NCBI RefSeq assembly: GCF_029626225.1
Contig: NZ_JARUBP010000001.1
Location: forward strand, 5,270,001 to 5,334,000
Source: Asanoa sp. WMMD1127
GTDB lineage: Bacteria > Actinomycetota > Actinomycetes > Mycobacteriales > Micromonosporaceae
DNA length: 64,000 nt
Reading direction: 5' to 3'
Each line of letters starts with the position of its first letter. Positions within the stretch are counted from its first letter, which is position 1. Under the pieces are notes generated by a model. It saw nothing but the letters and a program-made list of their open reading frames with translations. It did not search any database and was not told where the DNA came from. The position numbers and the translations under genes are program-made. Shown here piece by piece: positions 1 through 64,000 of this stretch.

Positions 1-732
1 CTCGGCCGGGAGGTCCGGGTCGTTGCCGACCAGAGCGCGCCAGTCGTCAACGAGCTCGGTGCGGTGGACCAGGGCGGCCCGGGCCGGGATCCCGCCGTTG
101 GCGGCCCGCCGCGCCACGCCGCGGTGGCGGGACAGGAACTCGTGGTAGCCGGCCGCCAGGTCGTCGATGCGCCAGGCGGACTCGAGGCGGGTCCGTCCGC
201 CGGGGAGCAGCTCGAGGTCGCGGGTCCGCAGCACGACCGCGTCGGTGACGCCCAGCTCGCGCAGCTGCTCGCGGGCCTCGTCGAACCGGTCGTGCGGGCT
301 GACCCAGGTGCCGTCGTAGAGCGGCCAGAAGGTCAGCCAGCGCAGCCGGGCCCGGAGCAGCCGGCGTTGGCTGGCGTCGTCGAGAGGGAGCGTGAACGCG
401 ATCAGCGTCCAGACCCCGTCCCAGGCGGCCTCGTCGGTGCTGGCGAAGATCCGGCGGGCCCCGCGGCGCAACAGCTGCGACCCCGGCTCGGTCAGCCGGT
501 AGCTGGTGCGGCGACCGTCCTTGGTCCGCTCGATCAGCCCGCGCTGTGTCAACCGGCTCAGCGTCGCCCGCGCGTTCGCCGGGGCGATGCCGAACTCGGC
601 CAGGGCCGCGACCAGGCCGCCGGACGGCAACGGCGCCCGGCCTGGCTGCCAGTAGTCGCCGAGCAGCGTCACCAGCAGCCGTTGCGCCCGGGCCCGCCCG
701 ATCGCCGGCCGACCCGCCCGCGACGTCGTCAT
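1..732 (-). CDS. PaaX-family transcriptional regulator (3' end outside window)
   Basis: Read from ATG at 732, the frame stays open for 244 codons to the window edge, so the C-terminus is missing. The N-terminus (about residues 8-85) is a winged helix of the PaaX type: RAQRLLVTLLGDYW, then an ANARATLSRL recognition helix and a GRRTSYRLTEPG wing. It is followed by the PaaX central domain (DEAAWDGVWTLIAF). PaaX represses phenylacetate catabolism in other bacteria; here no paa genes are visible, so the regulated pathway is unknown. No strong ribosome binding site precedes the ATG. The antisense open frames are shadows. Confidence 0.85.
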   Translation of the reverse strand, partial: MTTSRAGRPAIGRARAQRLLVTLLGDYWQPGRAPLPSGGLVAALAEFGIAPANARATLSRLTQRGLIERTKDGRRTSYRLTEPGSQLLRRGARRIFASTDEAAWDGVWTLIAFTLPLDDASQRRLLRARLRWLTFWPLYDGTWVSPHDRFDEAREQLRELGVTDAVVLRTRDLELLPGGRTRLESAWRIDDLAAGYHEFLSRHRGVARRAANGGIPARAALVHRTELVDDWRALVGNDPDLPAE

Positions 733-780
733 CCTTGAGAAGCTACCGTCCGGCTGCCGTCTGGAGCGATGACCCAGCGA

Positions 781-810
781 CGTGGGCCCTGGAGAGTTCC
801 AGGGCCCACG
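781..810 (-). terminator. 13-bp perfect hairpin, probable terminator
   Basis: The arms CGTGGGCCCTGGA and TCCAGGGCCCACG pair perfectly around a 4-base loop. There is no T-run, as is usual in actinomycetes. It lies just left of the IS element that is inserted at the stop codon of the large minus-strand gene starting at 5995. I infer it was that gene's terminator before the insertion moved it about 930 bp away. It could instead serve the PaaX promoter region. Confidence 0.6.
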
Positions 811-821
811 TCCTGAATCGA

Positions 822-1754
822 CTAGGGCGTGTCCTGGCGATCATCGGAGCCAGATCAACGCGGCGACGAGGAGCAGGCTTGACCGGTAGAGGGCGGCGCG
901 TTTGGCGAAGCGGGTGGCCAAGGCACGCCATTGTTTGAGCCGGTTGAAGCAGCGTTCCACGACGTTGCGTTGTCGGTAGACGTGCGGGTCGAACGTGGGT
1001 GGGCGTCCGCCGCGGCTGCCTTTGGCAGCCCGGCGGGCGACCTGGTCGGACCGTTCCGGGATGGTGTGTGGGATACCGCGCCGGCGTAGCCCGCTGCGGG
1101 TCGGGTCATGGGCGTAGGCCTTGTCCGCGATCAGCATCCGCGGCTTCTTACGCGCCCGACCGCGTCCAGACGTGTGGACCGCGATGGCGTCCAGCAGCGG
1201 GAACAACAGCGGATTGTCACCGGCTTGCCCGGCGGTCAGCAACACCGACAACGGCCGCCCGCGGCCGTCGACCGCGAGGTGGATTTTGGTGCTCAGGCCG
1301 CCCCGGGACCGGCCCAACGCCTCACCATCCGCCGCTGGTATGGCCACACCACCGGCAGATCCCCTTTTTTGCGTGCCCCGGCGGCGTGCTGGTGGGCACG
1401 CACAACACTGGAGTCCACGCTGATGATCCATTCGACTGGTTGGCCGTCGTCGTAGACCTGCGCCCGGGCCAGGATCAGTTCCCAGGTGCCGTCCGTGGTC
1501 CACCGCCGCAGCCGCTCGTGGCAGGTTTTCCACGGCCCGTAGCGTTCCGGCAAATCCCGCCAGGGCGCCCCGGTCCGCAACTTCCACAAGATCCCGTTGA
1601 TCACCTGACGGTGATCACGCCACCGCCCGGACCGACGACCAGGCTCGGGCAGCAACGGCCCGATCACCGCCCAAGCCTTGTCCGTCAACTCACCACGACC
1701 TACACCCGACACATCAACCAGAAACGATCAACTGATCGCCAGGACACGCCCTAG
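822..1754 (-). mobile_element. IS5-family (IS427-like) insertion sequence A
   Basis: The ends, 822-843 and 1733-1754, form a perfect 22-bp inverted repeat including CTAG at each outer edge; one CTAG is presumably the duplicated target. The element is about 0.93 kb and carries one transposase split over two frames on the minus strand. The orfB stop codon lies inside the left inverted repeat. The right-hand CTAG is also the TAG stop codon of the neighbouring gene, so the insertion is at a gene end and did not shorten that protein. Confidence 0.92.
841..1712 (-). CDS. IS5-family DDE transposase, orfA/orfB with -1 frameshift
   Basis: orfA runs from GTG at 1712 to 1293 (139 aa; DUF4096-type N-terminus, LTDKAWAVIGPLLP) and carries the first catalytic Asp in SVDSSVVRAHQHAAG. 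orfB, open from 1587 to 841, carries the second Asp (IADKAY) and the Glu (QRNVVERCFNRLKQW). The frames join by a -1 shift at a run of six A residues (minus strand, 1370-1365), in orfA read as AAA AAA GGG. This is a common arrangement for IS427-type transposases and suggests programmed frameshifting and an active element, not decay. Confidence 0.9.
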
Positions 1755-4700
1755 CGCCGGCCCGCGTACAGCTGGGTCACGTGCTCGGCGTTGAGCTCGT
1801 AGCCGTAGAGCCGGAAGTCGTCGATGAGCCCGTCGAACCGTGGGTCTCCCCAACTCGTCCCACCGAGGAAGTTGGCCGTGGTGCTGCCGCCCACCCCGAC
1901 GTTGCCGATGCCGATGGGGAAGTCGGAGCGGGTGGCGTGCAGCACGCCGTTGAAATAGATCTTCGCCGTCGAGCCGCTCATCGTGAACACCACGTGGGTC
2001 CACTGGTTGAGCGGCAGGTCCCTTCCTGCGCCGAGGAGGAGCCGTTCCTGCGCCGGCGCCCCCGCCGCCTTGAACGTGGCCCCGAACCCGGTGGTTCCGC
2101 TGTTCGTCGCCGACTGGAGCAGGAAGAACGTGTCGGTGCTGCTGCCGATCTGCAGCAACGGCACCCAGTTCGGCAGCGTGTCCGGGCGGGCCCAGAAGGA
2201 GACGGTGAACTGGTTGGTCAGCCCGGCCTGGATGTTGTTGGGCAGCCTGACCTCGTTGCCCGAGGTCGCGGCGCCGCCCGGCAGGTTGACCGCGCTGCCG
2301 ATCCGGCCGGCGGCCCAGGACGCGGTGGCCGGCAGCGTCGCCGCACCGAGAGACGTCCTGGTGCCCGAGTTCCCGGCGGCGGTGCCGGTGTTCTCGTCGA
2401 ACGTGTAGCGGACGGCGTTGCCCTCGTTGTACATCGCCGCCACGTCCGCGGCGGTCAGCGTGGACGTGTAGACCCGTACGTCGTCGATCAGACCGTCGAA
2501 CGCGGCGTCGGGGTATCCGTTGCGGCCCAGCCAGTTGTTGGCCGTCGGGCCGACGGCGGTCATGTCGACCGTCAGGTCGGCCCGGCTCGCGATCGCCACG
2601 CCGTTGAGGTACAGCGTGCCGATCGAGCCCTGGCGGGTGAAGGCCACGTGGTTCCACTGGTTGGCGACGACGTCCTGGGCCGGGCTGGCGTACACCCGCT
2701 CCTCGGGGCCGGTCTTGCCCTTGAAGGTCGCGGCCAGGCCGGTGCTCCCGGAAGCCTGCGTCTGCATCTGGATCTGGAAGTAGCTTCCGGCGGAGCCGAG
2801 GCCGTCTCCAATGTGGAACAGGCCGGTCCAGTTGTTCTTGGTGTCCGGGCGCACCCAGAACCCGGTGGTGAAGTTCGCCGCGTTCTGCAGCAGGTTGTCC
2901 GGCAGGTCCACCGCGTTGGCCGTGCTGCCGCCGGGCAGGTTGACCGCCTTGCCGATGATGCCGTTGGTGGACCAGCCCGTGGTGCCGGTCAGGACGGCCG
3001 CGCCCGGCCCACCGGCGCCACCGGTATTGGCGGCCGAGGTGCCCTGGCCCTCCTCGAACTCGTAGCGGACCGGGACACCGACGGGTGTCGGCGGCGGGTC
3101 GTCGCCCACGACCACCAGGTCGTCGATCATCAGGCCGGCGCCCGTTCCCGGACCCCTCAGCGTGAGGGTCTGCGTGGCCGTCGCCGCCGTGAAGGTGCCG
3201 ACGTACGTGCCGTAGGCGCCGGTCGAGGGCAGGCCGGTCGTGGCGGTGATGGTGGCGTTCAGGTTGCCGACCGTCAGGTTGGCCGTCGCCGCGCCGGCGC
3301 CCGCGGCGGACCGGCTGTCGCGGGCGTAGCGCAGTGACACCCGGTACGTGGTCCCCGGTGTCAGCGAGCTGAGTGTGCGTCTGACGGCGCCCGCGTTGCC
3401 CAGGCTGAGCTGGTAGCCGGTGAGCCCGAGGCCACCCTGGCCGGAAACCGTGCCGCGGACCAGCTGGACCTGGCTGTCGACCGTCCACGGCGACATCCGG
3501 GTGTTGCCGGCGGCGACGTCGACGGTCGCCGGCGGGTTGGCCGTGCGCCACTCCGCGGGCAGGCGCGGGTACTCGAACTGGTCGACGACCCGGGGGTTGA
3601 GCTGGCTCAGCTTGACCGCCGGGTCGACCTTCAGGATCTTCGCGATCGACGGCGTGCCGGCCGAGTCCCAGACGAACAGCATGTAGGAACCGGGAGGCGC
3701 GTAGGTGCCGTTGGCCGGCGCGTTGACGGTGACCGTGCTGCCGGACTGGCTGAACGCCAGGTCCTGGAAGTTCTGGTCGTTGTTGAAGCCGTGCGTCACC
3801 GAGCCGTTGCGGACCAGCGTGACCCGCGAGACGGTGCCGGACGTGGTGATGCCGAAGCTGCCGTTGTAGCCGATGGTGGCGGGCGCGGTGTTGATCACCG
3901 GGCGCGGGGCGGGCTGGTCGCCGTTGAACAGGTACGCGGGGGAGTAGTACTCGACGTCCGTGTAGTTGCGCGGGCCCGGGGTGCCGCCACCGCCCATCAT
4001 CACGCGACCGTCGGGCAGGAGCAGCGCGGCGGAATGATAGAGCCGGGCGTGCTCGTACGGCACGGCGACCTCGGTCCAGGTCCCGGAGTCCGGATCCCAG
4101 ATCTCGGCGTTCGTGACGTACCCACCGTTGCCGTTGTTCTCGCGGCCGCCACCGGTGACCAGCACGTCGCCGTCGGGCAGGACCGTCGAGGTCGCCCAGT
4201 GGCGCTGGTACTTCATCGGCCTGGTCGCCGTGACGACCGGGCTGGCCGTGCCGCCGGTGATGTCGACGGTGAAGCCGGCGCGCGCGCCGTCGGGGCCGCC
4301 GCCGTTGGCCCACCAGCCACCGCCGACCTGCAGGATCTTGCCGGGGCGGTACATGGTGGCCGTGGACGTCGCACCGACCGGGTTGCCGTTCGCGCCCTGG
4401 TTGGCGATGGCGGCGGGCAGCGTGCCGCGCAGCGTGACCTGTCCGGTGCCGCCGTTAGCCGCGGGGTTGAGCTCGTACATCTGGGTGCCGGTGATGTTGA
4501 ACAGGGTGCCGCTGCCGGGAGCCACGAACGCCCGGGGGTACCACCAGCGGTTCTCGTCCTGGCCGGCGTGGTCGGACCCGCCGTCGCCGTACGCCGCCGG
4601 GCTGCGGGCGCCGTCGAGCGTCTTCCAGCCCGACCCCGACTGCGGGGTGTAGATCTCCGGGGTGAGGACACCGGGTCCACCCGGGCCGCCGCGGAGGCTG

Positions 4701-5995
4701 CCGCCCTGGACCACGATGTCGCCGTTGGGCATGGTGGTGCCGGTCGGGTACCACCGGGGATAGTTCATAGGGGCCTTGTTCTGCAGCCCGTTGTTGGTGG
4801 AGTAGCTGGTGACGCCGATCGCGGCGTCGTTCGGGCTGTTGCCGCCGAGTCCGTCGTCGCCGCCGACCGTCATCGTCGAGTGGTCGTGCGGGTTCTGCAC
4901 CTGCATCGCGCAGAACAGGTCGGTGTAGGTGGTGTTCGGCAGTATCCCGGCCCGCAGGTTGGCGAGGTTACGCGGCTGGGCCGGATCCCAGATGTCCACC
5001 TCCATCTGGCCGCCCTGGGTGAGCGAGCTGTCGCCGGTCCAGTCGTACGGCGTGGCGTCGGTGCTCCAGCCTCCGACGCTGCCGAACGACTGCACCTTGC
5101 CGTCGGAGGTCAGCGACATGTTGATGGGCACCAGCGGCCACGGCGTGACACCACTCCACGCGCCGGCCCGGTCCTTCACCGGCGGCGAGCAGTCGGCGGG
5201 CAGCAGCCCCGCGGCGTACGCGAGACCGTTCTTCATCTGGGCGCGCATGTAGGACTCGGCGTAGGCGGTGCCCTCGTGGCCCATCGAGGTGTACCAGGAC
5301 CGGCCGGAGTCGATCTTCTGGCACCAGGTGACCGGGTGCGAGGTGCCCTGCCGGCCGCCGCCGTACGACGACTCGTCGGCCTCGATCAGGGTCCGGACGT
5401 TGGGCGCCGGGTTGACCACCCAGTCGTACCACTCGTCGCTGCGGGTGAGCGAGGCGGTCACGCCCTGGGTGAGCGGGTGGCCGGTGTCCCTGACGAACAC
5501 CCGGCCCGGCCGGACGCCGGGGTCCTCCGGATGTCCCTCGGAGGCGGCGCCGACCAGCCGGGCGTAGAACGGGTTGACGTCATGCTCGCTCTCGCCGACC
5601 GACCAACCGGTGTAGTGCAGGCCCATGAAGCCGCCGCCACCGCGGATGTAGGACTCGAGAGCGGTGCGCTGCGCCACGTTGAACAGCACTCCACCGGTCT
5701 GCGCGAAGACCACGGTGTCGCGGGCGGCGAGGTTGGCGGTGTTGAAGACCGCGGGGTCGTCGGTCTCCTGGATCTCCACCGGCTGGTTGTACTGCGTGCC
5801 GAGCTGGGCGGCCAGGTCGCGCACGGCCTGCCGGGCCTGCACGTTCGAGGCGTGGAAGTTGGGCTTGTAGAACAAGAGGACGTTGAGCCGGCCGTCGTCG
5901 ACGGCGGCGGCCCGGGCGGCGGCGGGAACCGCCAACCCGGCGACGACGAGCATCAGGGCGAGAAGGGAGTGGGCAGACCTGCGGGGCACTTTCAT
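1751..5995 (-). CDS. Secreted ThuA / copper-radical-oxidase-like propeller / double LamG protein
   Basis: A 1414-aa exported protein with signal peptide (residues 1-30, cut after AAARA). Domains: ThuA-like (about 37-265; GGGGFMGLHYTGW), a kelch propeller with C-terminal DUF1929 domain resembling galactose/glyoxal oxidases (about 280-790), a jelly-roll-like segment (about 805-970), and two LamG/concanavalin-like domains (about 978-1190 and 1198-1410). The radical-copper residues appear present: Cys362 (FCA), Tyr416 (RWYPT), Tyr653-His654 (LYHSA) and His735 (VTHGFN). ATG 5995 has GAGGGAGC upstream. It is the last gene of the sugar operon, 70 bp after the dehydrogenase. Inference: an extracellular carbohydrate-binding oxidase. 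The stop TAG overlaps the IS end. Confidence 0.88.
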   Translation of the reverse strand: MKVPRRSAHSLLALMLVVAGLAVPAAARAAAVDDGRLNVLLFYKPNFHASNVQARQAVRDLAAQLGTQYNQPVEIQETDDPAVFNTANLAARDTVVFAQTGGVLFNVAQRTALESYIRGGGGFMGLHYTGWSVGESEHDVNPFYARLVGAASEGHPEDPGVRPGRVFVRDTGHPLTQGVTASLTRSDEWYDWVVNPAPNVRTLIEADESSYGGGRQGTSHPVTWCQKIDSGRSWYTSMGHEGTAYAESYMRAQMKNGLAYAAGLLPADCSPPVKDRAGAWSGVTPWPLVPINMSLTSDGKVQSFGSVGGWSTDATPYDWTGDSSLTQGGQMEVDIWDPAQPRNLANLRAGILPNTTYTDLFCAMQVQNPHDHSTMTVGGDDGLGGNSPNDAAIGVTSYSTNNGLQNKAPMNYPRWYPTGTTMPNGDIVVQGGSLRGGPGGPGVLTPEIYTPQSGSGWKTLDGARSPAAYGDGGSDHAGQDENRWWYPRAFVAPGSGTLFNITGTQMYELNPAANGGTGQVTLRGTLPAAIANQGANGNPVGATSTATMYRPGKILQVGGGWWANGGGPDGARAGFTVDITGGTASPVVTATRPMKYQRHWATSTVLPDGDVLVTGGGRENNGNGGYVTNAEIWDPDSGTWTEVAVPYEHARLYHSAALLLPDGRVMMGGGGTPGPRNYTDVEYYSPAYLFNGDQPAPRPVINTAPATIGYNGSFGITTSGTVSRVTLVRNGSVTHGFNNDQNFQDLAFSQSGSTVTVNAPANGTYAPPGSYMLFVWDSAGTPSIAKILKVDPAVKLSQLNPRVVDQFEYPRLPAEWRTANPPATVDVAAGNTRMSPWTVDSQVQLVRGTVSGQGGLGLTGYQLSLGNAGAVRRTLSSLTPGTTYRVSLRYARDSRSAAGAGAATANLTVGNLNATITATTGLPSTGAYGTYVGTFTAATATQTLTLRGPGTGAGLMIDDLVVVGDDPPPTPVGVPVRYEFEEGQGTSAANTGGAGGPGAAVLTGTTGWSTNGIIGKAVNLPGGSTANAVDLPDNLLQNAANFTTGFWVRPDTKNNWTGLFHIGDGLGSAGSYFQIQMQTQASGSTGLAATFKGKTGPEERVYASPAQDVVANQWNHVAFTRQGSIGTLYLNGVAIASRADLTVDMTAVGPTANNWLGRNGYPDAAFDGLIDDVRVYTSTLTAADVAAMYNEGNAVRYTFDENTGTAAGNSGTRTSLGAATLPATASWAAGRIGSAVNLPGGAATSGNEVRLPNNIQAGLTNQFTVSFWARPDTLPNWVPLLQIGSSTDTFFLLQSATNSGTTGFGATFKAAGAPAQERLLLGAGRDLPLNQWTHVVFTMSGSTAKIYFNGVLHATRSDFPIGIGNVGVGGSTTANFLGGTSWGDPRFDGLIDDFRLYGYELNAEHVTQLYAGRR

Positions 5996-6025
5996 CAGAG
6001 CTCCCTCGAGGTACGGCTGACGTGA

Positions 6026-6043
6026 CAGTGAGGACGGTCACTG
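6026..6043. promoter_or_regulatory. Short inverted repeat in the gap before the ThuA-oxidase gene
   Basis: CAGTGA, six bases, TCACTG lies in the only sizeable gap (5996-6065) in the distal part of the operon. It could be an operator or an mRNA processing/attenuation hairpin that separates expression of the secreted protein from the transport genes. Only the symmetry is seen; no function is shown. Confidence 0.25.
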
Positions 6044-6065
6044 CCACTGATGGGCTGTCCCGAAA

Positions 6066-7553
6066 TCAACGCAGCTCGGCGATGACGGTCTTGAGCTCGG
6101 TGTAGTCGTCCAGGCCGAACGAGCCGAGCTCGCGGCCCCAACCCGACTGCTTGAAGCCGCCGCGGGGCAGGGTGACGTCGTCGGCGTGCCACGTGTTGAG
6201 CCACACCGTTCCGGCCCGCAGTCGGGCGCCGACCCGATGCGCCGTGCCGATGTCGGTGGACCAGACGCCCGCGGCAAGGCCGTACACCGTGTTGTTCGCG
6301 GCCGCGACGCCCTCGTCCTCGGTGTCGAACGGGATCGCGGTCACGACCGGGCCGAAGATCTCGTCGGTCTGCACCGCCATCCCCTCGTCGACGCCGGTGA
6401 TCAGGGTCGGCTGCACGAAGAAGCCGCGGTCACCGACCCGGTCGACGCTTCCGGCGGTCAGCACCGCGCCGTCGCGGACCGCACCGCGGATGTAGCCGAG
6501 CACCTTCTCGTGCTGCTCCTGCGAGACCAGGGGACCCATCTGCGAGGCGGGGTCGAACCCGTCGCCCACCTTGATCGCGGCGGCGGCCGCCGACACCCCC
6601 TCGACGACCTGGTCGAAGACGCCGCGCTGGACGTACAGGCGTGAGCCGTTGACGCAGCACTGCCCCTCGTTGAAGTAGCCGCCCAGCACCGCGCCGGCGA
6701 TGGCCGCCTCGATGTCCGCGTCGGCGAAGATGATGTTGGGCGCCTTGCCGCCGAGCTCGAGGGAGACCTTCTTCAAGTTGCCGGCGGCCGCCGCGGCGAT
6801 CTTCTTGCCGACCTCGGTGCTGCCGGTGAAGGCCACCTTGTCGACACCGTCGTGCGCGACCAGCGCGGCGCCGGTGTCGCCGAAGCCGGGCAGCACGTTG
6901 ACGACGCCGGCCGGCACGCCGGCCTCGAGCAGCAGCTCACCGAGGCGCAGCGCGGTCAGCGGCGTCTGCTCGGCCGGCTTGAGGATGACCGTGTTGCCCG
7001 CGGTGATCGCTGGGATGATCTTGAAGCAGGCCATCAGCAGGGGGAAGTTCCACGGCACGATGCCGGCCACGACGCCGACCGGCTCGCGGCGCGTGTAGGC
7101 GTGGAACTCGCGACCCGGCACGGACATCGGGATGGTGGTGCCCTCCATCTTGGTCGCCCAGCCGGCGAAGTACCGGAAGAGCTCGGCGGAGGTCGCGATG
7201 TCGCCGTCCCGGGCCGCCTCGACGCGTTTGCCGTTGTCGAGGGCCTCGAGCTGGGCGAGCTCGTCGGCGTGGGCCTCGATCAGGTCGCCGATGCGCCAGA
7301 GCAGGTGCGAGCGGTCGCGCGGGGTCATCCTCGACCAGGGCGAGCGGGACTCGAACGCCGCGCGCGCCGCCCCGACCGCACGGTCCACGTCGACGTTCGA
7401 CGCGTACGCGACCTGGACCAGTTCCTCCTCGGTCGACGGGTTGACGGTGGCGAAGGTCCGGCCGTCCTTCGCGTCCACCCACTCACCGTCGATGAGCAGC
7501 TGCTTCGGCGAGGACAGGAACGAGCGGACGGCGGGCAGGAGCGCGGAGTTCAT
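6066..7553 (-). CDS. NAD(P)-dependent aldehyde dehydrogenase (betaine-aldehyde-dehydrogenase-like)
   Basis: A 495-aa member of the aldehyde dehydrogenase superfamily, full length. Catalytic features: PWNFP (167-171), FTGSTEVG (242-249), general base Glu266 in LELGGK, nucleophile Cys300 in NEGQCC. The start ATG has GGAAGG 6 bases upstream. It lies 18 bp after the permease gene and belongs to the kdu/transporter operon. The cluster suggests it oxidises an aldehyde intermediate of sugar-acid breakdown (a semialdehyde is plausible), but the substrate cannot be read from the sequence. Confidence 0.9.
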   Translation of the reverse strand: MNSALLPAVRSFLSSPKQLLIDGEWVDAKDGRTFATVNPSTEEELVQVAYASNVDVDRAVGAARAAFESRSPWSRMTPRDRSHLLWRIGDLIEAHADELAQLEALDNGKRVEAARDGDIATSAELFRYFAGWATKMEGTTIPMSVPGREFHAYTRREPVGVVAGIVPWNFPLLMACFKIIPAITAGNTVILKPAEQTPLTALRLGELLLEAGVPAGVVNVLPGFGDTGAALVAHDGVDKVAFTGSTEVGKKIAAAAAGNLKKVSLELGGKAPNIIFADADIEAAIAGAVLGGYFNEGQCCVNGSRLYVQRGVFDQVVEGVSAAAAAIKVGDGFDPASQMGPLVSQEQHEKVLGYIRGAVRDGAVLTAGSVDRVGDRGFFVQPTLITGVDEGMAVQTDEIFGPVVTAIPFDTEDEGVAAANNTVYGLAAGVWSTDIGTAHRVGARLRAGTVWLNTWHADDVTLPRGGFKQSGWGRELGSFGLDDYTELKTVIAELR

Positions 7554-7571
7554 GGTGGCCTTCCGTAGGAG

Positions 7572-8537
7572 TTATTTGACGGTCGAGACTTTCGAGCGGT
7601 CGAGGGTGAGCGCGACCGCGACGACGATGATCGCGCCGTACAGGATCTGCTCGTACGCGGAGGGCACGCCGACGATCGGCAGGCCCACCCGCAGCAGCGT
7701 CACGACGAGCGCGCCGGCGAAGCTGCGCCACACGCTGCCGTGGCCACCGGTGATGGCGGTGCCGCCGACCACGATCGCCGCTACCGCGGGCAGCAGCAGG
7801 TTGTCGGCCATCGTGGGGCCGCCGCTGAACTGCCGCGACACCAGCATGACCGCGGCGAGCCCGGCGCAGGCGCCCGAGACGCAGAACGCACCGATCTTGA
7901 CCAGGTCGACCGGTGTGCCGGCGAGCCGCGCGGCCGACTCGGAGTAGCCGGTGGCCGAGATCCAGCTCCGCAGCGGGGTCACCTTGAGGACCACGGCGAT
8001 CAGGGCGACGACGATGATCGCGACAGCGGCCGACATCGGCACGTAGCCGCCGAGATAGAGGTCGAGCCAGTGGATCGTCGAGTCGTCCACGACCCGCACC
8101 GTGCCGGCGCCGGAGACCACCAGGGCGACCGCGGACAGGATCGCCATCCCGCCCAGGGTGACGATGAACGACGGAATCCGCAGCAGCACGTGCGCGACCC
8201 CCTGCACCGCGCCGATCGCCGCGGCGACCAGGATGACGGCCGGTGTGGCCAGGCCACCGAGATCCGGCAGCCACAGGGCCAGGAAGACGGTCGACAGCGA
8301 GGCCAACGCCGCGATGGACAGGTCGATGCCACCGCAGAGCACGACCAGCGTCGCACCCGCGGCCAGCACGATGAGCGGAGCGGCGGTCCGCGCCACCGCG
8401 ATCAGGCTCCGCTGCGTCAGGAAGTCCGGGTCGGCGACGGTGAGGGCGGCGACCAGCGCCGCCAGGGCGATGAGCGGCATGAGCCCGGTGAGCCGGTGGA
8501 CCCGGACGGTGGTGGGCATGGCGACGTGAGTGCTCAC
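7572..8537 (-). CDS. Sugar ABC transporter permease (CUT2/RbsC type)
   Basis: A 321-aa membrane protein of the BPD_transp_2 family, with hydrophobic segments throughout and the conserved cytoplasmic stretch [21 protein letters not shown]. The start is taken as the GTG at 8537, which forms a GTGA overlap with the stop of the ATPase gene; an ATG six codons later is possible. It is the second of two different permeases in this transporter, an arrangement also seen in rhamnose (RhaPQ) and AI-2 (LsrCD) importers, implying a heterodimeric channel. Confidence 0.88.
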
Positions 8538-10051
8538 ACCATCTCCTTCACGAGGTCCAGCGGGCTCGGCTTGCCGCCGTGGGGGCAGGCGACCTCGGTG
8601 GCGACCCGGCCGTCGCTCATCACCAGGATGCGGTCGGCCATGCCGATGGCCTCCTCGAGGCTGTCGCCCAGCAGCACGGTGGCCACGCCGGTCGCGGCGA
8701 GCTCGCGCATCAGCCGGTAGACCTCCGACCGGGCGCCGATGTCCAGGCCGCGCGTCGGGTGGTCGAGCAGGAGCAGCCGGACGTCGCCGGCCACCAGCCA
8801 GCGCGCCAGGATCACCTTCTGCTGGTTGCCGCCGGACAGCCGCTGGATCGCGGTGTCGCGGCCCGGCGTGCGGATGGAGAGCCGCCGAATCCACGCGTCG
8901 ACGAGGGTGGCCTGCTTCTTGGGCGCCACGAAGGGTCCCGCGCAGCGGGCCTGCTGTTTGGCCAGGGTCATGTTCTCGGCCACCGACATCGGGCCGACCA
9001 TGCCCTCGATCTTGCGCTCCGCCGGCACGTAGCCGATGCCGGCGGCGCAGGCGGCCCGGGTGCTGGGCAGGTCGATCTTCCTGCCGTCCATCCGGATCTC
9101 GCCGGCGGTGGTCGGCTCGGCGCCGAACAGGGCGCGGCAGACGTCCTCCCGGCCGGAACCGTGCACGCCGACGATGGCCACGATCTCGCCGGGCGCCACG
9201 TCGAAGCTGACGTCCTGGAACGTCGCTCCGGACAGGCCGCGTACGGACAGCCGGGGCTCTTGGGAGTCGACCGTGGCGGCCGCGTTCTCGTGGTAGTGGT
9301 CGTCGGATCCGCTGGACCCGATCATCATCCGGTGCAGCTCGCGGGGGACCGCGCCGGCCGTGGCGACCTCGCCGACCGACCGGCCGCCGCGCAGCACGGA
9401 CACCCGGTCGCAGACGTCCAGCACCTCGTCGAGGCGGTGTGAGACGAAGATGACCGTGGCGAACTCGCGCAGCCGGCGGATCTGCGCGAACAGCGCGTCG
9501 ATCTCCTTGGACTCGAGGACCGACGTCGGCTCGTCCAGGATGACGACCGGCGGATGCTGGCTGCGCTCCTCGATGCGCAGCACCTTCGCGATCTCGACCA
9601 TCTGCCGGTCGGCGAAGGACAGCGAGTCGGTGCGCGCGAGCGGGTCGATGGGTGAGCCGATCTTGTCGAGCTGCTCCTGGGCCAGGCGGCGCATGACGTC
9701 CCAGCGGTAGAAACCCCGGCGGACGGCCGGCCCCTCGCTGCCGAGCACGATGTTCTCCGCGGCGGTCAGGTTGGGCACCAGGGACTGTTCCTGGAAGACC
9801 ATCCCGATGCCGTGGTCGGCGGCGTCGACGACACTGCGCAACCGGACCGGCTCGCCCCGGACGTGGATCGTGCCGGCGTCCGGGACGACGAGGCCGACCA
9901 GCGCTTTGAGCAAAGTGGACTTGCCCGCGCCGTTCTCCCCGGCCAGACCGAGGACCTCGTTCTGCCGGACCACCAGGTCGACCCCGTCGAGGGCTCTCAC
10001 CCCTGGGTAGTGCTTGACGAGGCCGCGTACCTCCAAGGCCGGCACGCTCAT
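8534..10051 (-). CDS. Sugar ABC transporter ATP-binding protein, two fused ATPase domains
   Basis: A 505-aa CUT2-type ATPase. The N-terminal domain has Walker [10 protein letters not shown] (38-46) and Walker [11 protein letters not shown], but a degenerate signature (SFADRQMVE). The C-terminal domain has a degenerate Walker A (GVHGSGRED), an intact LSGGNQQKV signature, and [13 protein letters not shown], where His replaces the usual catalytic Glu. Complementary degeneracy is normal in this family. It starts at ATG 10051 inside the previous permease's stop (ATGA). Confidence 0.92.
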
Positions 10052-11049
10052 TTGACCACCTGGTTCCGTCGACGTTGCGGGATGACGGCGGCGGCGACCG
10101 CGGCCACCACGATGAGGCCCTCGACCCCGCCCTGCCAGTACGGGCTGACCCCGACCTGGACGAGACCGTTGGTGAGGACCATGACGAGCAGGACGCCGAC
10201 GGCGGAGTGCAGGATGCCGCCCCGACCCCCGGTGAGCAGCGTGCCGCCGACGACGGCGGCGGTGATGGCCGAGAAGTCGTATCCGTCGCCGGCCTGGACG
10301 AGGCCGGCGCCGAGCTGACTGGTCACCATCACGCCGCCGAGCCCGTAGAACGCGCCGGCGAGGGCGAAGACCGCGACCTTGTACGGCTTCACCTTGACGC
10401 CCGAGAGCAGGAGCACCTCCTCGGCGCCGCCGATGGCGAAGGCGTAGCGCCCCAGCCGGGTGTAGCGCTGGACGAGCCAGCCGACCAGGACACACCCGGC
10501 GGCGATCCAGGTGAGGTACGAGAATCCGAGGAACCGCTCGATCGCCAGGCCCTTGACCACGGTGTCGGAGACGTTGGGCTGCACGCCGGCGAACATGAGG
10601 GTCGCGACGCCGAGACCGATGGCCGAGACACCCAACGTGGCCATGAACGAGGGCACCTTCAGCAGCACCAGGGCCAGCCCGCTCAGGCAGCCGAACGCGC
10701 AGCCCAGCAGGACGGCGGCCGCGACGCCGAGCAACCCGAAGTCGTTGTCGTTGCGATTGTTGGCCACCAGCAGCGACACGGTCAGGGCGCAGGCGCCCAT
10801 CACGCCGGCGGCCGACAGGTCGATCGACCCCATCATCAGCACGAACGTGATGCCGCACGTGACGACGGCGAGCACGGCGGCCGCGTCCACGATGTTCCGG
10901 ACGTTGTCGGCGCTGCGGAACTGCGGGCTGAGGGCCGCGAAGATCAGGAAGATGACGATCAGTGCGACCGGTGGACCAGCATCCCGGAACGACGCGCCTC
11001 GCCGGGACTGGCGGCGAGGCGCGTTGACGACCTCGGATGTGATGGTCAC
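10048..11049 (-). CDS. Sugar ABC transporter permease (CUT2/RbsC type)
   Basis: A 333-aa multi-spanning permease of the BPD_transp_2 family; it is only distantly similar to the second permease of the operon. The GTG start at 11049 overlaps the binding-protein stop as GTGA. The first about 27 residues are cytoplasmic and basic (PRRQSRRG), then the transmembrane bundle follows, with GSIDLSAAGVMG and the family loop SGVKVKPYKVAVFALAGAFYG. Confidence 0.9.
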   Translation of the reverse strand: MTITSEVVNAPRRQSRRGASFRDAGPPVALIVIFLIFAALSPQFRSADNVRNIVDAAAVLAVVTCGITFVLMMGSIDLSAAGVMGACALTVSLLVANNRNDNDFGLLGVAAAVLLGCAFGCLSGLALVLLKVPSFMATLGVSAIGLGVATLMFAGVQPNVSDTVVKGLAIERFLGFSYLTWIAAGCVLVGWLVQRYTRLGRYAFAIGGAEEVLLLSGVKVKPYKVAVFALAGAFYGLGGVMVTSQLGAGLVQAGDGYDFSAITAAVVGGTLLTGGRGGILHSAVGVLLVMVLTNGLVQVGVSPYWQGGVEGLIVVAAVAAAVIPQRRRNQVVK

Positions 11050-12137
11050 GTCAGAGGCCCTGCCACACGCTTGAAGACGTTGCCGCACTCGAAGTCGGCC
11101 GGGTTCGTCTTCGGCTGGGTGAACTCGCCGGCGTTGTCCTTGGTGATGAGGAACTGCTCGGCGAAGAAGGCCCGGTTGTCCTTGGCGATGTCCGCCACCT
11201 TGAGCTTGCCGGTGGCGACGCAGAAGCCGATCGCCAGACCGACGCCGCCCTGCCACGAGCCGTCGCTGGAGACGGTGGCGGTCATCGTGCCGTTCTGCAC
11301 GGCGGTGACGGCGTCCGGGACGGCGTCGATGCCGACGACCGCGACCTTGCCGGCCCGACCCGCCTGCTGCAGCGCCTCCAGAGCGCCGAGAGCCATGTCG
11401 TCGTTGGCGGCCCAGATGCCCTTGACGTGGTCGCCGTGCTTGGCCAGCAGGGTCTTGGTGACGGTGAGCGCCTCGGCGCGCGAGAAGTTGGCCGCCTGCT
11501 GGTCCAGCAGCGTGACGCCGGTGTTCTTCTTGAGCGACGCCTGCAGCCCGGCGAACCGGTCCTTGGCGGCCGCGGTGTCGAGCACACCCTGCAGCGCGAT
11601 GATGCCGCCCGAGCCGCCGATCGCGGTGGCGAGCGCGTCACCGATCTGCTGGCCCGACTCGACACCGTTGTAGGTGATGTGGCTGAGCCAGGTCTGGTAG
11701 TCGGCCGGGTTCAGGTCGGCCGGCTTGTTCCACTGCGTGACCAGGTACGCGCCGGCCTGGTCGGCGCCCTTGACAATCGGCGCGGTGTCCGAGTCGCCGT
11801 TGGGGAGCACGTTCATGACCAGGCACTTGGTGTCGCCGGCGAGGATCTGGCTGATCTGCTCCTGCTGCTTGGTGGAGTCACCGTCGTAGGTGAGTCGCTC
11901 CTGGGTCAGGCCGACCGACTTGGCGAAGGCGTCGCCACCCGCGAGCCACGAGGCCTCGTACGGGTTGGACTCGTTGCGGACCTGGCCCACCAGCCGGACC
12001 TTGGACGCCTCGCAGGCGGCCTCGCCGGCGGCAGCGGTGTCGTTGCCTCCGCCGGCCTGCTCGCTGCAGCCGGCGAGGACGGCGGCGGCCAACGACAGGC
12101 TCATGATGGCGGCGGCGGAACGAGGGGTGACATTCAT
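11046..12137 (-). CDS. Sugar-binding lipoprotein of the ABC importer
   Basis: 363 aa with a lipoprotein signal (lipobox LAGC, Cys23) and a periplasmic-binding-protein type 1 fold (Peripla_BP_4), for example IWAANDDMALGALEALQQAG and VVGIDAVPDAVTAVQNGTM. It captures the substrate outside the membrane for the two-permease importer. The ATG at 12137 is preceded by GAGGATCGACC. A 40-bp gap separates it from kduD. The ligand is not evident; the kdu neighbours suggest a uronate or uronate-containing oligosaccharide. Confidence 0.92.
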   Translation of the reverse strand: MNVTPRSAAAIMSLSLAAAVLAGCSEQAGGGNDTAAAGEAACEASKVRLVGQVRNESNPYEASWLAGGDAFAKSVGLTQERLTYDGDSTKQQEQISQILAGDTKCLVMNVLPNGDSDTAPIVKGADQAGAYLVTQWNKPADLNPADYQTWLSHITYNGVESGQQIGDALATAIGGSGGIIALQGVLDTAAAKDRFAGLQASLKKNTGVTLLDQQAANFSRAEALTVTKTLLAKHGDHVKGIWAANDDMALGALEALQQAGRAGKVAVVGIDAVPDAVTAVQNGTMTATVSSDGSWQGGVGLAIGFCVATGKLKVADIAKDNRAFFAEQFLITKDNAGEFTQPKTNPADFECGNVFKRVAGPLT

Positions 12138-12177
12138 GGTCGATCCTCAATTCTTCGTAGGGGAGGGGAATGCTGGG

Positions 12178-12933
12178 TCAGCGGGCCATCCACCCTCCGT
12201 CGACGACCAGGACGTGGCCGTTGACGTAGTCGGCGGCGGCGGAGCTCAGGAAGACGGCCGCGCCGGCGACGTCGGCGGCGTCTCCCCAGCGACCGGCCGG
12301 GATGCGCGCGAGTATGGCCCGGGACCGGTCGGGGTCGGCCCGCAGCGCGGTGGTGTTGTCGGTGGCCATGTAGCCGGGCGCGATGGCGTTGACCTGCATG
12401 CCGCACGGACCCCACTCGTTGGCCAGGGCCTTGGTGACGCCGGCGACACCGTGCTTGCTGGCGGTGTAGGCCGCGACGCGGATGCCGCCCTGGAACGAGA
12501 GCAGGCTCGCGACGTTGACGATCTTGCCGTGCCCGCGCTCGGCCATCGGGCGGCCGAACTCCTGGCAGAGGAAGAACAAGCCGTTCAGGTTGACGTCGAC
12601 CACGCGGTGCCAGGCCGCCCGGTTCACGTTGACCGCGTCCTCCCGGTCGATGACGCCGGCGTTGTTGACGAGGATGTCCACCTGACGGCGGCCGGTCACC
12701 TCGGCGGCGACCCGCTCGATGGCGTCGTGGTCACTGACGTCGAGGTCGACGATCTCGACGTCGCCGCCGAGTTCGGCCACCTGGTCGCCGGTCTCCGACT
12801 GGCTGCCGGACCGGCCGACCAGGACCAGATCGGCGCCGGCCCGGGCGAGCCCCAGCGCGATGGCCTGACCGAGGCCGCGGCCCGCGCCGGTCACGACGGC
12901 GCGGCGGCCGTGCAGGTCGAACGACGTGGTCAC
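12178..12933 (-). CDS. kduD: 2-dehydro-3-deoxy-D-gluconate / 2-deoxy-D-gluconate 3-dehydrogenase (KduD-like SDR)
   Basis: A 251-aa classical short-chain dehydrogenase. Cofactor motif TGAGRGLG (15-22), NNAG (90-93), catalytic Ser143, Tyr156 and Lys160 (YTASK). Length and sequence style fit KduD, which reduces 2,5-diketo-3-deoxygluconate to KDG in pectin/uronate breakdown. The GTG at 12933 overlaps the stop of the kduI-like gene (GTGA), so the two are translationally coupled, as expected for consecutive pathway steps. Confidence 0.85.
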   Translation of the reverse strand: MTTSFDLHGRRAVVTGAGRGLGQAIALGLARAGADLVLVGRSGSQSETGDQVAELGGDVEIVDLDVSDHDAIERVAAEVTGRRQVDILVNNAGVIDREDAVNVNRAAWHRVVDVNLNGLFFLCQEFGRPMAERGHGKIVNVASLLSFQGGIRVAAYTASKHGVAGVTKALANEWGPCGMQVNAIAPGYMATDNTTALRADPDRSRAILARIPAGRWGDAADVAGAAVFLSSAAADYVNGHVLVVDGGWMAR

Positions 12934-13748
12934 AGGTCCTCCAGCGCCACGGGGGTCAGGTCGGTGTACTCGTTGTTCTCGCCACCCATCGCCCAGATGA
13001 AGGCGTACGACCCGGTGCCGACGCCCGAGTGGATCGACCAGGGCGGCGAGATGACCGCCTCGCGGTTGCGCACGACCAGGTGGCGGGCGGCGCCGGGCTG
13101 GCCCATCAGGTGGAAGATCCGCTCCTTCTCGTCGAGGTCGACGTAGAGGTAGACCTCGGTGCGCCGGTCGTGCAGGTGCGGCGGGAGCGTGTTCCACACC
13201 GAGCCGTCGGCGATGACGGTGACGCCGAACTGCAGCACCGCGGTCTGCGGCTGCTGACCCCACGCGTAGCGGTAGAGGCTGCGTTCGTTGGCGCCCTGCG
13301 GCGTGCCGAGCCTGACCGGCTCGATCGAGGCGTGGCTCAGCAGGGTGGTGGGGTACGGCGCGTGCGCCGGAGCGGAGACGAAGTAGAACGCGGCGTCCGG
13401 ACCGGCGAAGGTGACCTCGTTGCCGCGGCCGACGAACAGTCCGTCGAGGTGGCGCAGCTCGAACTTCTCGTTGTTGACGAGCACGTGGCCCGGCTGACCG
13501 ACGTTGACGATGCCGAGCTCGCGGCGGGCCAGGTGGGAGGGAGCGCCGAGCACGTCCCAGGCGGGAAGCTCGAGCTGATCGGTGCCCGGAACCGCCGCGC
13601 CGACGACCAGCCGGTCGTCGTGGGTGTACACCCCCCGCACCTCGCCGGTGCGGAACAGCTGCTCCACGAGGAAGTTCTTGCGCAGGTCCGCATTCGTCGC
13701 CGTTTCCACCTCGGACGGCGATGCGGAGTACCTAACTTCGATCAACAC
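12930..13748 (-). CDS. kduI: 5-keto-4-deoxyuronate isomerase (KduI)
   Basis: A 272-aa KduI-family cupin-fold enzyme, close to the usual 278 aa. Its candidate zinc ligands His191, His193, Glu198 and His240 have the same spacing as the known E. coli ligands (196, 198, 203, 245). The reaction converts 4-deoxy-L-threo-5-hexulose uronate to 2,5-diketo-3-deoxygluconate. It is the first gene of the operon; the promoter region faces the divergent IclR gene and holds a GTTCAG-N4-GTGAAC operator. Confidence 0.92.
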   Translation of the reverse strand: MLIEVRYSASPSEVETATNADLRKNFLVEQLFRTGEVRGVYTHDDRLVVGAAVPGTDQLELPAWDVLGAPSHLARRELGIVNVGQPGHVLVNNEKFELRHLDGLFVGRGNEVTFAGPDAAFYFVSAPAHAPYPTTLLSHASIEPVRLGTPQGANERSLYRYAWGQQPQTAVLQFGVTVIADGSVWNTLPPHLHDRRTEVYLYVDLDEKERIFHLMGQPGAARHLVVRNREAVISPPWSIHSGVGTGSYAFIWAMGGENNEYTDLTPVALEDL

Positions 13749-13761
13749 TCGCTCCTCGTTT

Positions 13762-13786
13762 GTGAACCGCGTTCAGCTACGTGAAC
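13762..13786. promoter_or_regulatory. Candidate IclR operator upstream of kduI
   Basis: GTTCAGCTACGTGAAC (13771-13786) is a 6-4-6 inverted repeat with one mismatch. A further GTGAAC at 13762-13767 overlaps it in a second possible pairing (GTGAAC-N3-GTTCAG). It lies 14-38 bp in front of the kduI start. The same palindrome recurs perfectly at 15010-15025 before the tautomerase gene, and another GTGAAC is at 13848-13853, which supports a shared binding site. The divergent IclR protein is the natural candidate. Confidence 0.65.
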
Positions 13787-13847
13787 TGAGCGCGACGATA
13801 CCTATGGCGCCGATCACAGGTCAAGGGGTTGAAGTCGGTCCCTCCAT

Positions 13848-13853
13848 GTGAAC
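13848..13853 (+). promoter_or_regulatory. Possible IclR half-site (GTGAAC) near the regulator's own promoter
   Basis: A lone GTGAAC 80 bp before the IclR start codon, in the divergent intergenic region with the complete kduI operator. It would allow autoregulation. As a single hexamer it is weak evidence alone. Confidence 0.3.
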
Positions 13854-13933
13854 CGTGGTGTAGTTTGGGACGACCCCGCCGTGGTCGTGGCGGGTGACGG
13901 CAAGGCCGCGCCATGGTTTACGAGGAGGTCCGC

Positions 13934-14725
13934 GTGGACAAGGACAGGACGGCCAACGGCAGCTCCGCCGCCTCGCAGGTCAAGTCGGCCGCACGCGTCC
14001 TCGACGTCCTGGACGACATCGCCGCCAACGGCCCCGGGACCCAGCTGCAGCTGGCCACGCGCCTCGGGATCCCGAAGAGCAGCCTGCACGCGCTCCTGCG
14101 CACCATGTGCGCCCGCGGCTGGCTGGACACCGACCAGACCGGCAGCATCTACCGGCTGGGCGTGCACACCCTGACGGTCAGCTCCGCCTACCTCGACGGC
14201 GACCCGGTGCTGTCGCGCGCCAGCTCGGTGATGGACGAGATCGCGGCGGCCACCGAGGAGACGGTCCACCTCGGCCGTCTGGAGGGTGCGGAGATCATCT
14301 ACACCGCCAAGCGTGAGTCCAAGCACCCGCTTCGGATGTACTCGGCCGTCGGTCGCCGCCTACCCGCCTACATGACCGCGCTCGGCCGGGCGATGCTCGC
14401 CGAGCAGCCCGAAGACGTCCGGGAGGCGCTGGTTCCCCACCAGATCAAGCCGGTCACCACCCAGACGATCACCGACCGGGACGCGCTGCTGGCGATCATC
14501 GACAAAGCCGGCCAGCTCGGCTACGCCGAGGAGAGCGAGGAGTCCTGCCTGGGCGTGCGCTGCTTCGGGGTCGCGCTGCCCTTCTCCCACCGCCCGGTCG
14601 ACGCGCTGAGCGTCGCGGTCCCGATCAGCCGCCTCGACCAGGCTCGGGAAGACTTCATCATCGAGATGCTGCTGAGTGTGAAGGCCCGCCTGTCCGCGAT
14701 GCGTGACAACCGGTTGGTGCGCTGA
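13934..14725 (+). CDS. IclR-family transcriptional regulator
   Basis: About 263 aa: an N-terminal winged helix (SAARVLDVLDDIA, then IPKSSLHALLRTM recognition helix) and a C-terminal IclR ligand domain (GRRLPAYMTALGRAMLAE; GVRCFGVALPF). I prefer the GTG at 13934, which has GAGGAGGT five bases upstream; the in-frame ATG at 13913 lacks one. Divergent from kduI, it probably controls the sugar-acid operon in response to an intermediate. KdgR-type IclR regulators of pectin genes provide the precedent. Confidence 0.9.
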   Translation: MDKDRTANGSSAASQVKSAARVLDVLDDIAANGPGTQLQLATRLGIPKSSLHALLRTMCARGWLDTDQTGSIYRLGVHTLTVSSAYLDGDPVLSRASSVMDEIAAATEETVHLGRLEGAEIIYTAKRESKHPLRMYSAVGRRLPAYMTALGRAMLAEQPEDVREALVPHQIKPVTTQTITDRDALLAIIDKAGQLGYAEESEESCLGVRCFGVALPFSHRPVDALSVAVPISRLDQAREDFIIEMLLSVKARLSAMRDNRLVR

Positions 14726-14746
14726 CCCGTCGAGGTCGCGCGGTGG

Positions 14747-14971
14747 TCAGCTCTTGTCGAGCGCCGCGAGCACGCCGGCGCGGCTCGGGTCCTCGCTGGC
14801 CAGCACGCCTCCGTTGGCCACGATGTCCGGGGTGATCTCGTTGAAGACCATGCGGACGTCCTGCGGACGGGCGCCGAGGATCTCGACCGCGTGCTCGGTC
14901 ACGGCGCGAGCGAAGGCCCGGCGCTGCTCGACGGACCGGCCCGCGAGCAACTCCACGGTGATGTTTGGCAT
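14747..14971 (-). CDS. 4-oxalocrotonate-tautomerase-like small enzyme
   Basis: A 74-aa protein starting Met-Pro (MPNITVELLAGRSVEQRR), so Pro2 would be the N-terminal catalytic proline after Met removal. It has the typical tautomerase strand-helix layout and a shortened C-terminus. The IclR-type palindrome 39 bp upstream of its start suggests membership in the same regulon. A role in keto-enol tautomerisation of a sugar-acid intermediate is inferred only. Confidence 0.8.
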   Translation of the reverse strand: MPNITVELLAGRSVEQRRAFARAVTEHAVEILGARPQDVRMVFNEITPDIVANGGVLASEDPSRAGVLAALDKS

Positions 14972-15009
14972 GACGGCCCCTCTTCGCCTCGTCCAGAGTG
15001 TGGACTTCG

Positions 15010-15025
15010 GTTCACCAACGTGAAC
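15010..15025. promoter_or_regulatory. Perfect IclR-type palindrome upstream of the tautomerase gene
   Basis: GTTCACCAACGTGAAC is a perfect 6-4-6 inverted repeat matching the kduI operator. It lies before the tautomerase gene (start 14971); a further GTTCAC is at 15074-15079. GH76 ends beyond it at 15121, so only the tautomerase is a direct target here. Confidence 0.6.
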
Positions 15026-15120
15026 GCACGCTACCGTGACACACTTCGAGCCGCAATGGACGGGCGGGCTCGTGTTCACATGCTTGACATCGATTCAGCT
15101 GGTTGCTGCTCCGATCGCCC

Positions 15121-16575
15121 TCAGGGCGCGGCGTTGAGCAGGTCGACGGCGCTGTGCTGGCGGGCCCCGTCCGTGGCGTCGACCGGGCCGGTCCAGCGCA
15201 GGCCGTAGAGGTCGAGCGGCGTGCGGTCCCGGGCGTACGCGGCGTCGGCCTGCCGTCGCAGGTAGGCGTCGTAGGGCCGGCCGGCCAGCAGCGCGTTGAG
15301 CCGGGCGAGGCCGCGGACGTGTGCGCCTTTGAAGGAGGTGCCGTCGGCGCCGCAGTTGCCGGATTCGCACGGGTCGCGCAGGATTCCACCGGAGTGCAGC
15401 TGTGCGGTGGTGGTCGCGGCGTCGGCGAGCTGGCGGGCCCGGTCGAGCAGGCTGCTGTCGCCGGTCGCCCGGTGGAGCTCGGCGAGGCCGGCGATGAGCA
15501 CGCCCTGGTTGTAGGTCCAGACCGCGGAGCCGTTGTTGCGGCAGGTGGTGAGACTGATGCCGTCGTTCACCAGGTTGGAGCTGTTGATCATGCCCGTGTT
15601 CTGGAACCAGGTCCACTCCTGCCGGGCCCGCTGAAGATGTCGGGTGTCGCCGGGCAGCCGGTTGTGCAGGGCGGCGTTGACCTGGAGGTAGAGGCTGTTG
15701 GCGATGGCCGCCTTGTAGCCGCGGGCGGTGCTCCACCAGATCCCGCCGCCGCAGGTGTTGTCCCAATAGGCGGCCATGTGCTCCGCCGCGGCCCGCGCGG
15801 TGTCGAGGTAGCGGGTCTCGCCGGTGAGGTCGTACGCGCCGATCCAGGCCATGGCCCACCAGCCGGTGTCGTCGAGGTACTCGTTGCGGAACTGGCCCTG
15901 GCCCCGGTTGACGTTGCGGTCGTAGGTGTTCGCGATCGCGTACCGGTAGCTGCCCATGCCGGAGACGCGGATGTTGTCGATGACGGCGGTGAGCGCGTTG
16001 GCCGAGTTCCACCAGCCGGTCGTGTCGAACAGCCCGGTGCCGAGGTTGTAGTGCATCATCAGGCCGGTCGCCGCGGCGGTCCGGCGGGTGCCGGCATTCC
16101 AGGTGCTGCGGGCCCAGGCGGTGCAGGCGACTTCGGGGCGGTCGCCGGCCTTGCCGCACGCGCGCACCGCGCCGACGCCGAGGCTGACCCAGTTGTCGAC
16201 GTTGAACATCGGGCTGCGCGCGGTGCGGCTGCCGGACGGGGTCGTGGCGGTGCCGAGCCGCCCGTCGGCGGACCAGGTGCGGCCGGCGTCGAAGGACCGC
16301 TCCAACCAGGTCTGGTCACCGGGGTTCCCGTTGCCGACGACGGCCCACGCCATCGCGTCGGCGTCGTTGACGTGCAGGGCGATCTGCCGACCGTAGATCG
16401 CGGCGGTGACCGGGACGCGGTCCGAAGTGGACAAAGAGGCGTCGCGGCCGTCGCAGAACCGGTTGCAGATCAGGGCGAGCGGCCCGGGGGAGGCGAAGGC
16501 GACGGCCGGGACGCTGACGGCGGCGAGCGAGGCCGCGACCGTCGCGATGGCGAGGGCGGTGGGCGTACGGGTCAT
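15121..16575 (-). CDS. Secreted GH76 family glycoside hydrolase (alpha-1,6-mannanase-like)
   Basis: 484 aa with signal peptide (cut near AFA-SP, residue 29). The alpha/alpha-barrel family is recognised by [14 protein letters not shown]; Asp235-Asp236 match the catalytic pair of GH76 endo-alpha-1,6-mannanases. Other helix repeats are typical ([28 protein letters not shown] region and [13 protein letters not shown]-like). The ATG at 16575 has GGAGGG five bases upstream. A hairpin separates it from the upstream giant gene. Probably attacks mannan outside the cell, feeding the sugar locus or acting on yeast/fungal walls. Confidence 0.9.
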
Positions 16576-16611
16576 CGGGACCCTCCGAATCGGATGGCGG
16601 CCGTGGGGTCG

Positions 16612-16641
16612 CCCGGGGAGGCGGCGCACCGCCTCCCCGGG
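16612..16641 (-). terminator. 13-bp perfect hairpin between the DUF1080 giant gene and GH76
   Basis: CCCGGGGAGGCGG and its exact complement flank a CGCA loop, 9 bp after the stop codon of the gene starting at 20126. No T-run. It is probably a terminator or partial attenuator so that GH76 is transcribed less than, or independently of, its neighbour. Confidence 0.7.
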
Positions 16642-16649
16642 AGGGTGGG

Positions 16650-19600
16650 TCAACTCAGGGGTTCGACCCAGATGTTGCGGTAGAACAGGTTGGCGCCAGG
16701 GTCGCCGTGGTCCTGGAGCCGGATCCGTCCCGCGGTCGGGCCTTCGGCGGCGCCGTTGCCGGTCGGCCCGTCGATCGCGACGTTGTTGTGCACGGTGACG
16801 CCGTTCCACACCACGGTGACCCGGGCGTTCTCCGTCTTGGCCCCGGAACTGTTGAACCGGGCCGCGCGGAAGGTGACGTCGTAGGTCTGCCACGTCTCCG
16901 GTGCGGTGGCGGCATTGCTGGTCGGCGCGATCTTGTTGTAGATCGAGGCGCACTCGTCGATGCCGATCGAGCTGTCGCCCCACGAGTCCAGGACCTGCAG
17001 CTCGTAGCGGTCCTGGAGATAGATGCCGCTGTTGGCCCGGGCCTGTCCCGTCACGGTGGACGGGAGGTTGGGCAGCCAGAACTCGATGTGCAGCCGGAAG
17101 TCGCCGAAGCTCTCCTTGCTGCGGATGTCGCCACCGAGGACCTCGACGCCGCCGTTGCCCAGCGGCCACGTCACGGCGCCGCCGCCGGTCTGCTCGAAGT
17201 TGTTCATGTTGGCGCCGTTGAACAGCACGACCCGGCCGGGGTTGGCACCCGATTGGGCGTACGCCTCGAGCTCGTAGATCCGTGCCGCCAGGTTGCCGTC
17301 GCTGGCCGGGGTGGTGACGTTGACCCGCACGTAGCGCGCCTGCACGGCGGTGAAGTCGTGCGCGGTCGTGCTGAGGGTGTTCGCGGTGACGGTCGCGACC
17401 GTCGACCAGCTGGTCCCGTTGGTGCTCACCTGGACGGTGAAGTCGCGCGTGTTCCAGGAGCTGCTCTCCCCACCGGAGCCGGCGTGTTTCAACACCACCC
17501 GGCTCAGGCTCTGGCTGGCGCCGAGGTCGACCTGCAGCCACCTGGTGGCGCCCAGCGAGCACCACTTGTCGGCGTTGCCGCCGGACACGCTGCCGTTGAC
17601 GGCCTTCTCCGGACCCTCGGTCGCGCCGCAGGAGCTGTCCGCCGTGGCCGGCCTGCCCAGCGCGAGGTTGCCGGAGGCACTCGGCGTGCCGGCGTAGACC
17701 TCCAGGTCGTAGATCCGGGCTGCGGCGTTGGTGTCGTTGGCCGGGACGGTCACGTTGAGCCTGACGTACCTGGCCTGGGTCGTGGCGAAGGTGTGGTTCG
17801 AGGTGCTCGCGGTGTTGGCGGTCGCCGACGCGACCGTCGTCCACGACGTGCCGTTGGTGCTCACCTGGATGGTGAACGCCTTGGTGTTCCAGGCGGTGTT
17901 CTCGCCGCCGGCGCCCGCGTGCTGCAGCACGACGCGGTTCACGTTCTGGTTGGAGCCGAGGTCGACCTGCAGCCACTTGGTGGCGCCGAGCGAGCACCAC
18001 TTGTCGAGGTTGCCGTTGGTGACGGTGCCGTTGACCGCGCGGGCCGGGTTCTCGTTGACGGAGCAGGAGCTGTCCGCCGTCGCCGGCTTGCCCAGCGCGA
18101 GGTTCACCGGCGGGACCTGGCCCGGGATGTTGTTGAGCGTGTACCAGACCTCGGTGCTCCACAGCGACTGGCCGTTGCTGGCGGCGAACGGCCTGGGCGA
18201 GCGGATGTGCACCACCCGGCCGGCCTTGAGGCCGTTGACGACCAGGGTGACCTTCTTGCCGTCGGCCGAGAGCGTCGCGGCGGACACGCTCAGCGTCTCC
18301 TCGTCGATCTTCGGGCCGCCGTAGGCGGCGGTCGGCACGTAACGCCACTGCTTCACCCGGTACTTCGACGCCAGGGCGCTGGCGGTGGCGGCCGACAGCG
18401 GCTGCGTGTACTCGATCTCGAAACCGTTGGACGTGGCCCGGGTGGCCAGCATGTCGAAGTGGTTCGCGCCGTTCGGGGTGAGCTTCTGCAGGCCGTGGTC
18501 GAGCTTGCCGGCCTGGCCCCAGTTGCCGCCCGCACCCAGGCCGCCGACATAGATCGCGCCGTCCGGGCCGACGTTGACCTCGGAGACACCGGCCTCGAGG
18601 CCCTGGGTCATGCGGTAGAGCGCGCCCTGGTACTCGCCGTTGACCTTCTCGACGAACGCCCGCTGCAGACCGCCGTAGGTGACGTCGCCGATGAGGAACT
18701 GGCCATTGTAGAGACCGCTGGTCAGGTACATCGGGGTGCTCGGCGAGTTGCCGATCTCGTTCTGTGGCAGCCACAGCACCGGCTGGCTGACCGGGGCGTT
18801 GTCGTACGGGCCCTGCGGGTTGAGGTAATGGTTGAAGAAGCGGCCCTGCTTGATGTGCAGCAGCTTGGAGGCCGGCTGGTAGCCGCCCTGGTTGTCGGTG
18901 ACGAAGATGCCGTTCTCCGGGCCCCAGCCGATGCCGTGCGGCGTACGCAGGCCGCCGGCGACGTACTGGACCGCGCCGTTGCTCGCGTTGATCTTGATCG
19001 TGGTTCCTCGGCTCGCCGCGGGCTGTGGGTCCGTCGTGTTGCCGCCATAGTTGATCGACACCGACAGGTTCACGTAGAAGAACCCGTCCTGGTAGAGCAG
19101 GCCGAACGCGAACTCATGGAAGTTGCCGCCGTAGGGCCAGGTGGCGACCGTCTGGTACTGGTCGGCGACCTCGTCGCCGGTGGTGTCGACGAGCCGGGTC
19201 AGCCGCTGCTTCTCCGAGACGTAGACGACCCCGTTGACCACCTTCAACCCCATCGGCTCCTTGAGCGCGCTGGCGATCCGCTTGGTGCTCACGTTGCCGG
19301 GCGAGGTCGCCCCGCCGGTGTTGGCCAGGATGTGGACCTCGCCGTCCTGCGAGGTGCCGGACTGGTCGCTGCCGCCCCAGGTCGAGATGACCAACCGGCC
19401 GTCGGGCAGCCAGTCCATGCCGGTCACCTTCGGCTGGAAGCCGTTGGGCCGCAGGTTGGTCAGGGTGAAGTTGGGGTGCACCGAGGTCAGCGGGAGGCCG
19501 TCGCCGGGCGAGTCGCCCGCGGTCTCGCACTCCTTGCGCCCGGGGGCGGTGACGCGCACGACGCCCGCGTCGGTGCTGAGCACCGAGTTCGGCACCGTCA

Positions 19601-20126
19601 CGAACGACGTCGAACCCGGCGGCTGCCACTGCAGGGTGAGCTGCTGCCCGCCGCCGGCCTCGAAGAAGTCGATGTGCAGCGAGTGGTAGCCGGTGCTCAG
19701 CGCGACCGAGCCGTCCTTGGGGGTCGCGCCGTGCAGGCCGTCATGGTTGACGATGAGGTTGTTGTCGACGATCAGGCGCGAACCGTCGTCGCTGATCAGC
19801 CGGAACGCGTAGGTGCCGGCCGTGGCGATGTTGATGTTGCCGATCGCCTGCGTGTAGAAGTTGTCCTCGAATCCGAAGTCGGCGGCGGTCGTCCAGTTGA
19901 TTGTCGGCATGAGCTTGTCGACGTTGGGCGTCTGCGCCGGCTTCAGGGTGCAGAGGCTGCTCAGCGCCGTCTGCAGGTCGAACGTGCGCAGCGTGATGCC
20001 GGGTGTCTGCGGGGGCGGCGCGGCTGACGCGCCGGCGGCCGGCAGCAGCACGCCGGTGACGGCGAGGACGGCGGCGGCGAACGCACCCAGGATCGGGATG
20101 CGCCTGCGCCGAGGCGGGACGGACAC
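16650..20126 (-). CDS. Secreted PA14 / sugar-dehydrogenase-like propeller / two F5-8C / DUF1080 protein
   Basis: 1158 aa, exported (signal residues 1-36). Domains in order: PA14 (about 45-175; [18 protein letters not shown]), a propeller resembling soluble glucose/sorbosone dehydrogenases (about 205-570; [26 protein letters not shown]), a linker strand domain, two tandem discoidin/F5-8 type C domains (about 695-830, 835-970; [12 protein letters not shown] and [12 protein letters not shown]), and a C-terminal DUF1080 (about 980-1157; [29 protein letters not shown]). DUF1080 proteins include 3-keto-disaccharide hydrolases. GTG start at 20126 with GGAGGAACC. Probably binds and processes an oxidised glycan outside the cell; activity untested. 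Confidence 0.85.
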
Positions 20127-20315
20127 GGTTCCTCCAGGGCGAGCGGACGGACGACGCGCCGCCCGCGGCGCGGCAGCCGCTCACACGGCGTGCTCGGGCG
20201 ACGGGCGGGGCATCGCTGTGGATGTCCTGCGGGTCACCTGGCACGCCGCTGCCTGGTGGTGTGACGATACGATTCGCGAGCATCAATGTCTAGAGGCGGA
20301 AAACCCCGCGCCGGC

Positions 20316-21243
20316 CTAGGGCGCGTCTCTCGGATCACTGACTCGTTGGTCCAGGGTGCCGGTTCGTCGATGGATCACTGATGACATGTGGGCGCGGTTG
20401 GAGCCGTATCTGCCGGACCGGTCGCCGCAGCGCGGTGGCCGGTGGGCGGATCACCGTGAGGTGATCGAGGCGATCGCGTGGAAATACCGCACCGGGTCAC
20501 CGTGGCGGGACCTGCCGACCGAGTTCGGGTCGTGGAAAGGCGCGTACTCGCGGTTTCGCCGCTGGACTCTCGACGGCACGTGGCAACGGTTGCTGACGGC
20601 GGTGCAGGCCGACGCGGACGCCGCCGGGGAGATGGACTGGCTCGTCGCCGCGGTGGACTCGACCGTCGTGCGTGCGCACCAGCACGCGGCCGGGCTACGG
20701 CCGGGAAAAGACACCCACGCGTCGGTGAGCCCGACGACCACGGCCTCGGCCGCTCGCGTGGCGGTCTGAGCACGAAGGTCCACCTCGCCGCCGATTCCGG
20801 GTGCCGGCCGATGAGCCTGCTCGTCACCGCGGGGCAGGCCGGTGACGCACCACAGTTCACCGCCGTCATGGACGCCATCGCGGTGCCCCGCCGGGGCCCT
20901 GGACGACCCCGCCAACGCCCGATGCGGGTGCTGGCCGACAAGGCGTACTCGTCACGGGCCATCCGCGGCTGGCTGCGCCAGCGCGGCATCGCCGCGACGA
21001 TCCCGCAACCGGACGATCAAAAATCGCACCGCCGGCGGCGGGGCAGCCGAGGCGGCCGCCCACCGGCCTTCGACCCGCAGGCGTACCGGCAACGCAACGT
21101 GGCCGAGCGATGTATCAACCGGCTTAAACAATGGTGCGGCCTGGCCATGCGCACCGACAAACTCGCCGTGCACTACCAGGCCGCGCTTACCTTGGCCGGA
21201 ATCCTGCTCTGGACCCGGCCATGATCCGAGAGACGCGACCTAG
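20316..21243 (+). mobile_element. IS5-family (IS427-like) insertion sequence B
   Basis: Ends 20316-20337 and 21222-21243 form a 22-bp inverted repeat with one mismatch, each bounded by CTAG. Its terminal sequence differs from element A, so it is a different IS of the same family. Transposase is on the plus strand, split over two frames. The right CTAG supplies the TAG stop of the phosphatase gene on the minus strand, exactly as element A does for its neighbour. Confidence 0.92.
20356..21224 (+). CDS. IS5-family DDE transposase, orfA/orfB with -1 frameshift
   Basis: orfA: GTG 20356 to 20769 (137 aa), with first Asp in AAVDSTVVRAHQHAAG. orfB is open 20478-21224 with second Asp (VLADKAYSS) and Glu (QRNVAERCINRLKQW). 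The join is a -1 shift at GGGAAAA (20703-20709), read G GGA AAA in orfA, a textbook X XXY YYZ slippery heptamer. The stop TGA of orfB lies within the right inverted repeat. All catalytic parts are present, so the element may be active. Confidence 0.9.
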
Positions 21244-22406
21244 CCCGCGGTCACGTCGGTGGGGCGCCATTCGAGGAGCACGGCGGTCGCGTCGTCCTGG
21301 AGGCCCTGGCCGTGGTGGGTGAGCACCGCCTGCACCAGTCGCCGCATGGTTTCCGGGGTGGGTAGCTCGTCGTTCAGGGCCCGCTGGACCAGATCGAGCA
21401 GGCGCTCCAGCCCGAACCGCTCGCCGGTCCGGTTGACGGCGTCGGTGACTCCGTCGGTGTAGAGCAGGACGCGGTCGCCCGGGTGCAACAGCTCTTCGTG
21501 CACCCCTGGCGGTTCGTCGGAGAAGTAGCCGAGGCCCAGCGGCAGCGCGGTCGGGCCGGGCAGCTCTCTGATCGCCTTCCCGTCGCGGACGAGCTGCGCG
21601 CCGGGATGTCCGGCGTTGATCGTACGCAGCGTGCCGTCGCGCCGGTCGAGCTCGATCAGCACGGCGGTGGCGAACAGCCCTCGGTGTTCGGAGCTGAACC
21701 ACCGGTCGAGGCTGGTGGCCGTGGCGGCCAGGTCGAGGCCCGTGCGGCGGGCGTTGCGGTAGGCGCCGACCGCGAGCGAGGCGAGTGCGCTGGCTTTGAT
21801 CCCGTGGCCGCAGGTGTCGAAGAGCCCCACGCTGAGCAGGTCACCGTTGAGCGCGTAGTCGAAGACGTCGCCGCCGACGTCGTAGCAGGGCTCGAGCACG
21901 GCGGTGACCGCCACGTCGCTCGCGGCGAAGGTCAGCGGCGGCAGGAGACCCCAGACGATCTCGGCGGCCACCTGCATCGGTTGTCTGCGACGCAGCCGTT
22001 CGACGATGTCACCGTACGCCCGCCGGCTCTTCAGGAGCTGGGCCACGCACGCGGTCACGTGGTGGGCCGTGGTCTCGTCCAGGTCGCCGTCGCCGGCGAA
22101 CTGGACCACGCCGAGCCGTTCACAGCCGTCGACCAGCGGCATCCAGCACCGCCCCGGGCCGCGTTGGGCTTCGAGCGTCGTGAACGCGCGGCCGGCCAGG
22201 GTGGAGTCGATCGCCGCCGGCTCGACGGACCGGCCGGGCGGAGCCAGCGGCACCAGGCTCAGCTGCGCGTAGTCGGCCAGGAAGATGGTGATGTCGTCGG
22301 CGCCGACCAGCGGCGCGACCCCGGCGACCAGGGCCGGCAGCTCGTCGGGCCCCGCCAGTGGGGCCTGCGTCAGCAGCCGGCCCACCGCTTCGTCGACCCG
22401 CGCCAC
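21240..22406 (-). CDS. GAF-SpoIIE (PP2C-type) serine phosphatase
   Basis: 388 aa: a GAF-like sensor (about 20-140) and a SpoIIE/PP2C phosphatase (about 170-385) with the metal-binding motifs DVGGDVFDY, FDTCGHG, YTDGVTDA and QDDATAVLLEW. Such RsbU-like enzymes dephosphorylate anti-sigma antagonists in general stress signalling; no kinase or STAS partner is adjacent. GTG start at 22406. The C-terminal stop TAG is shared with the CTAG target of insertion element B, leaving the protein intact. Upstream 22407-22676 shows no gene I can support. Confidence 0.9.
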   Translation of the reverse strand: MARVDEAVGRLLTQAPLAGPDELPALVAGVAPLVGADDITIFLADYAQLSLVPLAPPGRSVEPAAIDSTLAGRAFTTLEAQRGPGRCWMPLVDGCERLGVVQFAGDGDLDETTAHHVTACVAQLLKSRRAYGDIVERLRRRQPMQVAAEIVWGLLPPLTFAASDVAVTAVLEPCYDVGGDVFDYALNGDLLSVGLFDTCGHGIKASALASLAVGAYRNARRTGLDLAATATSLDRWFSSEHRGLFATAVLIELDRRDGTLRTINAGHPGAQLVRDGKAIRELPGPTALPLGLGYFSDEPPGVHEELLHPGDRVLLYTDGVTDAVNRTGERFGLERLLDLVQRALNDELPTPETMRRLVQAVLTHHGQGLQDDATAVLLEWRPTDVTAG

Positions 22407-22676
22407 GCCATCACCCTAGCCCCGCGTCCGGAGCCCGTCCCGGCGTCACCCCCGCCGGCGGTCCGGTGCCTGTGCGAAGACGCCCTCGGCCACCAGACCG
22501 AGCGCCGCGACGATGCGGCTGCGGCTGATGCCGAGCACCCGTCGTTGGTGCTGGAACACCTCTAGTACGGCCTGCTCCGCCTGCCGAGTCGCCGCCTGAC
22601 CCCGACCCGCCTCGGCGGGCTGGTCGTCCTCCTCGGCGGCTCGGTGCTGGTGCAGCTGCGCTGACCAAATCCGTGG

Positions 22677-23039
22677 TCAGTGCCTGTCGGCGTCGATGTC
22701 TCGCTTGTGGTTACGAACAAGTGTCTCGATCAGCTTGTCGGAGAGCGGGTTGTCCAACGTGAATTTGATCGAGTGCTCGGTGGTCTCATAGTCCTCGAGC
22801 TTGTCCGTGTGTTCTTCGATTGCCCACGAAGACGGCATGAAGCTCATGTGCTTCTTGGAAGCGGGGAAATAGACCAGCGCCCGCTTCTTGTATTTCAGGG
22901 CCGGCATGCCGTAGTAAATAGCTTCTTCGGCTTCGGGCACGAGTTTCTTGACCAGTGCGCGAATTCGTTCGAGTTCCGCACGCTGTGGTGGATCGACATT
23001 ACCGAGATACTCGTCGATGGTTTTTGGCTTGGCGCCCAT
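22677..23039 (-). CDS. DUF1801 (YdhG/CyaY-like) protein
   Basis: 120 aa, alpha/beta fold of the DUF1801 family: IDEYLGNVDPPQRAELERIR, EAIYYGMPALKYKKRALVYF, and a C-terminal helix region. Function of the family is poorly known (iron-chaperone-like fold proposed). Its codon use is visibly more AT-rich and Lys/Glu-rich than its neighbours (AAG, GAA, TAT), hinting at recent transfer. It is isolated, divergent from the gene at 23234. Confidence 0.8.
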   Translation of the reverse strand: MGAKPKTIDEYLGNVDPPQRAELERIRALVKKLVPEAEEAIYYGMPALKYKKRALVYFPASKKHMSFMPSSWAIEEHTDKLEDYETTEHSIKFTLDNPLSDKLIETLVRNHKRDIDADRH

Positions 23040-23233
23040 GGCTCGCAGGCTACAGGATTCATCCGCGGCCGCGCCGTGTCCGCAATCCGGGCCCTCGGTC
23101 GCGTGCGGGTCGATGGCCGCGGAACGCGGCCGAGCGGTCTTCGATCAGCCGCAGCGCGACGGTCGTCGCGTTGTTCTCCACCCGCGAGGCCTCGCCGGCG
23201 GCGGAGCCAGCCGATGCCACCTTGCCGGCCGCG

Positions 23234-24706
23234 ATGCCGACCCCGACCCCGTCAACCGCCGCCGCGCCACCGGAGATCGTCGCCGTGCCGTCGCCGACGC
23301 CCGCGCCGGTCCCGCACGAGACCGGCGCACAGGTGGTCATCCCCGCGGAAGCCTGGACACACCATCTCGAGCGACACGGCGTCTCCGAGGGTCTGCTCCG
23401 CGGCGTGGCCGCAGGCGTTCTCTCGTCCGCGCTTGCCCCGCTCGACGACTTCCTGGGCCGCTCGCTGCCGCTCGTCCGCGTCGACATCCGCACCGCCTAC
23501 CGACCGCGTACCGTCCATGCCGGATCGGTGGACCAGTTCTGGACCGTCCTGCTCGTCGACTCGATCCTCAACGATGGCGGCATCGGCCTCAAGCGTTGGC
23601 TGTTGCGCGAGACAGACCTGATCCTGCGTGTGGAGCGCGAGCACGTTCCGCGGCTCACCGAGGTATGGGAGTGGCTCTTCACGCACCACCTCGCCGCGAC
23701 CGCCGACGCACCCGCCGACCGGCTTATGGCGACGCTCGTGACGGAGGCCATCCAGCAATCCGGCGACGACCACAAACGGCTTTATCCCATCATCGACTTT
23801 CTCATCGGGATCGCCCGCGACGACCCGGCCGCGCTGCGGATCATCCGCGACGCGCTGACGCGGCACGACGACGTTCTTCGCGAACGTGGCAGCAGCCCCG
23901 CCATGTTGAAGCGCGTCCAGGTCCTGCTCGGACGGCTCGGTGCGGCGGTCGGCCCGGCGCCGTTCAAGCCCGCCCTCGTTGCGTTCGCACCCGACGCGAC
24001 CTGTCCCTACCCGTTCCAGGCGATGCAGGTGCCGCTCACGGTCGGTGACGTCGACGCCATCCTCCGCCGCCCCGGCGGTGTCGACGCCGCCATGCCCCAC
24101 GTGCTCACCCAGGACCACACCGACGGCACCGCGTTCGGAGGGCTCTGGCGGGAGCTGACCGACATTCTCGGCTCGTTGCCGCGCGCCGACTCCGGCGATG
24201 AGTGGCGTTGGGACATCCCGACGGTCGTGGAGTGGGTGAAGCTCGCCGGTTGCGTCGACCAGCCCTACCCATGGGGGTACGACCGCCCGACAGCCCTGCA
24301 CGCCAACCTCAAGTTCGACCGGGGCAGCCGGTTGAGCCCGGTCCGCACCTACATCGCGGGACGGTCGCCGGCCGGCATCTACGACTGTTGCGGCGGCGTA
24401 CACGAGATCGTCCGTGAGTTGCCGCACGACAGGTTCGCCACCGACCAGCAGTTCGAGGGGGCTTTCCGCCTCGCGGGCGGCTCGTATCTGAGCCCACCCA
24501 ACGGTGTCACCGGGCAGTGGTTCCGCCACCTGTCGCCCCGGGAGCGCGGAACCCGGCCGAGTTGTGTCGGCCTGCGCCTGATCGCCTACCGCGACGTCGA
24601 CGAGGCGCGACGATGGCAAGCGCTGCGCGCCTACCGGTTGAGCCGCCAAGCACCGCCGTTGCCGCGCACCCCACCCCAGCGCCGCGCGACCCCGGCCAAC
24701 TTTTAG
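23234..24706 (+). CDS. Protein with helical N-terminus and FGE/sulfatase-modifying-factor-like C-terminal domain
   Basis: About 490 aa from ATG 23234; the true start is uncertain because no good ribosome site is seen and the frame is open further upstream. Residues about 30-245 are mostly helical with no family I recognise. Residues about 255-475 resemble the formylglycine-generating-enzyme fold: FQAMQVPLTVGDV, IPTVVEWVKLAG, YPWGYDRPTALHANL, GIYDCCGGVHEIVREL, AGGSYLSPPNG, VGLRLIAYRD. The CxxxxC pair of true FGEs is absent, so enzyme activity is doubtful; binding roles of this fold are known in bacterial conflict and signalling proteins. It lies 46 bp before the WXG/toxin set. Confidence 0.7.
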   Translation: MPTPTPSTAAAPPEIVAVPSPTPAPVPHETGAQVVIPAEAWTHHLERHGVSEGLLRGVAAGVLSSALAPLDDFLGRSLPLVRVDIRTAYRPRTVHAGSVDQFWTVLLVDSILNDGGIGLKRWLLRETDLILRVEREHVPRLTEVWEWLFTHHLAATADAPADRLMATLVTEAIQQSGDDHKRLYPIIDFLIGIARDDPAALRIIRDALTRHDDVLRERGSSPAMLKRVQVLLGRLGAAVGPAPFKPALVAFAPDATCPYPFQAMQVPLTVGDVDAILRRPGGVDAAMPHVLTQDHTDGTAFGGLWRELTDILGSLPRADSGDEWRWDIPTVVEWVKLAGCVDQPYPWGYDRPTALHANLKFDRGSRLSPVRTYIAGRSPAGIYDCCGGVHEIVRELPHDRFATDQQFEGAFRLAGGSYLSPPNGVTGQWFRHLSPRERGTRPSCVGLRLIAYRDVDEARRWQALRAYRLSRQAPPLPRTPPQRRATPANF

Positions 24707-24752
24707 TAGCGTGCCGGGTGATGACTCTCGCTGAGGGTGGTGGGCGCGGCCG

Positions 24753-25040
24753 GTGAGTGGTTTCGAGGTGCAGATCGGTCAGCTGCGGGCCGCGGCCAAG
24801 GCAGCCGGGTCTGCGGCGGACCAGGCGAAGGTCGTGGAGCCGGGGACCGGCCTGGACGCGGTCGCGACGGCGTTGCCGGGCGGTGTCGCGGCAACGACGG
24901 CGCCCACTCTGGCGTCGACGTTCAACGAGCGCGCGACGGGATGGGCGGGCGAGATCGATCGATGGAGCGAATCGGTCACGTCGAACGCTGACGCGTACGC
25001 CGAGAACGAGGATGCGGCGAAGGTGGCTTTCGGGGGATGA
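24753..25040 (+). CDS. WXG100/EspC-like type VII secretion substrate
   Basis: 95 aa, all-helical, with the EspC/DUF2580 pattern (FEVQIGQLRAAAKAAGSAADQAK, later FNERATGWAGEIDRWSESV). WAGEI and the two-helix layout suggest a WXG-like hairpin that partners the next protein. GTG start at 24753. Its stop overlaps the next ATG (ATGA), so the two are translationally coupled. No ESX secretion machinery is in the window; export would use a system elsewhere. Confidence 0.75.
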   Translation: MSGFEVQIGQLRAAAKAAGSAADQAKVVEPGTGLDAVATALPGGVAATTAPTLASTFNERATGWAGEIDRWSESVTSNADAYAENEDAAKVAFGG

Positions 25041-26437
25041 CCGTCAGCTACGACGACGTCCGCAGGTGGGACGCGGCGGCACTCGATGCGTCGGCGACCG
25101 GGCTGCGTGGCCGGCGGGACAAGCTCATCGGACTGCAGGACGAGCTCGACGACGCCAGGAAGCTGCCCGACTGGCGCGGCGTCGCGGCCGACGGGGCGCG
25201 CACGTCGTTGGGGGACACGCGGAACAACGCCGAGCTCCTCGTCGCGGAACTGTCCGCTGTGGAGCAGGCCCTGCGGAACGCGTCGGACGACGTGACCCCG
25301 CTGAAGACCCGGGTCGCCAACAACGACTCTCTCGCGCAGACCTATCAGTTCCGCATCGCCGCTGACGGGGCCATTGTGGACGTCAAGCCACCGGACCCGC
25401 CGCCACGGTCGCGGTTCGAGGCCGAGGAGCGCGCCGAGGCCCAGCGCTACCGGCAGACCATCGCCGAGCAGTTGGCCCAGGAGACGAAAGCGATCCTCGC
25501 CACGGCGAACACGATCGACGCCACGCTGGCCCGGGTGCTGCGGCTCGCCCTGGATCGCCAGGTCAGTGACCACGACGCGACCACCCTGGCGGGCGCCCGT
25601 AAGGGTGGGGAGCTCGACGCCGGAGTGGCCGAGCTGGAGCAGGCGCTGCGCGACGCCGGCCTGCTGACCGGGCCGCCGGCGTCCGGCCGCTACCGGCAGT
25701 GGCTCGAGAACGCCGTGCTCCGGGGCGTGCCGATCGACACGATCAAGAAGATCGCCGCCGATCATCACATCACGCCGGAGGATTTCGCCGTGCTCGACGG
25801 GATGGAGGAGATCCGGGAGGACGAGGACGGCGACGGGATCTTCAAGTCGTACTTCCTGATGCCGACCGACATCAGTGGGGACGACGCGGCCAAGGCGGTG
25901 CGGATGACCTACATCCTGAACGCGGGCACCGACTACGGCGCCGAAGGGGAGACGACCGACTTCACACCGACGCCGTACGGGTCCGAGGAGCTGCGGCGCA
26001 TCACCGACCGGCAGCGGGACAACTCGTGGAGCTACGACGACGACGTGGGGTTCGTGCACGACAACGGTGGGCGCCTCGTGACGACCCCGAACGGCATGAT
26101 GATGGGCCTGGGCGGGAACCTCGTCCAGGACCAGTTCAGCCAGCGCGGCGGCACCACGTGGGGCGACACGTTCATGCTCAACATCGACGACCCGAAGGAC
26201 CCGGCGCAGCAGCTTCGCGAGGTGGCCGCGTCGGGCCACGCGTGGTACGAAGCCGACGACGGCGCCTATCGTGGTGATCTCGACATGGACCGGCTGCTGC
26301 ACCACGAGGAGCGCCACTCCCAGCAGTGGGCGAGCGAGGGCTACACGGGTTTCCTCGCTTCCTACGCGTGGGAGGCGATCACCGGCGGCAACGAGACCGA
26401 GGAGGACGCGGGGCTTTCCGATGGTGGATATCGCTAG
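25037..26437 (+). CDS. Putative type VII secreted effector with HExxH metalloprotease-like C-terminus
   Basis: 466 aa. N-terminal about 110 residues form a WXG-like helical module (YDDVRRWDAAALDASATGLRG, LPDWRGVAADGARTSL), then a coiled linker (residues 125-185) and a C-terminal domain of no family I recognise. Residues 423-427 read HEERH, followed by SQQW, an HExxH zinc site with an HxxxQ-like continuation seen in secreted peptidase toxins. A short lipoprotein gene overlaps its 3' end. Inference: exported toxin or cell-wall/protein-degrading effector; catalytic activity is untested. Confidence 0.65.
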   Translation: MTVSYDDVRRWDAAALDASATGLRGRRDKLIGLQDELDDARKLPDWRGVAADGARTSLGDTRNNAELLVAELSAVEQALRNASDDVTPLKTRVANNDSLAQTYQFRIAADGAIVDVKPPDPPPRSRFEAEERAEAQRYRQTIAEQLAQETKAILATANTIDATLARVLRLALDRQVSDHDATTLAGARKGGELDAGVAELEQALRDAGLLTGPPASGRYRQWLENAVLRGVPIDTIKKIAADHHITPEDFAVLDGMEEIREDEDGDGIFKSYFLMPTDISGDDAAKAVRMTYILNAGTDYGAEGETTDFTPTPYGSEELRRITDRQRDNSWSYDDDVGFVHDNGGRLVTTPNGMMMGLGGNLVQDQFSQRGGTTWGDTFMLNIDDPKDPAQQLREVAASGHAWYEADDGAYRGDLDMDRLLHHEERHSQQWASEGYTGFLASYAWEAITGGNETEEDAGLSDGGYR

Positions 26438-26969
26438 ATGGCTGCGCGTCGCCTGCGCCGCCCTGCTGGTGGCGGCAGCGAGCGCGGCGTGCGACACCAA
26501 GGCGCAGTTCGAGCCGTCGCTGCCACCGGCGGCCGGGTTCCGGGTCGACGACGGCGTCCTGAAACTGTGGACCGGCACCCCGTGCGAGGGCGTCATCCGC
26601 CTGACGCTGATCTTCGACTCCGGCACCCAGCAGAGCACGCAGCAGGTGTGGACCGCGCCGAAGCCGGGAGTGGTGCTCGAGCGGATGGACCTGCTCCGCA
26701 CCGCCGGCGGATCCACCGACGGGCCCCTCCAGGTGGAGAAACCGCTGCCGGCGGACTACGACTGGACCAAGGCCGGCTCCGTCCACTTCTCCGTCGACGG
26801 CCCGAAGGCGTACGGGGCCAGGGTCGACGTCGCCGCGGTGCTGCGCGCGTCGGCCGAGCATCCGTCCGGCAGCTACCTGTTCGGCAAGCAGGGCTGGCTG
26901 GACGCGTCGGACGTCCAACGCGAGAACGGCAAGTCCTTCCTGACCATCTGCACCGCTGACCCGAAGTGA
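26421..26969 (+). CDS. Lipoprotein, possible immunity/partner protein of the preceding effector
   Basis: 182 aa from ATG 26421, overlapping the previous gene by 17 bp. N-terminal signal with lipobox (AASAAC, Cys24). The rest is beta-rich, with two Cys (in GTPCEG and TICTAD) that could form a disulfide. No family recognised. A membrane-tethered extracytoplasmic protein directly overlapping an exported putative toxin fits an immunity protein; the alternative is an accessory lipoprotein. Confidence 0.7.
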   Translation: MVDIARWLRVACAALLVAAASAACDTKAQFEPSLPPAAGFRVDDGVLKLWTGTPCEGVIRLTLIFDSGTQQSTQQVWTAPKPGVVLERMDLLRTAGGSTDGPLQVEKPLPADYDWTKAGSVHFSVDGPKAYGARVDVAAVLRASAEHPSGSYLFGKQGWLDASDVQRENGKSFLTICTADPK

Positions 26970-27185
26970 TCGCCACGCCCGGCGGGCCGTACTGGCCGCT
27001 CTCTTCCTGTTGACCGGATTGGCGGCATTTGGCCGCGTCTGGGCGGCATCGCGAGCGGCAGCTGCCGGCACCGAAGGTCGCGCCCGGGTCGGCTCCGCTC
27101 GCCGACGGATGGCAAGCTCGTGTCCCGTGACTGATGATCTCGCGAACTGCCGTGTGCGGAGTCTCCTTCTCGTGGAGGTTCGCCC

Positions 27186-28289
27186 GTGAGGGCGGTCATC
27201 GTCGCGGCGGCGGTCGCGTTCATCATCTCGCTGTTCGGCACGCCGGTGGCGATCCGCGTCTTCACCGCGCTCAAGGCCGGCCAGCCGATCCGGTCCATCG
27301 GGCCGGCCAGCCATCTGACCAAGAAGGGCACCCCCACGATGGGTGGTGTCGCGTTCATCGTGGCGACCGTGTTGGCCTACGTCGCCGGGCACATCGCCCT
27401 GACCACCCTGCCCGACCGGCAGATCGCGCAGGAGGGGCCGACGATGACGTCCCTCGTCCTGCTCGGGCTGCTGGTCTTCTGCGGCGTGGTCGGTTTCTTC
27501 GACGACTTCCTCAAGGTACGCCGGCGCAACTCAGACGGGTTGTCCGCCAAGGGCAAGCTGCTCGGGCAGGCGATCGTCGGTGGCGGGTTCGGCGTCGCCG
27601 CGCTCTATGTCGCCAGCACCAACGGCGAGACCGTCGCCAGCGAGCACATCTCGCTCTTCCGCGACATCAGTTGGCTGGACGTGGGCAAGATCGGCTCGGT
27701 GCTCGTGTTCGTCTTCGTCATCACGGCGATGTCGAACGGCGTGAACCTCACCGACGGCCTCGACGGCCTGGCCACCGGCGCGTCGGTGCTGGTCTTCGGG
27801 GCGTACGCGATGATCGGCTTCTGGCAGTACCGACACTGGTGCGCCGACGAGGCGTACGCCCGGGTGAACGACTATTGCTACCAGGTCCGGGATCCGTTGG
27901 AGATCGCCATGATCGCGGCCGCGGCGGCCGGCGCGTGCGTGGGCTTCCTGTGGTGGAACGCGTCGCCGGCGCGGATCTTCATGGGTGACGTCGGCTCGCT
28001 CGGGCTCGGCGGGCTGATCGGCGGGCTGGCGGTGGCGACCCGCACGACGCTGCTGTCGATCGTGATCGGCGGGCTCTTCGTCCTCGTCACGACCACCTGG
28101 GTGATCCAGATCGTCTCGTTCCGGACCACCGGTCGACGTGTGTTCCGGATGGTGCCGCTGCACCACCACTTCGAGCTCGGCGGCTGGAGCGAAGTCAACA
28201 TCGTGGTCAGATTCTGGATCATCGCCGGCGTCTGCGTGGCGGTCGGCCTGGGCCTGTTCTACTCGGACTTCCTGGCGGCCGAGGGATAA
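27186..28289 (+). CDS. mraY: Phospho-N-acetylmuramoyl-pentapeptide transferase (MraY), outside a division cluster
   Basis: 367 aa, full length, ten-helix MraY family. Hallmarks: [16 protein letters not shown] (Mg/substrate Asp pair), [21 protein letters not shown], and PLHHHFEL. It transfers phospho-MurNAc-pentapeptide to undecaprenyl phosphate to make lipid I. GTG start with GTGGAGG upstream. No murE, murF, murD or ftsW neighbours are present, unlike the usual dcw location, so this may be a second copy, or the only copy relocated. A terminator follows it. Confidence 0.93.
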
Positions 28290-28294
28290 GGCCG

Positions 28295-28325
28295 CGCCCG
28301 GCTCGATCTTTCGTCGAGCCGGGCG
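28295..28325 (+). terminator. Hairpin terminator after mraY
   Basis: CGCCCGGCTCGA pairs with TCGAGCCGGGCG around a 7-base loop, 5 bp after the mraY stop and followed by CTTTG. A strong 12-bp stem. Confidence 0.8.
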
Positions 28326-28400
28326 CTTTGCCTTGCTGCGCTATGGCGGGGCTCAGGTGATTCGCGGGCCACGGCGCCGCAGACCGCCTGGCGGCCCGGC

Positions 28401-28583
28401 CGCGCGAGCCGCGGCCGCGACGTCGCGGCGCCACCGGCCGGCGACGGGCCCGCCGCGCGAGCCGCGGCCGGTGCCGCGGCCGCGACGTCGCGGCGCCACC
28501 GGCCGGCGACAGGCCCGCCGCGCGAGCCGCGGCCGGTGCCGCAGCCGCGACGTCGCGGCGCCACCGGCCGGCGACAGGCCCAC
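28401..28583. repeat. GC-rich tandem repeat, about 65-bp unit, nearly three copies
   Basis: Units begin at 28401, 28454 and 28519 (CGCGCGAGCCGCGGCCG...). Units 2 and 3 are 65 bp and differ at a few positions; unit 1 is 53 bp and lacks a 12-bp internal block. Each contains the 14-bp palindrome CCGCGACGTCGCGG and further self-complementary stretches. It fills the gap between convergent mraY and the LPVTG gene and codes for nothing supportable. It could act as a transcription barrier, a protein-binding array or simple slippage. Confidence 0.85.
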
Positions 28584-28598
28584 CGCGCCTAGCGCGCG

Positions 28599-29288
28599 CT
28601 ATGCCACGAAGCGGGAACGGCGGCGGCGTCCGATCACGTAGCCCATGCCGCCGAGGAGCAGCAGCGCACCGCCGACGGCCGCGACGATCGCGGTGTTGGC
28701 GCCGGTCACCGGCAACCCACCGCCTTCGCCGGGGGCGCCCTCGCTGCCGGAGGGAACGGGGGTCGGCACAGCGGTCGGCGTGGCGGTCGGTGTCGGGGTG
28801 GGCTGTGCCGCGCAGTCGAGCGCACGTGCGTCCCACAGGCCGACGTTCAAGTAGGCCAGGTAGGCGTCGATCGTCCCGGCTTTGAGGGCGTCGTCCGCAG
28901 CCGCCTGCACGTTGGTGCCGGCGTCCGTCAGCGTCCGGAACACGGCGAGCCGAAGATCGGCCGACCAGGCGCTCTGCACGTTCTCCTTGAGGAACGCGCG
29001 CAGATCCTCCGGGGTGCCGTCCAGTCGCTCCTGGATCGCGCCAGGCAGGACGGCCAACGAGTCGGTGTTCGCGGCGGCCAGGATCTGGTTGGCCAGCACG
29101 CGAATCTCCACATCGGTGGCCGCGTCCAGGTCGATGGTCATCAGCTCGCGGATGTCCTTGTACTCCTTGCGCTCGACCGTCTGGCAGGACTCGTTGAGCC
29201 CGGGCCGTTCGGTCTGCGCCAGTGCCGGTGCCGCCGGAATCAGAAAGGCCAACGCCACCAGGACGCCGGCCGGTATCTTCCATCGCAT
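28599..29288 (-). CDS. LPxTG-type cell-wall-anchored protein with ALF repeats
   Basis: 229 aa: signal peptide (1-24, ALAQ), about 120 residues of helical ALF-type short repeats (IRVLANQILAAANTDS, RLAVFRTLTDAGTNVQAAADDAL), a Pro/Thr spacer (162-180), sorting signal LPVTG at 192-196, a hydrophobic segment and RRRRSR tail. A sortase should link it to peptidoglycan. RBS GGGGAGG; promoter mapped just upstream. The role is unknown, possibly a surface structural or spore-envelope protein. Confidence 0.85.
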   Translation of the reverse strand: MRWKIPAGVLVALAFLIPAAPALAQTERPGLNESCQTVERKEYKDIRELMTIDLDAATDVEIRVLANQILAAANTDSLAVLPGAIQERLDGTPEDLRAFLKENVQSAWSADLRLAVFRTLTDAGTNVQAAADDALKAGTIDAYLAYLNVGLWDARALDCAAQPTPTPTATPTAVPTPVPSGSEGAPGEGGGLPVTGANTAIVAAVGGALLLLGGMGYVIGRRRRSRFVA

Positions 29289-29327
29289 TTCGGTCTTTCC
29301 TCCCCGCTGTCAAGCCAAAACACGGAG

Positions 29328-29355
29328 ATATTACCGTCGGCGCGCAGCGAAGCAA
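29328..29355 (-). promoter_or_regulatory. Sigma-70-like promoter for the LPVTG gene
   Basis: On the minus strand TTGCTT (29355-29350) and TAATAT (29333-29328) are separated by 16 bp. The -10 lies about 40 bp before the start codon at 29288. TAATAT stands out in this GC-rich sequence. Confidence 0.55.
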
Positions 29356-29723
29356 GAAGGGGTTCGATGTGGTCGAGGGTGGGGGCCGCGCGAGTCGCCG
29401 CACAGTGACCACATTGGACTCACGATGGCGCCGGCCCGGACCTCTGGCGTGCAGATCCCCTCGTCGCCGTCCGGACGTGCTGCAGGTAGGTCGCGGACGC
29501 CACCACAGTGGCGCTCGTCGCCGCCGGGGGTCGGGTCGACGTCGACCTAGAGGCGAGACGGGACGCTGAAGCCGAAAAGCGTAGGGGCGAGCCGGCGCGG
29601 CTTACCTCGCCCGCGCCCGCCCAGCCAGCTGGACACGGACGGACGGGTCGGGAAGGTCGACGGAGTGGACGCCGCGACTCATCTGTCCACAAAGGATGTG
29701 TTCCCGGCGGGCGCGGCGCCGGG
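29356..29723. other. Intergenic stretch without a supported gene
   Basis: Both strands have only short or shadow-like open frames, with no recognisable domain or ribosome site. It lies between the LPVTG promoter and the end of the flavodoxin gene. Confidence 0.6.
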
Positions 29724-30344
29724 TCAGAGCAGGCCGATGCGGCGCAGCCAGGCTTCGACGTCCGGTTGGGCCGCGGTGACTTCCTCGCCGCGAACGGCCA
29801 GGCCCTCGCCCAGGGTCGCGCCGGGGCACGACGTGGCGTAGTCGCGTTCGGTCCGGCCGAGGCCGCTCATTGCGTGCGTGGTGAAGGGATGGAGCGTCTT
29901 GCCACTGAGGTCGAGCGCCTCGGTGAAGGTCGACATGATCATGGGGGCGCGGACGTTCCAGATGGGGGAACCGAGAAGCACCGTGTCGTACGGCTCGACG
30001 GCTGGCAGTGGGTTGGCGATCGCCGGTCGGGCATCGTCCTCCTGTTCGCGGACGTTGCGGGCGACGGTCGGGTCGTAGGCGTCCGGGTACGGTTCGGCGG
30101 CCTCGATGCGGTGGACGTCGCACCGGATGAGCCGGGCGATCAGGTCGGCGACGCGTTGGGTGTTGCCGACCTCGAGCCACCGTCGGCCGCCGTCCCAGTA
30201 GTTCTCGCCGGCCCGCGAGAAGTAAGCCAACAGCACGGAACCGGGTTTGCCTTCCGCACTGCCGGTGCATGCGGTCAGTGCCGCTCCCGCGGCGCCGAGG
30301 AGGACGGCCCGTCGCGTGGCGCCGGAGCTTCGCATCGGCGACAT
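29724..30344 (-). CDS. Exported flavodoxin-like lipoprotein
   Basis: 206 aa. N-terminal twin-arginine plus lipobox signal (ATRRAVLLGAAG..LTAC) followed by a flavodoxin-4 fold: LLAYFSRAGEN for the FMN phosphate loop, DTVLLGSPIWN, and FTTHAMSGLG. Tat export would carry FMN-loaded protein. The ATG at 30344 overlaps the aldo-keto reductase stop by one base (TGATG), so the two form an operon and perhaps share a redox role. Confidence 0.85.
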   Translation of the reverse strand: MSPMRSSGATRRAVLLGAAGAALTACTGSAEGKPGSVLLAYFSRAGENYWDGGRRWLEVGNTQRVADLIARLIRCDVHRIEAAEPYPDAYDPTVARNVREQEDDARPAIANPLPAVEPYDTVLLGSPIWNVRAPMIMSTFTEALDLSGKTLHPFTTHAMSGLGRTERDYATSCPGATLGEGLAVRGEEVTAAQPDVEAWLRRIGLL

Positions 30345-31201
30345 CAGTCGACGCGGCGGCTGCCGAGGCAGGCGACCATCTCGGGGTCGCGGTGGTCGAA
30401 GAACATGCTGGCGCCGGTGTCCAGGGCGGCGATGCTCGTCATCTCGTCGTCGGTGAGGTCGAAGTCGAAGACGGCCAGGTTCTGCGCCATCCGATCGGGG
30501 CGGACGGACTTGGGGATGACCACCACGTCGCGCTGGATGAGCCAGCGGAGGACGACCTGGGCGACCGATCTGCCGTGCGCGTCGCCGATCCGGGTCAGCA
30601 CCGGGTTGGTGAACAGGTTGTTCCGGCCCTCGGCGAACGGCCCCCAGGACTCGATCTGCACGCCGTGTTCGCGCATGACCCTTTGGTCGGCGGCGCGCTG
30701 GAAGAACGGGTGGGTCTCGACCTGGTTGACGGCGGATGTGATGTCGTTGTGCGTGACGAGATCGACGAGCCGGTCGCGGTGGAAATTCGAGACCCCGATC
30801 GCCCGGATCAGGCCCTCGGCCTGCAGCTTCTCCATGGCGTGCCAGGAGCTGTAGTAGTCGCCCAGGGGCTGGTGGATCAGGTACAGGTCGAGGTAGTCCA
30901 GGCCGAGCCTGCGCAGGGACTGGTCGAACTCGCGCCGGGCGGTTGGTTCGCCGGTGTGCTGGATCCACAGCTTGGTCGTGACGAACAGCTCGTCCCGCGG
31001 GATGCCGCTCCGGGCGATCGCCCGGCCGACTGCCTCTTCGTTGCCGTACGAGGCCGCGGTGTCGATGGCCCGGTAGCCGGCGGCGAGGGCGTCGGCGACG
31101 ACCCGCTCGGTCTGGTCGTCAGGCACCTGGAACACCCCGAAGCCGAGGATCGGCATCTGAACACCGTTGTTGAGCGTGACGAGACGGTTGGAAGCGGCCA
31201 T
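30344..31201 (-). CDS. Aldo-keto reductase (AKR5-like)
   Basis: 285 aa from ATG 31201. (beta/alpha)8 NADPH-dependent reductase with the catalytic tetrad in DTAASYGNE (Asp, Tyr), TTKLW (Lys) and LIHQP (His), and [10 protein letters not shown] for NADPH. Resembles 2,5-diketo-D-gluconate reductases by family. It is cotranscribed with the flavodoxin lipoprotein and divergent from the XRE-type regulator at 31306, which is the likely controller. Substrate unknown. Confidence 0.9.
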
Positions 31202-31305
31202 GACGTCCACGTAACCGCATTCCCGGAGCGGCAGGCAGTGACGGTCGTGCCCGGTAACGCCAGACCCTCCCTGCCGCACGGCCGAACGACGTACGGTCGA
31301 GAACC

Positions 31306-32202
31306 GTGGACAACCGGAGCGAGGTGCGCGACTTCCTCACCAGTCGCCGCGAGCGGCTCACGCCCGAGCAGGCCGGGGTGCCGCTCTTCGGCGGCAAGCG
31401 ACGGGTGAAGGGCCTGCGCCGGGAAGAGGTCGCGATGCTCGCCGGCATGAGCACCGACTATTACACCCGCCTCGAACGGGGCAACCTGAGCGGCGTCTCC
31501 CCGGCCGTCCTCGAATCGCTGGCCCGGGCGCTGCAGCTCGACGAGGCGGAACGCGCTCACCTGCTCGACCTGGCCGACAGCGCCCAGCCGGCCGTGGCGG
31601 GCCGACGGGCGGGCCGCTCGTCGAGCCGCGCCGGCGTACGTCCTGGCGTGCAGCGAATCTTGGACACGATCCATGCTCCGGCTTACGTCCGGAACGGACG
31701 CATGGACATCCTGGCCACGAACCGGCTCGGCCGGGCCCTGTTCACCGAGGCCGTGGGCAGCGGCACCACCTTCAATCTCGCCCGCTACCTGTTCCTGGAC
31801 CCGCGCTCCGCGGACTTCTACCGGGATTGGCGAACCGTCGCCTCCGACGCTGTGGCCGCTCTGCGCACCGAAGCAGGCCGCAACCCGTACGACCGCGGCC
31901 TGACCGATCTGGTCGGCGAGCTCAGCACCCGCAGCGAGTGGTTCCGCACCTGGTGGGCGACCCACGACGTGAAGCTGCACCACACCGCGGCCAAGAGCAT
32001 CCACCACGCGGTCGCCGGCGAACTCGAGCTGACCGGCGAAGCCCTCCACCTTCCCGGCGAGCCCGGCCTGACCATCATCACCTACACGTGGGAGCCGGCC
32101 AGCCCCACCGCGCAGGCACTGGCTTTCCTCGACAGCTGGAGCGACCGGCCCGCGAGCGGCGCGGACGGGACCAGCTCCTCGGGCCGACCCGCCGCAAACT
32201 GA
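31306..32202 (+). CDS. XRE/MmyB-like helix-turn-helix regulator
   Basis: 298 aa. N-terminal HTH (about 12-80: [29 protein letters not shown]) and C-terminal MmyB-like ligand domain (about 105-275; [20 protein letters not shown]). GTG start. Family members often repress a divergent oxidoreductase; here the neighbour is the aldo-keto reductase gene, 104 bp away. Confidence 0.9.
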
Positions 32203-32239
32203 GCCGCCGCGAGCAGAGCCGGGCACGGCGACCCAGGGC

Positions 32240-32268
32240 TTGAACGGAACCGTCTGTTCCGCTAGGCT
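32240..32268 (+). promoter_or_regulatory. Promoter with embedded operator before the TIGR03086 gene
   Basis: TTGAAC (32240-32245) and TAGGCT (32263-32268) are spaced by 17 bp. Between them lies CGGAAC-N5-GTTCCG (32245-32261), a dyad placed to block RNA polymerase, typical of TetR-like repressors. Confidence 0.6.
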
Positions 32269-32269
32269 C

Positions 32270-32301
32270 AGGTTCGGAACGGGCCACTCCGTTCCGAACC
32301 T
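32270..32301. promoter_or_regulatory. 13-bp perfect inverted repeat in the 5' leader
   Basis: AGGTTCGGAACGG and CCGTTCCGAACCT flank six bases, just after the promoter and 14 bp before the start codon at 32316. It contains the CGGAAC core of the upstream dyad, so it may be a second operator; as RNA it would form a stable leader hairpin. Confidence 0.6.
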
Positions 32302-32315
32302 CAGGGGAGCTGATC

Positions 32316-32927
32316 ATGAGCGGGAACATCCAGCGCGAGAATGTCGTCGTCAGCGGCTGGGACGTGCTCGACGAGGCGCATCGCGTGCTGCGTCGGACGG
32401 TCGCGGGCGTCGGCGCGGACGCCTGGGACCGGCGCACCCCGTGCGCCGAGTGGAACGTCACCCAGGTGCTGCAGCACGCCGCGGGGGACCAGCTCGGCTA
32501 CGCGGCGGCGATCACCGGCCAGGGTGGTCCGACCGAGAACCCGTTCGCCCCGTCCGGTCAGCTCGCGCAGGAGCCGATGGCCTACCTGGACCCGGCACTC
32601 AACGCCGCGGCCGCCGCATGGGCCACCGTCGGCAAGGACGTCGAGACCGCCATGACGCCGCTGCCGTTGGGTCCGTTGCCGACCTGGGTCGGATCGGGTG
32701 CGGCCGCCCTCGACGCCGCGGTGCACGCGTGGGACATCGCCGTGGCGTCCGGGCAGCCGTCGCCGCTGACCGAGGAGCTGTCCCGGTCCCTGATGGCGGT
32801 CGCGGTCGAGATCGTCGAACCGCTGCGGGCCTTCGCCTTCGCTCCCGCGATCGAGCCGGCGCCCGGCGACGACCACACCACCGCGCTGCTGAAGTACCTC
32901 GGCCGCCGCGCCGACTGGACCGCCTGA
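32316..32927 (+). CDS. TIGR03086-type DinB/mycothiol-dependent-isomerase-fold protein
   Basis: 203 aa. Four-helix DinB-like fold with metal-binding-type His in VLQHAAGDQL and DAAVHAWDIAVA, and the family signature TPCAEWNVTQV. Relatives are thiol-dependent enzymes using mycothiol; this one's reaction is unknown. ATG with GGGAGC upstream. It is a single gene followed by a hairpin. Confidence 0.85.
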   Translation: MSGNIQRENVVVSGWDVLDEAHRVLRRTVAGVGADAWDRRTPCAEWNVTQVLQHAAGDQLGYAAAITGQGGPTENPFAPSGQLAQEPMAYLDPALNAAAAAWATVGKDVETAMTPLPLGPLPTWVGSGAAALDAAVHAWDIAVASGQPSPLTEELSRSLMAVAVEIVEPLRAFAFAPAIEPAPGDDHTTALLKYLGRRADWTA

Positions 32928-32938
32928 TCCGCGACGCT

Positions 32939-32965
32939 GTCCCAGCGGCCGCCGGCCGCTGGGAC
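32939..32965. terminator. 12-bp hairpin between convergent genes
   Basis: GTCCCAGCGGCC pairs with GGCCGCTGGGAC around a 3-base loop, between the plus-strand gene ending at 32927 and the minus-strand nitroreductase ending at 32995. It may stop transcription from both sides. Confidence 0.75.
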
Positions 32966-32994
32966 GGCTCGAGCAGCCAAGCCCAGGTGGAGCG

Positions 32995-33657
32995 TCAGTC
33001 CAGGAAGGTCACGGTCTCCGAGACCGGCGCGTGGCGGACGCGCGGATGCATGACCGCCGGATCGGCGAAGCCGATCGACATGCCACAGAACAGCAGTCGT
33101 TCGGGCGGCGGGCCGGTCACCTCGGCGACGGCGCGGTGGAACTCCGCCCACGCCTCCTGCGCGCAGCTGTGCAACCCTTCGGCCCGCAGCAGCAGCATCA
33201 CCGTCTGCAGATAGATGCCGACGTCAGCCCATCGCGGCGCCGGCATGTCGCGGTCCAGGTAACAGAACAGGGCGGTGCCGGCGCCGAAGCAGGTCCAGTT
33301 CCGGGCCCGGATGCGTGCGCGACCCGCGACGTCGCCGCGTGCGACTCCCTGCGAGCCGTAGAGAACATCGCCCAGCGCCGCCATTCGTTCGCGGTATGGC
33401 GGGCGCAGGTGCGGCGGGTAGATCGCGAACTCCCGCTCGTCACCCGAGTCGCCGACGGCGATTCGGTCGGCGACTGCCTTCTTCAAAGAAGCCAGCGGAT
33501 CACCGCTCACCACGTACACGTGCCAGGGCTGCAGGTTGCTGCCCGACGGGGCATCGGCGGCCGCGGTCAGCACCCGCTCGAGCACCGCACGCGGAACAGG
33601 CTGATCGGTGAATCGACGAATCGACTGCCTCGTCCGCACCGCATGATAAACGTCCAA
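32995..33657 (-). CDS. Nitroreductase-family flavoprotein
   Basis: 220 aa. FMN-binding residues in RTRQSIRRF and DAPSGSNLQPWHVYV, and GLHSCAQEAWAEF toward the C-terminus. The frame begins with TTG at 33657, which fits where family members begin (DVYHAVRTRQS); start uncertain. It follows a membrane protein gene by 7 bp and is probably cotranscribed. Natural substrate unknown. Confidence 0.88.
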   Translation of the reverse strand: MDVYHAVRTRQSIRRFTDQPVPRAVLERVLTAAADAPSGSNLQPWHVYVVSGDPLASLKKAVADRIAVGDSGDEREFAIYPPHLRPPYRERMAALGDVLYGSQGVARGDVAGRARIRARNWTCFGAGTALFCYLDRDMPAPRWADVGIYLQTVMLLLRAEGLHSCAQEAWAEFHRAVAEVTGPPPERLLFCGMSIGFADPAVMHPRVRHAPVSETVTFLD

Positions 33658-33664
33658 AGTGGTC

Positions 33665-34645
33665 TCAGCTCCGATCGGTGGCCAGCCGCGGGCACGGCGG
33701 CCGGGTCAGCCTGGCGTACGACGCGGCGGCCACCAGCAGTCCCACGCCCCAGAGCGAGTAGCCGCCCATCTCCAGCAGCAAGGGCAGGAACGGCCCGCCG
33801 AACGCGCCGCGGATCCAGGCGGTCATTCCGGCGATGCCGAAGTACGCCGTCAGGCTCGCCCCGATGAACAGGCCGGTGCCGAGCACCAGCCACCGCGGCA
33901 CCGCCCGGCCGCGCAGCGGGACCACCCAGGCCGGCCAGAGCCGACCCCAGCGGTGCGCCAGCGCCAAGGGCAACAGCGTGCCGGTCAGGCTCATCAGCAC
34001 CACGAAGACCGCCAGCGCGGTCCAGGAGACGTCCGTCGTCGCGGACGGCCACCGCCCGGCGAGCGTGTCGACAAGCCACACGCTCATCCGGGCCACGTAC
34101 CCGGCGACGGCGAGGTAGGCGCCCGCGAACGCCCAGCCGGGCGCCGGCTCCGCCCGGCTCTCCGGCGACCTGCCGTGGACCCGCCCGCACGACTCGCAGG
34201 CATGCGCGGCCAGCCTCCGCTCGCGGGCGGCGATGACCAGGCAGAAGACGCCACCGGCGGCGCCGCTGCCGGTCGCCAGCAGGCTGGTGACGCTGCCGGG
34301 CCGGGCACCCTCGAACAGCAGCGACACCACGACCACCGGGAACAGGAAGGAATAGACGCACAAGGCGGCGCCGGCGACGGCGTTGAGCACCGCGAGCGCG
34401 TGGCGGCCGGTGTCGCTCACGTCGCGGCGGGCGGCAACCGCGGCGCAGAGGCACGCCACGGCCGCGAGAACGCCGAGGACGACCGGCACCCATCCACCCG
34501 GAAAGTACGACTCGCGGCCGTTCAGCAACCGAGGCTCGCCCACGACGGCCCACCACGCGTGCACCAGGGCGTACGCGATCTGCCAGACCACCGCGGCGAT
34601 TCGGGCCCCGTAGACATCGCTGCGCACCTCGCTGACGCTAGGCAC
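33665..34645 (-). CDS. Multi-spanning membrane protein of unknown function
   Basis: 326 aa with about eight hydrophobic segments and a cytoplasmic or external loop near residue 150 containing CESCGRVHG, a CxxC pair that could bind metal. No family recognised. The GTG start at 34645 is tentative. Directly upstream of the nitroreductase gene. Confidence 0.7.
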   Translation of the reverse strand: MPSVSEVRSDVYGARIAAVVWQIAYALVHAWWAVVGEPRLLNGRESYFPGGWVPVVLGVLAAVACLCAAVAARRDVSDTGRHALAVLNAVAGAALCVYSFLFPVVVVSLLFEGARPGSVTSLLATGSGAAGGVFCLVIAARERRLAAHACESCGRVHGRSPESRAEPAPGWAFAGAYLAVAGYVARMSVWLVDTLAGRWPSATTDVSWTALAVFVVLMSLTGTLLPLALAHRWGRLWPAWVVPLRGRAVPRWLVLGTGLFIGASLTAYFGIAGMTAWIRGAFGGPFLPLLLEMGGYSLWGVGLLVAAASYARLTRPPCPRLATDRS

Positions 34646-34702
34646 GGGTGCGCCGGGCCACCTCCCACTGTGGAGGGAGCGACCTCCCCCACAGAGGTGA
34701 GG

Positions 34703-35638
34703 TCACGGCGCGGGGCGGAGGCCCTGGCGCCAGCTCGGGTGCGCCGGCTGCCAGCCGAGCTCGCGCTTGGCCTTGGCGTTGGACGCGCCGCGCAGTTCCG
34801 TCATGAGCACGACGCCCGCCGCTCCGGCGGCCAGCCGGCCGACGAACCGCGGCACCCGCATCGGTTTCCTGGCCCTCAGCATCGCCGCGAGCTCCGGCAG
34901 CCATTCCGCGACCGGGGCGGGGTCGTCGTCGACGATGTTGTAGACACCGCGGCCACCGTGGTGCACCGCCGCGACCGTGGCCTCCGCGGCGTCGGCGACG
35001 TGGACGAACGACCACACCCCGCCGCCGTCGCCGACGATCGGGAACTTGCGCGCGCGGATCATCTCGACCTGTGCCGACCCCGGTGCCATGGAGGTGCCGG
35101 GTCCGTAGAACGCGCCGTACCGCAGCACGATCCCTTCCGTCCAGGCGGCGCCGAGCACGGCCGTCTCCAGGTGCTCGATCGCGGCGATCATCGGTGCCAT
35201 CTGGCGGACCGGCGCGCGGTCCAGGGGATCCCGTTCGGTCTTGACCGGCCCGCCGGTCCGGCCGTAGGTGAACGCGCCGTTGCTCTGGGCGACGAACCGC
35301 CGCACCCCGGCCGCACGCGCGGCCGCGAGCAGGTTGTCGGTGCCCTCGACCCGCAACCGGTTGGTGGCGGCGAAGCTGCGGTCGAAATGGCGTGTGTCGA
35401 CATGCCCGATGGCGGTCAGCTGGTGCACGACCACCTCCGGCGCCGCCTCGCGCACGGCGGCCTCGACCTCGGCGCGGTCGAGGGCGTCGGCGATGACCGG
35501 AACGGCGCCCAGCTGTGCCGCCCGGCCCTTGTTGGATTCGCCGCGGACCATGGCGAACACCTCGTGTCCCGCAGCTACCAGGCGGGGCACCAGTTCCTTG
35601 CCCATCGCTCCGGTCGCTCCTGCCACCAGCACTCGCAT
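34703..35638 (-). CDS. NAD(P)-dependent epimerase/dehydratase-family protein
   Basis: 311 aa extended SDR. N-terminal GATGAMGKELV (7-17) for the cofactor; an atypical active site around RYGAFYGPG; FVHVADAA for the conserved C-terminal region. ATG 35638 with GAGGGAGC upstream. Function unknown; it ends 58 bp before the membrane gene's start on the same strand. It follows the sigma-factor pseudogene; in actinomycetes such SDR proteins are frequent targets of ECF41-type sigma factors, so it may be a former regulon partner. Confidence 0.88.
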   Translation of the reverse strand: MRVLVAGATGAMGKELVPRLVAAGHEVFAMVRGESNKGRAAQLGAVPVIADALDRAEVEAAVREAAPEVVVHQLTAIGHVDTRHFDRSFAATNRLRVEGTDNLLAAARAAGVRRFVAQSNGAFTYGRTGGPVKTERDPLDRAPVRQMAPMIAAIEHLETAVLGAAWTEGIVLRYGAFYGPGTSMAPGSAQVEMIRARKFPIVGDGGGVWSFVHVADAAEATVAAVHHGGRGVYNIVDDDPAPVAEWLPELAAMLRARKPMRVPRFVGRLAAGAAGVVLMTELRGASNAKAKRELGWQPAHPSWRQGLRPAP

Positions 35639-35724
35639 CGTCGGCTCCCTCGCTGTCCGGTTCGGTTTCGTCACTTGAACCGGATGGCGTGCCGATCCCT
35701 GACAGGATCCGACGGAGACGCGCG

Positions 35725-36413
35725 TCACAGCACCAGCAGGGGCTCCCCGTGGTCGGCGGCCGCCCATTGGCGGGTCGCGCGTTCGAGCTTGTCGGGGTTC
35801 GCTTGCGTGCGGCAGGCGCGGATGCCGTCCGCGGTGACCTCCAGGCACATGATGGCCACGACCCGGCCTTCGACGACCGCCACGACGGCGGGTTCGCCGT
35901 TGGCGGTCCAGGCGTAGATCTCCGGTGCGCCGCCGACGACGGCATGCTTCGCCGCGCCCGGTGTCACCATGCCCCACACGAACTTCGCGACAGCGACGGC
36001 TCCCTCGAACGCCTTGGTGCGCGCCGGAACCTTCCCTCCGCCGTCACCGACGGCGACGGCGTCCTTGGTGAGCAGGCGCACGAGCTCGTCGGTCCGGCCG
36101 CTGGCGGCGGCCGTGAGGAACTCCTCGACGATCCGGCGGGCGGCGGTCCGGTCGATGTCGGTGCGGGCATCGGCGGAACCGACATGCTTCCTGGCCCGGT
36201 GGAAGATCTGCTGGCTGCCGGCCTCGGTGAGAGGTTGGTCAGCACCTTCGTCAGCCAGGCCTCGGGCACCTCGATGCGGTCGACGTCGGCGGCGTGCCAG
36301 CGCAGGAACGTCTCCTGCACGGCGTCCTGCGCCTCGTCCGCCGAACCGAGGAGCCGGTAGGCGATCGCCTCCAGGCGTGGCCTCGCCAGCTCGAACCGCT
36401 CGACGTCACTCAT
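35725..36413 (-). pseudogene. ECF41-type (SigJ-like) sigma factor broken by an internal deletion
   Basis: Residues 1-61 from ATG 36413 are sigma region 2 (FELARPRLEAIAYRLLGSADEAQDAVQETFLRW...EAWLTKVLTNL). The sequence then jumps near 36230, in another frame, to the end of region 4 (LTEAGSQQIFHRARKHV) and continues through the SnoaL-like C-terminal domain (RRIVEEFLTAAASGRTDELVRLLTKDAVAV... ) to 35725. Roughly 75-80 codons covering the linker and most of region 4 are missing and the reading frame is lost. The SnoaL part alone could still be made from an internal start. Confidence 0.85.
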
Positions 36414-36538
36414 CGGAGGCGATCGTATTGGACGCCCGCCGGACCCGGATGTGATTGACGGCTCACCACCTCGCGAACGCTCGTTGATTCGGCGCATGAT
36501 CCGATCTCGGGCGGCGCTCGTTTCGGGGAGGGCGTGCG

Positions 36539-37399
36539 GTGGGTCGGCTGCGTGCGGCGACGGGCGAGGTGCTGCTGGTCGCCGTGCTCTTCCTGGCCTA
36601 CAAAGGAGCACGCTTCCTGGTCGCCGGCCACGCGGCCGAGGCGACGGCCAACGCCACGACCATCTGGCACCTCGAGCGGCTGCTGCGCCTGCCGAGCGAG
36701 CTCGCCGTGCAGCATGCGGTGGCCGGCCAGCACGCGCTCGTGGTCGCCGCCAACTGCTACTACGCGTACGTCCACTTTCCGGCGACCGCCGCCGCCCTGA
36801 TCTGGCTGTACGTGCGGCGGCGTGCGCTCTACCTGCGTACCCGACGGATCCTGGCCGGTCTGACCGCCGCGGCGCTGGCGCTGCACGTCTGGTTCCCGCT
36901 CGCACCGCCCCGCCTGGTCGCGAGCACCGGCCTCGTCGACACCGGCGCCGTCTACGGACCGGCGGTCTACGGCCCACCCGACACCGACGCCCTGAGCAAC
37001 CAGTACGCCGCCATGCCGTCGCTGCACGTCGGTTGGGCACTGGCCGTCGCGGTGGCCCTCGTCGCGGCCGGCCGTGGTCGGCTGCGCTGGCTCTGGCTGG
37101 CCCATCCCGCGACCACCCTGGCCGTGGTGGTGGCCACCGGCAACCACTACTGGCTGGACGCCGCCGTCGCCGTCACGTTGCTGGCCGCCGTCAGCGCGGT
37201 CGCGTCGCGGTTCCGGTGGTTGGTCGCGCTCGCCGGACCACCGATCCGCCGGTACGGGCCGCGCGCCCTCGCCATGGCGGTCGCGGCGGTCGCCGTGGTG
37301 GTCTCGCTGCGGGGACACGTACCCGATGCGGCGGATGTCGTCGCGGACCCGGCCGCCTCTCGCAGCTGCCTGCGGCCGGCGTGTGACCTGTGGATCTAG
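36539..37399 (+). CDS. PAP2-family membrane phosphatase (inositolphosphotransferase-like)
   Basis: 286 aa with five to six hydrophobic helices. The PAP2 active-site motifs are PSLHVGWAL and GNHYWLDA; the first motif (KxxxxxxRP) is not obvious, as is usual for the AUR1/PAP2_3 subgroup. Likely works on a lipid-linked phosphate at the membrane. GTG 36539 preceded by GGGGAGGG. It sits 9 bp before the large ATPase gene, so the two are probably cotranscribed. Confidence 0.8.
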   Translation: MGRLRAATGEVLLVAVLFLAYKGARFLVAGHAAEATANATTIWHLERLLRLPSELAVQHAVAGQHALVVAANCYYAYVHFPATAAALIWLYVRRRALYLRTRRILAGLTAAALALHVWFPLAPPRLVASTGLVDTGAVYGPAVYGPPDTDALSNQYAAMPSLHVGWALAVAVALVAAGRGRLRWLWLAHPATTLAVVVATGNHYWLDAAVAVTLLAAVSAVASRFRWLVALAGPPIRRYGPRALAMAVAAVAVVVSLRGHVPDAADVVADPAASRSCLRPACDLWI

Positions 37400-37408
37400 G
37401 CTGGTCAG

Positions 37409-39745
37409 GTGGCTCTGGTGGGGCGTCGGCGTGAGCTCGGGGCCATCGAGCGACTGCTCGACCGGGCCGCCGGTGGGGTGGGCGGTCACCTGGTGCTGAC
37501 CGGTCCGGCCGGCGCGGGGAAGACGGCGCTCGCTGACGCCGCCGCGGTGTCGGCCGCTCGGCGCGGGCTGACCGTGCTCCGGGTCGCCGGTGTGGGTGCG
37601 GAGTCCGGCCCGTTGGCGTGGAACCAGGTCCTGCGCGATGTCGGTGCCACGGAGTTGCCGGACCAGCCGGCCGACGCCGACCTGGATCGAGCGGCGCGCG
37701 ACATCGCCGCCGGCGGGCCGCGGTTGCTGCTGATCGACGACGTCGACCGGTGGAACGGCTGGGCCCTGTCGCTGCTCACCCGCCTCACGTCCCGGCTCGC
37801 GACCGGCACGACCGCCGTCCTCGTGACCTCCGGCCGTCCGCTCGGAACGGCACCGGAGTTGCACCTCGGCGGGCTTCCCGAGGCCGACCTCCGCCGCCTG
37901 CTCGCCGACCTGCCGCCCGCGGCGGTGCACGCGGTGTGGCTCGCGACCGGCGGCCAGCCCGGGCCCGCCCTCGGCCTGGCGGCGGCGCTGTCGGCGTTGC
38001 CCGACACCGCCGACGCGCTGACGCACCTGGCGCTGGAGACGTCGTCGCGGGCCGGGTTCCTCGACCTCGACGCCGGCCTGGTGCGGCTCCTCGAGGTCGC
38101 GGCCGGCCGCGACCTGCCGCCCACCACCCGCGCGCGTGTGCTGGCCCGGCTCGCCCGCGAGCTGCTGGGCGACCGATCGGCGCAGGGTCGCCGCGAGGAG
38201 CTGACGGACGAGGCGGTGCGGCTGGCCCGGGTCGCCGGCGATCCGGAGACGCTCGCCGAGGTGCTCGACGCCCGGTTGCACGCGCTGTGGGATCCGGCCG
38301 CCGCCGAGGATCGGCTGGCCGTCGCCGACGAGATCGTGGCGCTGGCCCGGCGGGCCGCCGACGCGCGGCTGGAGCTGCGTGGGCTGTTCTGGGGCTTCGT
38401 CGCCCGCGCCGAGCTCGGCGACCTCGCCGAGGCGGAGGAAGCACTCCGGGCGTACGCCCGTGCCGGTGAGCTCGCCGGCGACGCCGAGGCGGCGGTCGTG
38501 GTGGTGGCCCGGCAGGCCATGCTGGCCACGATCCGCGGCCGTTTCGACGTGGCCGAGGAGCTGATCGCCCGACTGGAGGCGCAGGGGCACGTGATCGGCC
38601 TGGCCGACACCGAGCGCCTGGTCGCCTCCTTGCGCGGCCGGCTCGCGCTGCTGCGGGGCGACGCCACCGCGGGGGAGGTCGAGACGTTGCGCGAGCTGGC
38701 CCGGCGGTTGCCGGGCAGCTACTTCGAGGCGACCGCCGCCCGGACGCTGGCCGAGTCCGGCCGGGATGACGAGGCGGCCCTCGAGCTGGAGCGGGTGCTG
38801 CCCGCGGTGTTGGCCGGCACGGGCCCGCGGTGGCTGGGAGCGGTCGCCGACCTCGGTTTCGTGGCGGCGCGGCGCGGCGACCCCGAGGCGGCGCAATCGT
38901 TGTACGACGCCCTGCTGCCGTACCGGGGACGCCTGGTGGTCTGGGGCGGCGCCAACACGATCACCGGACCGGTCGACGACTACCTGGGCCGGCTGGCCGC
39001 CCACCTCGGCCGCCGCGACGACGCCCGCGGCCACCTCGATCGCGCGGTCGACCTGGAGCAACGCACCGGCACGTTGCCGTGGCTGGCCTACACGCTGGCC
39101 GCCCGGGCCGAGGTCACCGGTGCGCCCGACGATGTGGCCCGGGCCCGCGGGATCGCCGAACGGCTCGGCCTGCGTGGGTTGCTCACCGCGCTGACGCCGC
39201 CGGCCGACGAATGGCGGCTGGTCCGGGACGGCGCCGACTGGGTGCTCGACGCCGGCGCCGAGACGGTCCGCCTGCGCGACAGCCGGGGTGTGCACTACCT
39301 CCGCGCCCTGCTGGCCGTGCCGGGGCAGGAGATCCCGGCACTCGATCTCGTGGCGGGCGGCGCCGGGCTGCGGGTGCCGCCGGCCGAACCGGTGCTCGAC
39401 GACACCTCGCGCGCGGCCTACCGGCGCCGGCTCGCGACGCTCGACGAACAACTGGACGCGGCGGACCGGGCCGGCGACACGGAACGCGCGGCGGCGGTCG
39501 AGGCCGAACGCGCCGCGCTGCTCGCGGAGCTTCGCCGGCACACCGGGCTGGGCGGGCGGCCCCGGGTCCAGTCCGGCGAGGCCGAACGCGCCCGCGTCAA
39601 CGCCACCCGCGCGCTGCGGGCCACCGTCGACCGGATCGCGGCGGGCGCCCCGTTGGCCGGCGCCCACCTGAGCTCCTCGCTGCACACCGGCCGGCTCCTG
39701 CGCTACCAGCCGGCGCCCGGTGGCCCGGCCCGCTGGCGGGTGTGA
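37409..39745 (+). CDS. AAA/STAND-type ATPase with TPR-like helices and conserved C-terminal domain
   Basis: 778 aa. N-terminal P-loop TGPAGAGKTAL (30-40) and Walker B RLLLIDDVD give an AAA_16/MalT-like NTPase; residues about 200-560 are helical repeats. The C-terminus is not a LuxR HTH but a winged-helix-like domain common in actinomycete ATPases (DGADWVLDAGAETVRLRDSRGVHYLRALLA; then a charged helix and AERARVNATRALRA). Probably a signal-responsive regulator; target unknown. Confidence 0.82.
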   Translation: MALVGRRRELGAIERLLDRAAGGVGGHLVLTGPAGAGKTALADAAAVSAARRGLTVLRVAGVGAESGPLAWNQVLRDVGATELPDQPADADLDRAARDIAAGGPRLLLIDDVDRWNGWALSLLTRLTSRLATGTTAVLVTSGRPLGTAPELHLGGLPEADLRRLLADLPPAAVHAVWLATGGQPGPALGLAAALSALPDTADALTHLALETSSRAGFLDLDAGLVRLLEVAAGRDLPPTTRARVLARLARELLGDRSAQGRREELTDEAVRLARVAGDPETLAEVLDARLHALWDPAAAEDRLAVADEIVALARRAADARLELRGLFWGFVARAELGDLAEAEEALRAYARAGELAGDAEAAVVVVARQAMLATIRGRFDVAEELIARLEAQGHVIGLADTERLVASLRGRLALLRGDATAGEVETLRELARRLPGSYFEATAARTLAESGRDDEAALELERVLPAVLAGTGPRWLGAVADLGFVAARRGDPEAAQSLYDALLPYRGRLVVWGGANTITGPVDDYLGRLAAHLGRRDDARGHLDRAVDLEQRTGTLPWLAYTLAARAEVTGAPDDVARARGIAERLGLRGLLTALTPPADEWRLVRDGADWVLDAGAETVRLRDSRGVHYLRALLAVPGQEIPALDLVAGGAGLRVPPAEPVLDDTSRAAYRRRLATLDEQLDAADRAGDTERAAAVEAERAALLAELRRHTGLGGRPRVQSGEAERARVNATRALRATVDRIAAGAPLAGAHLSSSLHTGRLLRYQPAPGGPARWRV

Positions 39746-39818
39746 CCGTCGCCACGAACGGGTTGTGCACCCCGTTGTTACGCCTCCCCGGGCGTACATC
39801 GACGACGGGAGCGCACTC

Positions 39819-40607
39819 ATGATCGAGACAACTTTCGGGGAGCTGGCCGCCGACAGGTACGGCGATCGGGCCGACGAGCGCCCGCCGCTGGTTCTGCTGC
39901 ACGGGCTGACGTACGACCGGCGCCACTGGGGTCCCTTGGTGGCCGCGCTGGCGGATCGCGAGCCCGGACGCCGGGTGGTCGCGTTCGACCTGCCGGGCCA
40001 CGGTGGGTCGCCGCGGCGCGAGACCTACTGCCTCGACGAGGTGGCCCGGCTCGTGCACGAGGCCGTGACGGACGCCGGACTCGACGCGCCGGTGGTCGTC
40101 GGCCACTCGATCGGCGGCGTCGTGGCCACGATCTACGGCGCGACGTACCCGGCGCGGGGTGTCGTCAACATCGACCAGCCGCTGTCGGTCGGTGGGTTCG
40201 CGGACCTGCTGCGCCGGTCGGCGGCCGACCTGCGCGGTCCGCATTTCGCGCGGGTGTGGGCGTCGCTGCGCGCCGGGATGGGCGTCGACCAGCTGCCGCC
40301 GGCCGCTCGGCGGCTGATCGACGCGGCCAGCACACCGGACCAGGACCTCCTGCTCGGGTACTGGCACGAGTTGCTGTTCCGGCCCGCCGCCGAGCTCACC
40401 GTCCGGCGCGAGCGGGAGCTGGCCACGATCAGGTCCCGCGGCGTCGGCTACCACCACGTGGCGGGTGTCGAGCCCGATCCGGCGTACCAGCGATGGTTGG
40501 TCTCGGCCCTGCCCGACGTCGCCGTGTCCGTGGTGGCCGGCGGCGGCCACTTCCCGCACGTCGTGCGACCCACCGACGTCGCCGAGCTGCTGGCGGGCGA
40601 CCGATGA
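39819..40607 (+). CDS. Alpha/beta hydrolase
   Basis: 262 aa from ATG 39819 (GGGAG upstream). Alpha/beta fold with oxyanion loop LLHGLTYDRRHW, nucleophile elbow GHSIGG (Ser), and C-terminal His in GGGHFPH; the acid is likely Asp in VEPDPAYQ. Its stop overlaps the M20 gene's start (ATGA), so the two enzymes are coupled. Substrate unknown. Confidence 0.88.
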   Translation: MIETTFGELAADRYGDRADERPPLVLLHGLTYDRRHWGPLVAALADREPGRRVVAFDLPGHGGSPRRETYCLDEVARLVHEAVTDAGLDAPVVVGHSIGGVVATIYGATYPARGVVNIDQPLSVGGFADLLRRSAADLRGPHFARVWASLRAGMGVDQLPPAARRLIDAASTPDQDLLLGYWHELLFRPAAELTVRRERELATIRSRGVGYHHVAGVEPDPAYQRWLVSALPDVAVSVVAGGGHFPHVVRPTDVAELLAGDR

Positions 40608-41782
40608 CCAGCCTCCAGGAGGACCTGGTGCGGCTGCGTCGCGAGCTGCACCGGCGGCCCGACGTCGGACTCGACCTGCCGCTGACGCAGCGCGCCGTGC
40701 TGGACGCGTTGGGCGGGTTGGGGCTCGAGACCACCGTCGGCGCCGGTCTCAGCTCGGTGACCGCGGTGCTGCGCGGCGGCCGACCGGGGCCGGCCGTGCT
40801 GCTCCGCGCCGACATGGACGCGCTGCCGATCAAGGAGCTGACCGGACTGGCGTACGCCAGCGAGGTCGACGGGGTGATGCACGCCTGTGGTCATGACCTG
40901 CACACCGCGATGCTGGTCGGTGCGGCCCGCCTGCTGGCCGCGCGGCGCGAGGAGTTGCGGGGCGACGTCGTCTTCATGTTCCAGCCGGGCGAGGAAGGCT
41001 GGGACGGCGCGGGGCGGATGATCGCCGAGGGGGTGCTGGACGCCGCCGGCCAGCGGGTCAGCGCCGCGTACGCGATGCACGTGCGGTCCTACGGGACGCC
41101 GCGCGGGCACGTGACCAGTCGGCCGGGCACGGTCATGGCGACGTTCGACGAGCTGCGCGTGACGGTACGCGGCCGCGGCGGACACGGCTCGCTGCCGCAC
41201 CGGGGCCGCGACCCGGTGGTGGTCGCCGCGGAGCTGGTTACGGCGCTGCAGACGATGGTCACCCGCCGGTTCGACGTGTTCGACCCCGTGGTCCTGACGG
41301 TCGGCACCTTCCACGCGGGCGTCAGCGCGAGCACGATCCCCGACACCGCCTCGTTCGCCGCGACCGTCCGGACCTTCTCCGCCGCCGCCCGCGCGGCCGT
41401 GCGCACGGAGACCCGACGCCTCTGCGAGAGCATTGCCAACGGGTACGGGCTGACGGCGGAGGTGGAGTACGCCGAGCACTATCCGCTGACGGTCAACGAC
41501 GGCGCCCGGTACGAGTTCGCCCGCGCGGTGGTCTCCGACGTCCTCGGCCCGTCCCGGTTCCGGCCGATGCCGTTCCCGGCCGCGAGCGCCGAGGACTTCT
41601 CCCGCGTCCTGGCCGAGGTCCCGGGTTGCTACCTGATCCTGGGCGCGAGCGCGGCCGAGGACCCGGAACAGGCGCCGGTGAACCACAGCCCCCGCGCAAT
41701 CTTCGACGACACGGTCCTCTCGGACGGCGCCCTGCTGCTCGCCGAACTCGCCCGCCGCAGCGGGATCGAAGCCGAAGCCTGA
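40604..41782 (+). CDS. M20D-family amidohydrolase
   Basis: 392 aa. Metal ligands in ACGHDLHTAML (His/Asp pair region), PGEEGWDGAG (Glu pair), AMHV and the conserved GRGGHGSLPH. The two-domain fold is that of hippurate hydrolase / N-acyl amino acid amidohydrolases. Coupled to the preceding hydrolase; together they could hydrolyse an acyl-amide compound. Specificity not determinable. Confidence 0.9.
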   Translation: MTSLQEDLVRLRRELHRRPDVGLDLPLTQRAVLDALGGLGLETTVGAGLSSVTAVLRGGRPGPAVLLRADMDALPIKELTGLAYASEVDGVMHACGHDLHTAMLVGAARLLAARREELRGDVVFMFQPGEEGWDGAGRMIAEGVLDAAGQRVSAAYAMHVRSYGTPRGHVTSRPGTVMATFDELRVTVRGRGGHGSLPHRGRDPVVVAAELVTALQTMVTRRFDVFDPVVLTVGTFHAGVSASTIPDTASFAATVRTFSAAARAAVRTETRRLCESIANGYGLTAEVEYAEHYPLTVNDGARYEFARAVVSDVLGPSRFRPMPFPAASAEDFSRVLAEVPGCYLILGASAAEDPEQAPVNHSPRAIFDDTVLSDGALLLAELARRSGIEAEA

Positions 41783-41877
41783 TCGGTCCGGGCCGGGGCA
41801 CGGGTCGCGTTCGGCCGGCGTGTGGTCGGCCGTCGCGGGGTATCACCGCTGCAGCCCGTCTCCTGGGGAGGATCGCG

Positions 41878-43222
41878 ATGGCGCTGCGGATCGAGGACTA
41901 CGCGTTGATCGGCGACACGCAGACCGGGGCGCTGGTGGGCAAGGACGGGTCGATCGACTGGCTCTGCGTGCCCCGGTTCGACTCGGATGCCATCTTCGCC
42001 GCGCTCCTCGGCACGGAACAGCACGGTCGGTGGTTGCTCGCGCCCGCCGGTGAGGTGCGGGCGGTCCGCCGCCGCTACCGGGGTGACAGCCTGGTCCTCG
42101 AGACGGAGTTCGACACCGACGAGGGAACCGTGCGGGTGCTGGACTTCATGCCGCCACGCGGGGAGGCGCCCGACCTCGTCCGGATCGTCGAGGGGGTACG
42201 CGGCCGCGTGCCCATGACGATGGAGCTGCGGCTGCGGTTCGGCTACGGGCGGGTCGTCCCGTGGGTCTACCGCGAACAGGGCGACCTCGTCGCGGTGGCC
42301 GGCCCGGACGCCGTCTGGCTGCGTACCCCGGTCGAGACTCATGGCCGTGACCTGGCGACCCGCGCCGACTTCACGATCGGGGCCGGCGACCGGGCGCCGT
42401 TCGTGCTGACCTGGCGCGCGTCGCACCTGCCGCCGCCGAAGCCGATCGACCCGGTCGTCGAGCTCGGCGCCACCGAGGGCTACTGGCAGGGTTGGATGGC
42501 CGCTGCAGGTCAAGTTGATGGACTTCGTCGAACAGCACTGGCAGGACCCCGACGAGGGCATCTGGGAGGTCCGCGGCGGCTCGAAACACTTCACCCACTC
42601 CAAGATCATGGCGTGGGTGGCGGCCGACCGCGCGGTCAAGGCCGTGGAGGACTTCGGTCTCGACGGCCCGGCGGCCCGGTGGGCGGCCCTGCGCGACGAC
42701 ATCAAACGCGACGTGCTGAAGAACGCGTACGACGAGCGGCGTGGCACCTTCACCCAGTTCTACGGTTCGTCCGAACTGGACGCGTCGATCCTCATGGCCT
42801 CGCTGGTGGGCTTCCTGCCCGCGACCGACGAGCGGATGCGCGGCACGGTCGCCGCGATCGAACAGGAGCTGCTCCGCGACGGTTTCGTGCAGCGCTACAC
42901 GCAACCGCCGGGCGAGGGAGTCGACGGGCTGCCCTCCGGGGAAGGCGCCTTCCTCGCCTGCTCCTTTTGGCTCGCCGACAACTACGCCCTGATGGGCCGC
43001 CACGACGAGGCGCGGGTGCTGTTCGAGCGGCTGCTGGCGCTCCGCAACGACGTCGGGTTGCTCGCCGAGGAGTTCGACCCCCGCGCCGGCCGCCTCGTCG
43101 GCAACTTCCCGCAGGCGTTCAGCCACGTGCCGCTCATCGACACCGCGCGCAACCTGTCCGCCGGGACCACCGGCCCGTCCGAGGAACGCCAACGCGAGGG
43201 CCGGCGCAGCCCACGCGAATAG
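41878..43222 (+). pseudogene. GH15 (trehalase/glucoamylase-type) gene broken by an internal deletion
   Basis: From ATG 41878 (GGGGAGGA upstream) the GH15 N-terminal domain is intact (ALIGDTQTGALVGKDGSIDWLCVPRFD ... ATEGYWQGWMA). Near 42500 it jumps in another frame into the late catalytic barrel (LQVKLMDFVEQHWQDPDEGIWEVRGG) and runs to 43222. About 150 residues, including the usual RDATFTLQALL region and the first catalytic Glu, are absent, and the junction shifts the frame. The pieces sharing TGG-CC at 42497-42501 suggest deletion at a short homology. Nonfunctional as a GH15. Confidence 0.88.
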
Positions 43223-43382
43223 CGGTGCGACCACCACCAAGATGTCGGGAGCGCGAGGAGCGGACGCAGACCGTCACCAGGTCGCCGGCCGTGCGGTCGC
43301 ACCTGGGCACGTCTGCGGCTCGCTGGTCAGGGGAGGCCACAGCTACCAACCGACCCTCGATTGTCATCGCCGGGAGCCCGCG

Positions 43383-43611
43383 GTGAGCGGCGTTATCGGG
43401 CGCGACACGCTGCCCGTACCCGCTGCCGTTGAGGAGCTCGCCGCGGTCGGCGTCGCCACCGCGCACGAGGCAAAGGTCGCGGGTCCGGGAAGCCAACGAG
43501 GCGGTCAAGGGGGCGAGGCTCGCGGCCGGGGAGCTCGGGCTCGACCGTTACAACCTGCGGCCGCTGCTTGAGAAGCTCGGCGTCGTCTACCGCGACGCGA
43601 CCGAGTCCTGA
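43383..43611 (+). pseudogene. Fragment of an unknown coding region with a possible frameshift
   Basis: Codon use and amino acid pattern look coding: from GTG 43383, DTLPVPAAVEELAAVGVATAHEA in one frame, then REANEAVKGARLAAGELGLDRYNL and RPLLEKLGVVYRDATES to the stop at 43611 in another. I do not recognise the family. It is probably the degraded end of a gene lost with the deletions at this locus. The rest of 43223-43653 shows nothing supportable. Confidence 0.35.
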
Positions 43612-43653
43612 GCCAGCACCGCTCTGGATCGCGGCCGCCAGGCGGCGTCATAG

Positions 43654-44379
43654 CTAGCTTCCGGTGGTCTGGCCGAAGAGGGCCGCCTGGATGTCGGCGT
43701 AGAAGGTGGCCGGGTCACCGGCGAGGGCGGCCTTGACGTTGGCGGTGACGGGGTCGCCGATGACTTCCAGTGCGCCGGCTTCGAGGCCGTCGAGGGCCGC
43801 GGCGACGACCTCGGCCGGTGGGAGCTTCGGGACGTCGTACGCGGCCATCATGTCCGTGTCGGCGATCGCGAGGGCCAGCGCGGTCACCTGGGTCCGCTGT
43901 CCGGCGAGCTCCATGCGTACGCCGTTGGTGAGGGACCATTCCGCCGCCTTCGCCGCGGCGTAACCGTTGCTCGCGGGGCCGTAGACGTACCAGGACAGGG
44001 CGGAGATGACGTTGAGGATGGCGCCGTCCGCGAGGCGGGGTGCGAAGGCCCGGGTGACGTTGAGCGTGCCCCAGAAGTGGGTGTCGAACTCGCGGCGGAC
44101 GTTGTCGAGGCTGTCGCCGAGCAGCGGGGAGTGCGTCGAGATGCCGGCGTTGTTGACGAGGATGTCCAGCTCGCCGACCTGGGACGCGGCCGCCTCGATG
44201 GAGGCCGGGTCGGTGATGTCGAGGCGCAGCGGGGTGACGCCGGGAGTGTCGACGAGCTCCGGGCGGCGCGCGGTGGCGTAGACGGTGGTGGCGCCGCGGG
44301 CGACCAGTGCCTCCACGAAGGCCTTGCCGAGGCCGCGGTTGGCCCCGGTGACGAGCGCGATTGATCCCTTGATCTGCAT
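43654..44379 (-). CDS. Short-chain dehydrogenase/reductase
   Basis: 241 aa. Cofactor motif TGANRGLG (14-21), NNAG, and active-site YAAAK; the serine is in VISALS. Divergent from a MerR regulator whose dyad lies in the 57-bp gap; the start codon ATG 44379 is only a few bases after a -10-like TAGCGT on the minus strand, so the mRNA is probably leaderless. Probably detoxifies or reduces the MerR inducer. Confidence 0.9.
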   Translation of the reverse strand: MQIKGSIALVTGANRGLGKAFVEALVARGATTVYATARRPELVDTPGVTPLRLDITDPASIEAAASQVGELDILVNNAGISTHSPLLGDSLDNVRREFDTHFWGTLNVTRAFAPRLADGAILNVISALSWYVYGPASNGYAAAKAAEWSLTNGVRMELAGQRTQVTALALAIADTDMMAAYDVPKLPPAEVVAAALDGLEAGALEVIGDPVTANVKAALAGDPATFYADIQAALFGQTTGS

Positions 44380-44395
44380 GCGGCTACGCTAGAAC

Positions 44396-44411
44396 CTGAC
44401 GTTGACGTCAG
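44396..44411. promoter_or_regulatory. MerR-type dyad between divergent SDR and merR genes
   Basis: CTGACGTTGACGTCAG is a perfect 7-2-7 inverted repeat. On the minus strand it lies between TTGCCT and TAGCGT about 20 bp apart, the long spacer typical of MerR-activated promoters. Confidence 0.65.
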
Positions 44412-44436
44412 AGGCAAGGGGCGAGACGGGGGTCAC

Positions 44437-44817
44437 ATGCGGATCGGCGATGTGGCGGCGCGGGCGGCCGTGAGTGTCCGGGCCCTGCGCTACTACGAGG
44501 AGCAGGGGCTGCTGGCGTCGACGCGCAGTGCGAGCGGGCAGCGGCACTACGCCGAGGCGGCGGTGGAGCGGGTGCGGCTGATCCAGTCGCTCTACGCGGC
44601 CGGTCTGTCCAGCAGGACGATCGCCGACCTGCTGCCGTGCGTCGACGCCCAGGTCAGCACGCCGGAGTCGCGGCGGCTGCTGGCGGCCGAGCGGGACCGC
44701 ATCGACCGCCAGATCGCCGAGCTGACGCTCACCCGGGACAAGCTGGACGCCATCATCGAGCAGACGTCCCGCCCGAACCCGCAGTGTGCCTACGTGCCCT
44801 CCGGCGGGGCCGTTTAA
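44437..44817 (+). CDS. MerR-family transcriptional regulator
   Basis: 126 aa: [26 protein letters not shown] is the MerR DNA-binding domain, followed by a dimerisation helix ([22 protein letters not shown]) and a short tail with one Cys (NPQCAYV). No metal-binding Cys set, so probably senses an organic compound. Its TAA overlaps the TAA of the convergent gene at 44814. Confidence 0.9.
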
Positions 44818-45215
44818 CGGCCCTGTCCCGCGAGCTGCCTCCGCAGCTCTTCCGCGTCGTGCAGGGCGGACATGTGCCGGAACCTGCCGTCGCTGAGGGT
44901 GTAGATCGCGAACTCGACGATCGTGATCGGGCGGCCGGTGGGCGCGACGCCGAGCCACTCCTTGACCGGCGTGCCGGTGTTGATCAGACGCGCGGCCAAC
45001 CGGTCGCCGCTGACGGCGATCTCCTGGGTCTCCCAGTGGAAGTCGGGGACGGCGTCGGCGATGCCGCGCAACTGGGCGACGACGTCGTCGCGGGTGGCGG
45101 GCTCGCTCTGCAGGGTGATCTTCTCGTGCACGAACTCGTCCATGCGCTCGAACTCGTGGGCGTTGAGCGCCGCGATGTAGCGCTCGTAGAAGTCGCGGAC
45201 GTTGTTGTCGGCCAT
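44814..45215 (-). CDS. SnoaL-like ester-cyclase-fold protein
   Basis: 133 aa from ATG 45215. SnoaL/NTF2-like fold ([26 protein letters not shown], then [11 protein letters not shown] and [18 protein letters not shown]). Relatives include polyketide cyclases and many uncharacterised proteins. Its stop codon overlaps the convergent merR stop (TTTAA at 44813-44817). Confidence 0.82.
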
Positions 45216-45350
45216 GGCCACTCCAACCGCGCGCCTTCGAGTTCTATTCCGATCGGTACAGAAGTCGGCGCTCGGGCGCACGCCGGAGAGCCAGCGAAGC
45301 GGACAGGGCGCAGCGCAGACCCGGCGGTTCGAACCAACGGGTCAGCACAC

Positions 45351-45370
45351 GCGTAACCAACGTGTTACGC
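45351..45370. promoter_or_regulatory. ArsR-type operator before the arsR-like gene
   Basis: GCGTAAC-N6-GTTACGC is a perfect 7-6-7 inverted repeat ending 7 bp before the GTG at 45378, overlapping the probable promoter of a leaderless transcript. Fits autorepression by the gene product. Confidence 0.65.
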
Positions 45371-45377
45371 TTCCGGC

Positions 45378-45740
45378 GTGGACGAGGTGGCCGGGGCGAT
45401 CGCGGACGGGGTGCGGCGGCAGATCCTGCTGATGCTCCGCGACGGGCCGCTCGCGGCCGGCCAGATCGCGGACCGGTTCGCGATCAGCCGGCCCGCCGTC
45501 AGCCGCCACCTCCGTGTGCTGCGCGAGGCGGGCCTGGTGCGCGACGCGGCCGACGGGCGCCACCGGGTCTACGCGCTCGTCACCGCGCCGGTCACCGAGT
45601 TGATGGGCTGGCTGGAAGAGCTGACCCGGCCGTCCGCCTGGCAGAGCCGGTTCGACGCGTTGGAGACCGAGGTTTACCGCACCCGGCGCGAGCGGCGCAC
45701 GGCCGCCGCGCCCGACCGAACCCAGGAGAGGACCGCATGA
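45378..45740 (+). CDS. ArsR-family regulator
   Basis: 120 aa winged helix (RQILLMLRDGPLAAGQIADRFAISRPAVSRHLRVLREAGLV, wing GRHRVYAL). No Cys metal site, belonging to the ArsR group paired with AHSA1/SRPBCC proteins. GTG start without ribosome site, likely leaderless. Overlaps the next gene by ATGA. Confidence 0.9.
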   Translation: MDEVAGAIADGVRRQILLMLRDGPLAAGQIADRFAISRPAVSRHLRVLREAGLVRDAADGRHRVYALVTAPVTELMGWLEELTRPSAWQSRFDALETEVYRTRRERRTAAAPDRTQERTA

Positions 45741-46219
45741 GCCCGACACCTACGGGACGACTGTTCGGCAACGACCTCGTGCTGACCCGCACGTTCCGCG
45801 CGCCCGCGGAAGACGTGTGGGCGAGCCTGACCGATCCCGAACGCACGGCGCGCTGGTTCGGGCCGTGGAAAGGCGACGCGGCGCCGGGACGCACGGTCCA
45901 GGTCCAGCTCATGCAGGAGGACGGCCAGCCCTGGATGGACTTCAGGATCGACGCGTGCGAGGCGCCGAGCCGGCTGGCCCTGTCGGCCGTCGACACGCAC
46001 GGCAACTGGGAGCTCGACCTGGTGCTGGGGGAGAGCGAGGGCGTGACCGAACTGCGTTTCACACAGCACCTGGCCGACACCGCGGGCGTCGGCGAGATCG
46101 GACCGGGCTGGGAGTTCTATCTGGACGCGCTGGTCGCCGCGCGCGAGGGTCGCCCGCTGCCCCGGTTCGACGACTACTTCCCCTCGATGAAGGACCACTT
46201 CGACGCCCAGGTGGTCTAG
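45737..46219 (+). CDS. SRPBCC/AHSA1-domain protein
   Basis: 160 aa. AHSA1-like START fold (LVLTRTFRAPAEDVWASLTDPERTARWFGPWKG ... GPGWEFYLDAL), translationally coupled to the ArsR regulator, the standard pairing in actinomycetes. It binds or alters a small hydrophobic ligand; function unknown. Confidence 0.9.
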   Translation: MSPTPTGRLFGNDLVLTRTFRAPAEDVWASLTDPERTARWFGPWKGDAAPGRTVQVQLMQEDGQPWMDFRIDACEAPSRLALSAVDTHGNWELDLVLGESEGVTELRFTQHLADTAGVGEIGPGWEFYLDALVAAREGRPLPRFDDYFPSMKDHFDAQVV

Positions 46220-46353
46220 GTTCTACGCGTGCTCGGCACGTCCGATCGTCCTGAGCACTTCTCGCTGCAGGACAGCCTCAGCGCCATGACGAAGTCCGAT
46301 CGCTCGGATGGCCGAAGCCCGTGCCGCCGATTGAGGCGAACAGGCGAGACTAC

Positions 46354-47829
46354 CTAGCGGCCACGGGCCCGGAAGACCTCGGACAGCGTCCGGATGACCA
46401 CCTTCACGTCGAGCCAGAGAGACCAGTTCTCGATGTAGTAGTTGTCGAACCGGGCGCGGTCGGAGATCGGCGTGTCGCCGCGCAGGCCGCTGACCTGGGC
46501 CAGGCCGGTCAGGCCGACTGGCACCCGGTGGCGCATCGCATAGTCCGGATAGTCGGCGGAGAACTGGTCGACGAAGAACGGGCGTTCCGGGCGTGGACCG
46601 ACGATGGTCATGTCGCCGCGCAGGATGTTCCACAACTGCGGCAGCTCGTCCAAGGAGGTGCGGCGCAGGAACCGGCCCACCGGACCGACCCGTGGATCGT
46701 CGGCGATCGACCACGTCGTCTGTGCCTCGGTAGCGGTGCTCGGCCGCATCGACCGGAACTTGACCAGATGGAACGGCTTTCCGTAGCGGCCGATCCGCTG
46801 TTGCCGGAAGAAGATGCCCGGCCCGCCCTCGATCAGCACGGCCAGGGCGCACAGCAGCATCACCGGGCCGAGGACCACGAGGGCGATCGAGGCGGCCACG
46901 ATGTCGGAGGCGCGCTTGACCCACCAGCGCGGGCCGCTCAGGGACGACCGGTGCACCCGGACCACCGGGATGGCGCCGATGTGGTCGGGGATGCCGCCGT
47001 CGGAGTGGAACTCGCGCAGGCGCGGCACCATCCACAGGTCGCAGTCGAGCATGGCCGGCAGCCGGGCGATCCGCAGCAGGGTCGCGTCGGTGCAGTCGAT
47101 GTCGGCGATCAGCACCACGTCGCACTCGACCAGGCGGATCAGCGTCTCGAGGTCGTCGAGGTGGCCGATCAGCGGCATGCTGTCGCGCAGCACGTGCTCG
47201 GTGGACGCCACGTCGACGAAGCCCGTGAAACGCAGGCCGTATTCGGGGTAGCGGCGCAGCAGCCGGGCCACTTCGATCGCCACCGGACCGCCGCCGAGCA
47301 CGATCGCGCTGTGTTCGACCCACCGCCGGCGCCGGGCCAGGATCGCGATCTGCCGGGTGACCAGGCGGCCGACGATCACCAGCAGGGCGGAGACCGCGAT
47401 CGTACGCAGAAGCTTGTCGGCGGCCGACACCGAATCGTGCCGGAGCGCTCCGACGATCGCGACCATCGCGGCGGCGGCGAGCAGCCGGCCGCACAGGGTG
47501 GGCAACTCGTCGAGGAAGGAGATGTGCCGGCGCCCACGGTAGAGGCCGCCGAGGGCGAACAAGGTCACCGTGGCGACCGCACCGGCCACCACTCCCTTCC
47601 AGCTCTCCTGGGTGTATGCCAACGGCGCGAGATAGGCCAGCAGGTCGACCGGCAGCGACATCATCCACACGCGCAGCGACCGGGTGCGCGAGGAGGTGGG
47701 TGTGCCCACATAGGGCAGCACGACGGTGGGACGGTCGCGATCGGACTCGACCGGGACGGGCTCACGCGGGCGCGGCACCGCGTCGCCGGTCTCCTGGCGG
47801 CCGGTCGGCGGAGCGCCGAACTGAACCAT
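46354..47829 (-). CDS. Polyprenyl glycosylphosphotransferase initiating exopolysaccharide synthesis
   Basis: 491 aa from ATG 47829 (GGGGGA upstream). Four N-terminal hydrophobic segments, a CoA-binding-like domain (about 170-290; VLGGGPVAIEVARLL), one more helix, and the WbaP/WcaJ-type catalytic domain (about 300-491; WWVKRASDIVAASIALVVLGP, PGIFFRQQRIGRYGKPF, KFRSMR, RTSLDELPQLWNILRGDMTIVGPRP). It loads the first sugar phosphate onto undecaprenyl phosphate for the neighbouring cluster. Confidence 0.92.
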   Translation of the reverse strand: MVQFGAPPTGRQETGDAVPRPREPVPVESDRDRPTVVLPYVGTPTSSRTRSLRVWMMSLPVDLLAYLAPLAYTQESWKGVVAGAVATVTLFALGGLYRGRRHISFLDELPTLCGRLLAAAAMVAIVGALRHDSVSAADKLLRTIAVSALLVIVGRLVTRQIAILARRRRWVEHSAIVLGGGPVAIEVARLLRRYPEYGLRFTGFVDVASTEHVLRDSMPLIGHLDDLETLIRLVECDVVLIADIDCTDATLLRIARLPAMLDCDLWMVPRLREFHSDGGIPDHIGAIPVVRVHRSSLSGPRWWVKRASDIVAASIALVVLGPVMLLCALAVLIEGGPGIFFRQQRIGRYGKPFHLVKFRSMRPSTATEAQTTWSIADDPRVGPVGRFLRRTSLDELPQLWNILRGDMTIVGPRPERPFFVDQFSADYPDYAMRHRVPVGLTGLAQVSGLRGDTPISDRARFDNYYIENWSLWLDVKVVIRTLSEVFRARGR

Positions 47830-47940
47830 GTGTTTCCCCCGTACGTGAGACAGGAACGCATCCACCTGTCATCGCACGATGTTACGACCATCCATGGGAG
47901 CCGGGACACCCCGCTCGCGCCGGGATGATGAGGCTTCCTC

Positions 47941-49065
47941 GTGGTCAGTACCATCGGCGCCATGTCCAGTCGCCCGCCCCACGCCGACCCCGACTCGACC
48001 GCGGTGATCAGCCCGGTCCCCACCGACGGTTCGGACGGTCCGGACAAGCCGGGCGACCCGCCGGTGCGGCACGGCCGGCGGCGCCGTTGGCGGCGCGTCC
48101 TCGTGATCGTGCTCGCGGCCGTGCTGCTGCTGGTCGGCGGCGGTGCGCTCGCGGCGACGCTCTACGTGCGGTCGGTCGACGGCGACATCGAGCGCATCGA
48201 GGCCTTCGACGCGGTGCCCGAGGCGGCCCGTCCGCCGAAGGTCGAGGCGGCCAAGGACGCGTTGAACTTCCTCGTGCTCGGCAGCGACTCGCGCGACCCG
48301 GCCAACGCGTCGGGCTCCCGCAGCGACACCATCATCCTGCTGCACCTGACGAAGGACCGGTCCAGTGCGCAGATGGTGTCGATCCCGCGTGACACCTGGC
48401 TGCACGTGCCGCCCACCAAGGACGGCAAGCGCGGCGACGCCGACGCCAAGATCAACGCGGCGTTCGCCTGGGGCGGCGTCCCGTTGATGGTGCAGACGGT
48501 CGAGAGTTACACGAAGGTGCGCATCGACCACGTCGCCATGGTCGACTTCGCGGGCTTCAAGGAGATCGTCGACGCGCTGGGCGGCGTCGAGATCGACGTC
48601 GAGGAGTCCTTCACCTCGACCCACTCACTCAATCCCGACAGCATCCGGCATTTCCGCAAGGGTCCCCAGACGATGGACGGGGCGGCGGCGCTCGACTACG
48701 CCCGCGAGCGGTTCGCCTTCAAGGACGGCGACTTCGCCCGCATCCGCCACCAGCAGCAGGTCATCAAGGCGATTCTCAACAAGGCGTCGTCGGGTGGCAT
48801 CCTGACCAACCCGGGCCGGCTCAACGGGTTTCTGCGCGCCACGGCCGACGCCGTGGCCGTCGACGGCACGCTGAACCTGTTCGACATGGCGATGGAGCTG
48901 CGCCACCTGCGCAGCGACAACCTGTCGTTCTTCACGAGCCCGTCCAAGGGCACCGGCATGGTCGGCGACCAGAGCGTCGTGCTCCCCGACCCGACCAAGG
49001 CCAGGGAGCTGTTCGATGCGGTCCGGCGCGACGACGTCGCGGCGCTGACCAAAGCCGGCGGCTGA
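47941..49065 (+). CDS. LytR-CpsA-Psr (LCP) glycopolymer ligase
   Basis: 374 aa from GTG 47941 (ATG 47962 is an alternative start). Cytoplasmic Arg-rich tail (RHGRRRRWRR), one transmembrane helix (about 52-73), then the LCP domain: FLVLGSDSRD, RSDTIILLHL, SIPRDTWLHV, KINAAFAWGG, YARERF, RIRHQQQVIKAIL with conserved Asp/Arg pyrophosphate-binding residues. Enzymes of this family attach glycopolymers to peptidoglycan, fitting a wall-linked polysaccharide made next door. Confidence 0.93.
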   Translation: MVSTIGAMSSRPPHADPDSTAVISPVPTDGSDGPDKPGDPPVRHGRRRRWRRVLVIVLAAVLLLVGGGALAATLYVRSVDGDIERIEAFDAVPEAARPPKVEAAKDALNFLVLGSDSRDPANASGSRSDTIILLHLTKDRSSAQMVSIPRDTWLHVPPTKDGKRGDADAKINAAFAWGGVPLMVQTVESYTKVRIDHVAMVDFAGFKEIVDALGGVEIDVEESFTSTHSLNPDSIRHFRKGPQTMDGAAALDYARERFAFKDGDFARIRHQQQVIKAILNKASSGGILTNPGRLNGFLRATADAVAVDGTLNLFDMAMELRHLRSDNLSFFTSPSKGTGMVGDQSVVLPDPTKARELFDAVRRDDVAALTKAGG

Positions 49066-49088
49066 GCGAGAACGACGGCGAGCCGACG

Positions 49089-50612
49089 TCAGCCCTCGCT
49101 GCCGAGCACGGTGATCGACCCGTCGGGGAAACGCGCGCACAACTGGGTGCGGCCGTCCACCGTCCGCACGAACATCCGCACGGCCGCGGCGGACGGCCTG
49201 GGCGGCACCCCCTCGGAGCGCAGTTCGAACGACGGCCGGATCACCAGGTTGCGGGTCACGTCGCCGATCCCGCTGGTGAGCTCGACCTGCGTCGTGGGGG
49301 AGGGCCGGCCGAGCCAGCCGAGCCCGCTGCCGGCCACGATGGACCCGCTGGCGTCGAGCACCCCGGGCTGGGCGAGCAACGCCTTTATCGACGACATGCC
49401 GCGTTCGGCGCCGAAGTCGACCGCCGCGGTGCCACAATTCATGATCTTGGTGTCGATGGCGCTGCCGGCCGGCTCCTCGGGTCGCGAGCCCGGTGCGAAC
49501 TGGATGCCGATCTCGGTGCCGGGCCCGGGGTGGTTGTGGCCCAGCACGAGGCCCCCAAGCCACCGGCAGTCGTTGCGGCTGATCCGGACGCCGACGCCGC
49601 CGGACAGGTCGGCGAAGCAGTTCATGCAGCCGATGCCGTTGGCCGCGAGCTCGAACGATACGGTCTGGCCGATGCCCCAGGCGTGACAGTTGACCATCAG
49701 CGTGCCCAGCGCGGCGCCTGCCATCCGGAAGCCGGTGCCGGCGTTCTTGAAGGACAGGCAGTCGAGCAGCATCGAGTCGTGCGGCCCGGTGAAGTGGAAG
49801 CCGTGCCCGCCGTTGTCGTGTGACCGCACGCCGGTCAGCCGGGCCTCCATCTGGTGCGAGGGGGACGGCAGGTCGCCCGCGGTGCCCCAGTCGCTGAACA
49901 CCCCGTCGTCGCGACAATTGAAGGTGATGACGTCGGCCACCAGGAAGCCGTACCCGTAGATCCGCAGGCCCCAGCCGCGCTCGTTGTGCTGCTTGTTGCC
50001 GTCGAGCGCGAGGTCGCGGACGCTGAACATCGTGATGCCGCCGTCGGAGCGGGCCGCGGTCTCCTCGTCGAACCTGTGCGACTCGAGGATCGCCGAGTTG
50101 GCGCCCGGCGCCAGCCGCAGCGTGGTCGCGTCGCCGCCGGCGCCGCGCAGGTGCACGCGCGAATAGAGCGTCAGTTTGCGGGTCACGTAGGTGCCCGGCG
50201 GCAGATACACCAGGCCACCGTCCTCCCGGACGGCGTCGATCGCCTTCTGCAGCTGCTCGGTGTCGTCGGTCTCGCCGTCGCCGGTCGCGCCCACCTCCCG
50301 CGCGTCGACGGTCGGGGCGTCGTCGGGGGCCAGGCTCTTGCCGTAGGCGCCCGCGCCCACGCCGACCACACCGGCGCCGACCACCATGGCGCCGATCCGG
50401 GTCAGCGCACGGCGACGGGCGATGACGGCCGCGTCCTCACCGGGCAGCCGAAGGTCGTCGAGGCGCAGATCGTCCACGTTGGGCGGAGAGTTGAGTCCCG
50501 GCAGGTGCGGCAGCTCTCGAATGCCGGGAATGCGCCGGATGCCCGGCAGCCGGCGGAGCGCGGCGAGTCGGGGGGAGTCGACGAGGCGGCGCGGGTCCCA
50601 GGCGTTCCTCAC
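49089..50612 (-). CDS. Tat-exported right-handed beta-helix (pectate-lyase-3-like) protein
   Basis: 507 aa. About 65 unusual N-terminal residues with LPGIRRIPGIRELPHLPGL repeats precede a twin-arginine motif (ARRRALTRIG) and hydrophobic stretch (to about 92). The rest is a parallel beta-helix: VDAREVGATGDGETDDTEQLQKAID, GLVYLPPGTYV and many repeat rungs. The late position of the Tat-like motif makes a membrane anchor equally possible. GTG start overlaps the flippase-like stop. Possibly cuts, modifies or binds the exported polysaccharide. Confidence 0.82.
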   Translation of the reverse strand: MRNAWDPRRLVDSPRLAALRRLPGIRRIPGIRELPHLPGLNSPPNVDDLRLDDLRLPGEDAAVIARRRALTRIGAMVVGAGVVGVGAGAYGKSLAPDDAPTVDAREVGATGDGETDDTEQLQKAIDAVREDGGLVYLPPGTYVTRKLTLYSRVHLRGAGGDATTLRLAPGANSAILESHRFDEETAARSDGGITMFSVRDLALDGNKQHNERGWGLRIYGYGFLVADVITFNCRDDGVFSDWGTAGDLPSPSHQMEARLTGVRSHDNGGHGFHFTGPHDSMLLDCLSFKNAGTGFRMAGAALGTLMVNCHAWGIGQTVSFELAANGIGCMNCFADLSGGVGVRISRNDCRWLGGLVLGHNHPGPGTEIGIQFAPGSRPEEPAGSAIDTKIMNCGTAAVDFGAERGMSSIKALLAQPGVLDASGSIVAGSGLGWLGRPSPTTQVELTSGIGDVTRNLVIRPSFELRSEGVPPRPSAAAVRMFVRTVDGRTQLCARFPDGSITVLGSEG

Positions 50613-51820
50613 GGCGTCACCCCGGCCGCGACCGGATCGCCGGCTGGCGCCTCCTTGCGTGCCGTGCGCATCCGTACGGCGTACCAGAGCGCCACCGCGA
50701 CCTCACATCCGAACAGCAACAGGAACAGGTCCTCGGCGGTGCTCACCCACAGGGTGGCGAGGGCGAGGCCGCCGAAGGCCAGCACGCGGGAGCCCAGGGC
50801 GGAGAACAGGTACTGGCCCGGCCGCGCGCGGATCATGTGCCGCGTGGCGATCCACGTGGAAACCATCAACGCCGCCTTGTATCCGCAGTAGAGGATAACG
50901 GCCGTGCGGCCGAGCGTCGCCAGGTCGTCGGCGAGCAGGCGCCGCACGTCCACACTGCCGACGATCACCGCGGCGACAGCCACCAGGCAGGCGACGGTGA
51001 GCAGGCGGGTGGCGCTCATGAACCGCCCCCTGGCACTGGACACGATGTCTTCGCGAGTGGTGGCCGACAGGGCGACGTGGAACGGCCCGAACGCCAGGTC
51101 CATCGCCCGCAGCACGACGATCGCGGCCTGGCCGGCGAGCGCGCCCGCGGCCGCCGGCAGGGCGACCACGTAGAGCAGGTCGACGCCGGCGGCGACGCAG
51201 TAGACCGCGCCGATCCGGACGCTGGCCCAGGGACTGGGTCGCGTCTCGCCCGCTGCGACCGGTAGGCGGGTGGCCAGCGCCCAGGCCAGCACGAGCAGCT
51301 GGGCCGGCAGAGCCGCGGCCGTCAGCGGCAGGTCGATGGCGGCGAAAAGGCCGGCGCCGGCGAGCGTGCCGAACGCCGTGAGCTGCGGCACCAGGTTGGT
51401 GCGGCGGCGGGAACGGGTGTGCGCCATGGCCCAGAACAGCGCCTCGAGGGGCAGTTGGAGCAGCACCGGCGCGACGACGAGCAGGCGGTCGGCGACGGAC
51501 GACGTCGGCAGCGCGACCCAGACCGACAGGTAGCCGATCACGCCGACCGGCAGCGCGACCGTCGTCGCGGCCCGCCTCGCCCAAGCCTCGACGCTCCACG
51601 TCGCCGGCACGACGCCGGCCGACAGCGGCCGCCCGACGAGGGCCTCGATCAGGGTGTACGGAATGGCCAGGAGTGCGCCCTGGAACGCCACGAGAGCCAG
51701 GTTGCCGGTGTCGACCCAGGACGCCAGCAGGAAAACGACCACGTTGCACAGGCGCGTCAGGGCCTGCACCGAGAGTTGCGAGGACTGGAGGCGGCCGGCG
51801 GCCCGCAGCAGCGCTCTCAT
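50609..51820 (-). CDS. Flippase-like polysaccharide export membrane protein
   Basis: 403 aa, about 12 hydrophobic segments, resembling the MATE/Wzx flippase fold, though sequence motifs are weak. Position between polymerase and beta-helix gene in the operon supports a role in flipping lipid-linked repeat units. ATG 51820 and both neighbours overlap by 4 bp. Confidence 0.72.
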   Translation of the reverse strand: MRALLRAAGRLQSSQLSVQALTRLCNVVVFLLASWVDTGNLALVAFQGALLAIPYTLIEALVGRPLSAGVVPATWSVEAWARRAATTVALPVGVIGYLSVWVALPTSSVADRLLVVAPVLLQLPLEALFWAMAHTRSRRRTNLVPQLTAFGTLAGAGLFAAIDLPLTAAALPAQLLVLAWALATRLPVAAGETRPSPWASVRIGAVYCVAAGVDLLYVVALPAAAGALAGQAAIVVLRAMDLAFGPFHVALSATTREDIVSSARGRFMSATRLLTVACLVAVAAVIVGSVDVRRLLADDLATLGRTAVILYCGYKAALMVSTWIATRHMIRARPGQYLFSALGSRVLAFGGLALATLWVSTAEDLFLLLFGCEVAVALWYAVRMRTARKEAPAGDPVAAGVTP

Positions 51821-53070
51821 GGCGCCGCCGGCCACAGTGTGCGGGCCCGCCGCTGTTCGAGGCGCAATGCGTGGGCCACGAACACGGCCAGGGTCGCCAT
51901 CGCGGCCGCGTACTCCCATGACTCGATGAAGAGCGACGCACAGGCCAGCCCGGCGAGCACCGCGATCAGCACCACCGACGTCGGCTTCGCGGCCGAGCGT
52001 CGGGTCAGCATGACGAGGCCGGCGACCACGGCGGCGACCAGCGCGGCCATCACCACCGGCCCGAACTGCAGTCCTACGCTGATGAAGTAGTTGTCGACGA
52101 ACAGCTGCGGGCTGTCGGCGACCCGGGAATACGTCGCCGCGCCCGCACTGCCGATGCCCCGGCCGATCACCGGCACGCCGTGCAGCCGGTCGGCCCACAC
52201 CTGGAAACGCTCCACCGCGCTGCTCGAGCCGGTGGCGCCCAACACCGCGAAGCCGCCAGCCACCGCCACCACGAGCACGGCGGCCAGGGCGAGCGAGAGT
52301 CGGCGGCGCGCCCGGCCGCCCGACCGGTCGAGCAGCACGGCGGCCGCGACGCCGGCGACGACCAGCAGGGCTCCGGACCGGCTCGTGCTGAGCCCGAGGC
52401 AGACGACGGCCGCAGCGGCGCCGGCGTGCCACAGCCACTCCCGCGGGCGAGCGTCGACAGTCAGCCAGAGCGCGACGTAGCCGAGCAGGTAGGCGCCGGC
52501 GAACATGCCCAGTTCGGCGTTGAACTCGGTGAGGCCGGGCACCCGGAACGTGCCGTCGATGTAGCGGATCGCGCGGTTCTCCTCGAACCCCCACCCCACC
52601 AGCCGGGCCGGCCCGACGGCCAACTCCGCCAAGGCGGCGACCGCGTTCGCGACGACGAGACCCGCCACGACGGTGATCAGCTGGTGCACCGCACGCGCGG
52701 GCAGGAACGCGACGGCCGCGAGGAATGCCAGTGGCAGCAAGGTGAGCCGAAGCCCGACCAGCGTCTGCGTCGGCCCGTGGTGGGCCAGGCCGATCGCGCC
52801 CCAGACAAGGGCGGCGGCCAGCACGCCCAGGCCGACCGTGACCCAGCGCATCGGCAGGTCGCCGCCGCGGCGGAGGACGAGCACCGTCACGAGCCCGTAG
52901 ACGGCGGCGCTCGCGGCTAGGCTCAGCACATAGTCGCGACCACCGGCCGCTAGGCCGGCCAGGTGTTGGATGCCCAACAGCCACAGGCCCAGCGGCGCCG
53001 CGAAGACGACGAGCGCGAACGCCAGCAGCACGGTCGGCAGCCGGTCACGCACTGCGGCCCAGCGGGTCAT
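51817..53070 (-). CDS. O-antigen-ligase/polymerase-like membrane protein
   Basis: 417 aa with 10-12 transmembrane segments and the large loop typical of Wzy_C proteins (RVPGLTEFNAELGMFAGAYL; LSTSRSGALLVVAG; VIGRGIGSAGAATYS). Probably joins repeat units or ligates glycan. Start ATG 53070, overlapping the glycosyltransferase stop. Confidence 0.82.
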   Translation of the reverse strand: MTRWAAVRDRLPTVLLAFALVVFAAPLGLWLLGIQHLAGLAAGGRDYVLSLAASAAVYGLVTVLVLRRGGDLPMRWVTVGLGVLAAALVWGAIGLAHHGPTQTLVGLRLTLLPLAFLAAVAFLPARAVHQLITVVAGLVVANAVAALAELAVGPARLVGWGFEENRAIRYIDGTFRVPGLTEFNAELGMFAGAYLLGYVALWLTVDARPREWLWHAGAAAAVVCLGLSTSRSGALLVVAGVAAAVLLDRSGGRARRRLSLALAAVLVVAVAGGFAVLGATGSSSAVERFQVWADRLHGVPVIGRGIGSAGAATYSRVADSPQLFVDNYFISVGLQFGPVVMAALVAAVVAGLVMLTRRSAAKPTSVVLIAVLAGLACASLFIESWEYAAAMATLAVFVAHALRLEQRRARTLWPAAP

Positions 53071-54188
53071 CCGCGCACCGACTCGTAGGCCCGCAACACT
53101 CCGTCGACGTGGTCGTCCCAGTCGAGCCGCCGTCCGTCGGCGGCCGCCGAGGCCGAGAACGCGCCGTGTTCGGCCGGCGACATGGCCGCCGCCGTTTTGA
53201 GCAGGCCGGCCAGCTCGGCGGGGTCGTGGAAGACCAGCATCGAAGTGTCGGCGGCCATCGGGGGCGTGGCCGAGGCGCTCGCGATGATCGGCCGCCCGGC
53301 CATCAGCGCCTCCGCGCAGACCAGCCCGTAGGTCTCGGCGCCCCGGCTCGGGAACACGAGCCACCCCGCCTGCGCGAACGCCGCACGCTTGGCCTCGCCG
53401 TCGACGAAGCCAAGGTAGCGCAGCGCGGGCGTGGCCGTCGCGGCCCGTTCGACCGCGTCACGCAACGGGCCGTCGCCGGCGATCAACAGCGTGCCCGGCG
53501 CTCCCGCGGCCCACGCGTCGAGCAGCAGGTCGACACCTTTGTGGACGGTCAACGCGCCGACGAAGAGGAACACGTCGGGCCGGGCCGCCGGCCAGCCGCG
53601 CCGGTGCCAGTCGAGCGGCACGGCGAGCGGCAGCAGTTGGCCGGTCGCGGCCGGTGCGCAGCGCCGCACCTCTGCCCGGACGCGGTCGGCCGCGAACAGG
53701 AGGGTGACCCGGCGCAGCCGGCGGACGATCCAGCGGGAGCGCAGGCCGAGCAGCGCGTCGAGAGCGCGCGACCGGCCCAGGTTGGCCCGGCCGTTGTTGG
53801 GATCGCAGATGGCGTGGTCGTGCACGGAATGACAGGTCGGATAGGCGGCCGCGATCCGCGCCACCGGCAGCACGCCGAGCTCCTGCCAGTTGTGCACGTG
53901 CACGACGTCAGGTGCGAACGCCCGCAGGTCGCGCGGGCCCATGCCGGTCGGATCGACCAGGTCGCCCAGGTGTACGAGGGCCTTGCGCGCCAGTCGCGGC
54001 AGCCGGGCGCCGAACCTGGTCGACAGACGCTCCCGCACGCGTTGGTCGGCCGGCTCGCCACCGGGAACGTCGCGGCAGAACACCCGCACCTCGTGCCCCC
54101 GCGCCCGCAGCGCCGCCGTCAGGTTCCGCAGGTAGCTCTCGGCGCCGCCGCGGACGGCGAACGACGAGTGCACCATCGCGATCCTCAT
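53067..54188 (-). CDS. GT4-family glycosyltransferase
   Basis: 373 aa, GT-B fold. N-terminal acceptor domain (AMVHSSFAVRGGAESYLRNLT), C-terminal donor domain with FVGALTVHKGVDLLLDAW and the EX7E motif ETYGLVCAE. First sugar-transfer genes of the polysaccharide operon flank it with 4-bp overlaps. Donor sugar unknown. Confidence 0.9.
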   Translation of the reverse strand: MRIAMVHSSFAVRGGAESYLRNLTAALRARGHEVRVFCRDVPGGEPADQRVRERLSTRFGARLPRLARKALVHLGDLVDPTGMGPRDLRAFAPDVVHVHNWQELGVLPVARIAAAYPTCHSVHDHAICDPNNGRANLGRSRALDALLGLRSRWIVRRLRRVTLLFAADRVRAEVRRCAPAATGQLLPLAVPLDWHRRGWPAARPDVFLFVGALTVHKGVDLLLDAWAAGAPGTLLIAGDGPLRDAVERAATATPALRYLGFVDGEAKRAAFAQAGWLVFPSRGAETYGLVCAEALMAGRPIIASASATPPMAADTSMLVFHDPAELAGLLKTAAAMSPAEHGAFSASAAADGRRLDWDDHVDGVLRAYESVRG

Positions 54189-55219
54189 CGGCCGGCCTCG
54201 GCCGGCTCGCCGTCGAGCAGGGCGACCAGCTCGGCGGTGGCGTCACGCCAGGAGCGCCCAGGCCGGGGCGCAGGCCGGGGCCCGGTCAGCGCGGCGGTGG
54301 TCGCGGCGGCCAGCGCCGGCGCGGACCAGGTGGTCATCCGGACGGCGGCGCCGCCGGTCGCCTCCAGCAGCGCCGGGTCCGGCGAGATCACGGTCGGTGT
54401 GCCGAGTGCCAGTGCCTCAGCCGCCGGCAATCCGTACCCCTCGAAATGGCTGGGCATGAGGAACGCGGCCGCGCCGGCCACGGTGGCCACGTAGGCGGCG
54501 TCGTCGAGGCGGTCGAGGAACAGGACGCGGTCGGCGGCCGCAGACCGCCGGGCCGCGTCGGCGAAGCTCGCGACCGGAGTGCCGCCGGTCAGCACCGCGA
54601 GGGTGTAGCCGGGCAGGTCGGGCAGCGCCTCGATGGCGAGCTCGACGCCCTTGTGCGGGGCGTGGCCCGCGACCAGCAGATAGCGGCCGCTCACGGGGGA
54701 CGGGCCCGGTGCGCACTCGTAGTCGCTGCCGGGGTGCCAGACGTCGGCGCGCGCGGCGGTTTCGTCATAGAGACCAGAGAGGTCGTGCAGCGTACGCGCG
54801 CTCACGCAGAGCAGGCGCGCGGAGCGGGCGATCGCGGTGCCGTAGCTGACCCGCCGGTAGTGCAGCTGGGCGGCGCCAAGGCCGCGCGGCCACAACCGGA
54901 AGGCCAGGTCGTGCACGATGGTCGTGACCGGGGCCCGGCTACCCACGATGGCGAGGCTCGGGCTCAGCGACAGCACCCGGCCGGCGCCGGCCGTCTCACG
55001 CCGCAGCGCGGCGGTCGCGGCGGCGATCGTGCGCTCCCGTCCACCGTTCTGTCGACTGCGGACGGATACGGCGGCGGTCGTGCCGGCGGGCGGCTCCCAG
55101 CCAGCCGGCACGGCGACCAGGGTCAGCTGCCGACCGTTCGGCCAGTGGCGGACGACCGCGGTCAGCACGCGAGTGATCCCGCCCGGCCCGACGCCGCTGC
55201 AGTCGACGACGGTGGTCAT
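54185..55219 (-). CDS. GT4-family glycosyltransferase
   Basis: 344 aa GT-B enzyme with short N-terminal domain (VVDCSGVGPGGITRVLTAVV), GHAPHKGVELAIEAL, and EX7E motif EGYGLPAAE. It lies 6 bp after the next upstream glycosyltransferase and overlaps the next downstream one by 4 bp. Confidence 0.9.
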   Translation of the reverse strand: MTTVVDCSGVGPGGITRVLTAVVRHWPNGRQLTLVAVPAGWEPPAGTTAAVSVRSRQNGGRERTIAAATAALRRETAGAGRVLSLSPSLAIVGSRAPVTTIVHDLAFRLWPRGLGAAQLHYRRVSYGTAIARSARLLCVSARTLHDLSGLYDETAARADVWHPGSDYECAPGPSPVSGRYLLVAGHAPHKGVELAIEALPDLPGYTLAVLTGGTPVASFADAARRSAAADRVLFLDRLDDAAYVATVAGAAAFLMPSHFEGYGLPAAEALALGTPTVISPDPALLEATGGAAVRMTTWSAPALAAATTAALTGPRPAPRPGRSWRDATAELVALLDGEPAEAGR

Positions 55220-55225
55220 CGGCGG

Positions 55226-56353
55226 TTAACGGGTCGCATCGGCCACCCACCCCGCCATCCGCTCCTGGAACCGGGTGGTCGCGAAACCGGCGGCGTGCCG
55301 GCGGATCCGGTCGGTGTCCAACTCCGGCAGGCGCGCGAGCGCGGCGCGGTAGGCGGCCGGGTCGAGCGAGTCGACGAGGAAGCCGGTCTCGCCGTCGACG
55401 ACCGTCTCGCACAGGCCGCCGCGACGCAGGCCCACCACCGGCGTGCCCGCCGCCTGCGCCTCGACCGGCACGATGCCGAAGTCCTCGTGGGCGGGGAACA
55501 GCAGCGCCCGGGCGCCCTGGTAGAGCGCGCGGAGCCGCTCGCGGGTGGGCCGGTGCTCGAAATGGACCGGGGTCGGCGCGGCCTGCGCCGACCGGCGCAG
55601 CGCGACCTCCTCCGGCCCGCCGCCGGCGATCACCAGCGGCAGTCCGGCCCGTGCGGCGATCTCGATGATCAGGGCGAAGTTCTTGTAGGGGATCCAGCGC
55701 CCGACGCCGAGCAGATAGTCCCGGTCACCGGCCGGCCCCTCGGGCGCCGCGGCGGCGAAGAAGTCGGTGTCGACCGGCGGGTGCACGACGGTGGCGTCGC
55801 GCCGCCAGTAACGCTGGATCCGGGCCCGGACCTCGGCGGAGTTGGCCGCGTAGGCGTGCACGTGCCGGCTGGCCCGCCGGTCGACGCCCTGCAACACGCG
55901 GCGGGGCAGCGCGAGCACCGGGTTGGCGCCGCGGCCGTCGAACGCCGGGCTCCACAGGTAGCGCGCGGGGGAGTGCACATAGCTCAGGTGCCTCGTGGCA
56001 TCGGGTTCGCCGAGCTTGACGGTGTGGGCGAACGCATGGCTCGATGAGATGACCACGTCGGGCGCCGGCCGGCCCAGCGTGCGCCAGGCCAGCGGCATCA
56101 GCGGCAGGGCCAGCGCCTTCGATCTGCGCAGCGGCGTGCGGGCGAGCCAGGACTGCCGCAGCGCCAGCCCGTCGATCGGCGCGTCGGGTTCGGCCCACAG
56201 CACGTAGCGGGTGGCGTGCGGCACCAGGCCGGCGATCGCGAGGAAGACGTCCTCGGAGCCGCCGTGCGCGCTGAACCACTCGTGCACGACCGCCACCCGC
56301 CGCCCGGCCAGCAGCGGCGATCGCACCGACGACCCGTTCGTTGCCGACTGCAC
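55226..56353 (-). CDS. GT4-family glycosyltransferase, first gene of the polysaccharide operon
   Basis: 375 aa. VVHEWFSAHGGSEDVFLAIAGLV at the N-terminus, LGVGRWIPYKNFALIIEIA, and EX7E motif EDFGIVPVE. GTG 56353 with GGGGGA five bases upstream. The operon promoter should lie in 56354-56460; no clear -35/-10 pair is picked out. Confidence 0.9.
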   Translation of the reverse strand: MQSATNGSSVRSPLLAGRRVAVVHEWFSAHGGSEDVFLAIAGLVPHATRYVLWAEPDAPIDGLALRQSWLARTPLRRSKALALPLMPLAWRTLGRPAPDVVISSSHAFAHTVKLGEPDATRHLSYVHSPARYLWSPAFDGRGANPVLALPRRVLQGVDRRASRHVHAYAANSAEVRARIQRYWRRDATVVHPPVDTDFFAAAAPEGPAGDRDYLLGVGRWIPYKNFALIIEIAARAGLPLVIAGGGPEEVALRRSAQAAPTPVHFEHRPTRERLRALYQGARALLFPAHEDFGIVPVEAQAAGTPVVGLRRGGLCETVVDGETGFLVDSLDPAAYRAALARLPELDTDRIRRHAAGFATTRFQERMAGWVADATR

Positions 56354-56460
56354 CGCATTCCCCCGCGCACTGACGAAGCCGGGACGAGACGCTGACGGCC
56401 ACCGGCTGTGAGACCGACTCAGATAATTGGGTTCGGTCCCGCCGATGTCAACTCACGCGG

Positions 56461-57516
56461 TCAGCTGTGCCTCTGCCACAGGTCGCGCAGGGGTCCCCAG
56501 TCGCCGCCGAGCGTCTCCTGGCACAGCGCCTCGAGGTAGACCGCCGCGGCGGCGCCGTCGCGGTCCCACCAGATGCCGCAGAGCGGACGGCCGTCGCTGC
56601 CCTTGAACGCGTACTCGATGTAGAGGCCCTGCGCCGACGTCACTTCGCCGGTGCGCCGCTGCGGCTGTGTGAGGCCGGGTGCGAGCTCCGGACCGACCAG
56701 CGCGAGTTGCTGCCGGTAGTTGCGGGCCACCTCTTTCTGGGCCGCGTCGCGATAGGAGGCGAAGTGGAGGAACACACCGCCGTTGCGGCACAGCACGTGG
56801 GTCAGCTCGCCCGGGGACAGCCCGGGACCGCCGGTGTCGGTGTTAGCGGTGCAGCCGCCCATCGCCGCGAGCCAGGGTTCGGCCAAGGCGGCCGCCTCGC
56901 CGCTGAACTTGGTCTTGTTGAGTGCGACCAGGTTGGCCTCGTAGGGCGGCAGGGAGGCGGACGGGGTGGCCCCGGGCGGGACGGGCCCAGCCTCATCGGC
57001 GGTGCCCCGGCCGATGAAGAAACCGCCCGCGCCGGCCGCGAGGACCCCGACCACCAACCCGGCGATCAGGGCGGGCACGAGCTTGCCGCGCTTGGGTGCG
57101 GGCTGTGACCACTCGATCCGGGACGGGCCCGACGTCGAGACGGGATCGGCGAAGGCCGGATCGTCGGCCCAGCGGGAGTCGTCGTACGCCGTGGGCTCGG
57201 CCTGCTGGTAGGGGTCGGCCTGCCACGCCTCCGTCGGAGCGTCGTCGGGAGCGGTGTAGGCGTCACCGGGATAGCCGGCGGGCGAGTGCGGCGTGGCGTA
57301 GGGCGGGCCTGACTGCGGTGTCGCGTAGGGCGGGCCTGACTGCGGTGTCGCGTAGGGCGGGCCTGACTGCGGTGTCGCATAGGGCGGGCCTGACTGCGGC
57401 GCAGGAGTTGGCGCAGGCGGTGCCGGCGGCCATGACGGATGCTGCGGCGGTATGGCCTCGTGCGCACCGGGCTCGGGCTGCGTGTCCGGGCGACCCTGGG
57501 ACGCGTCATCACTCAC
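56461..57516 (-). CDS. Pro-rich single-pass membrane protein with nonapeptide repeat
   Basis: 351 aa from GTG 57516 (start inferred; weak ribosome site). A Pro/Ala-rich cytoplasmic region with four PQSGPPYAT repeats (27-bp DNA units), an acidic stretch, one transmembrane helix (about 173-195; LVPALIAGLVVGVLAAGAGGFFIG), and an extracytoplasmic domain of about 140 residues with four Cys. No family for the last domain. Actinomycetes have many such proteins of unknown role. Confidence 0.78.
   Translation of the reverse strand: MSDDASQGRPDTQPEPGAHEAIPPQHPSWPPAPPAPTPAPQSGPPYATPQSGPPYATPQSGPPYATPQSGPPYATPHSPAGYPGDAYTAPDDAPTEAWQADPYQQAEPTAYDDSRWADDPAFADPVSTSGPSRIEWSQPAPKRGKLVPALIAGLVVGVLAAGAGGFFIGRGTADEAGPVPPGATPSASLPPYEANLVALNKTKFSGEAAALAEPWLAAMGGCTANTDTGGPGLSPGELTHVLCRNGGVFLHFASYRDAAQKEVARNYRQQLALVGPELAPGLTQPQRRTGEVTSAQGLYIEYAFKGSDGRPLCGIWWDRDGAAAAVYLEALCQETLGGDWGPLRDLWQRHS
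57290..57397. repeat. Four 27-bp tandem repeats encoding PQSGPPYAT
   Basis: Units 57290-57316, 57317-57343, 57344-57370 and 57371-57397 are almost identical, differing mainly at synonymous or first-position changes. They lie in the cytoplasmic Pro-rich arm, and copy number may vary between strains. Confidence 0.92.
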
Positions 57517-57686
57517 GAGCGGCAGGGTATCAGCGGCCCACGATGTCCTATCGACGCAGTCAGGGACACTGATCATCGCCGGCGGGCAGCGAAGTGGGGC
57601 TCCAAGCCGGCCACCGCCGGGTTCGCCGACAACCCGAGCCGGAGCGCCAGCGTGGGCGGCGTCGGCCGGCTGACCTGACACTTGGT

Positions 57687-59156
57687 TCAGTCGCCGGCGA
57701 CGGCGTCGCAGTAGATCGCGTAACCCCCGGTGCCGCGGTTCTTGGCCTCGTACATGGCGAGGTCGGCGCGGGCGACGAGCTCGGTGGGGTCATGGCCGTC
57801 CGTGCCGCTCAACGCGACGCCCACGCTGACACCGACCCGCAGCCACCGTTCGCCGACCCGCATCGGCTCGGCCAGGGCGCTCACGATGCGCCGTGCGACG
57901 GCGGCGGCGTCGTGCGGACCATCGACCCGGGCCAGCATCACCGCGAACTCGTCACCGCCGAAGCGCGACGCCGTGTCGCCCGCGCGCAGCTGCGCGGTGA
58001 TCCGGCCCGCGGTCAGGGTGAGCAGTTCGTCGCCCGCGGCGTGCCCGAGTGAGTCGTTGATGTCCTTGAACCGGTCGAGGTCGAGGAACAACACCGCCAG
58101 CGCGCGGCCGTCGCCGTCCCTGATCGCCAGCTGCTGCGACAACTGCTCGAGAAACAGCCCGCGGCTGGCCAGGCCGGTCAGGGGGTCGTGGTGCGCCTGG
58201 CGCATGCGCACGAGCGTGTTGGCGTCGGTGAGGGCCAGACTGACGTTCTCCGCGAAAGCGCTCAGCGTCTGTTCGTCGGCGGGGCCGTACCTGCGGTGCG
58301 GGTCGCAGGACGCCACGACCAGGGCGCCGGTGGCCACTCCGCTGTCGTGCACGGGGGCGGCCATCGACGCGTGGACGGTGCGGGGGCCGAGCAGCCGGAG
58401 CATCCGGGACTGGAGCTCGTGGCCGTGCCGCACCGCCACCCGCTCGGCGACCAGCGCTTCGCCCGCGGTGGACGCGGCGGAGAGGTCGGCCACGGGACGG
58501 TCGGCCGGGTTGACGGGCCGCGTGCCGGCGGCGGCCGCCAGGCGGACCCGGCCCGAGTCGGGCTCCTCGCGCAGCCACAGCAGCCCGATCTCGTCGCCGA
58601 GCAGGTCACGCGCGCCGTCGGTGATGGTGTCCAGGATGTGCTGGAGGTCCTCGCGGTGGGAGATGGCGCGCTGGATCGCGGACAGATGCTCCAGCAGCCG
58701 CTGCCGTTCCTGCAACGACTCGCGGATGGCGTGTTCGGCGACCAGCGTCCGCAGCATCGTCAGCGTCAGCTCCAGCACCCGGGCCATTCCGCGGACGAGG
58801 TTCTGCTCCTCGACCTCGAACGACGCGCCCCACCGGGCCAGCACCAGGTGTCCCGGGTGGCTGCCGCCCCAGGACGCGGTGACCGCGGGACAGCCGCCCA
58901 GCCCGGGAACGTACAATGTGGAGCGCGGTCGGCGGGTCATCGCGAGGATCTCGGCCTGCGGAACGGCGCCGGGCGGAAAGCCGATCGACGCCACCACCTT
59001 CCCGTCCACGACGGCGGCGGCGACCTCCGCTTCCAGCGCCTGAGCCGAGCGCTCGACCGCGTTCTGCACGGCGGTGGCCTCGTCGGCGGAGGAGGACACC
59101 ACGGCCAGCAGCTCCACCAGCTGCTGGATGTGCAGCGACTCCGCGGGTCCGGCCAC
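57687..59156 (-). CDS. GAF-GGDEF diguanylate cyclase
   Basis: 489 aa. GAF-like segments (about 20-145 and 175-320) followed by a GGDEF domain (about 320-485). Active-site RFGGDEF and upstream inhibitory-site RAGD at the normal 5-residue spacing, plus FLDLDRFKDINDSLGH. Predicted to make c-di-GMP with product inhibition. GTG 59156 begins one base after the FIST gene's stop, so the two are cotranscribed. Confidence 0.93.
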   Translation of the reverse strand: MAGPAESLHIQQLVELLAVVSSSADEATAVQNAVERSAQALEAEVAAAVVDGKVVASIGFPPGAVPQAEILAMTRRPRSTLYVPGLGGCPAVTASWGGSHPGHLVLARWGASFEVEEQNLVRGMARVLELTLTMLRTLVAEHAIRESLQERQRLLEHLSAIQRAISHREDLQHILDTITDGARDLLGDEIGLLWLREEPDSGRVRLAAAAGTRPVNPADRPVADLSAASTAGEALVAERVAVRHGHELQSRMLRLLGPRTVHASMAAPVHDSGVATGALVVASCDPHRRYGPADEQTLSAFAENVSLALTDANTLVRMRQAHHDPLTGLASRGLFLEQLSQQLAIRDGDGRALAVLFLDLDRFKDINDSLGHAAGDELLTLTAGRITAQLRAGDTASRFGGDEFAVMLARVDGPHDAAAVARRIVSALAEPMRVGERWLRVGVSVGVALSGTDGHDPTELVARADLAMYEAKNRGTGGYAIYCDAVAGD

Positions 59157-59157
59157 G

Positions 59158-60342
59158 TCAGCTCAATGCCAGCACGGCGAGGGTCTGGTTGTGGAAACCG
59201 TCGATGCCGTGGTTACGAGCGATCTCGCCGTAGGTGTAGAAGCCGGCGAACGGCATCGTGCCGGCCCACCGCTGCAGGCGCTCGCACTCGCGACGGATGC
59301 CGTCGTCGCCGAGCACGGCGCGCAACGCGGCACAGCTGAACGTGAGCATCCCGATCGGCTCGTTCCCGGCGAGGCGGTCGAGCGCGTCCTGGCAGACGGT
59401 GTCCACCGCGTCCAGAATGGACTCCTCGTCGCCGGTCATCACCCACGTCAGGCCGCCCGGGTCGATCGCGCCGCCCCCGCCGATGGACCGGCCCTCGAGG
59501 TCGACCTCGGTCGAGAGATTGCGGGCCTCGACGCCGCTGCGCCGTTGCACGCCGAGGGGGCGGGGGAGCGCGAAGGCGGTGAACGCCGACGGATCCGTGT
59601 AGGCCTCCGGCGGCGCGTTCACCCGTTCCAGATAGACATCCAGCGCCGGTCGGTCGTCGAGGGTCAGCACGCGTCCGTCGGCGGCGCGCGTCACGATCAT
59701 CGGCTGGCCGACCGTGCGGTAGCCATGGCCGACCCCGACCGCGATCGGCGCCTCGGACGCGATCGCCACGCCGATCACCGCGTCGGTGAGCACGCGCCCG
59801 TCCGTGAAGAGGTACGCCCCGCTCATCCGCCAGCCGTCGGCCGCGGCCCCGCCGAACAGGGGTGTGCCCGCACCCAGCGCGCGATAGCACCCGCGCACGA
59901 TGCTCTCCTGGTCGCGGACCAGGCCATCGGTGAGCATCATGAGAACCCGGTGCGGCTGTCGGACGTCGCGCATGCAGGAGGCCACCTCGTAACCCGCGTC
60001 GGCCTGGCGACCGGAGACGTGCTCGGCGGCGCAGGTGGCGATCTCCAGCCCGGCGCCGCCGATCGCGGCCACCGTGACCGTTCCGTCGGCGGGCCCGCCG
60101 ACGCCGATCTCCCCGTGCGTGGTGCAGCCGATGACGGGCACCCCTGGCGCGGCGCGTGCGACGCCGGCCAGCACTCCCGCGGTGTCGTGGGTGATGGCCG
60201 CGAACACGATCAGCAGCTTCGGGTCGGGTCCGATCTGCGCCTCGACCACGGCTTCGGTTGCCGCCGCGGCCGAATCGGCCAGCCGGCTCCGGCCGACCCC
60301 CAACCAGCGCCGGTTGTGAACCTCTTTGCCCAAGACTCGCAC
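59158..60342 (-). CDS. FIST sensory domain protein
   Basis: 394 aa with FIST_N (about 35-225; VIGCTTHGEIGVGG, LMMLTDGLVRDQESIV, PLFGGAAADGW) and FIST_C (about 230-370; IGMLTFSCAALRAVLGDDG). FIST domains bind small ligands such as amino acids. No catalytic or membrane part, so it probably signals by contact with the coupled cyclase. Confidence 0.92.
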   Translation of the reverse strand: MRVLGKEVHNRRWLGVGRSRLADSAAAATEAVVEAQIGPDPKLLIVFAAITHDTAGVLAGVARAAPGVPVIGCTTHGEIGVGGPADGTVTVAAIGGAGLEIATCAAEHVSGRQADAGYEVASCMRDVRQPHRVLMMLTDGLVRDQESIVRGCYRALGAGTPLFGGAAADGWRMSGAYLFTDGRVLTDAVIGVAIASEAPIAVGVGHGYRTVGQPMIVTRAADGRVLTLDDRPALDVYLERVNAPPEAYTDPSAFTAFALPRPLGVQRRSGVEARNLSTEVDLEGRSIGGGGAIDPGGLTWVMTGDEESILDAVDTVCQDALDRLAGNEPIGMLTFSCAALRAVLGDDGIRRECERLQRWAGTMPFAGFYTYGEIARNHGIDGFHNQTLAVLALS

Positions 60343-60439
60343 CTCGCCTACATGTCCGAAGGCTTTCCGGTAGGCAGCGGCTCCCGACTAATACCGTACT
60401 ACCAGGCATTTCGTCGCAAGCCAGGTGCGGCGTGGGCCA

Positions 60440-60742
60440 CTATTGCTCGATGTCCGAGAACAGCCCCATGAAGGTCGCCTGTGTGCCGGCGAGGGCCCCG
60501 AAGAGCGCGGCGGCCGCGGGTGTCGCGACCGCGGCGGAGGCGTCGTCGTAGCTGTCGAAGTAGAGGTCGAGCGTCCGGTACGCCGGCGTGGCCGTGCCGT
60601 CCTCCTTCGGCCAGACCTTGGCCGACTCCAGCCGCTGGAGCTTCGGCAGCTGTTCGGCGGCCTGACGCACCTCCGCGTACGCCTTCTCGAACTCGTCCGG
60701 ATTGGCGGGGTTGTCGATGATCAGTGCGATCTTGGTCGGCAT
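60440..60742 (-). CDS. EthD-family small protein
   Basis: 100 aa, dimeric ferredoxin-like alpha/beta-barrel fold (KIALIIDNPANPDEFEKAYAEV; RTLDLYFDSYDDASAAVATPAAAALFGAL). ATG 60742. Relatives assist ether degradation or antibiotic oxidation; role unknown here. Confidence 0.85.
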   Translation of the reverse strand: MPTKIALIIDNPANPDEFEKAYAEVRQAAEQLPKLQRLESAKVWPKEDGTATPAYRTLDLYFDSYDDASAAVATPAAAALFGALAGTQATFMGLFSDIEQ

Positions 60743-60779
60743 AGGTCGAACGTACGCCCACCATTGGCGCGGTTCCGGG

Positions 60780-61328
60780 TCATGGCCGTTTCGCCGCCCG
60801 GCCCAGCCGGATCGCGGCGACGAGGAAGAAGATCGCGCCCGGGATGGCGTACGCGATCGCGCTGCCCAGCGCCGGGTCCTCCGCCGAGGCCGCGGCGGCG
60901 AACGAGGCGCCGGCGAGCACCGACAGGCCGCCGCTGATGATCATGGGCCACTGGCCGCCCAGGGCGCGGCGGCGCACGCCCACGATCAGCTGCACCAGCC
61001 CCGCCACGACGGCCCAGGCGCCCCACACCCGCAGGACGGCCGGGATGCCGGACGTGCCGGCGACGCCCAGGCCGGCGGCGGCGAGCAGGCTGACGGCGAG
61101 GTTGACGCGCAGCAGTGCGCCGCGCGACGCCCGCAGGCCGACGACCGCGGCCGCCGCGTCGACCAGGGGATAGAGCACGAACAGCGCCACCACCAGCGGG
61201 CTGAGGTCGTCCGCGACGGCGAACGTCACGGCGGCCCAGGCGAGGGCGAAGGCGAAGCGGGCGAAGTACAGCCGCCGCAGGGCGGCCGCCGTCGTCGAGA
61301 AGCCGGCGGGTGCGGCAATGGTGGTCAT
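60780..61328 (-). CDS. Small integral membrane protein controlled by divergent TetR
   Basis: 182 aa with six hydrophobic segments (HdeD-like/DUF308-like arrangement). Starts at ATG 61328, directly beside a TetR operator (61348-61361). Function unknown; probably the regulator's target. Confidence 0.78.
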   Translation of the reverse strand: MTTIAAPAGFSTTAAALRRLYFARFAFALAWAAVTFAVADDLSPLVVALFVLYPLVDAAAAVVGLRASRGALLRVNLAVSLLAAAGLGVAGTSGIPAVLRVWGAWAVVAGLVQLIVGVRRRALGGQWPMIISGGLSVLAGASFAAAASAEDPALGSAIAYAIPGAIFFLVAAIRLGRAAKRP

Positions 61329-61347
61329 GATCGAGCACTCCGAGGGG

Positions 61348-61361
61348 AGAACGAACGTTCT
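61348..61361. promoter_or_regulatory. TetR operator 1
   Basis: AGAACGAACGTTCT is a 6-2-6 inverted repeat 20 bp in front of the membrane gene start. A near-identical copy is at 61400-61413 near the tetR start. Confidence 0.65.
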
Positions 61362-61399
61362 GTCTCGGCTAACGATGGCGAAGGAAGCGGGCCTTGTCA

Positions 61400-61413
61400 A
61401 GACCGAACGTTCT
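61400..61413. promoter_or_regulatory. TetR operator 2
   Basis: AGACCGAACGTTCT, one mismatch from operator 1, 16 bp before the tetR ATG at 61429. Two copies facing opposite genes fit repression of both divergent transcripts. Confidence 0.65.
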
Positions 61414-61428
61414 ATCTACCATCGGAGC

Positions 61429-62025
61429 ATGACGCGCAGCGATACCGAGACCCGGCCGTCCGAGGCGCGGCTCCGCCTGGTGTGCACGGCGACCCGGATC
61501 TTCTACGGGGAGGGAATCCACGCGGTCGGCGTCGACCGGATCATCGCGGAGGCCAAGGTCACCCGCGCCACGTTCTATCGGCACTTCCCGGGCAAGGAAG
61601 ACCTGGTCATCGCCTATCTGCAGGGCGTCGACCAGGGGATCCGCGGTCAGGTCGAGGCGGCCATCGCGACCGGAGCGTCGGCGAGCGACGCGGTCCGGGC
61701 CGTGGCGGCGTCGATCGCGGAGGGCATCCAGTCACCCGGCTTCCGTGGGTGCGCCTTCCTGAACGCCGTGGCCGAATACCCGGATCCCGCCCACCCCGTG
61801 CACCAGGCCGTCCTCGCCCACCGGCAGTGGTTCCTCGACACGATCAACACCCTGATGGCCCGCATCGACGAGACCAAGGCCGAGGCGGCCGCCCAGCACT
61901 TCGTCATGCTCCGCGACGGCGCGATGGCGGCCGGCTGCCTCTTCGACCCGGCCCTGATCTGCGAGACCTTCCTGCGCGGCGTCGACGGCCTCGTCGAGAT
62001 CCACGGCTCGCGCGCCGAGCGCTAG
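61429..62025 (+). CDS. TetR-family regulator
   Basis: 198 aa from ATG 61429. HTH in RIIAEAKVTRATFYRHFPGKEDLV, ligand domain C-terminal. Stop TAG overlaps the M1 peptidase stop (CTAG at 62022-62025). Likely autoregulated and controls the divergent membrane protein. Confidence 0.9.
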   Translation: MTRSDTETRPSEARLRLVCTATRIFYGEGIHAVGVDRIIAEAKVTRATFYRHFPGKEDLVIAYLQGVDQGIRGQVEAAIATGASASDAVRAVAASIAEGIQSPGFRGCAFLNAVAEYPDPAHPVHQAVLAHRQWFLDTINTLMARIDETKAEAAAQHFVMLRDGAMAAGCLFDPALICETFLRGVDGLVEIHGSRAER

Positions 62026-63302
62026 GGGAGGTCCGGCTCGTAAAGCCAGGCCGCGAAGAGCCCGTCGAGCGCGCGCGAGGTGTGCCGCTGCGCCAGCGTC
62101 GTGAACTGCTCCGTGGTCACCGTGCCGTGCCGGTGCGACTGCGTCCAGTCCCGCAGCAGGGCGAAGAACGACGCGTCGCCGATGGCCAGCCGCAGCGCGT
62201 GCAGGGTGAGCGCGCCGCGCTGGTAGACCCGGTCGTCGAACATCCGCCGCACGCCGGGATCGGCCACCCGCAGGTCCTGCGGCTGGGTGGCCAGCAGCGC
62301 GTGCGACCGGGCCGCGTGCGCCTGGGCCGGTTCGCCGCCGGAGCGCTCCGACCACAGCCACTCGGCATATTTGGCGAAGCCCTCGTTGAGCCAGATGTGG
62401 CGCCAGTCGGCCACGGTCAGGCTGTTGCCGAACCACTGGTGCGCGAGCTCGTGCGCGACGAGCCGCTCGGAGCCCCGCCGCCCGTCGACGTGGTTGGCCC
62501 CGAAGATGGACAGCCCGTGCGCCTCGACCGGCACCTCCAGCACCTCGTCGACCACCACCACGGCATATTCGCCGAACGGGTACGGCCCGAAGAGGCGCGC
62601 GAACGCCGTCACCATCTCCGGCTGCCGGGCGAAGTCGTGCGCCACCGCGGCGCGTAGCCGGGGCGGCACGGCCGCCCGTTGCGGTATCGGGCCGGCGGCG
62701 AGGTCGACCAGCGCGTACCGTCCGATCTGGACAGTGGCGAGGTAGGTCGGCATCGGCGCGGGCTGCTCGTAGACCCAGGTGGTCCGGTTGGCGGCGGTCG
62801 ACCGGGAGACGAGCGCGCCGTTGGCGACGACCGTGTGGCGCGCGTGGGCGGTCACCGCGATCCGGTAGCTCGCCTTGTCCGAGGGGTGGTCGTTGCACGG
62901 GAACCAGGACGGCGCACCGGTCGGTTGGCTCGCCACGAGCGCGCCGTGGTCGATCCGCTCCCACCCGAGGTCGCCCCACCGGCTGGGGATCGGTCGCGGC
63001 GCGCCGGCGTAGCGCACCGTGACCGTGAACAACGCCCCGGCGGCCAGGGGCTGGGCCGGCCGGATCCGCAGCTTGCCGGCGCGATGACGGTAGCGGGCCG
63101 CCACGCCGTCGACGAGGACCTGCTCGACGCGGAACAGCCCGAGGTCCAAGCTGACCTCGGCCAGCATGCGGTCGGCCGTCGCGGTGATCGTGGCCCGCCC
63201 GGAGAGCCGGCCGGGACCGACCCGGTAGTCCAGGTCGAGGTCGTAGTGCGCCGTCCGGTAGCCGGCGTTGCCGTTGCCGGGCAGGTAGGGATCCGGGCGC
63301 AC
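62022..63302 (-). CDS. M1-family zinc aminopeptidase, short form
   Basis: 426 aa: N-terminal beta domain and the thermolysin-like domain with AHELAHQWFGNS (HExxH) and NEGFAKYAEWL (third ligand Glu). The gluzincin residue GAMEN is replaced by EVPVEAHGLS-region sequence. It lacks the C-terminal domain of larger M1 enzymes. GTG start lies one base after the synthetase stop, so it is cotranscribed. Possibly trims or cleaves the peptide product or an unrelated substrate. Confidence 0.88.
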   Translation of the reverse strand: MRPDPYLPGNGNAGYRTAHYDLDLDYRVGPGRLSGRATITATADRMLAEVSLDLGLFRVEQVLVDGVAARYRHRAGKLRIRPAQPLAAGALFTVTVRYAGAPRPIPSRWGDLGWERIDHGALVASQPTGAPSWFPCNDHPSDKASYRIAVTAHARHTVVANGALVSRSTAANRTTWVYEQPAPMPTYLATVQIGRYALVDLAAGPIPQRAAVPPRLRAAVAHDFARQPEMVTAFARLFGPYPFGEYAVVVVDEVLEVPVEAHGLSIFGANHVDGRRGSERLVAHELAHQWFGNSLTVADWRHIWLNEGFAKYAEWLWSERSGGEPAQAHAARSHALLATQPQDLRVADPGVRRMFDDRVYQRGALTLHALRLAIGDASFFALLRDWTQSHRHGTVTTEQFTTLAQRHTSRALDGLFAAWLYEPDLP

Positions 63303-63303
63303 C

Positions 63304-64000
63304 TCAGTCCGCCGGCCAGGCGGCGATCGGGTTGCCCAGCCAACGGCCGCCGCCGGGCACGGTCTCGCCGCGCATCACCAGCGACGCCGGGCCCACCGTG
63401 GCATGCGCGCCCACCGCCGCGCCGGGCAGCACGATGCCGTGCGGGCCGAGCGTCGCGCCTTCGTCGAGGGTCACCTGGTCCATCCGCATGATCCGATCAT
63501 GGAACAGGTGGGTCTGCACGACACAACCGCGGTTGACCGTGGCGCCGTCGCCGATCCGGATCAGGTCGGCCTCCGGCAGCCAGTAGGTCTCGCACCAGAC
63601 GCCGCGGCCGACCCGCGCGCCGAGGCCGCGCAGCCAAAGGCTCATCAGCGGTGTGCCGCCGACCGCGCCGGCGAGCCACGGCACCGCGAGGACCTCGACG
63701 AACGTGTCGGCCAGTTCATCGCGCCACACGAAACTGCTCCACAGTGGGCGTTCGCCGACCCGGAACGCGCCGACCAGCAGCCACTTCGCCAGCGCCGCGA
63801 CCACACACGCGACGACGCCGGCGGCGAGCAGCAGCGGACCGGCGGCGGCGAGCGCGGCGGCGTACCCGTAGCGGACGAGCAGCGCCTCCAGCCCGGCGAG
63901 CGTGACCACGGCGAGCGCCACCGTGGCCATCACGGGAATGACGCGGCACAGCTCGACGGCCGCCCGCGCCAGCATCAGGCGCGCCGGCGGGTCGAACGTG
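63304..64000 (-). CDS. C-terminal part of a Pls/PosA-type non-ribosomal peptide synthetase (5' end outside window)
   Basis: The frame is open through the right edge (sequence before the first Met reads TFDPPARL), so the gene continues upstream. Visible are two to three transmembrane helices and a left-handed beta-helix with hexapeptide rungs (IGDGATVNRGCVVQTHLF, LDEGATLGPHGIVLPGAAVGAHATVG), the signature C-terminal architecture of Pls/PosA-type synthetases such as the epsilon-poly-lysine enzyme. Adenylation and carrier domains would be outside the window. The alternative is a stand-alone acyltransferase. Confidence 0.78.
   Translation of the reverse strand, partial: TFDPPARLMLARAAVELCRVIPVMATVALAVVTLAGLEALLVRYGYAAALAAAGPLLLAAGVVACVVAALAKWLLVGAFRVGERPLWSSFVWRDELADTFVEVLAVPWLAGAVGGTPLMSLWLRGLGARVGRGVWCETYWLPEADLIRIGDGATVNRGCVVQTHLFHDRIMRMDQVTLDEGATLGPHGIVLPGAAVGAHATVGPASLVMRGETVPGGGRWLGNPIAAWPAD

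Follow-up and report, generated by a model that had tools for sequence, protein, structure and literature searches.

The closest described counterpart of the locus examined here is the Kdu/KDG pathway of pectin and glycosaminoglycan degraders, which comprises KduI, KduD, KdgK and Eda. A second point of comparison is offered by the AA5 copper-radical oxidases, such as galactose oxidase and GlxA, whose signature we take to be a Cys-Tyr cofactor pair together with Tyr, His and His copper ligands; the substrate residues of galactose oxidase are presumably Trp290 and Arg330. Sugar importers of the CUT2 type usually carry monosaccharides. The thuAB/ThuA family is linked to the use of 3-keto disaccharides (as cited in a passage of PMC4765114) and, among copper genes of the ycnKJI type, copper is bound by YcnI, the DUF1775 protein, while CopD is regarded as a copper importer (a passage of PMC8424229). 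In a literature search made up mostly of papers outside subscription, we found no description of a ThuA-galactose oxidase fusion. Among the matches listed, 'galactose oxidase' never stood alongside kduI or kduD, and work on AA5 gene clusters concerned fungi alone, with no match to the ThuA-AA5/Kdu gene set.

Our window, a stretch of 64,000 nucleotides from Asanoa sp. WMMD1127, contains an operon in the order KduI, KduD, CUT2-type importer, aldehyde dehydrogenase (ALDH) and ThuA-AA5-LamG oxidase, with an IclR-family gene divergent from it and a tautomerase gene further out. The features are as follows.

1751..5995, minus strand: ThuA domain, AA5-like copper-radical oxidase domain and two LamG domains, 1414 aa (PF06283, PF09118 and PF13385 over cut-off; matches to PDB galactose oxidases)
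6066..7553, minus strand: aldehyde dehydrogenase with a GQCC motif (PF00171, 573 bits)
7572..8537, minus strand: CUT2 permease 2 (PF02653, 107 bits)
8534..10051, minus strand: CUT2 double-domain ATPase (PF00005 in two stretches; top NCBIfam match AraG, under cut-off)
10048..11049, minus strand: CUT2 permease 1 (PF02653, 101 bits)
11046..12137, minus strand: CUT2-type sugar-binding lipoprotein (PF13407; top PDB chain 2rjo at 234 bits, runner-up 96)
12178..12933, minus strand: KduD, 2-dehydro-3-deoxy-D-gluconate 5-dehydrogenase (TIGR01832, 350.7 bits against a cut-off of 338.85)
12930..13748, minus strand: KduI, 5-dehydro-4-deoxy-D-glucuronate isomerase (NF002091, 352 bits against a cut-off of 250; PDB 1ywk, E 7.6e-74)
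13771..13786, no strand: operator-like palindrome 5' of KduI, one mismatch to GTTCAC-N4-GTGAAC (motif scan of the window)
13795..13824, minus strand: sigma-70-like promoter match 5' of KduI (one found against a shuffle mean of 0.2; a consensus match only)
13913..14725, plus strand: IclR-family regulator, KdgR-like (PF01614, PF09339; top NCBIfam match KdgR, 140 bits, below the cut-off of 275)
14747..14971, minus strand: 4-oxalocrotonate-type tautomerase with Pro after Met (PF01361, 48 bits against a cut-off of 22)
15010..15025, no strand: exact palindrome GTTCAC-N4-GTGAAC, 39 bp 5' of the tautomerase gene (motif scan)

The sequence-only reading had placed these genes correctly, with kduI and kduD first and the ALDH and ThuA/oxidase genes last, and Pfam and NCBIfam confirm what they encode. 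It had also described all the central junctions as 4-bp overlaps, which holds for four of them (KduI-KduD, binding protein-permease, permease-ATPase and ATPase-permease) but not for KduD-binding protein, permease-ALDH and ALDH-ThuA, which are gaps of 40, 18 and 70 nt; gap lengths in the relatives hinge on the start codons chosen in our analysis. KduI and KduD both pass NCBIfam equivalog cut-offs, and the Peripla_BP_4 protein, double ATPase and BPD_transp_2 permeases identify by Pfam a CUT2 ABC sugar importer, for whose nearest solved binding protein, 2rjo, our literature search found no paper. The ALDH reached no NCBIfam cut-off among the best 25 matches listed (the top one being StyD, 583 against 850) and fits no named equivalog among them. 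A second KduI/IolB-family match in the genome (C1:4943907) was set aside as IolB; the KduI equivalog search returned the operon copy alone. An origin as a recent composite transposon is unsupported: the flanking IS copies are inverted and 71% alike over 137 nt. We also considered, and rejected, a GH76 gene (15121-16575) and a gene for a PA14/F5F8/DUF1080 protein (16650-20126) as parts of the system; in none of the 22 named loci was either found next to the cluster. A ThuA/F5F8 protein in L023 and an F5F8 stretch in L005, 36-40% alike, are regarded as unrelated.

The terminal gene of the operon encodes the ThuA-AA5-LamG protein. Its ThuA domain scores 157.5 bits for PF06283 against a cut-off of 33.4, and the ThuA motif residues His, His, Asp-Glu and His are present in all 27 rows of our residue alignment. 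The predicted AA5 residues are kept in every row that covers the position concerned (Cys362 in 25/25, Tyr416 in 22/22, and Tyr653, His654 and His735 each in 20/20), such that the cofactor pair and copper-ligand positions of AA5 enzymes are all occupied in the alignment. The places of Trp290 and Arg330 hold Leu434 and a Gly in one pairwise alignment, by which the protein does not pass as a galactose oxidase; its substrate, therefore, need not be galactose. Nor does it pass as GlxA (126.6 bits for equivalog NF052501 against a cut-off of 800). Its N-terminus suggests that the protein is secreted. A predicted ThuA-AA5 structure, built with 13 close rows, was unusable (mean pLDDT, 46.5). We rejected truncation of the gene by an IS element that abuts its stop codon; the C-terminus is the same as in L120 and L121.

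The operon is found well beyond this strain. A common gene set, in the same order, is present in all 22 KduI relatives from our scan, which is more than chance would give, and 29 distinct genomes, the window's own included, carry the cluster together with the ThuA end of this fusion; a 30th genome (G289) has the importer, ALDH, KduI and KduD without the oxidase. Among 296 genomes of the class, with three candidates scored per genome, the full ThuA-AA5 fusion is present in 8, in each of them within about 12 kb of KduI, and 35 of the 43 class genomes with any ThuA-AA5 match cover the query partly, mostly at the ThuA end. A sample of 396 genomes of the phylum (E 1e-90, two candidates scored per genome) gave a match in the window's own genome alone, and a search of plasmids gave seven records, none of which spans 80% of the query. 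In four genomes (L100-L103) the oxidase gene lies on the opposite side of the IclR gene and yet is linked. As for what these counts cover, L091 and L018 are one genome and were counted once; L104 and L105, the regions around KduI in G270 and in G077, yielded no gene calls and were excluded; L093 and L097 are short contigs of 8.6 and 11.2 kb; and L019 and L020 stop short of the AA5 domain. The loci are mutually related, and hence the counts are not independent. These observations support the ThuA-AA5 and ALDH genes as members of a conserved system, as the sequence-only reading had proposed for the oxidase and dehydrogenase.

There is also evidence of a common promoter motif. With up to one mismatch, GTTCAC-N4-GTGAAC matches twice in the 64 kb, against a chance mean of 0.10, and none of 100 shuffles gave two matches. 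The tautomerase gene, on the far side of the divergent IclR gene, carries a separate copy of the motif. Of the 22 named loci, 18 have this gene next to the cluster (that of L022 was counted from the locus scan, being absent from the gene calls of that locus), and it is also present in 3 of 10 clusters of other types that contain KduI. The palindrome, with zero or one mismatch, precedes the tautomerase gene in the window and in every one of the 18 named loci with a tautomerase gene, and it precedes KduI in the window and in 9 of the 22. As a control, 1 of 91 unrelated 200-bp upstream regions had a match, and this is probably the tautomerase site of L014 seen from the other side. Upstream of the oxidase gene the palindrome is present, again with zero or one mismatch, in L003, L019, L020, L098, L100 and L102, of which the first three belong to the 22 named loci; the window's oxidase has none in its 70-nt upstream gap. 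The IclR/KdgR-like protein may be what binds this motif. Near the tautomerase gene, 13 of the 22 named loci carry a CopC-CopD gene and 12 a DUF1775 gene, as grouped by BLAST with Pfam applied to L008 alone; in G287 and G156 this pair and the tautomerase gene are located beyond the oxidase gene. In the window no copper gene adjoins the tautomerase gene, and the GH76 gene stands there instead.

We propose, with a probability of roughly 0.4, that the operon encodes a co-regulated form of the Kdu/KDG pathway coupled to an oxidase, in which a C6 aldehyde undergoes elimination, import and oxidation on the way to KDG. The secreted AA5-like domain would use O2 to convert the primary alcohol at C6 of a sugar to the 6-aldehyde, its copper supply perhaps aided by the CopC-CopD and DUF1775 proteins, whose genes in many relatives share the tautomerase promoter region. 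Beta-elimination of the C4 substituent, spontaneous or aided by the ThuA domain, would yield a 4-deoxy-hex-4-eno-dialdose, and this elimination would be the deoxygenation, in place of a lyase or dehydratase. The monosaccharide would then enter by the CUT2 importer, and the ALDH would oxidize its C6 aldehyde to the acid, that is, to 4-deoxy-5-keto-uronate, with enol-keto steps that the tautomerase may speed. KduI and KduD would carry this to KDG, which a KDG kinase and KDPG aldolase would convert to pyruvate and glyceraldehyde 3-phosphate; some relatives encode these two within the operon, and here their genes probably lie elsewhere in the genome. The promoters would be under control of the IclR/KdgR-like protein. 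Gene content, conservation, linkage, predicted catalytic residues and the promoter motif are read directly from the genomes; the reactions up to and including the ALDH step, the substrate, the roles of ThuA and tautomerase and the binding of the motif by this IclR protein we infer. Of the earlier suggestion that an outside oxidase makes aldehydes that are imported and oxidized, the linkage of the oxidase and ALDH genes thus stands, while the chemistry itself is unproven. As a precedent for the chemistry, galactose 6-aldehydes do eliminate to alpha,beta-unsaturated 6-aldehydes (PMC3388858). In that work, however, the elimination was a chemical reaction under hot, alkaline conditions that did not depend on galactose oxidase, which counts against our proposal. 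So do the altered Trp290 and Arg330 places, the PL1 matches described below, the oxidase-free G289, the lack of a copper gene by the window's tautomerase gene, the ALDH's lack of a named equivalog, the presence of the oxidase palindrome in only a small minority of the named loci and that of the KduI palindrome in fewer than half of them.

A more pointed form of the proposal, which we consider rather unlikely, is an 'oxidative lyase' route, in which the secreted AA5-ThuA protein would oxidize C6 of a neutral sugar, beta-elimination at C4 would make 4-deoxy unsaturated dialdoses from neutral glycans or sugars, and the ALDH would yield the KduI substrate, giving entry to the Kdu pathway without a polysaccharide lyase. 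Lyase content bears on our main proposal. We searched for five families, PL1, PL8, PL22, GH88/105 and Hepar_II_III, and 12 of the 22 named loci entered these searches. The window's own genome has no match to GH88/105, PL22, Hepar_II_III or PL8, and four Nocardioides with the cluster have none of the five families (one is G287, Nocardioides currus IB-3; G156 and G126 are termed Nocardioides from a genus label common with G287); we counted both results in favor of the main proposal, as calling for a different origin of the deoxy sugar. As the sequence-only reading had noted of the window, there is no lyase in the set: lyase and GH88/105 genes lie outside the genes conserved in the 22 named loci, and with no lyase or unsaturated-uronide hydrolase among these the cluster does not pass as a classical pectin or glycosaminoglycan Kdu cluster. 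It may be, however, that PL1 or other lyases encoded elsewhere feed unsaturated uronides to KduI in the ordinary manner, with the oxidase working on terminal or side-chain sugars of the polymer that these lyases cut and the ALDH clearing the resulting aldehyde. The own genome has eight PL1 pectate lyase matches, all outside the operon, and among 20 cluster genomes tested PL1 is present in 12, PL8 in 6 and Hepar_II_III in 7 (one match under cut-off); hence ordinary pectin products may supply the pathway. KduI and KduD, with the kinase and aldolase of relatives, are moreover the ordinary set for such a route. The lyase-free conserved cluster, the counts for uronide enzymes (PL22 in 0 of 24 genomes searched, GH88/105 in 5 of 20 cluster genomes), the four Nocardioides and an importer of the type that usually carries monosaccharides all argue against it, and we regard this classical explanation as doubtful.

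The oxidase-coupled proposal does not need a new end route. From the absence of a kinase and aldolase, a different downstream pathway had been suggested, and this we abandon: in 10 of the 22 named loci the operon itself, between its ALDH and ThuA-AA5 genes, encodes both a KDPG aldolase and a kinase of the KDG type, and so the downstream route looks ordinary. The aldolase of L008 scores 240 bits for TIGR01182 against a cut-off of 156; its kinase is a PfkB protein that reaches no NCBIfam cut-off, and at E 1e-30 this type of kinase was found in 5 of 16 genomes, the window's own not among them. That genome does have two KDPG aldolase family genes outside the operon (PF01081 over cut-off), one adjoining a PfkB kinase gene; this aldolase scores 154.9 against the TIGR01182 cut-off of 156.05, and the kinase 166 of 400 for KDG_KDGal_kin. 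In a tree of KduI and ALDH, the window groups with Asanoa ishikariensis, which has the kinase and aldolase genes, and with two species that lack them, A. siamensis and A. hainanensis, so that lineage loss is the simplest reading of their absence here. Homologous clusters with the full classical set and an unrelated ThuA gene had been named as evidence that would tell against a distinct pathway. Half of this is borne out: homologous clusters do contain the kinase and aldolase, but the cluster has no lyase and its ThuA gene is not an unrelated one.

The same two genes weigh on two further explanations. In one, the oxidase would produce a hexodialdose, the ALDH galacturonate or glucuronate, and KduI would act as a hexuronate isomerase. 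KduI of Escherichia coli aids conversion of galacturonate and glucuronate (PMC3578941); however, KDG would still require a dehydratase, which is absent from the conserved set, and together with the KDG-type kinase and KDPG aldolase this makes a hexuronate route improbable. In the other, the ALDH would work as in an oxidative DEHU pathway, on the deoxy-keto-uronate itself or on a semialdehyde formed later, with the oxidase serving peroxide production or wall glycan work. The known oxidative DEHU route ends in an alpha-ketoglutaric semialdehyde dehydrogenase (PMC8563752), and G289 has the ALDH without the oxidase. The window's ALDH, however, scores 366.5 bits against a cut-off of 770 for the model of that enzyme (NF042993), the branch is unnecessary given the relatives' kinase and aldolase, and the palindrome precedes the oxidase gene in six loci; we consider this explanation very improbable.

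Taken as a whole, this stable gene set of soil actinobacteria hints at an undescribed oxidative feed of sugars into a sugar-acid pathway. Linkage, the copper genes of many relatives and a common promoter motif connect a bacterial AA5-type oxidase with a named catabolic pathway here, so that the substrate and product of the oxidase are directly testable. If the elimination were enzymatic, it would amount to lyase-like cutting of neutral glycans and would provide a reaction for the ThuA domain. Compared with ycnKJI-type copper genes, the relatives have the same pairing of a CopC-CopD fusion with DUF1775, but their pair adjoins a tautomerase gene and a sugar-acid operon with a common palindrome and does not stand beside the window's cluster. 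The ThuA domain resembles the thuAB/ThuA family in its PF06283 match and motif residues, but is probably extracellular and is fused to an oxidase, in a conserved set without a ThuB-type gene. Like galactose oxidase and GlxA, the oxidase has the Cys-Tyr, Tyr, His and His positions; unlike them, it has a ThuA domain at its N-terminus and LamG domains at its C-terminus, and in the pairwise alignment other residues replace Trp290 and Arg330 of galactose oxidase. Finally, the cluster shares with the Kdu/KDG pathway the KduI and KduD equivalogs and, in nearly half of the named loci, the kinase and aldolase, whereas it is without lyase, GH88/105 or PL22 and adds to that pathway an ALDH, a CUT2 importer and a probably secreted copper-radical oxidase.

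The KduI operon of the window and its surroundings comprise the following features, in which both transposases are taken by us to be of IS5 type.

841-1712, minus strand: first transposase gene, adjoining the oxidase stop and leaving the oxidase gene uncut
1751-13748, minus strand: KduI operon (KduI, KduD, four-gene CUT2 importer, aldehyde dehydrogenase [ALDH], 1414-aa multidomain protein)
15121-16575: GH76 protein
16650-20126: PA14, F5/F8 and 3-keto-disaccharide hydrolase-domain protein
20461-21224, plus strand: second transposase gene (Pfam DDE_Tnp_1)

The 1414-aa protein carries a ThuA domain, an AA5-like galactose-oxidase domain and two LamG domains behind a signal-like N-terminus. The 4-bp overlaps that the sequence-only reading placed throughout the centre of the operon are present at four junctions, but the remaining three have gaps of 40, 18 and 70 nt. 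Beyond the operon lie a divergent IclR gene, whose top-scoring model is KdgR with a score under its cut-off, and then a tautomerase gene. The transposase genes are related, inverted in orientation and flank the operon together with the GH76 and DUF1080 genes; the IS arms (137 nt) are 71% complementary. Two direct repeats of 300 nt each, 75% alike, lie at 17256-17990 within the F5/F8 domains of the 16650-20126 gene. The GH76 and PA14/F5-F8 proteins have the cluster on one side and the second IS on the other; neither was found adjoining the cluster at any of the 22 named loci. Every component of the cluster is a member of a known family. The combination of genes was not found in the literature searched, and the main text of a 2025 survey of KduI/KduD clusters contains neither 'oxidase' nor 'aldehyde dehydrogenase' (PMC12838403).

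The cluster is conserved. When genome contigs were scanned with KduI, 22 loci came up, and in every one the genes run IclR, KduI, KduD, binding protein, permease, ATPase, permease, ALDH and then the ThuA protein. Hosts were Asanoa, Catellatospora, Actinoplanes/Paractinoplanes, Virgisporangium, Dactylosporangium, Herbidospora, Nocardioides and Kribbella catacumbae; the operon of Asanoa siamensis is closest to the window's. The AA5 domain was seen, at least partly, in 19 of the 22 loci; of the other three, L018 has it in L091, a locus of the same genome, and L019 and L020 end ahead of the domain. Of 296 genomes sampled from the class, 21 have a KduI match above its cut-off, and 43 match the ThuA-AA5 query at E 1e-40, 35 of them over partial length only. 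The full-length fusion occurred in eight, with KduI within about 12 kb in all eight. Altogether, 29 distinct genomes, the window's included and Nocardioides currus (G287, L018) tallied once, have the cluster with the fusion's ThuA end. A further genome, G289, has the cluster without this end; its oxidase-free cluster (L106-L108) has GH92 and GH20 genes and another sugar importer in its vicinity. The 7.97-Mb genome of the window also contains a second large-protein cluster (L113, C1:4165000-4177000) with two separate ThuA proteins (38-40% to the window's).

Near the tautomerase gene, a CopC-CopD fusion was found in 13 and a DUF1775 gene in 12 of the 22 named loci, while nearly every other flanking gene was restricted to one or two loci. 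Both are absent beside the window's tautomerase. In N. currus and another Nocardioides, G156, tautomerase, DUF1775 and CopCD genes lie on the opposite side, past the oxidase gene. A palindrome, GTTCAC-N4-GTGAAC, is present at 0-1 mismatch upstream of the tautomerase in all 18 named loci showing the gene and in the window, and in 1 of 91 unrelated 200-bp upstream regions; this single match is probably the L014 tautomerase site read from its divergent neighbour. The tautomerase palindrome has one mismatch in N. currus and three in G156. The window has two matches at ≤1 mismatch, one at the promoter of KduI and the other at that of the tautomerase, and none of 100 shuffles gave two. The KduI-upstream palindrome has at most one mismatch in 9 of the 22 loci (2-3 mismatches or not measured in the rest). 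It also precedes the oxidase gene in L003, L019, L020, L098, L100 and L102, and is absent from the window's 70-nt gap ahead of that gene. The narrower motif RGTTCACR was positive upstream of the tautomerase (16/18), ThuA (7/22) and unrelated genes (4/89); palindrome matches occur within coding sequences too. We infer that the window's IclR protein binds the palindrome; the loci behind these counts are related to one another.

In KduI loci of other types with readable gene calls (n=10; L087-L090, L093-L097 and L099), oxidase, ALDH and the copper pair were each found in 0/10. One gene, c19, is common to three; Pfam assigns it to GH88 in L087, and a separate family search also places GH88 at those three loci. 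Other-type KduI-KduD-IclR clusters L090, L093 and L094 also carry a tautomerase (61-65% to the window's), and the tautomerase-KduI association is thus wider than the oxidase-KduI association.

KduI acts on 4-deoxy-5-keto-uronate. Ordinary pectin breakdown is a possible source of this deoxy sugar where PL1 is present, as in 12 of 20 cluster genomes (eight class-sample genomes, the window's included, and 12 from the named loci) searched along with four others. GH88/105 was found in 5/20, Hepar_II_III in 7/20 (one under its cut-off), PL8 in 6/20 and PL22 in none. Only PL1 of these five families occurs in the window's genome (eight matches), and none occurs in the Nocardioides genomes G287, G156, G126 and G305. 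The eight pectate lyase matches span about 29 kb (C1:3929862-3958706), distant from the operon. Galactose 6-aldehydes are converted chemically, with heat and alkali, to alpha,beta-unsaturated 6-aldehydes by water loss (PMC3388858). Formation of a C6 aldehyde, elimination and oxidation by the ALDH would yield the KduI substrate, which would account for the linkage of oxidase and ALDH to KduI. This route, whose reactions we infer, is the best single account.

The downstream end of the route is ordinary in the relatives. The absence of KDG kinase and aldolase had been read as a sign of a different route, a view that does not stand, as 10 of the 22 named relatives have a KDPG aldolase and a KDG-type PfkB kinase in the operon, between the ALDH and ThuA genes. 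The aldolase of one of them, L008, scores 240 bits against a TIGR01182 cut-off of 156, and the two genes overlap by 4 bp in 13/13 loci (12 genomes). The window's genome probably uses a likewise ordinary end route. At C1:4.86 Mb a PfkB kinase adjoins a KDPG-aldolase-family gene, both under their cut-offs (166 vs 400, and 154.9 vs an NCBIfam value of 156.05), and no relative of the L008 kinase was found in this genome at E 1e-30. In L118 (G299) and L119 (G302), which have no in-operon kinase, a related aldolase-kinase pair is located elsewhere, adjoining a second IclR gene (45-46% to the window's); L118 has a palindrome copy with one mismatch near this pair.

The oxidase residues Cys362, Tyr416, Tyr653, His654 and His735 align to known cofactor and copper positions, presumably with the corresponding AA5 roles. 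All are invariant among the rows covered (25/25 for Cys362, 22/22 for Tyr416 and 20/20 for each of the others). Galactose oxidase Trp290 and Arg330 are replaced by different residues in the window protein.
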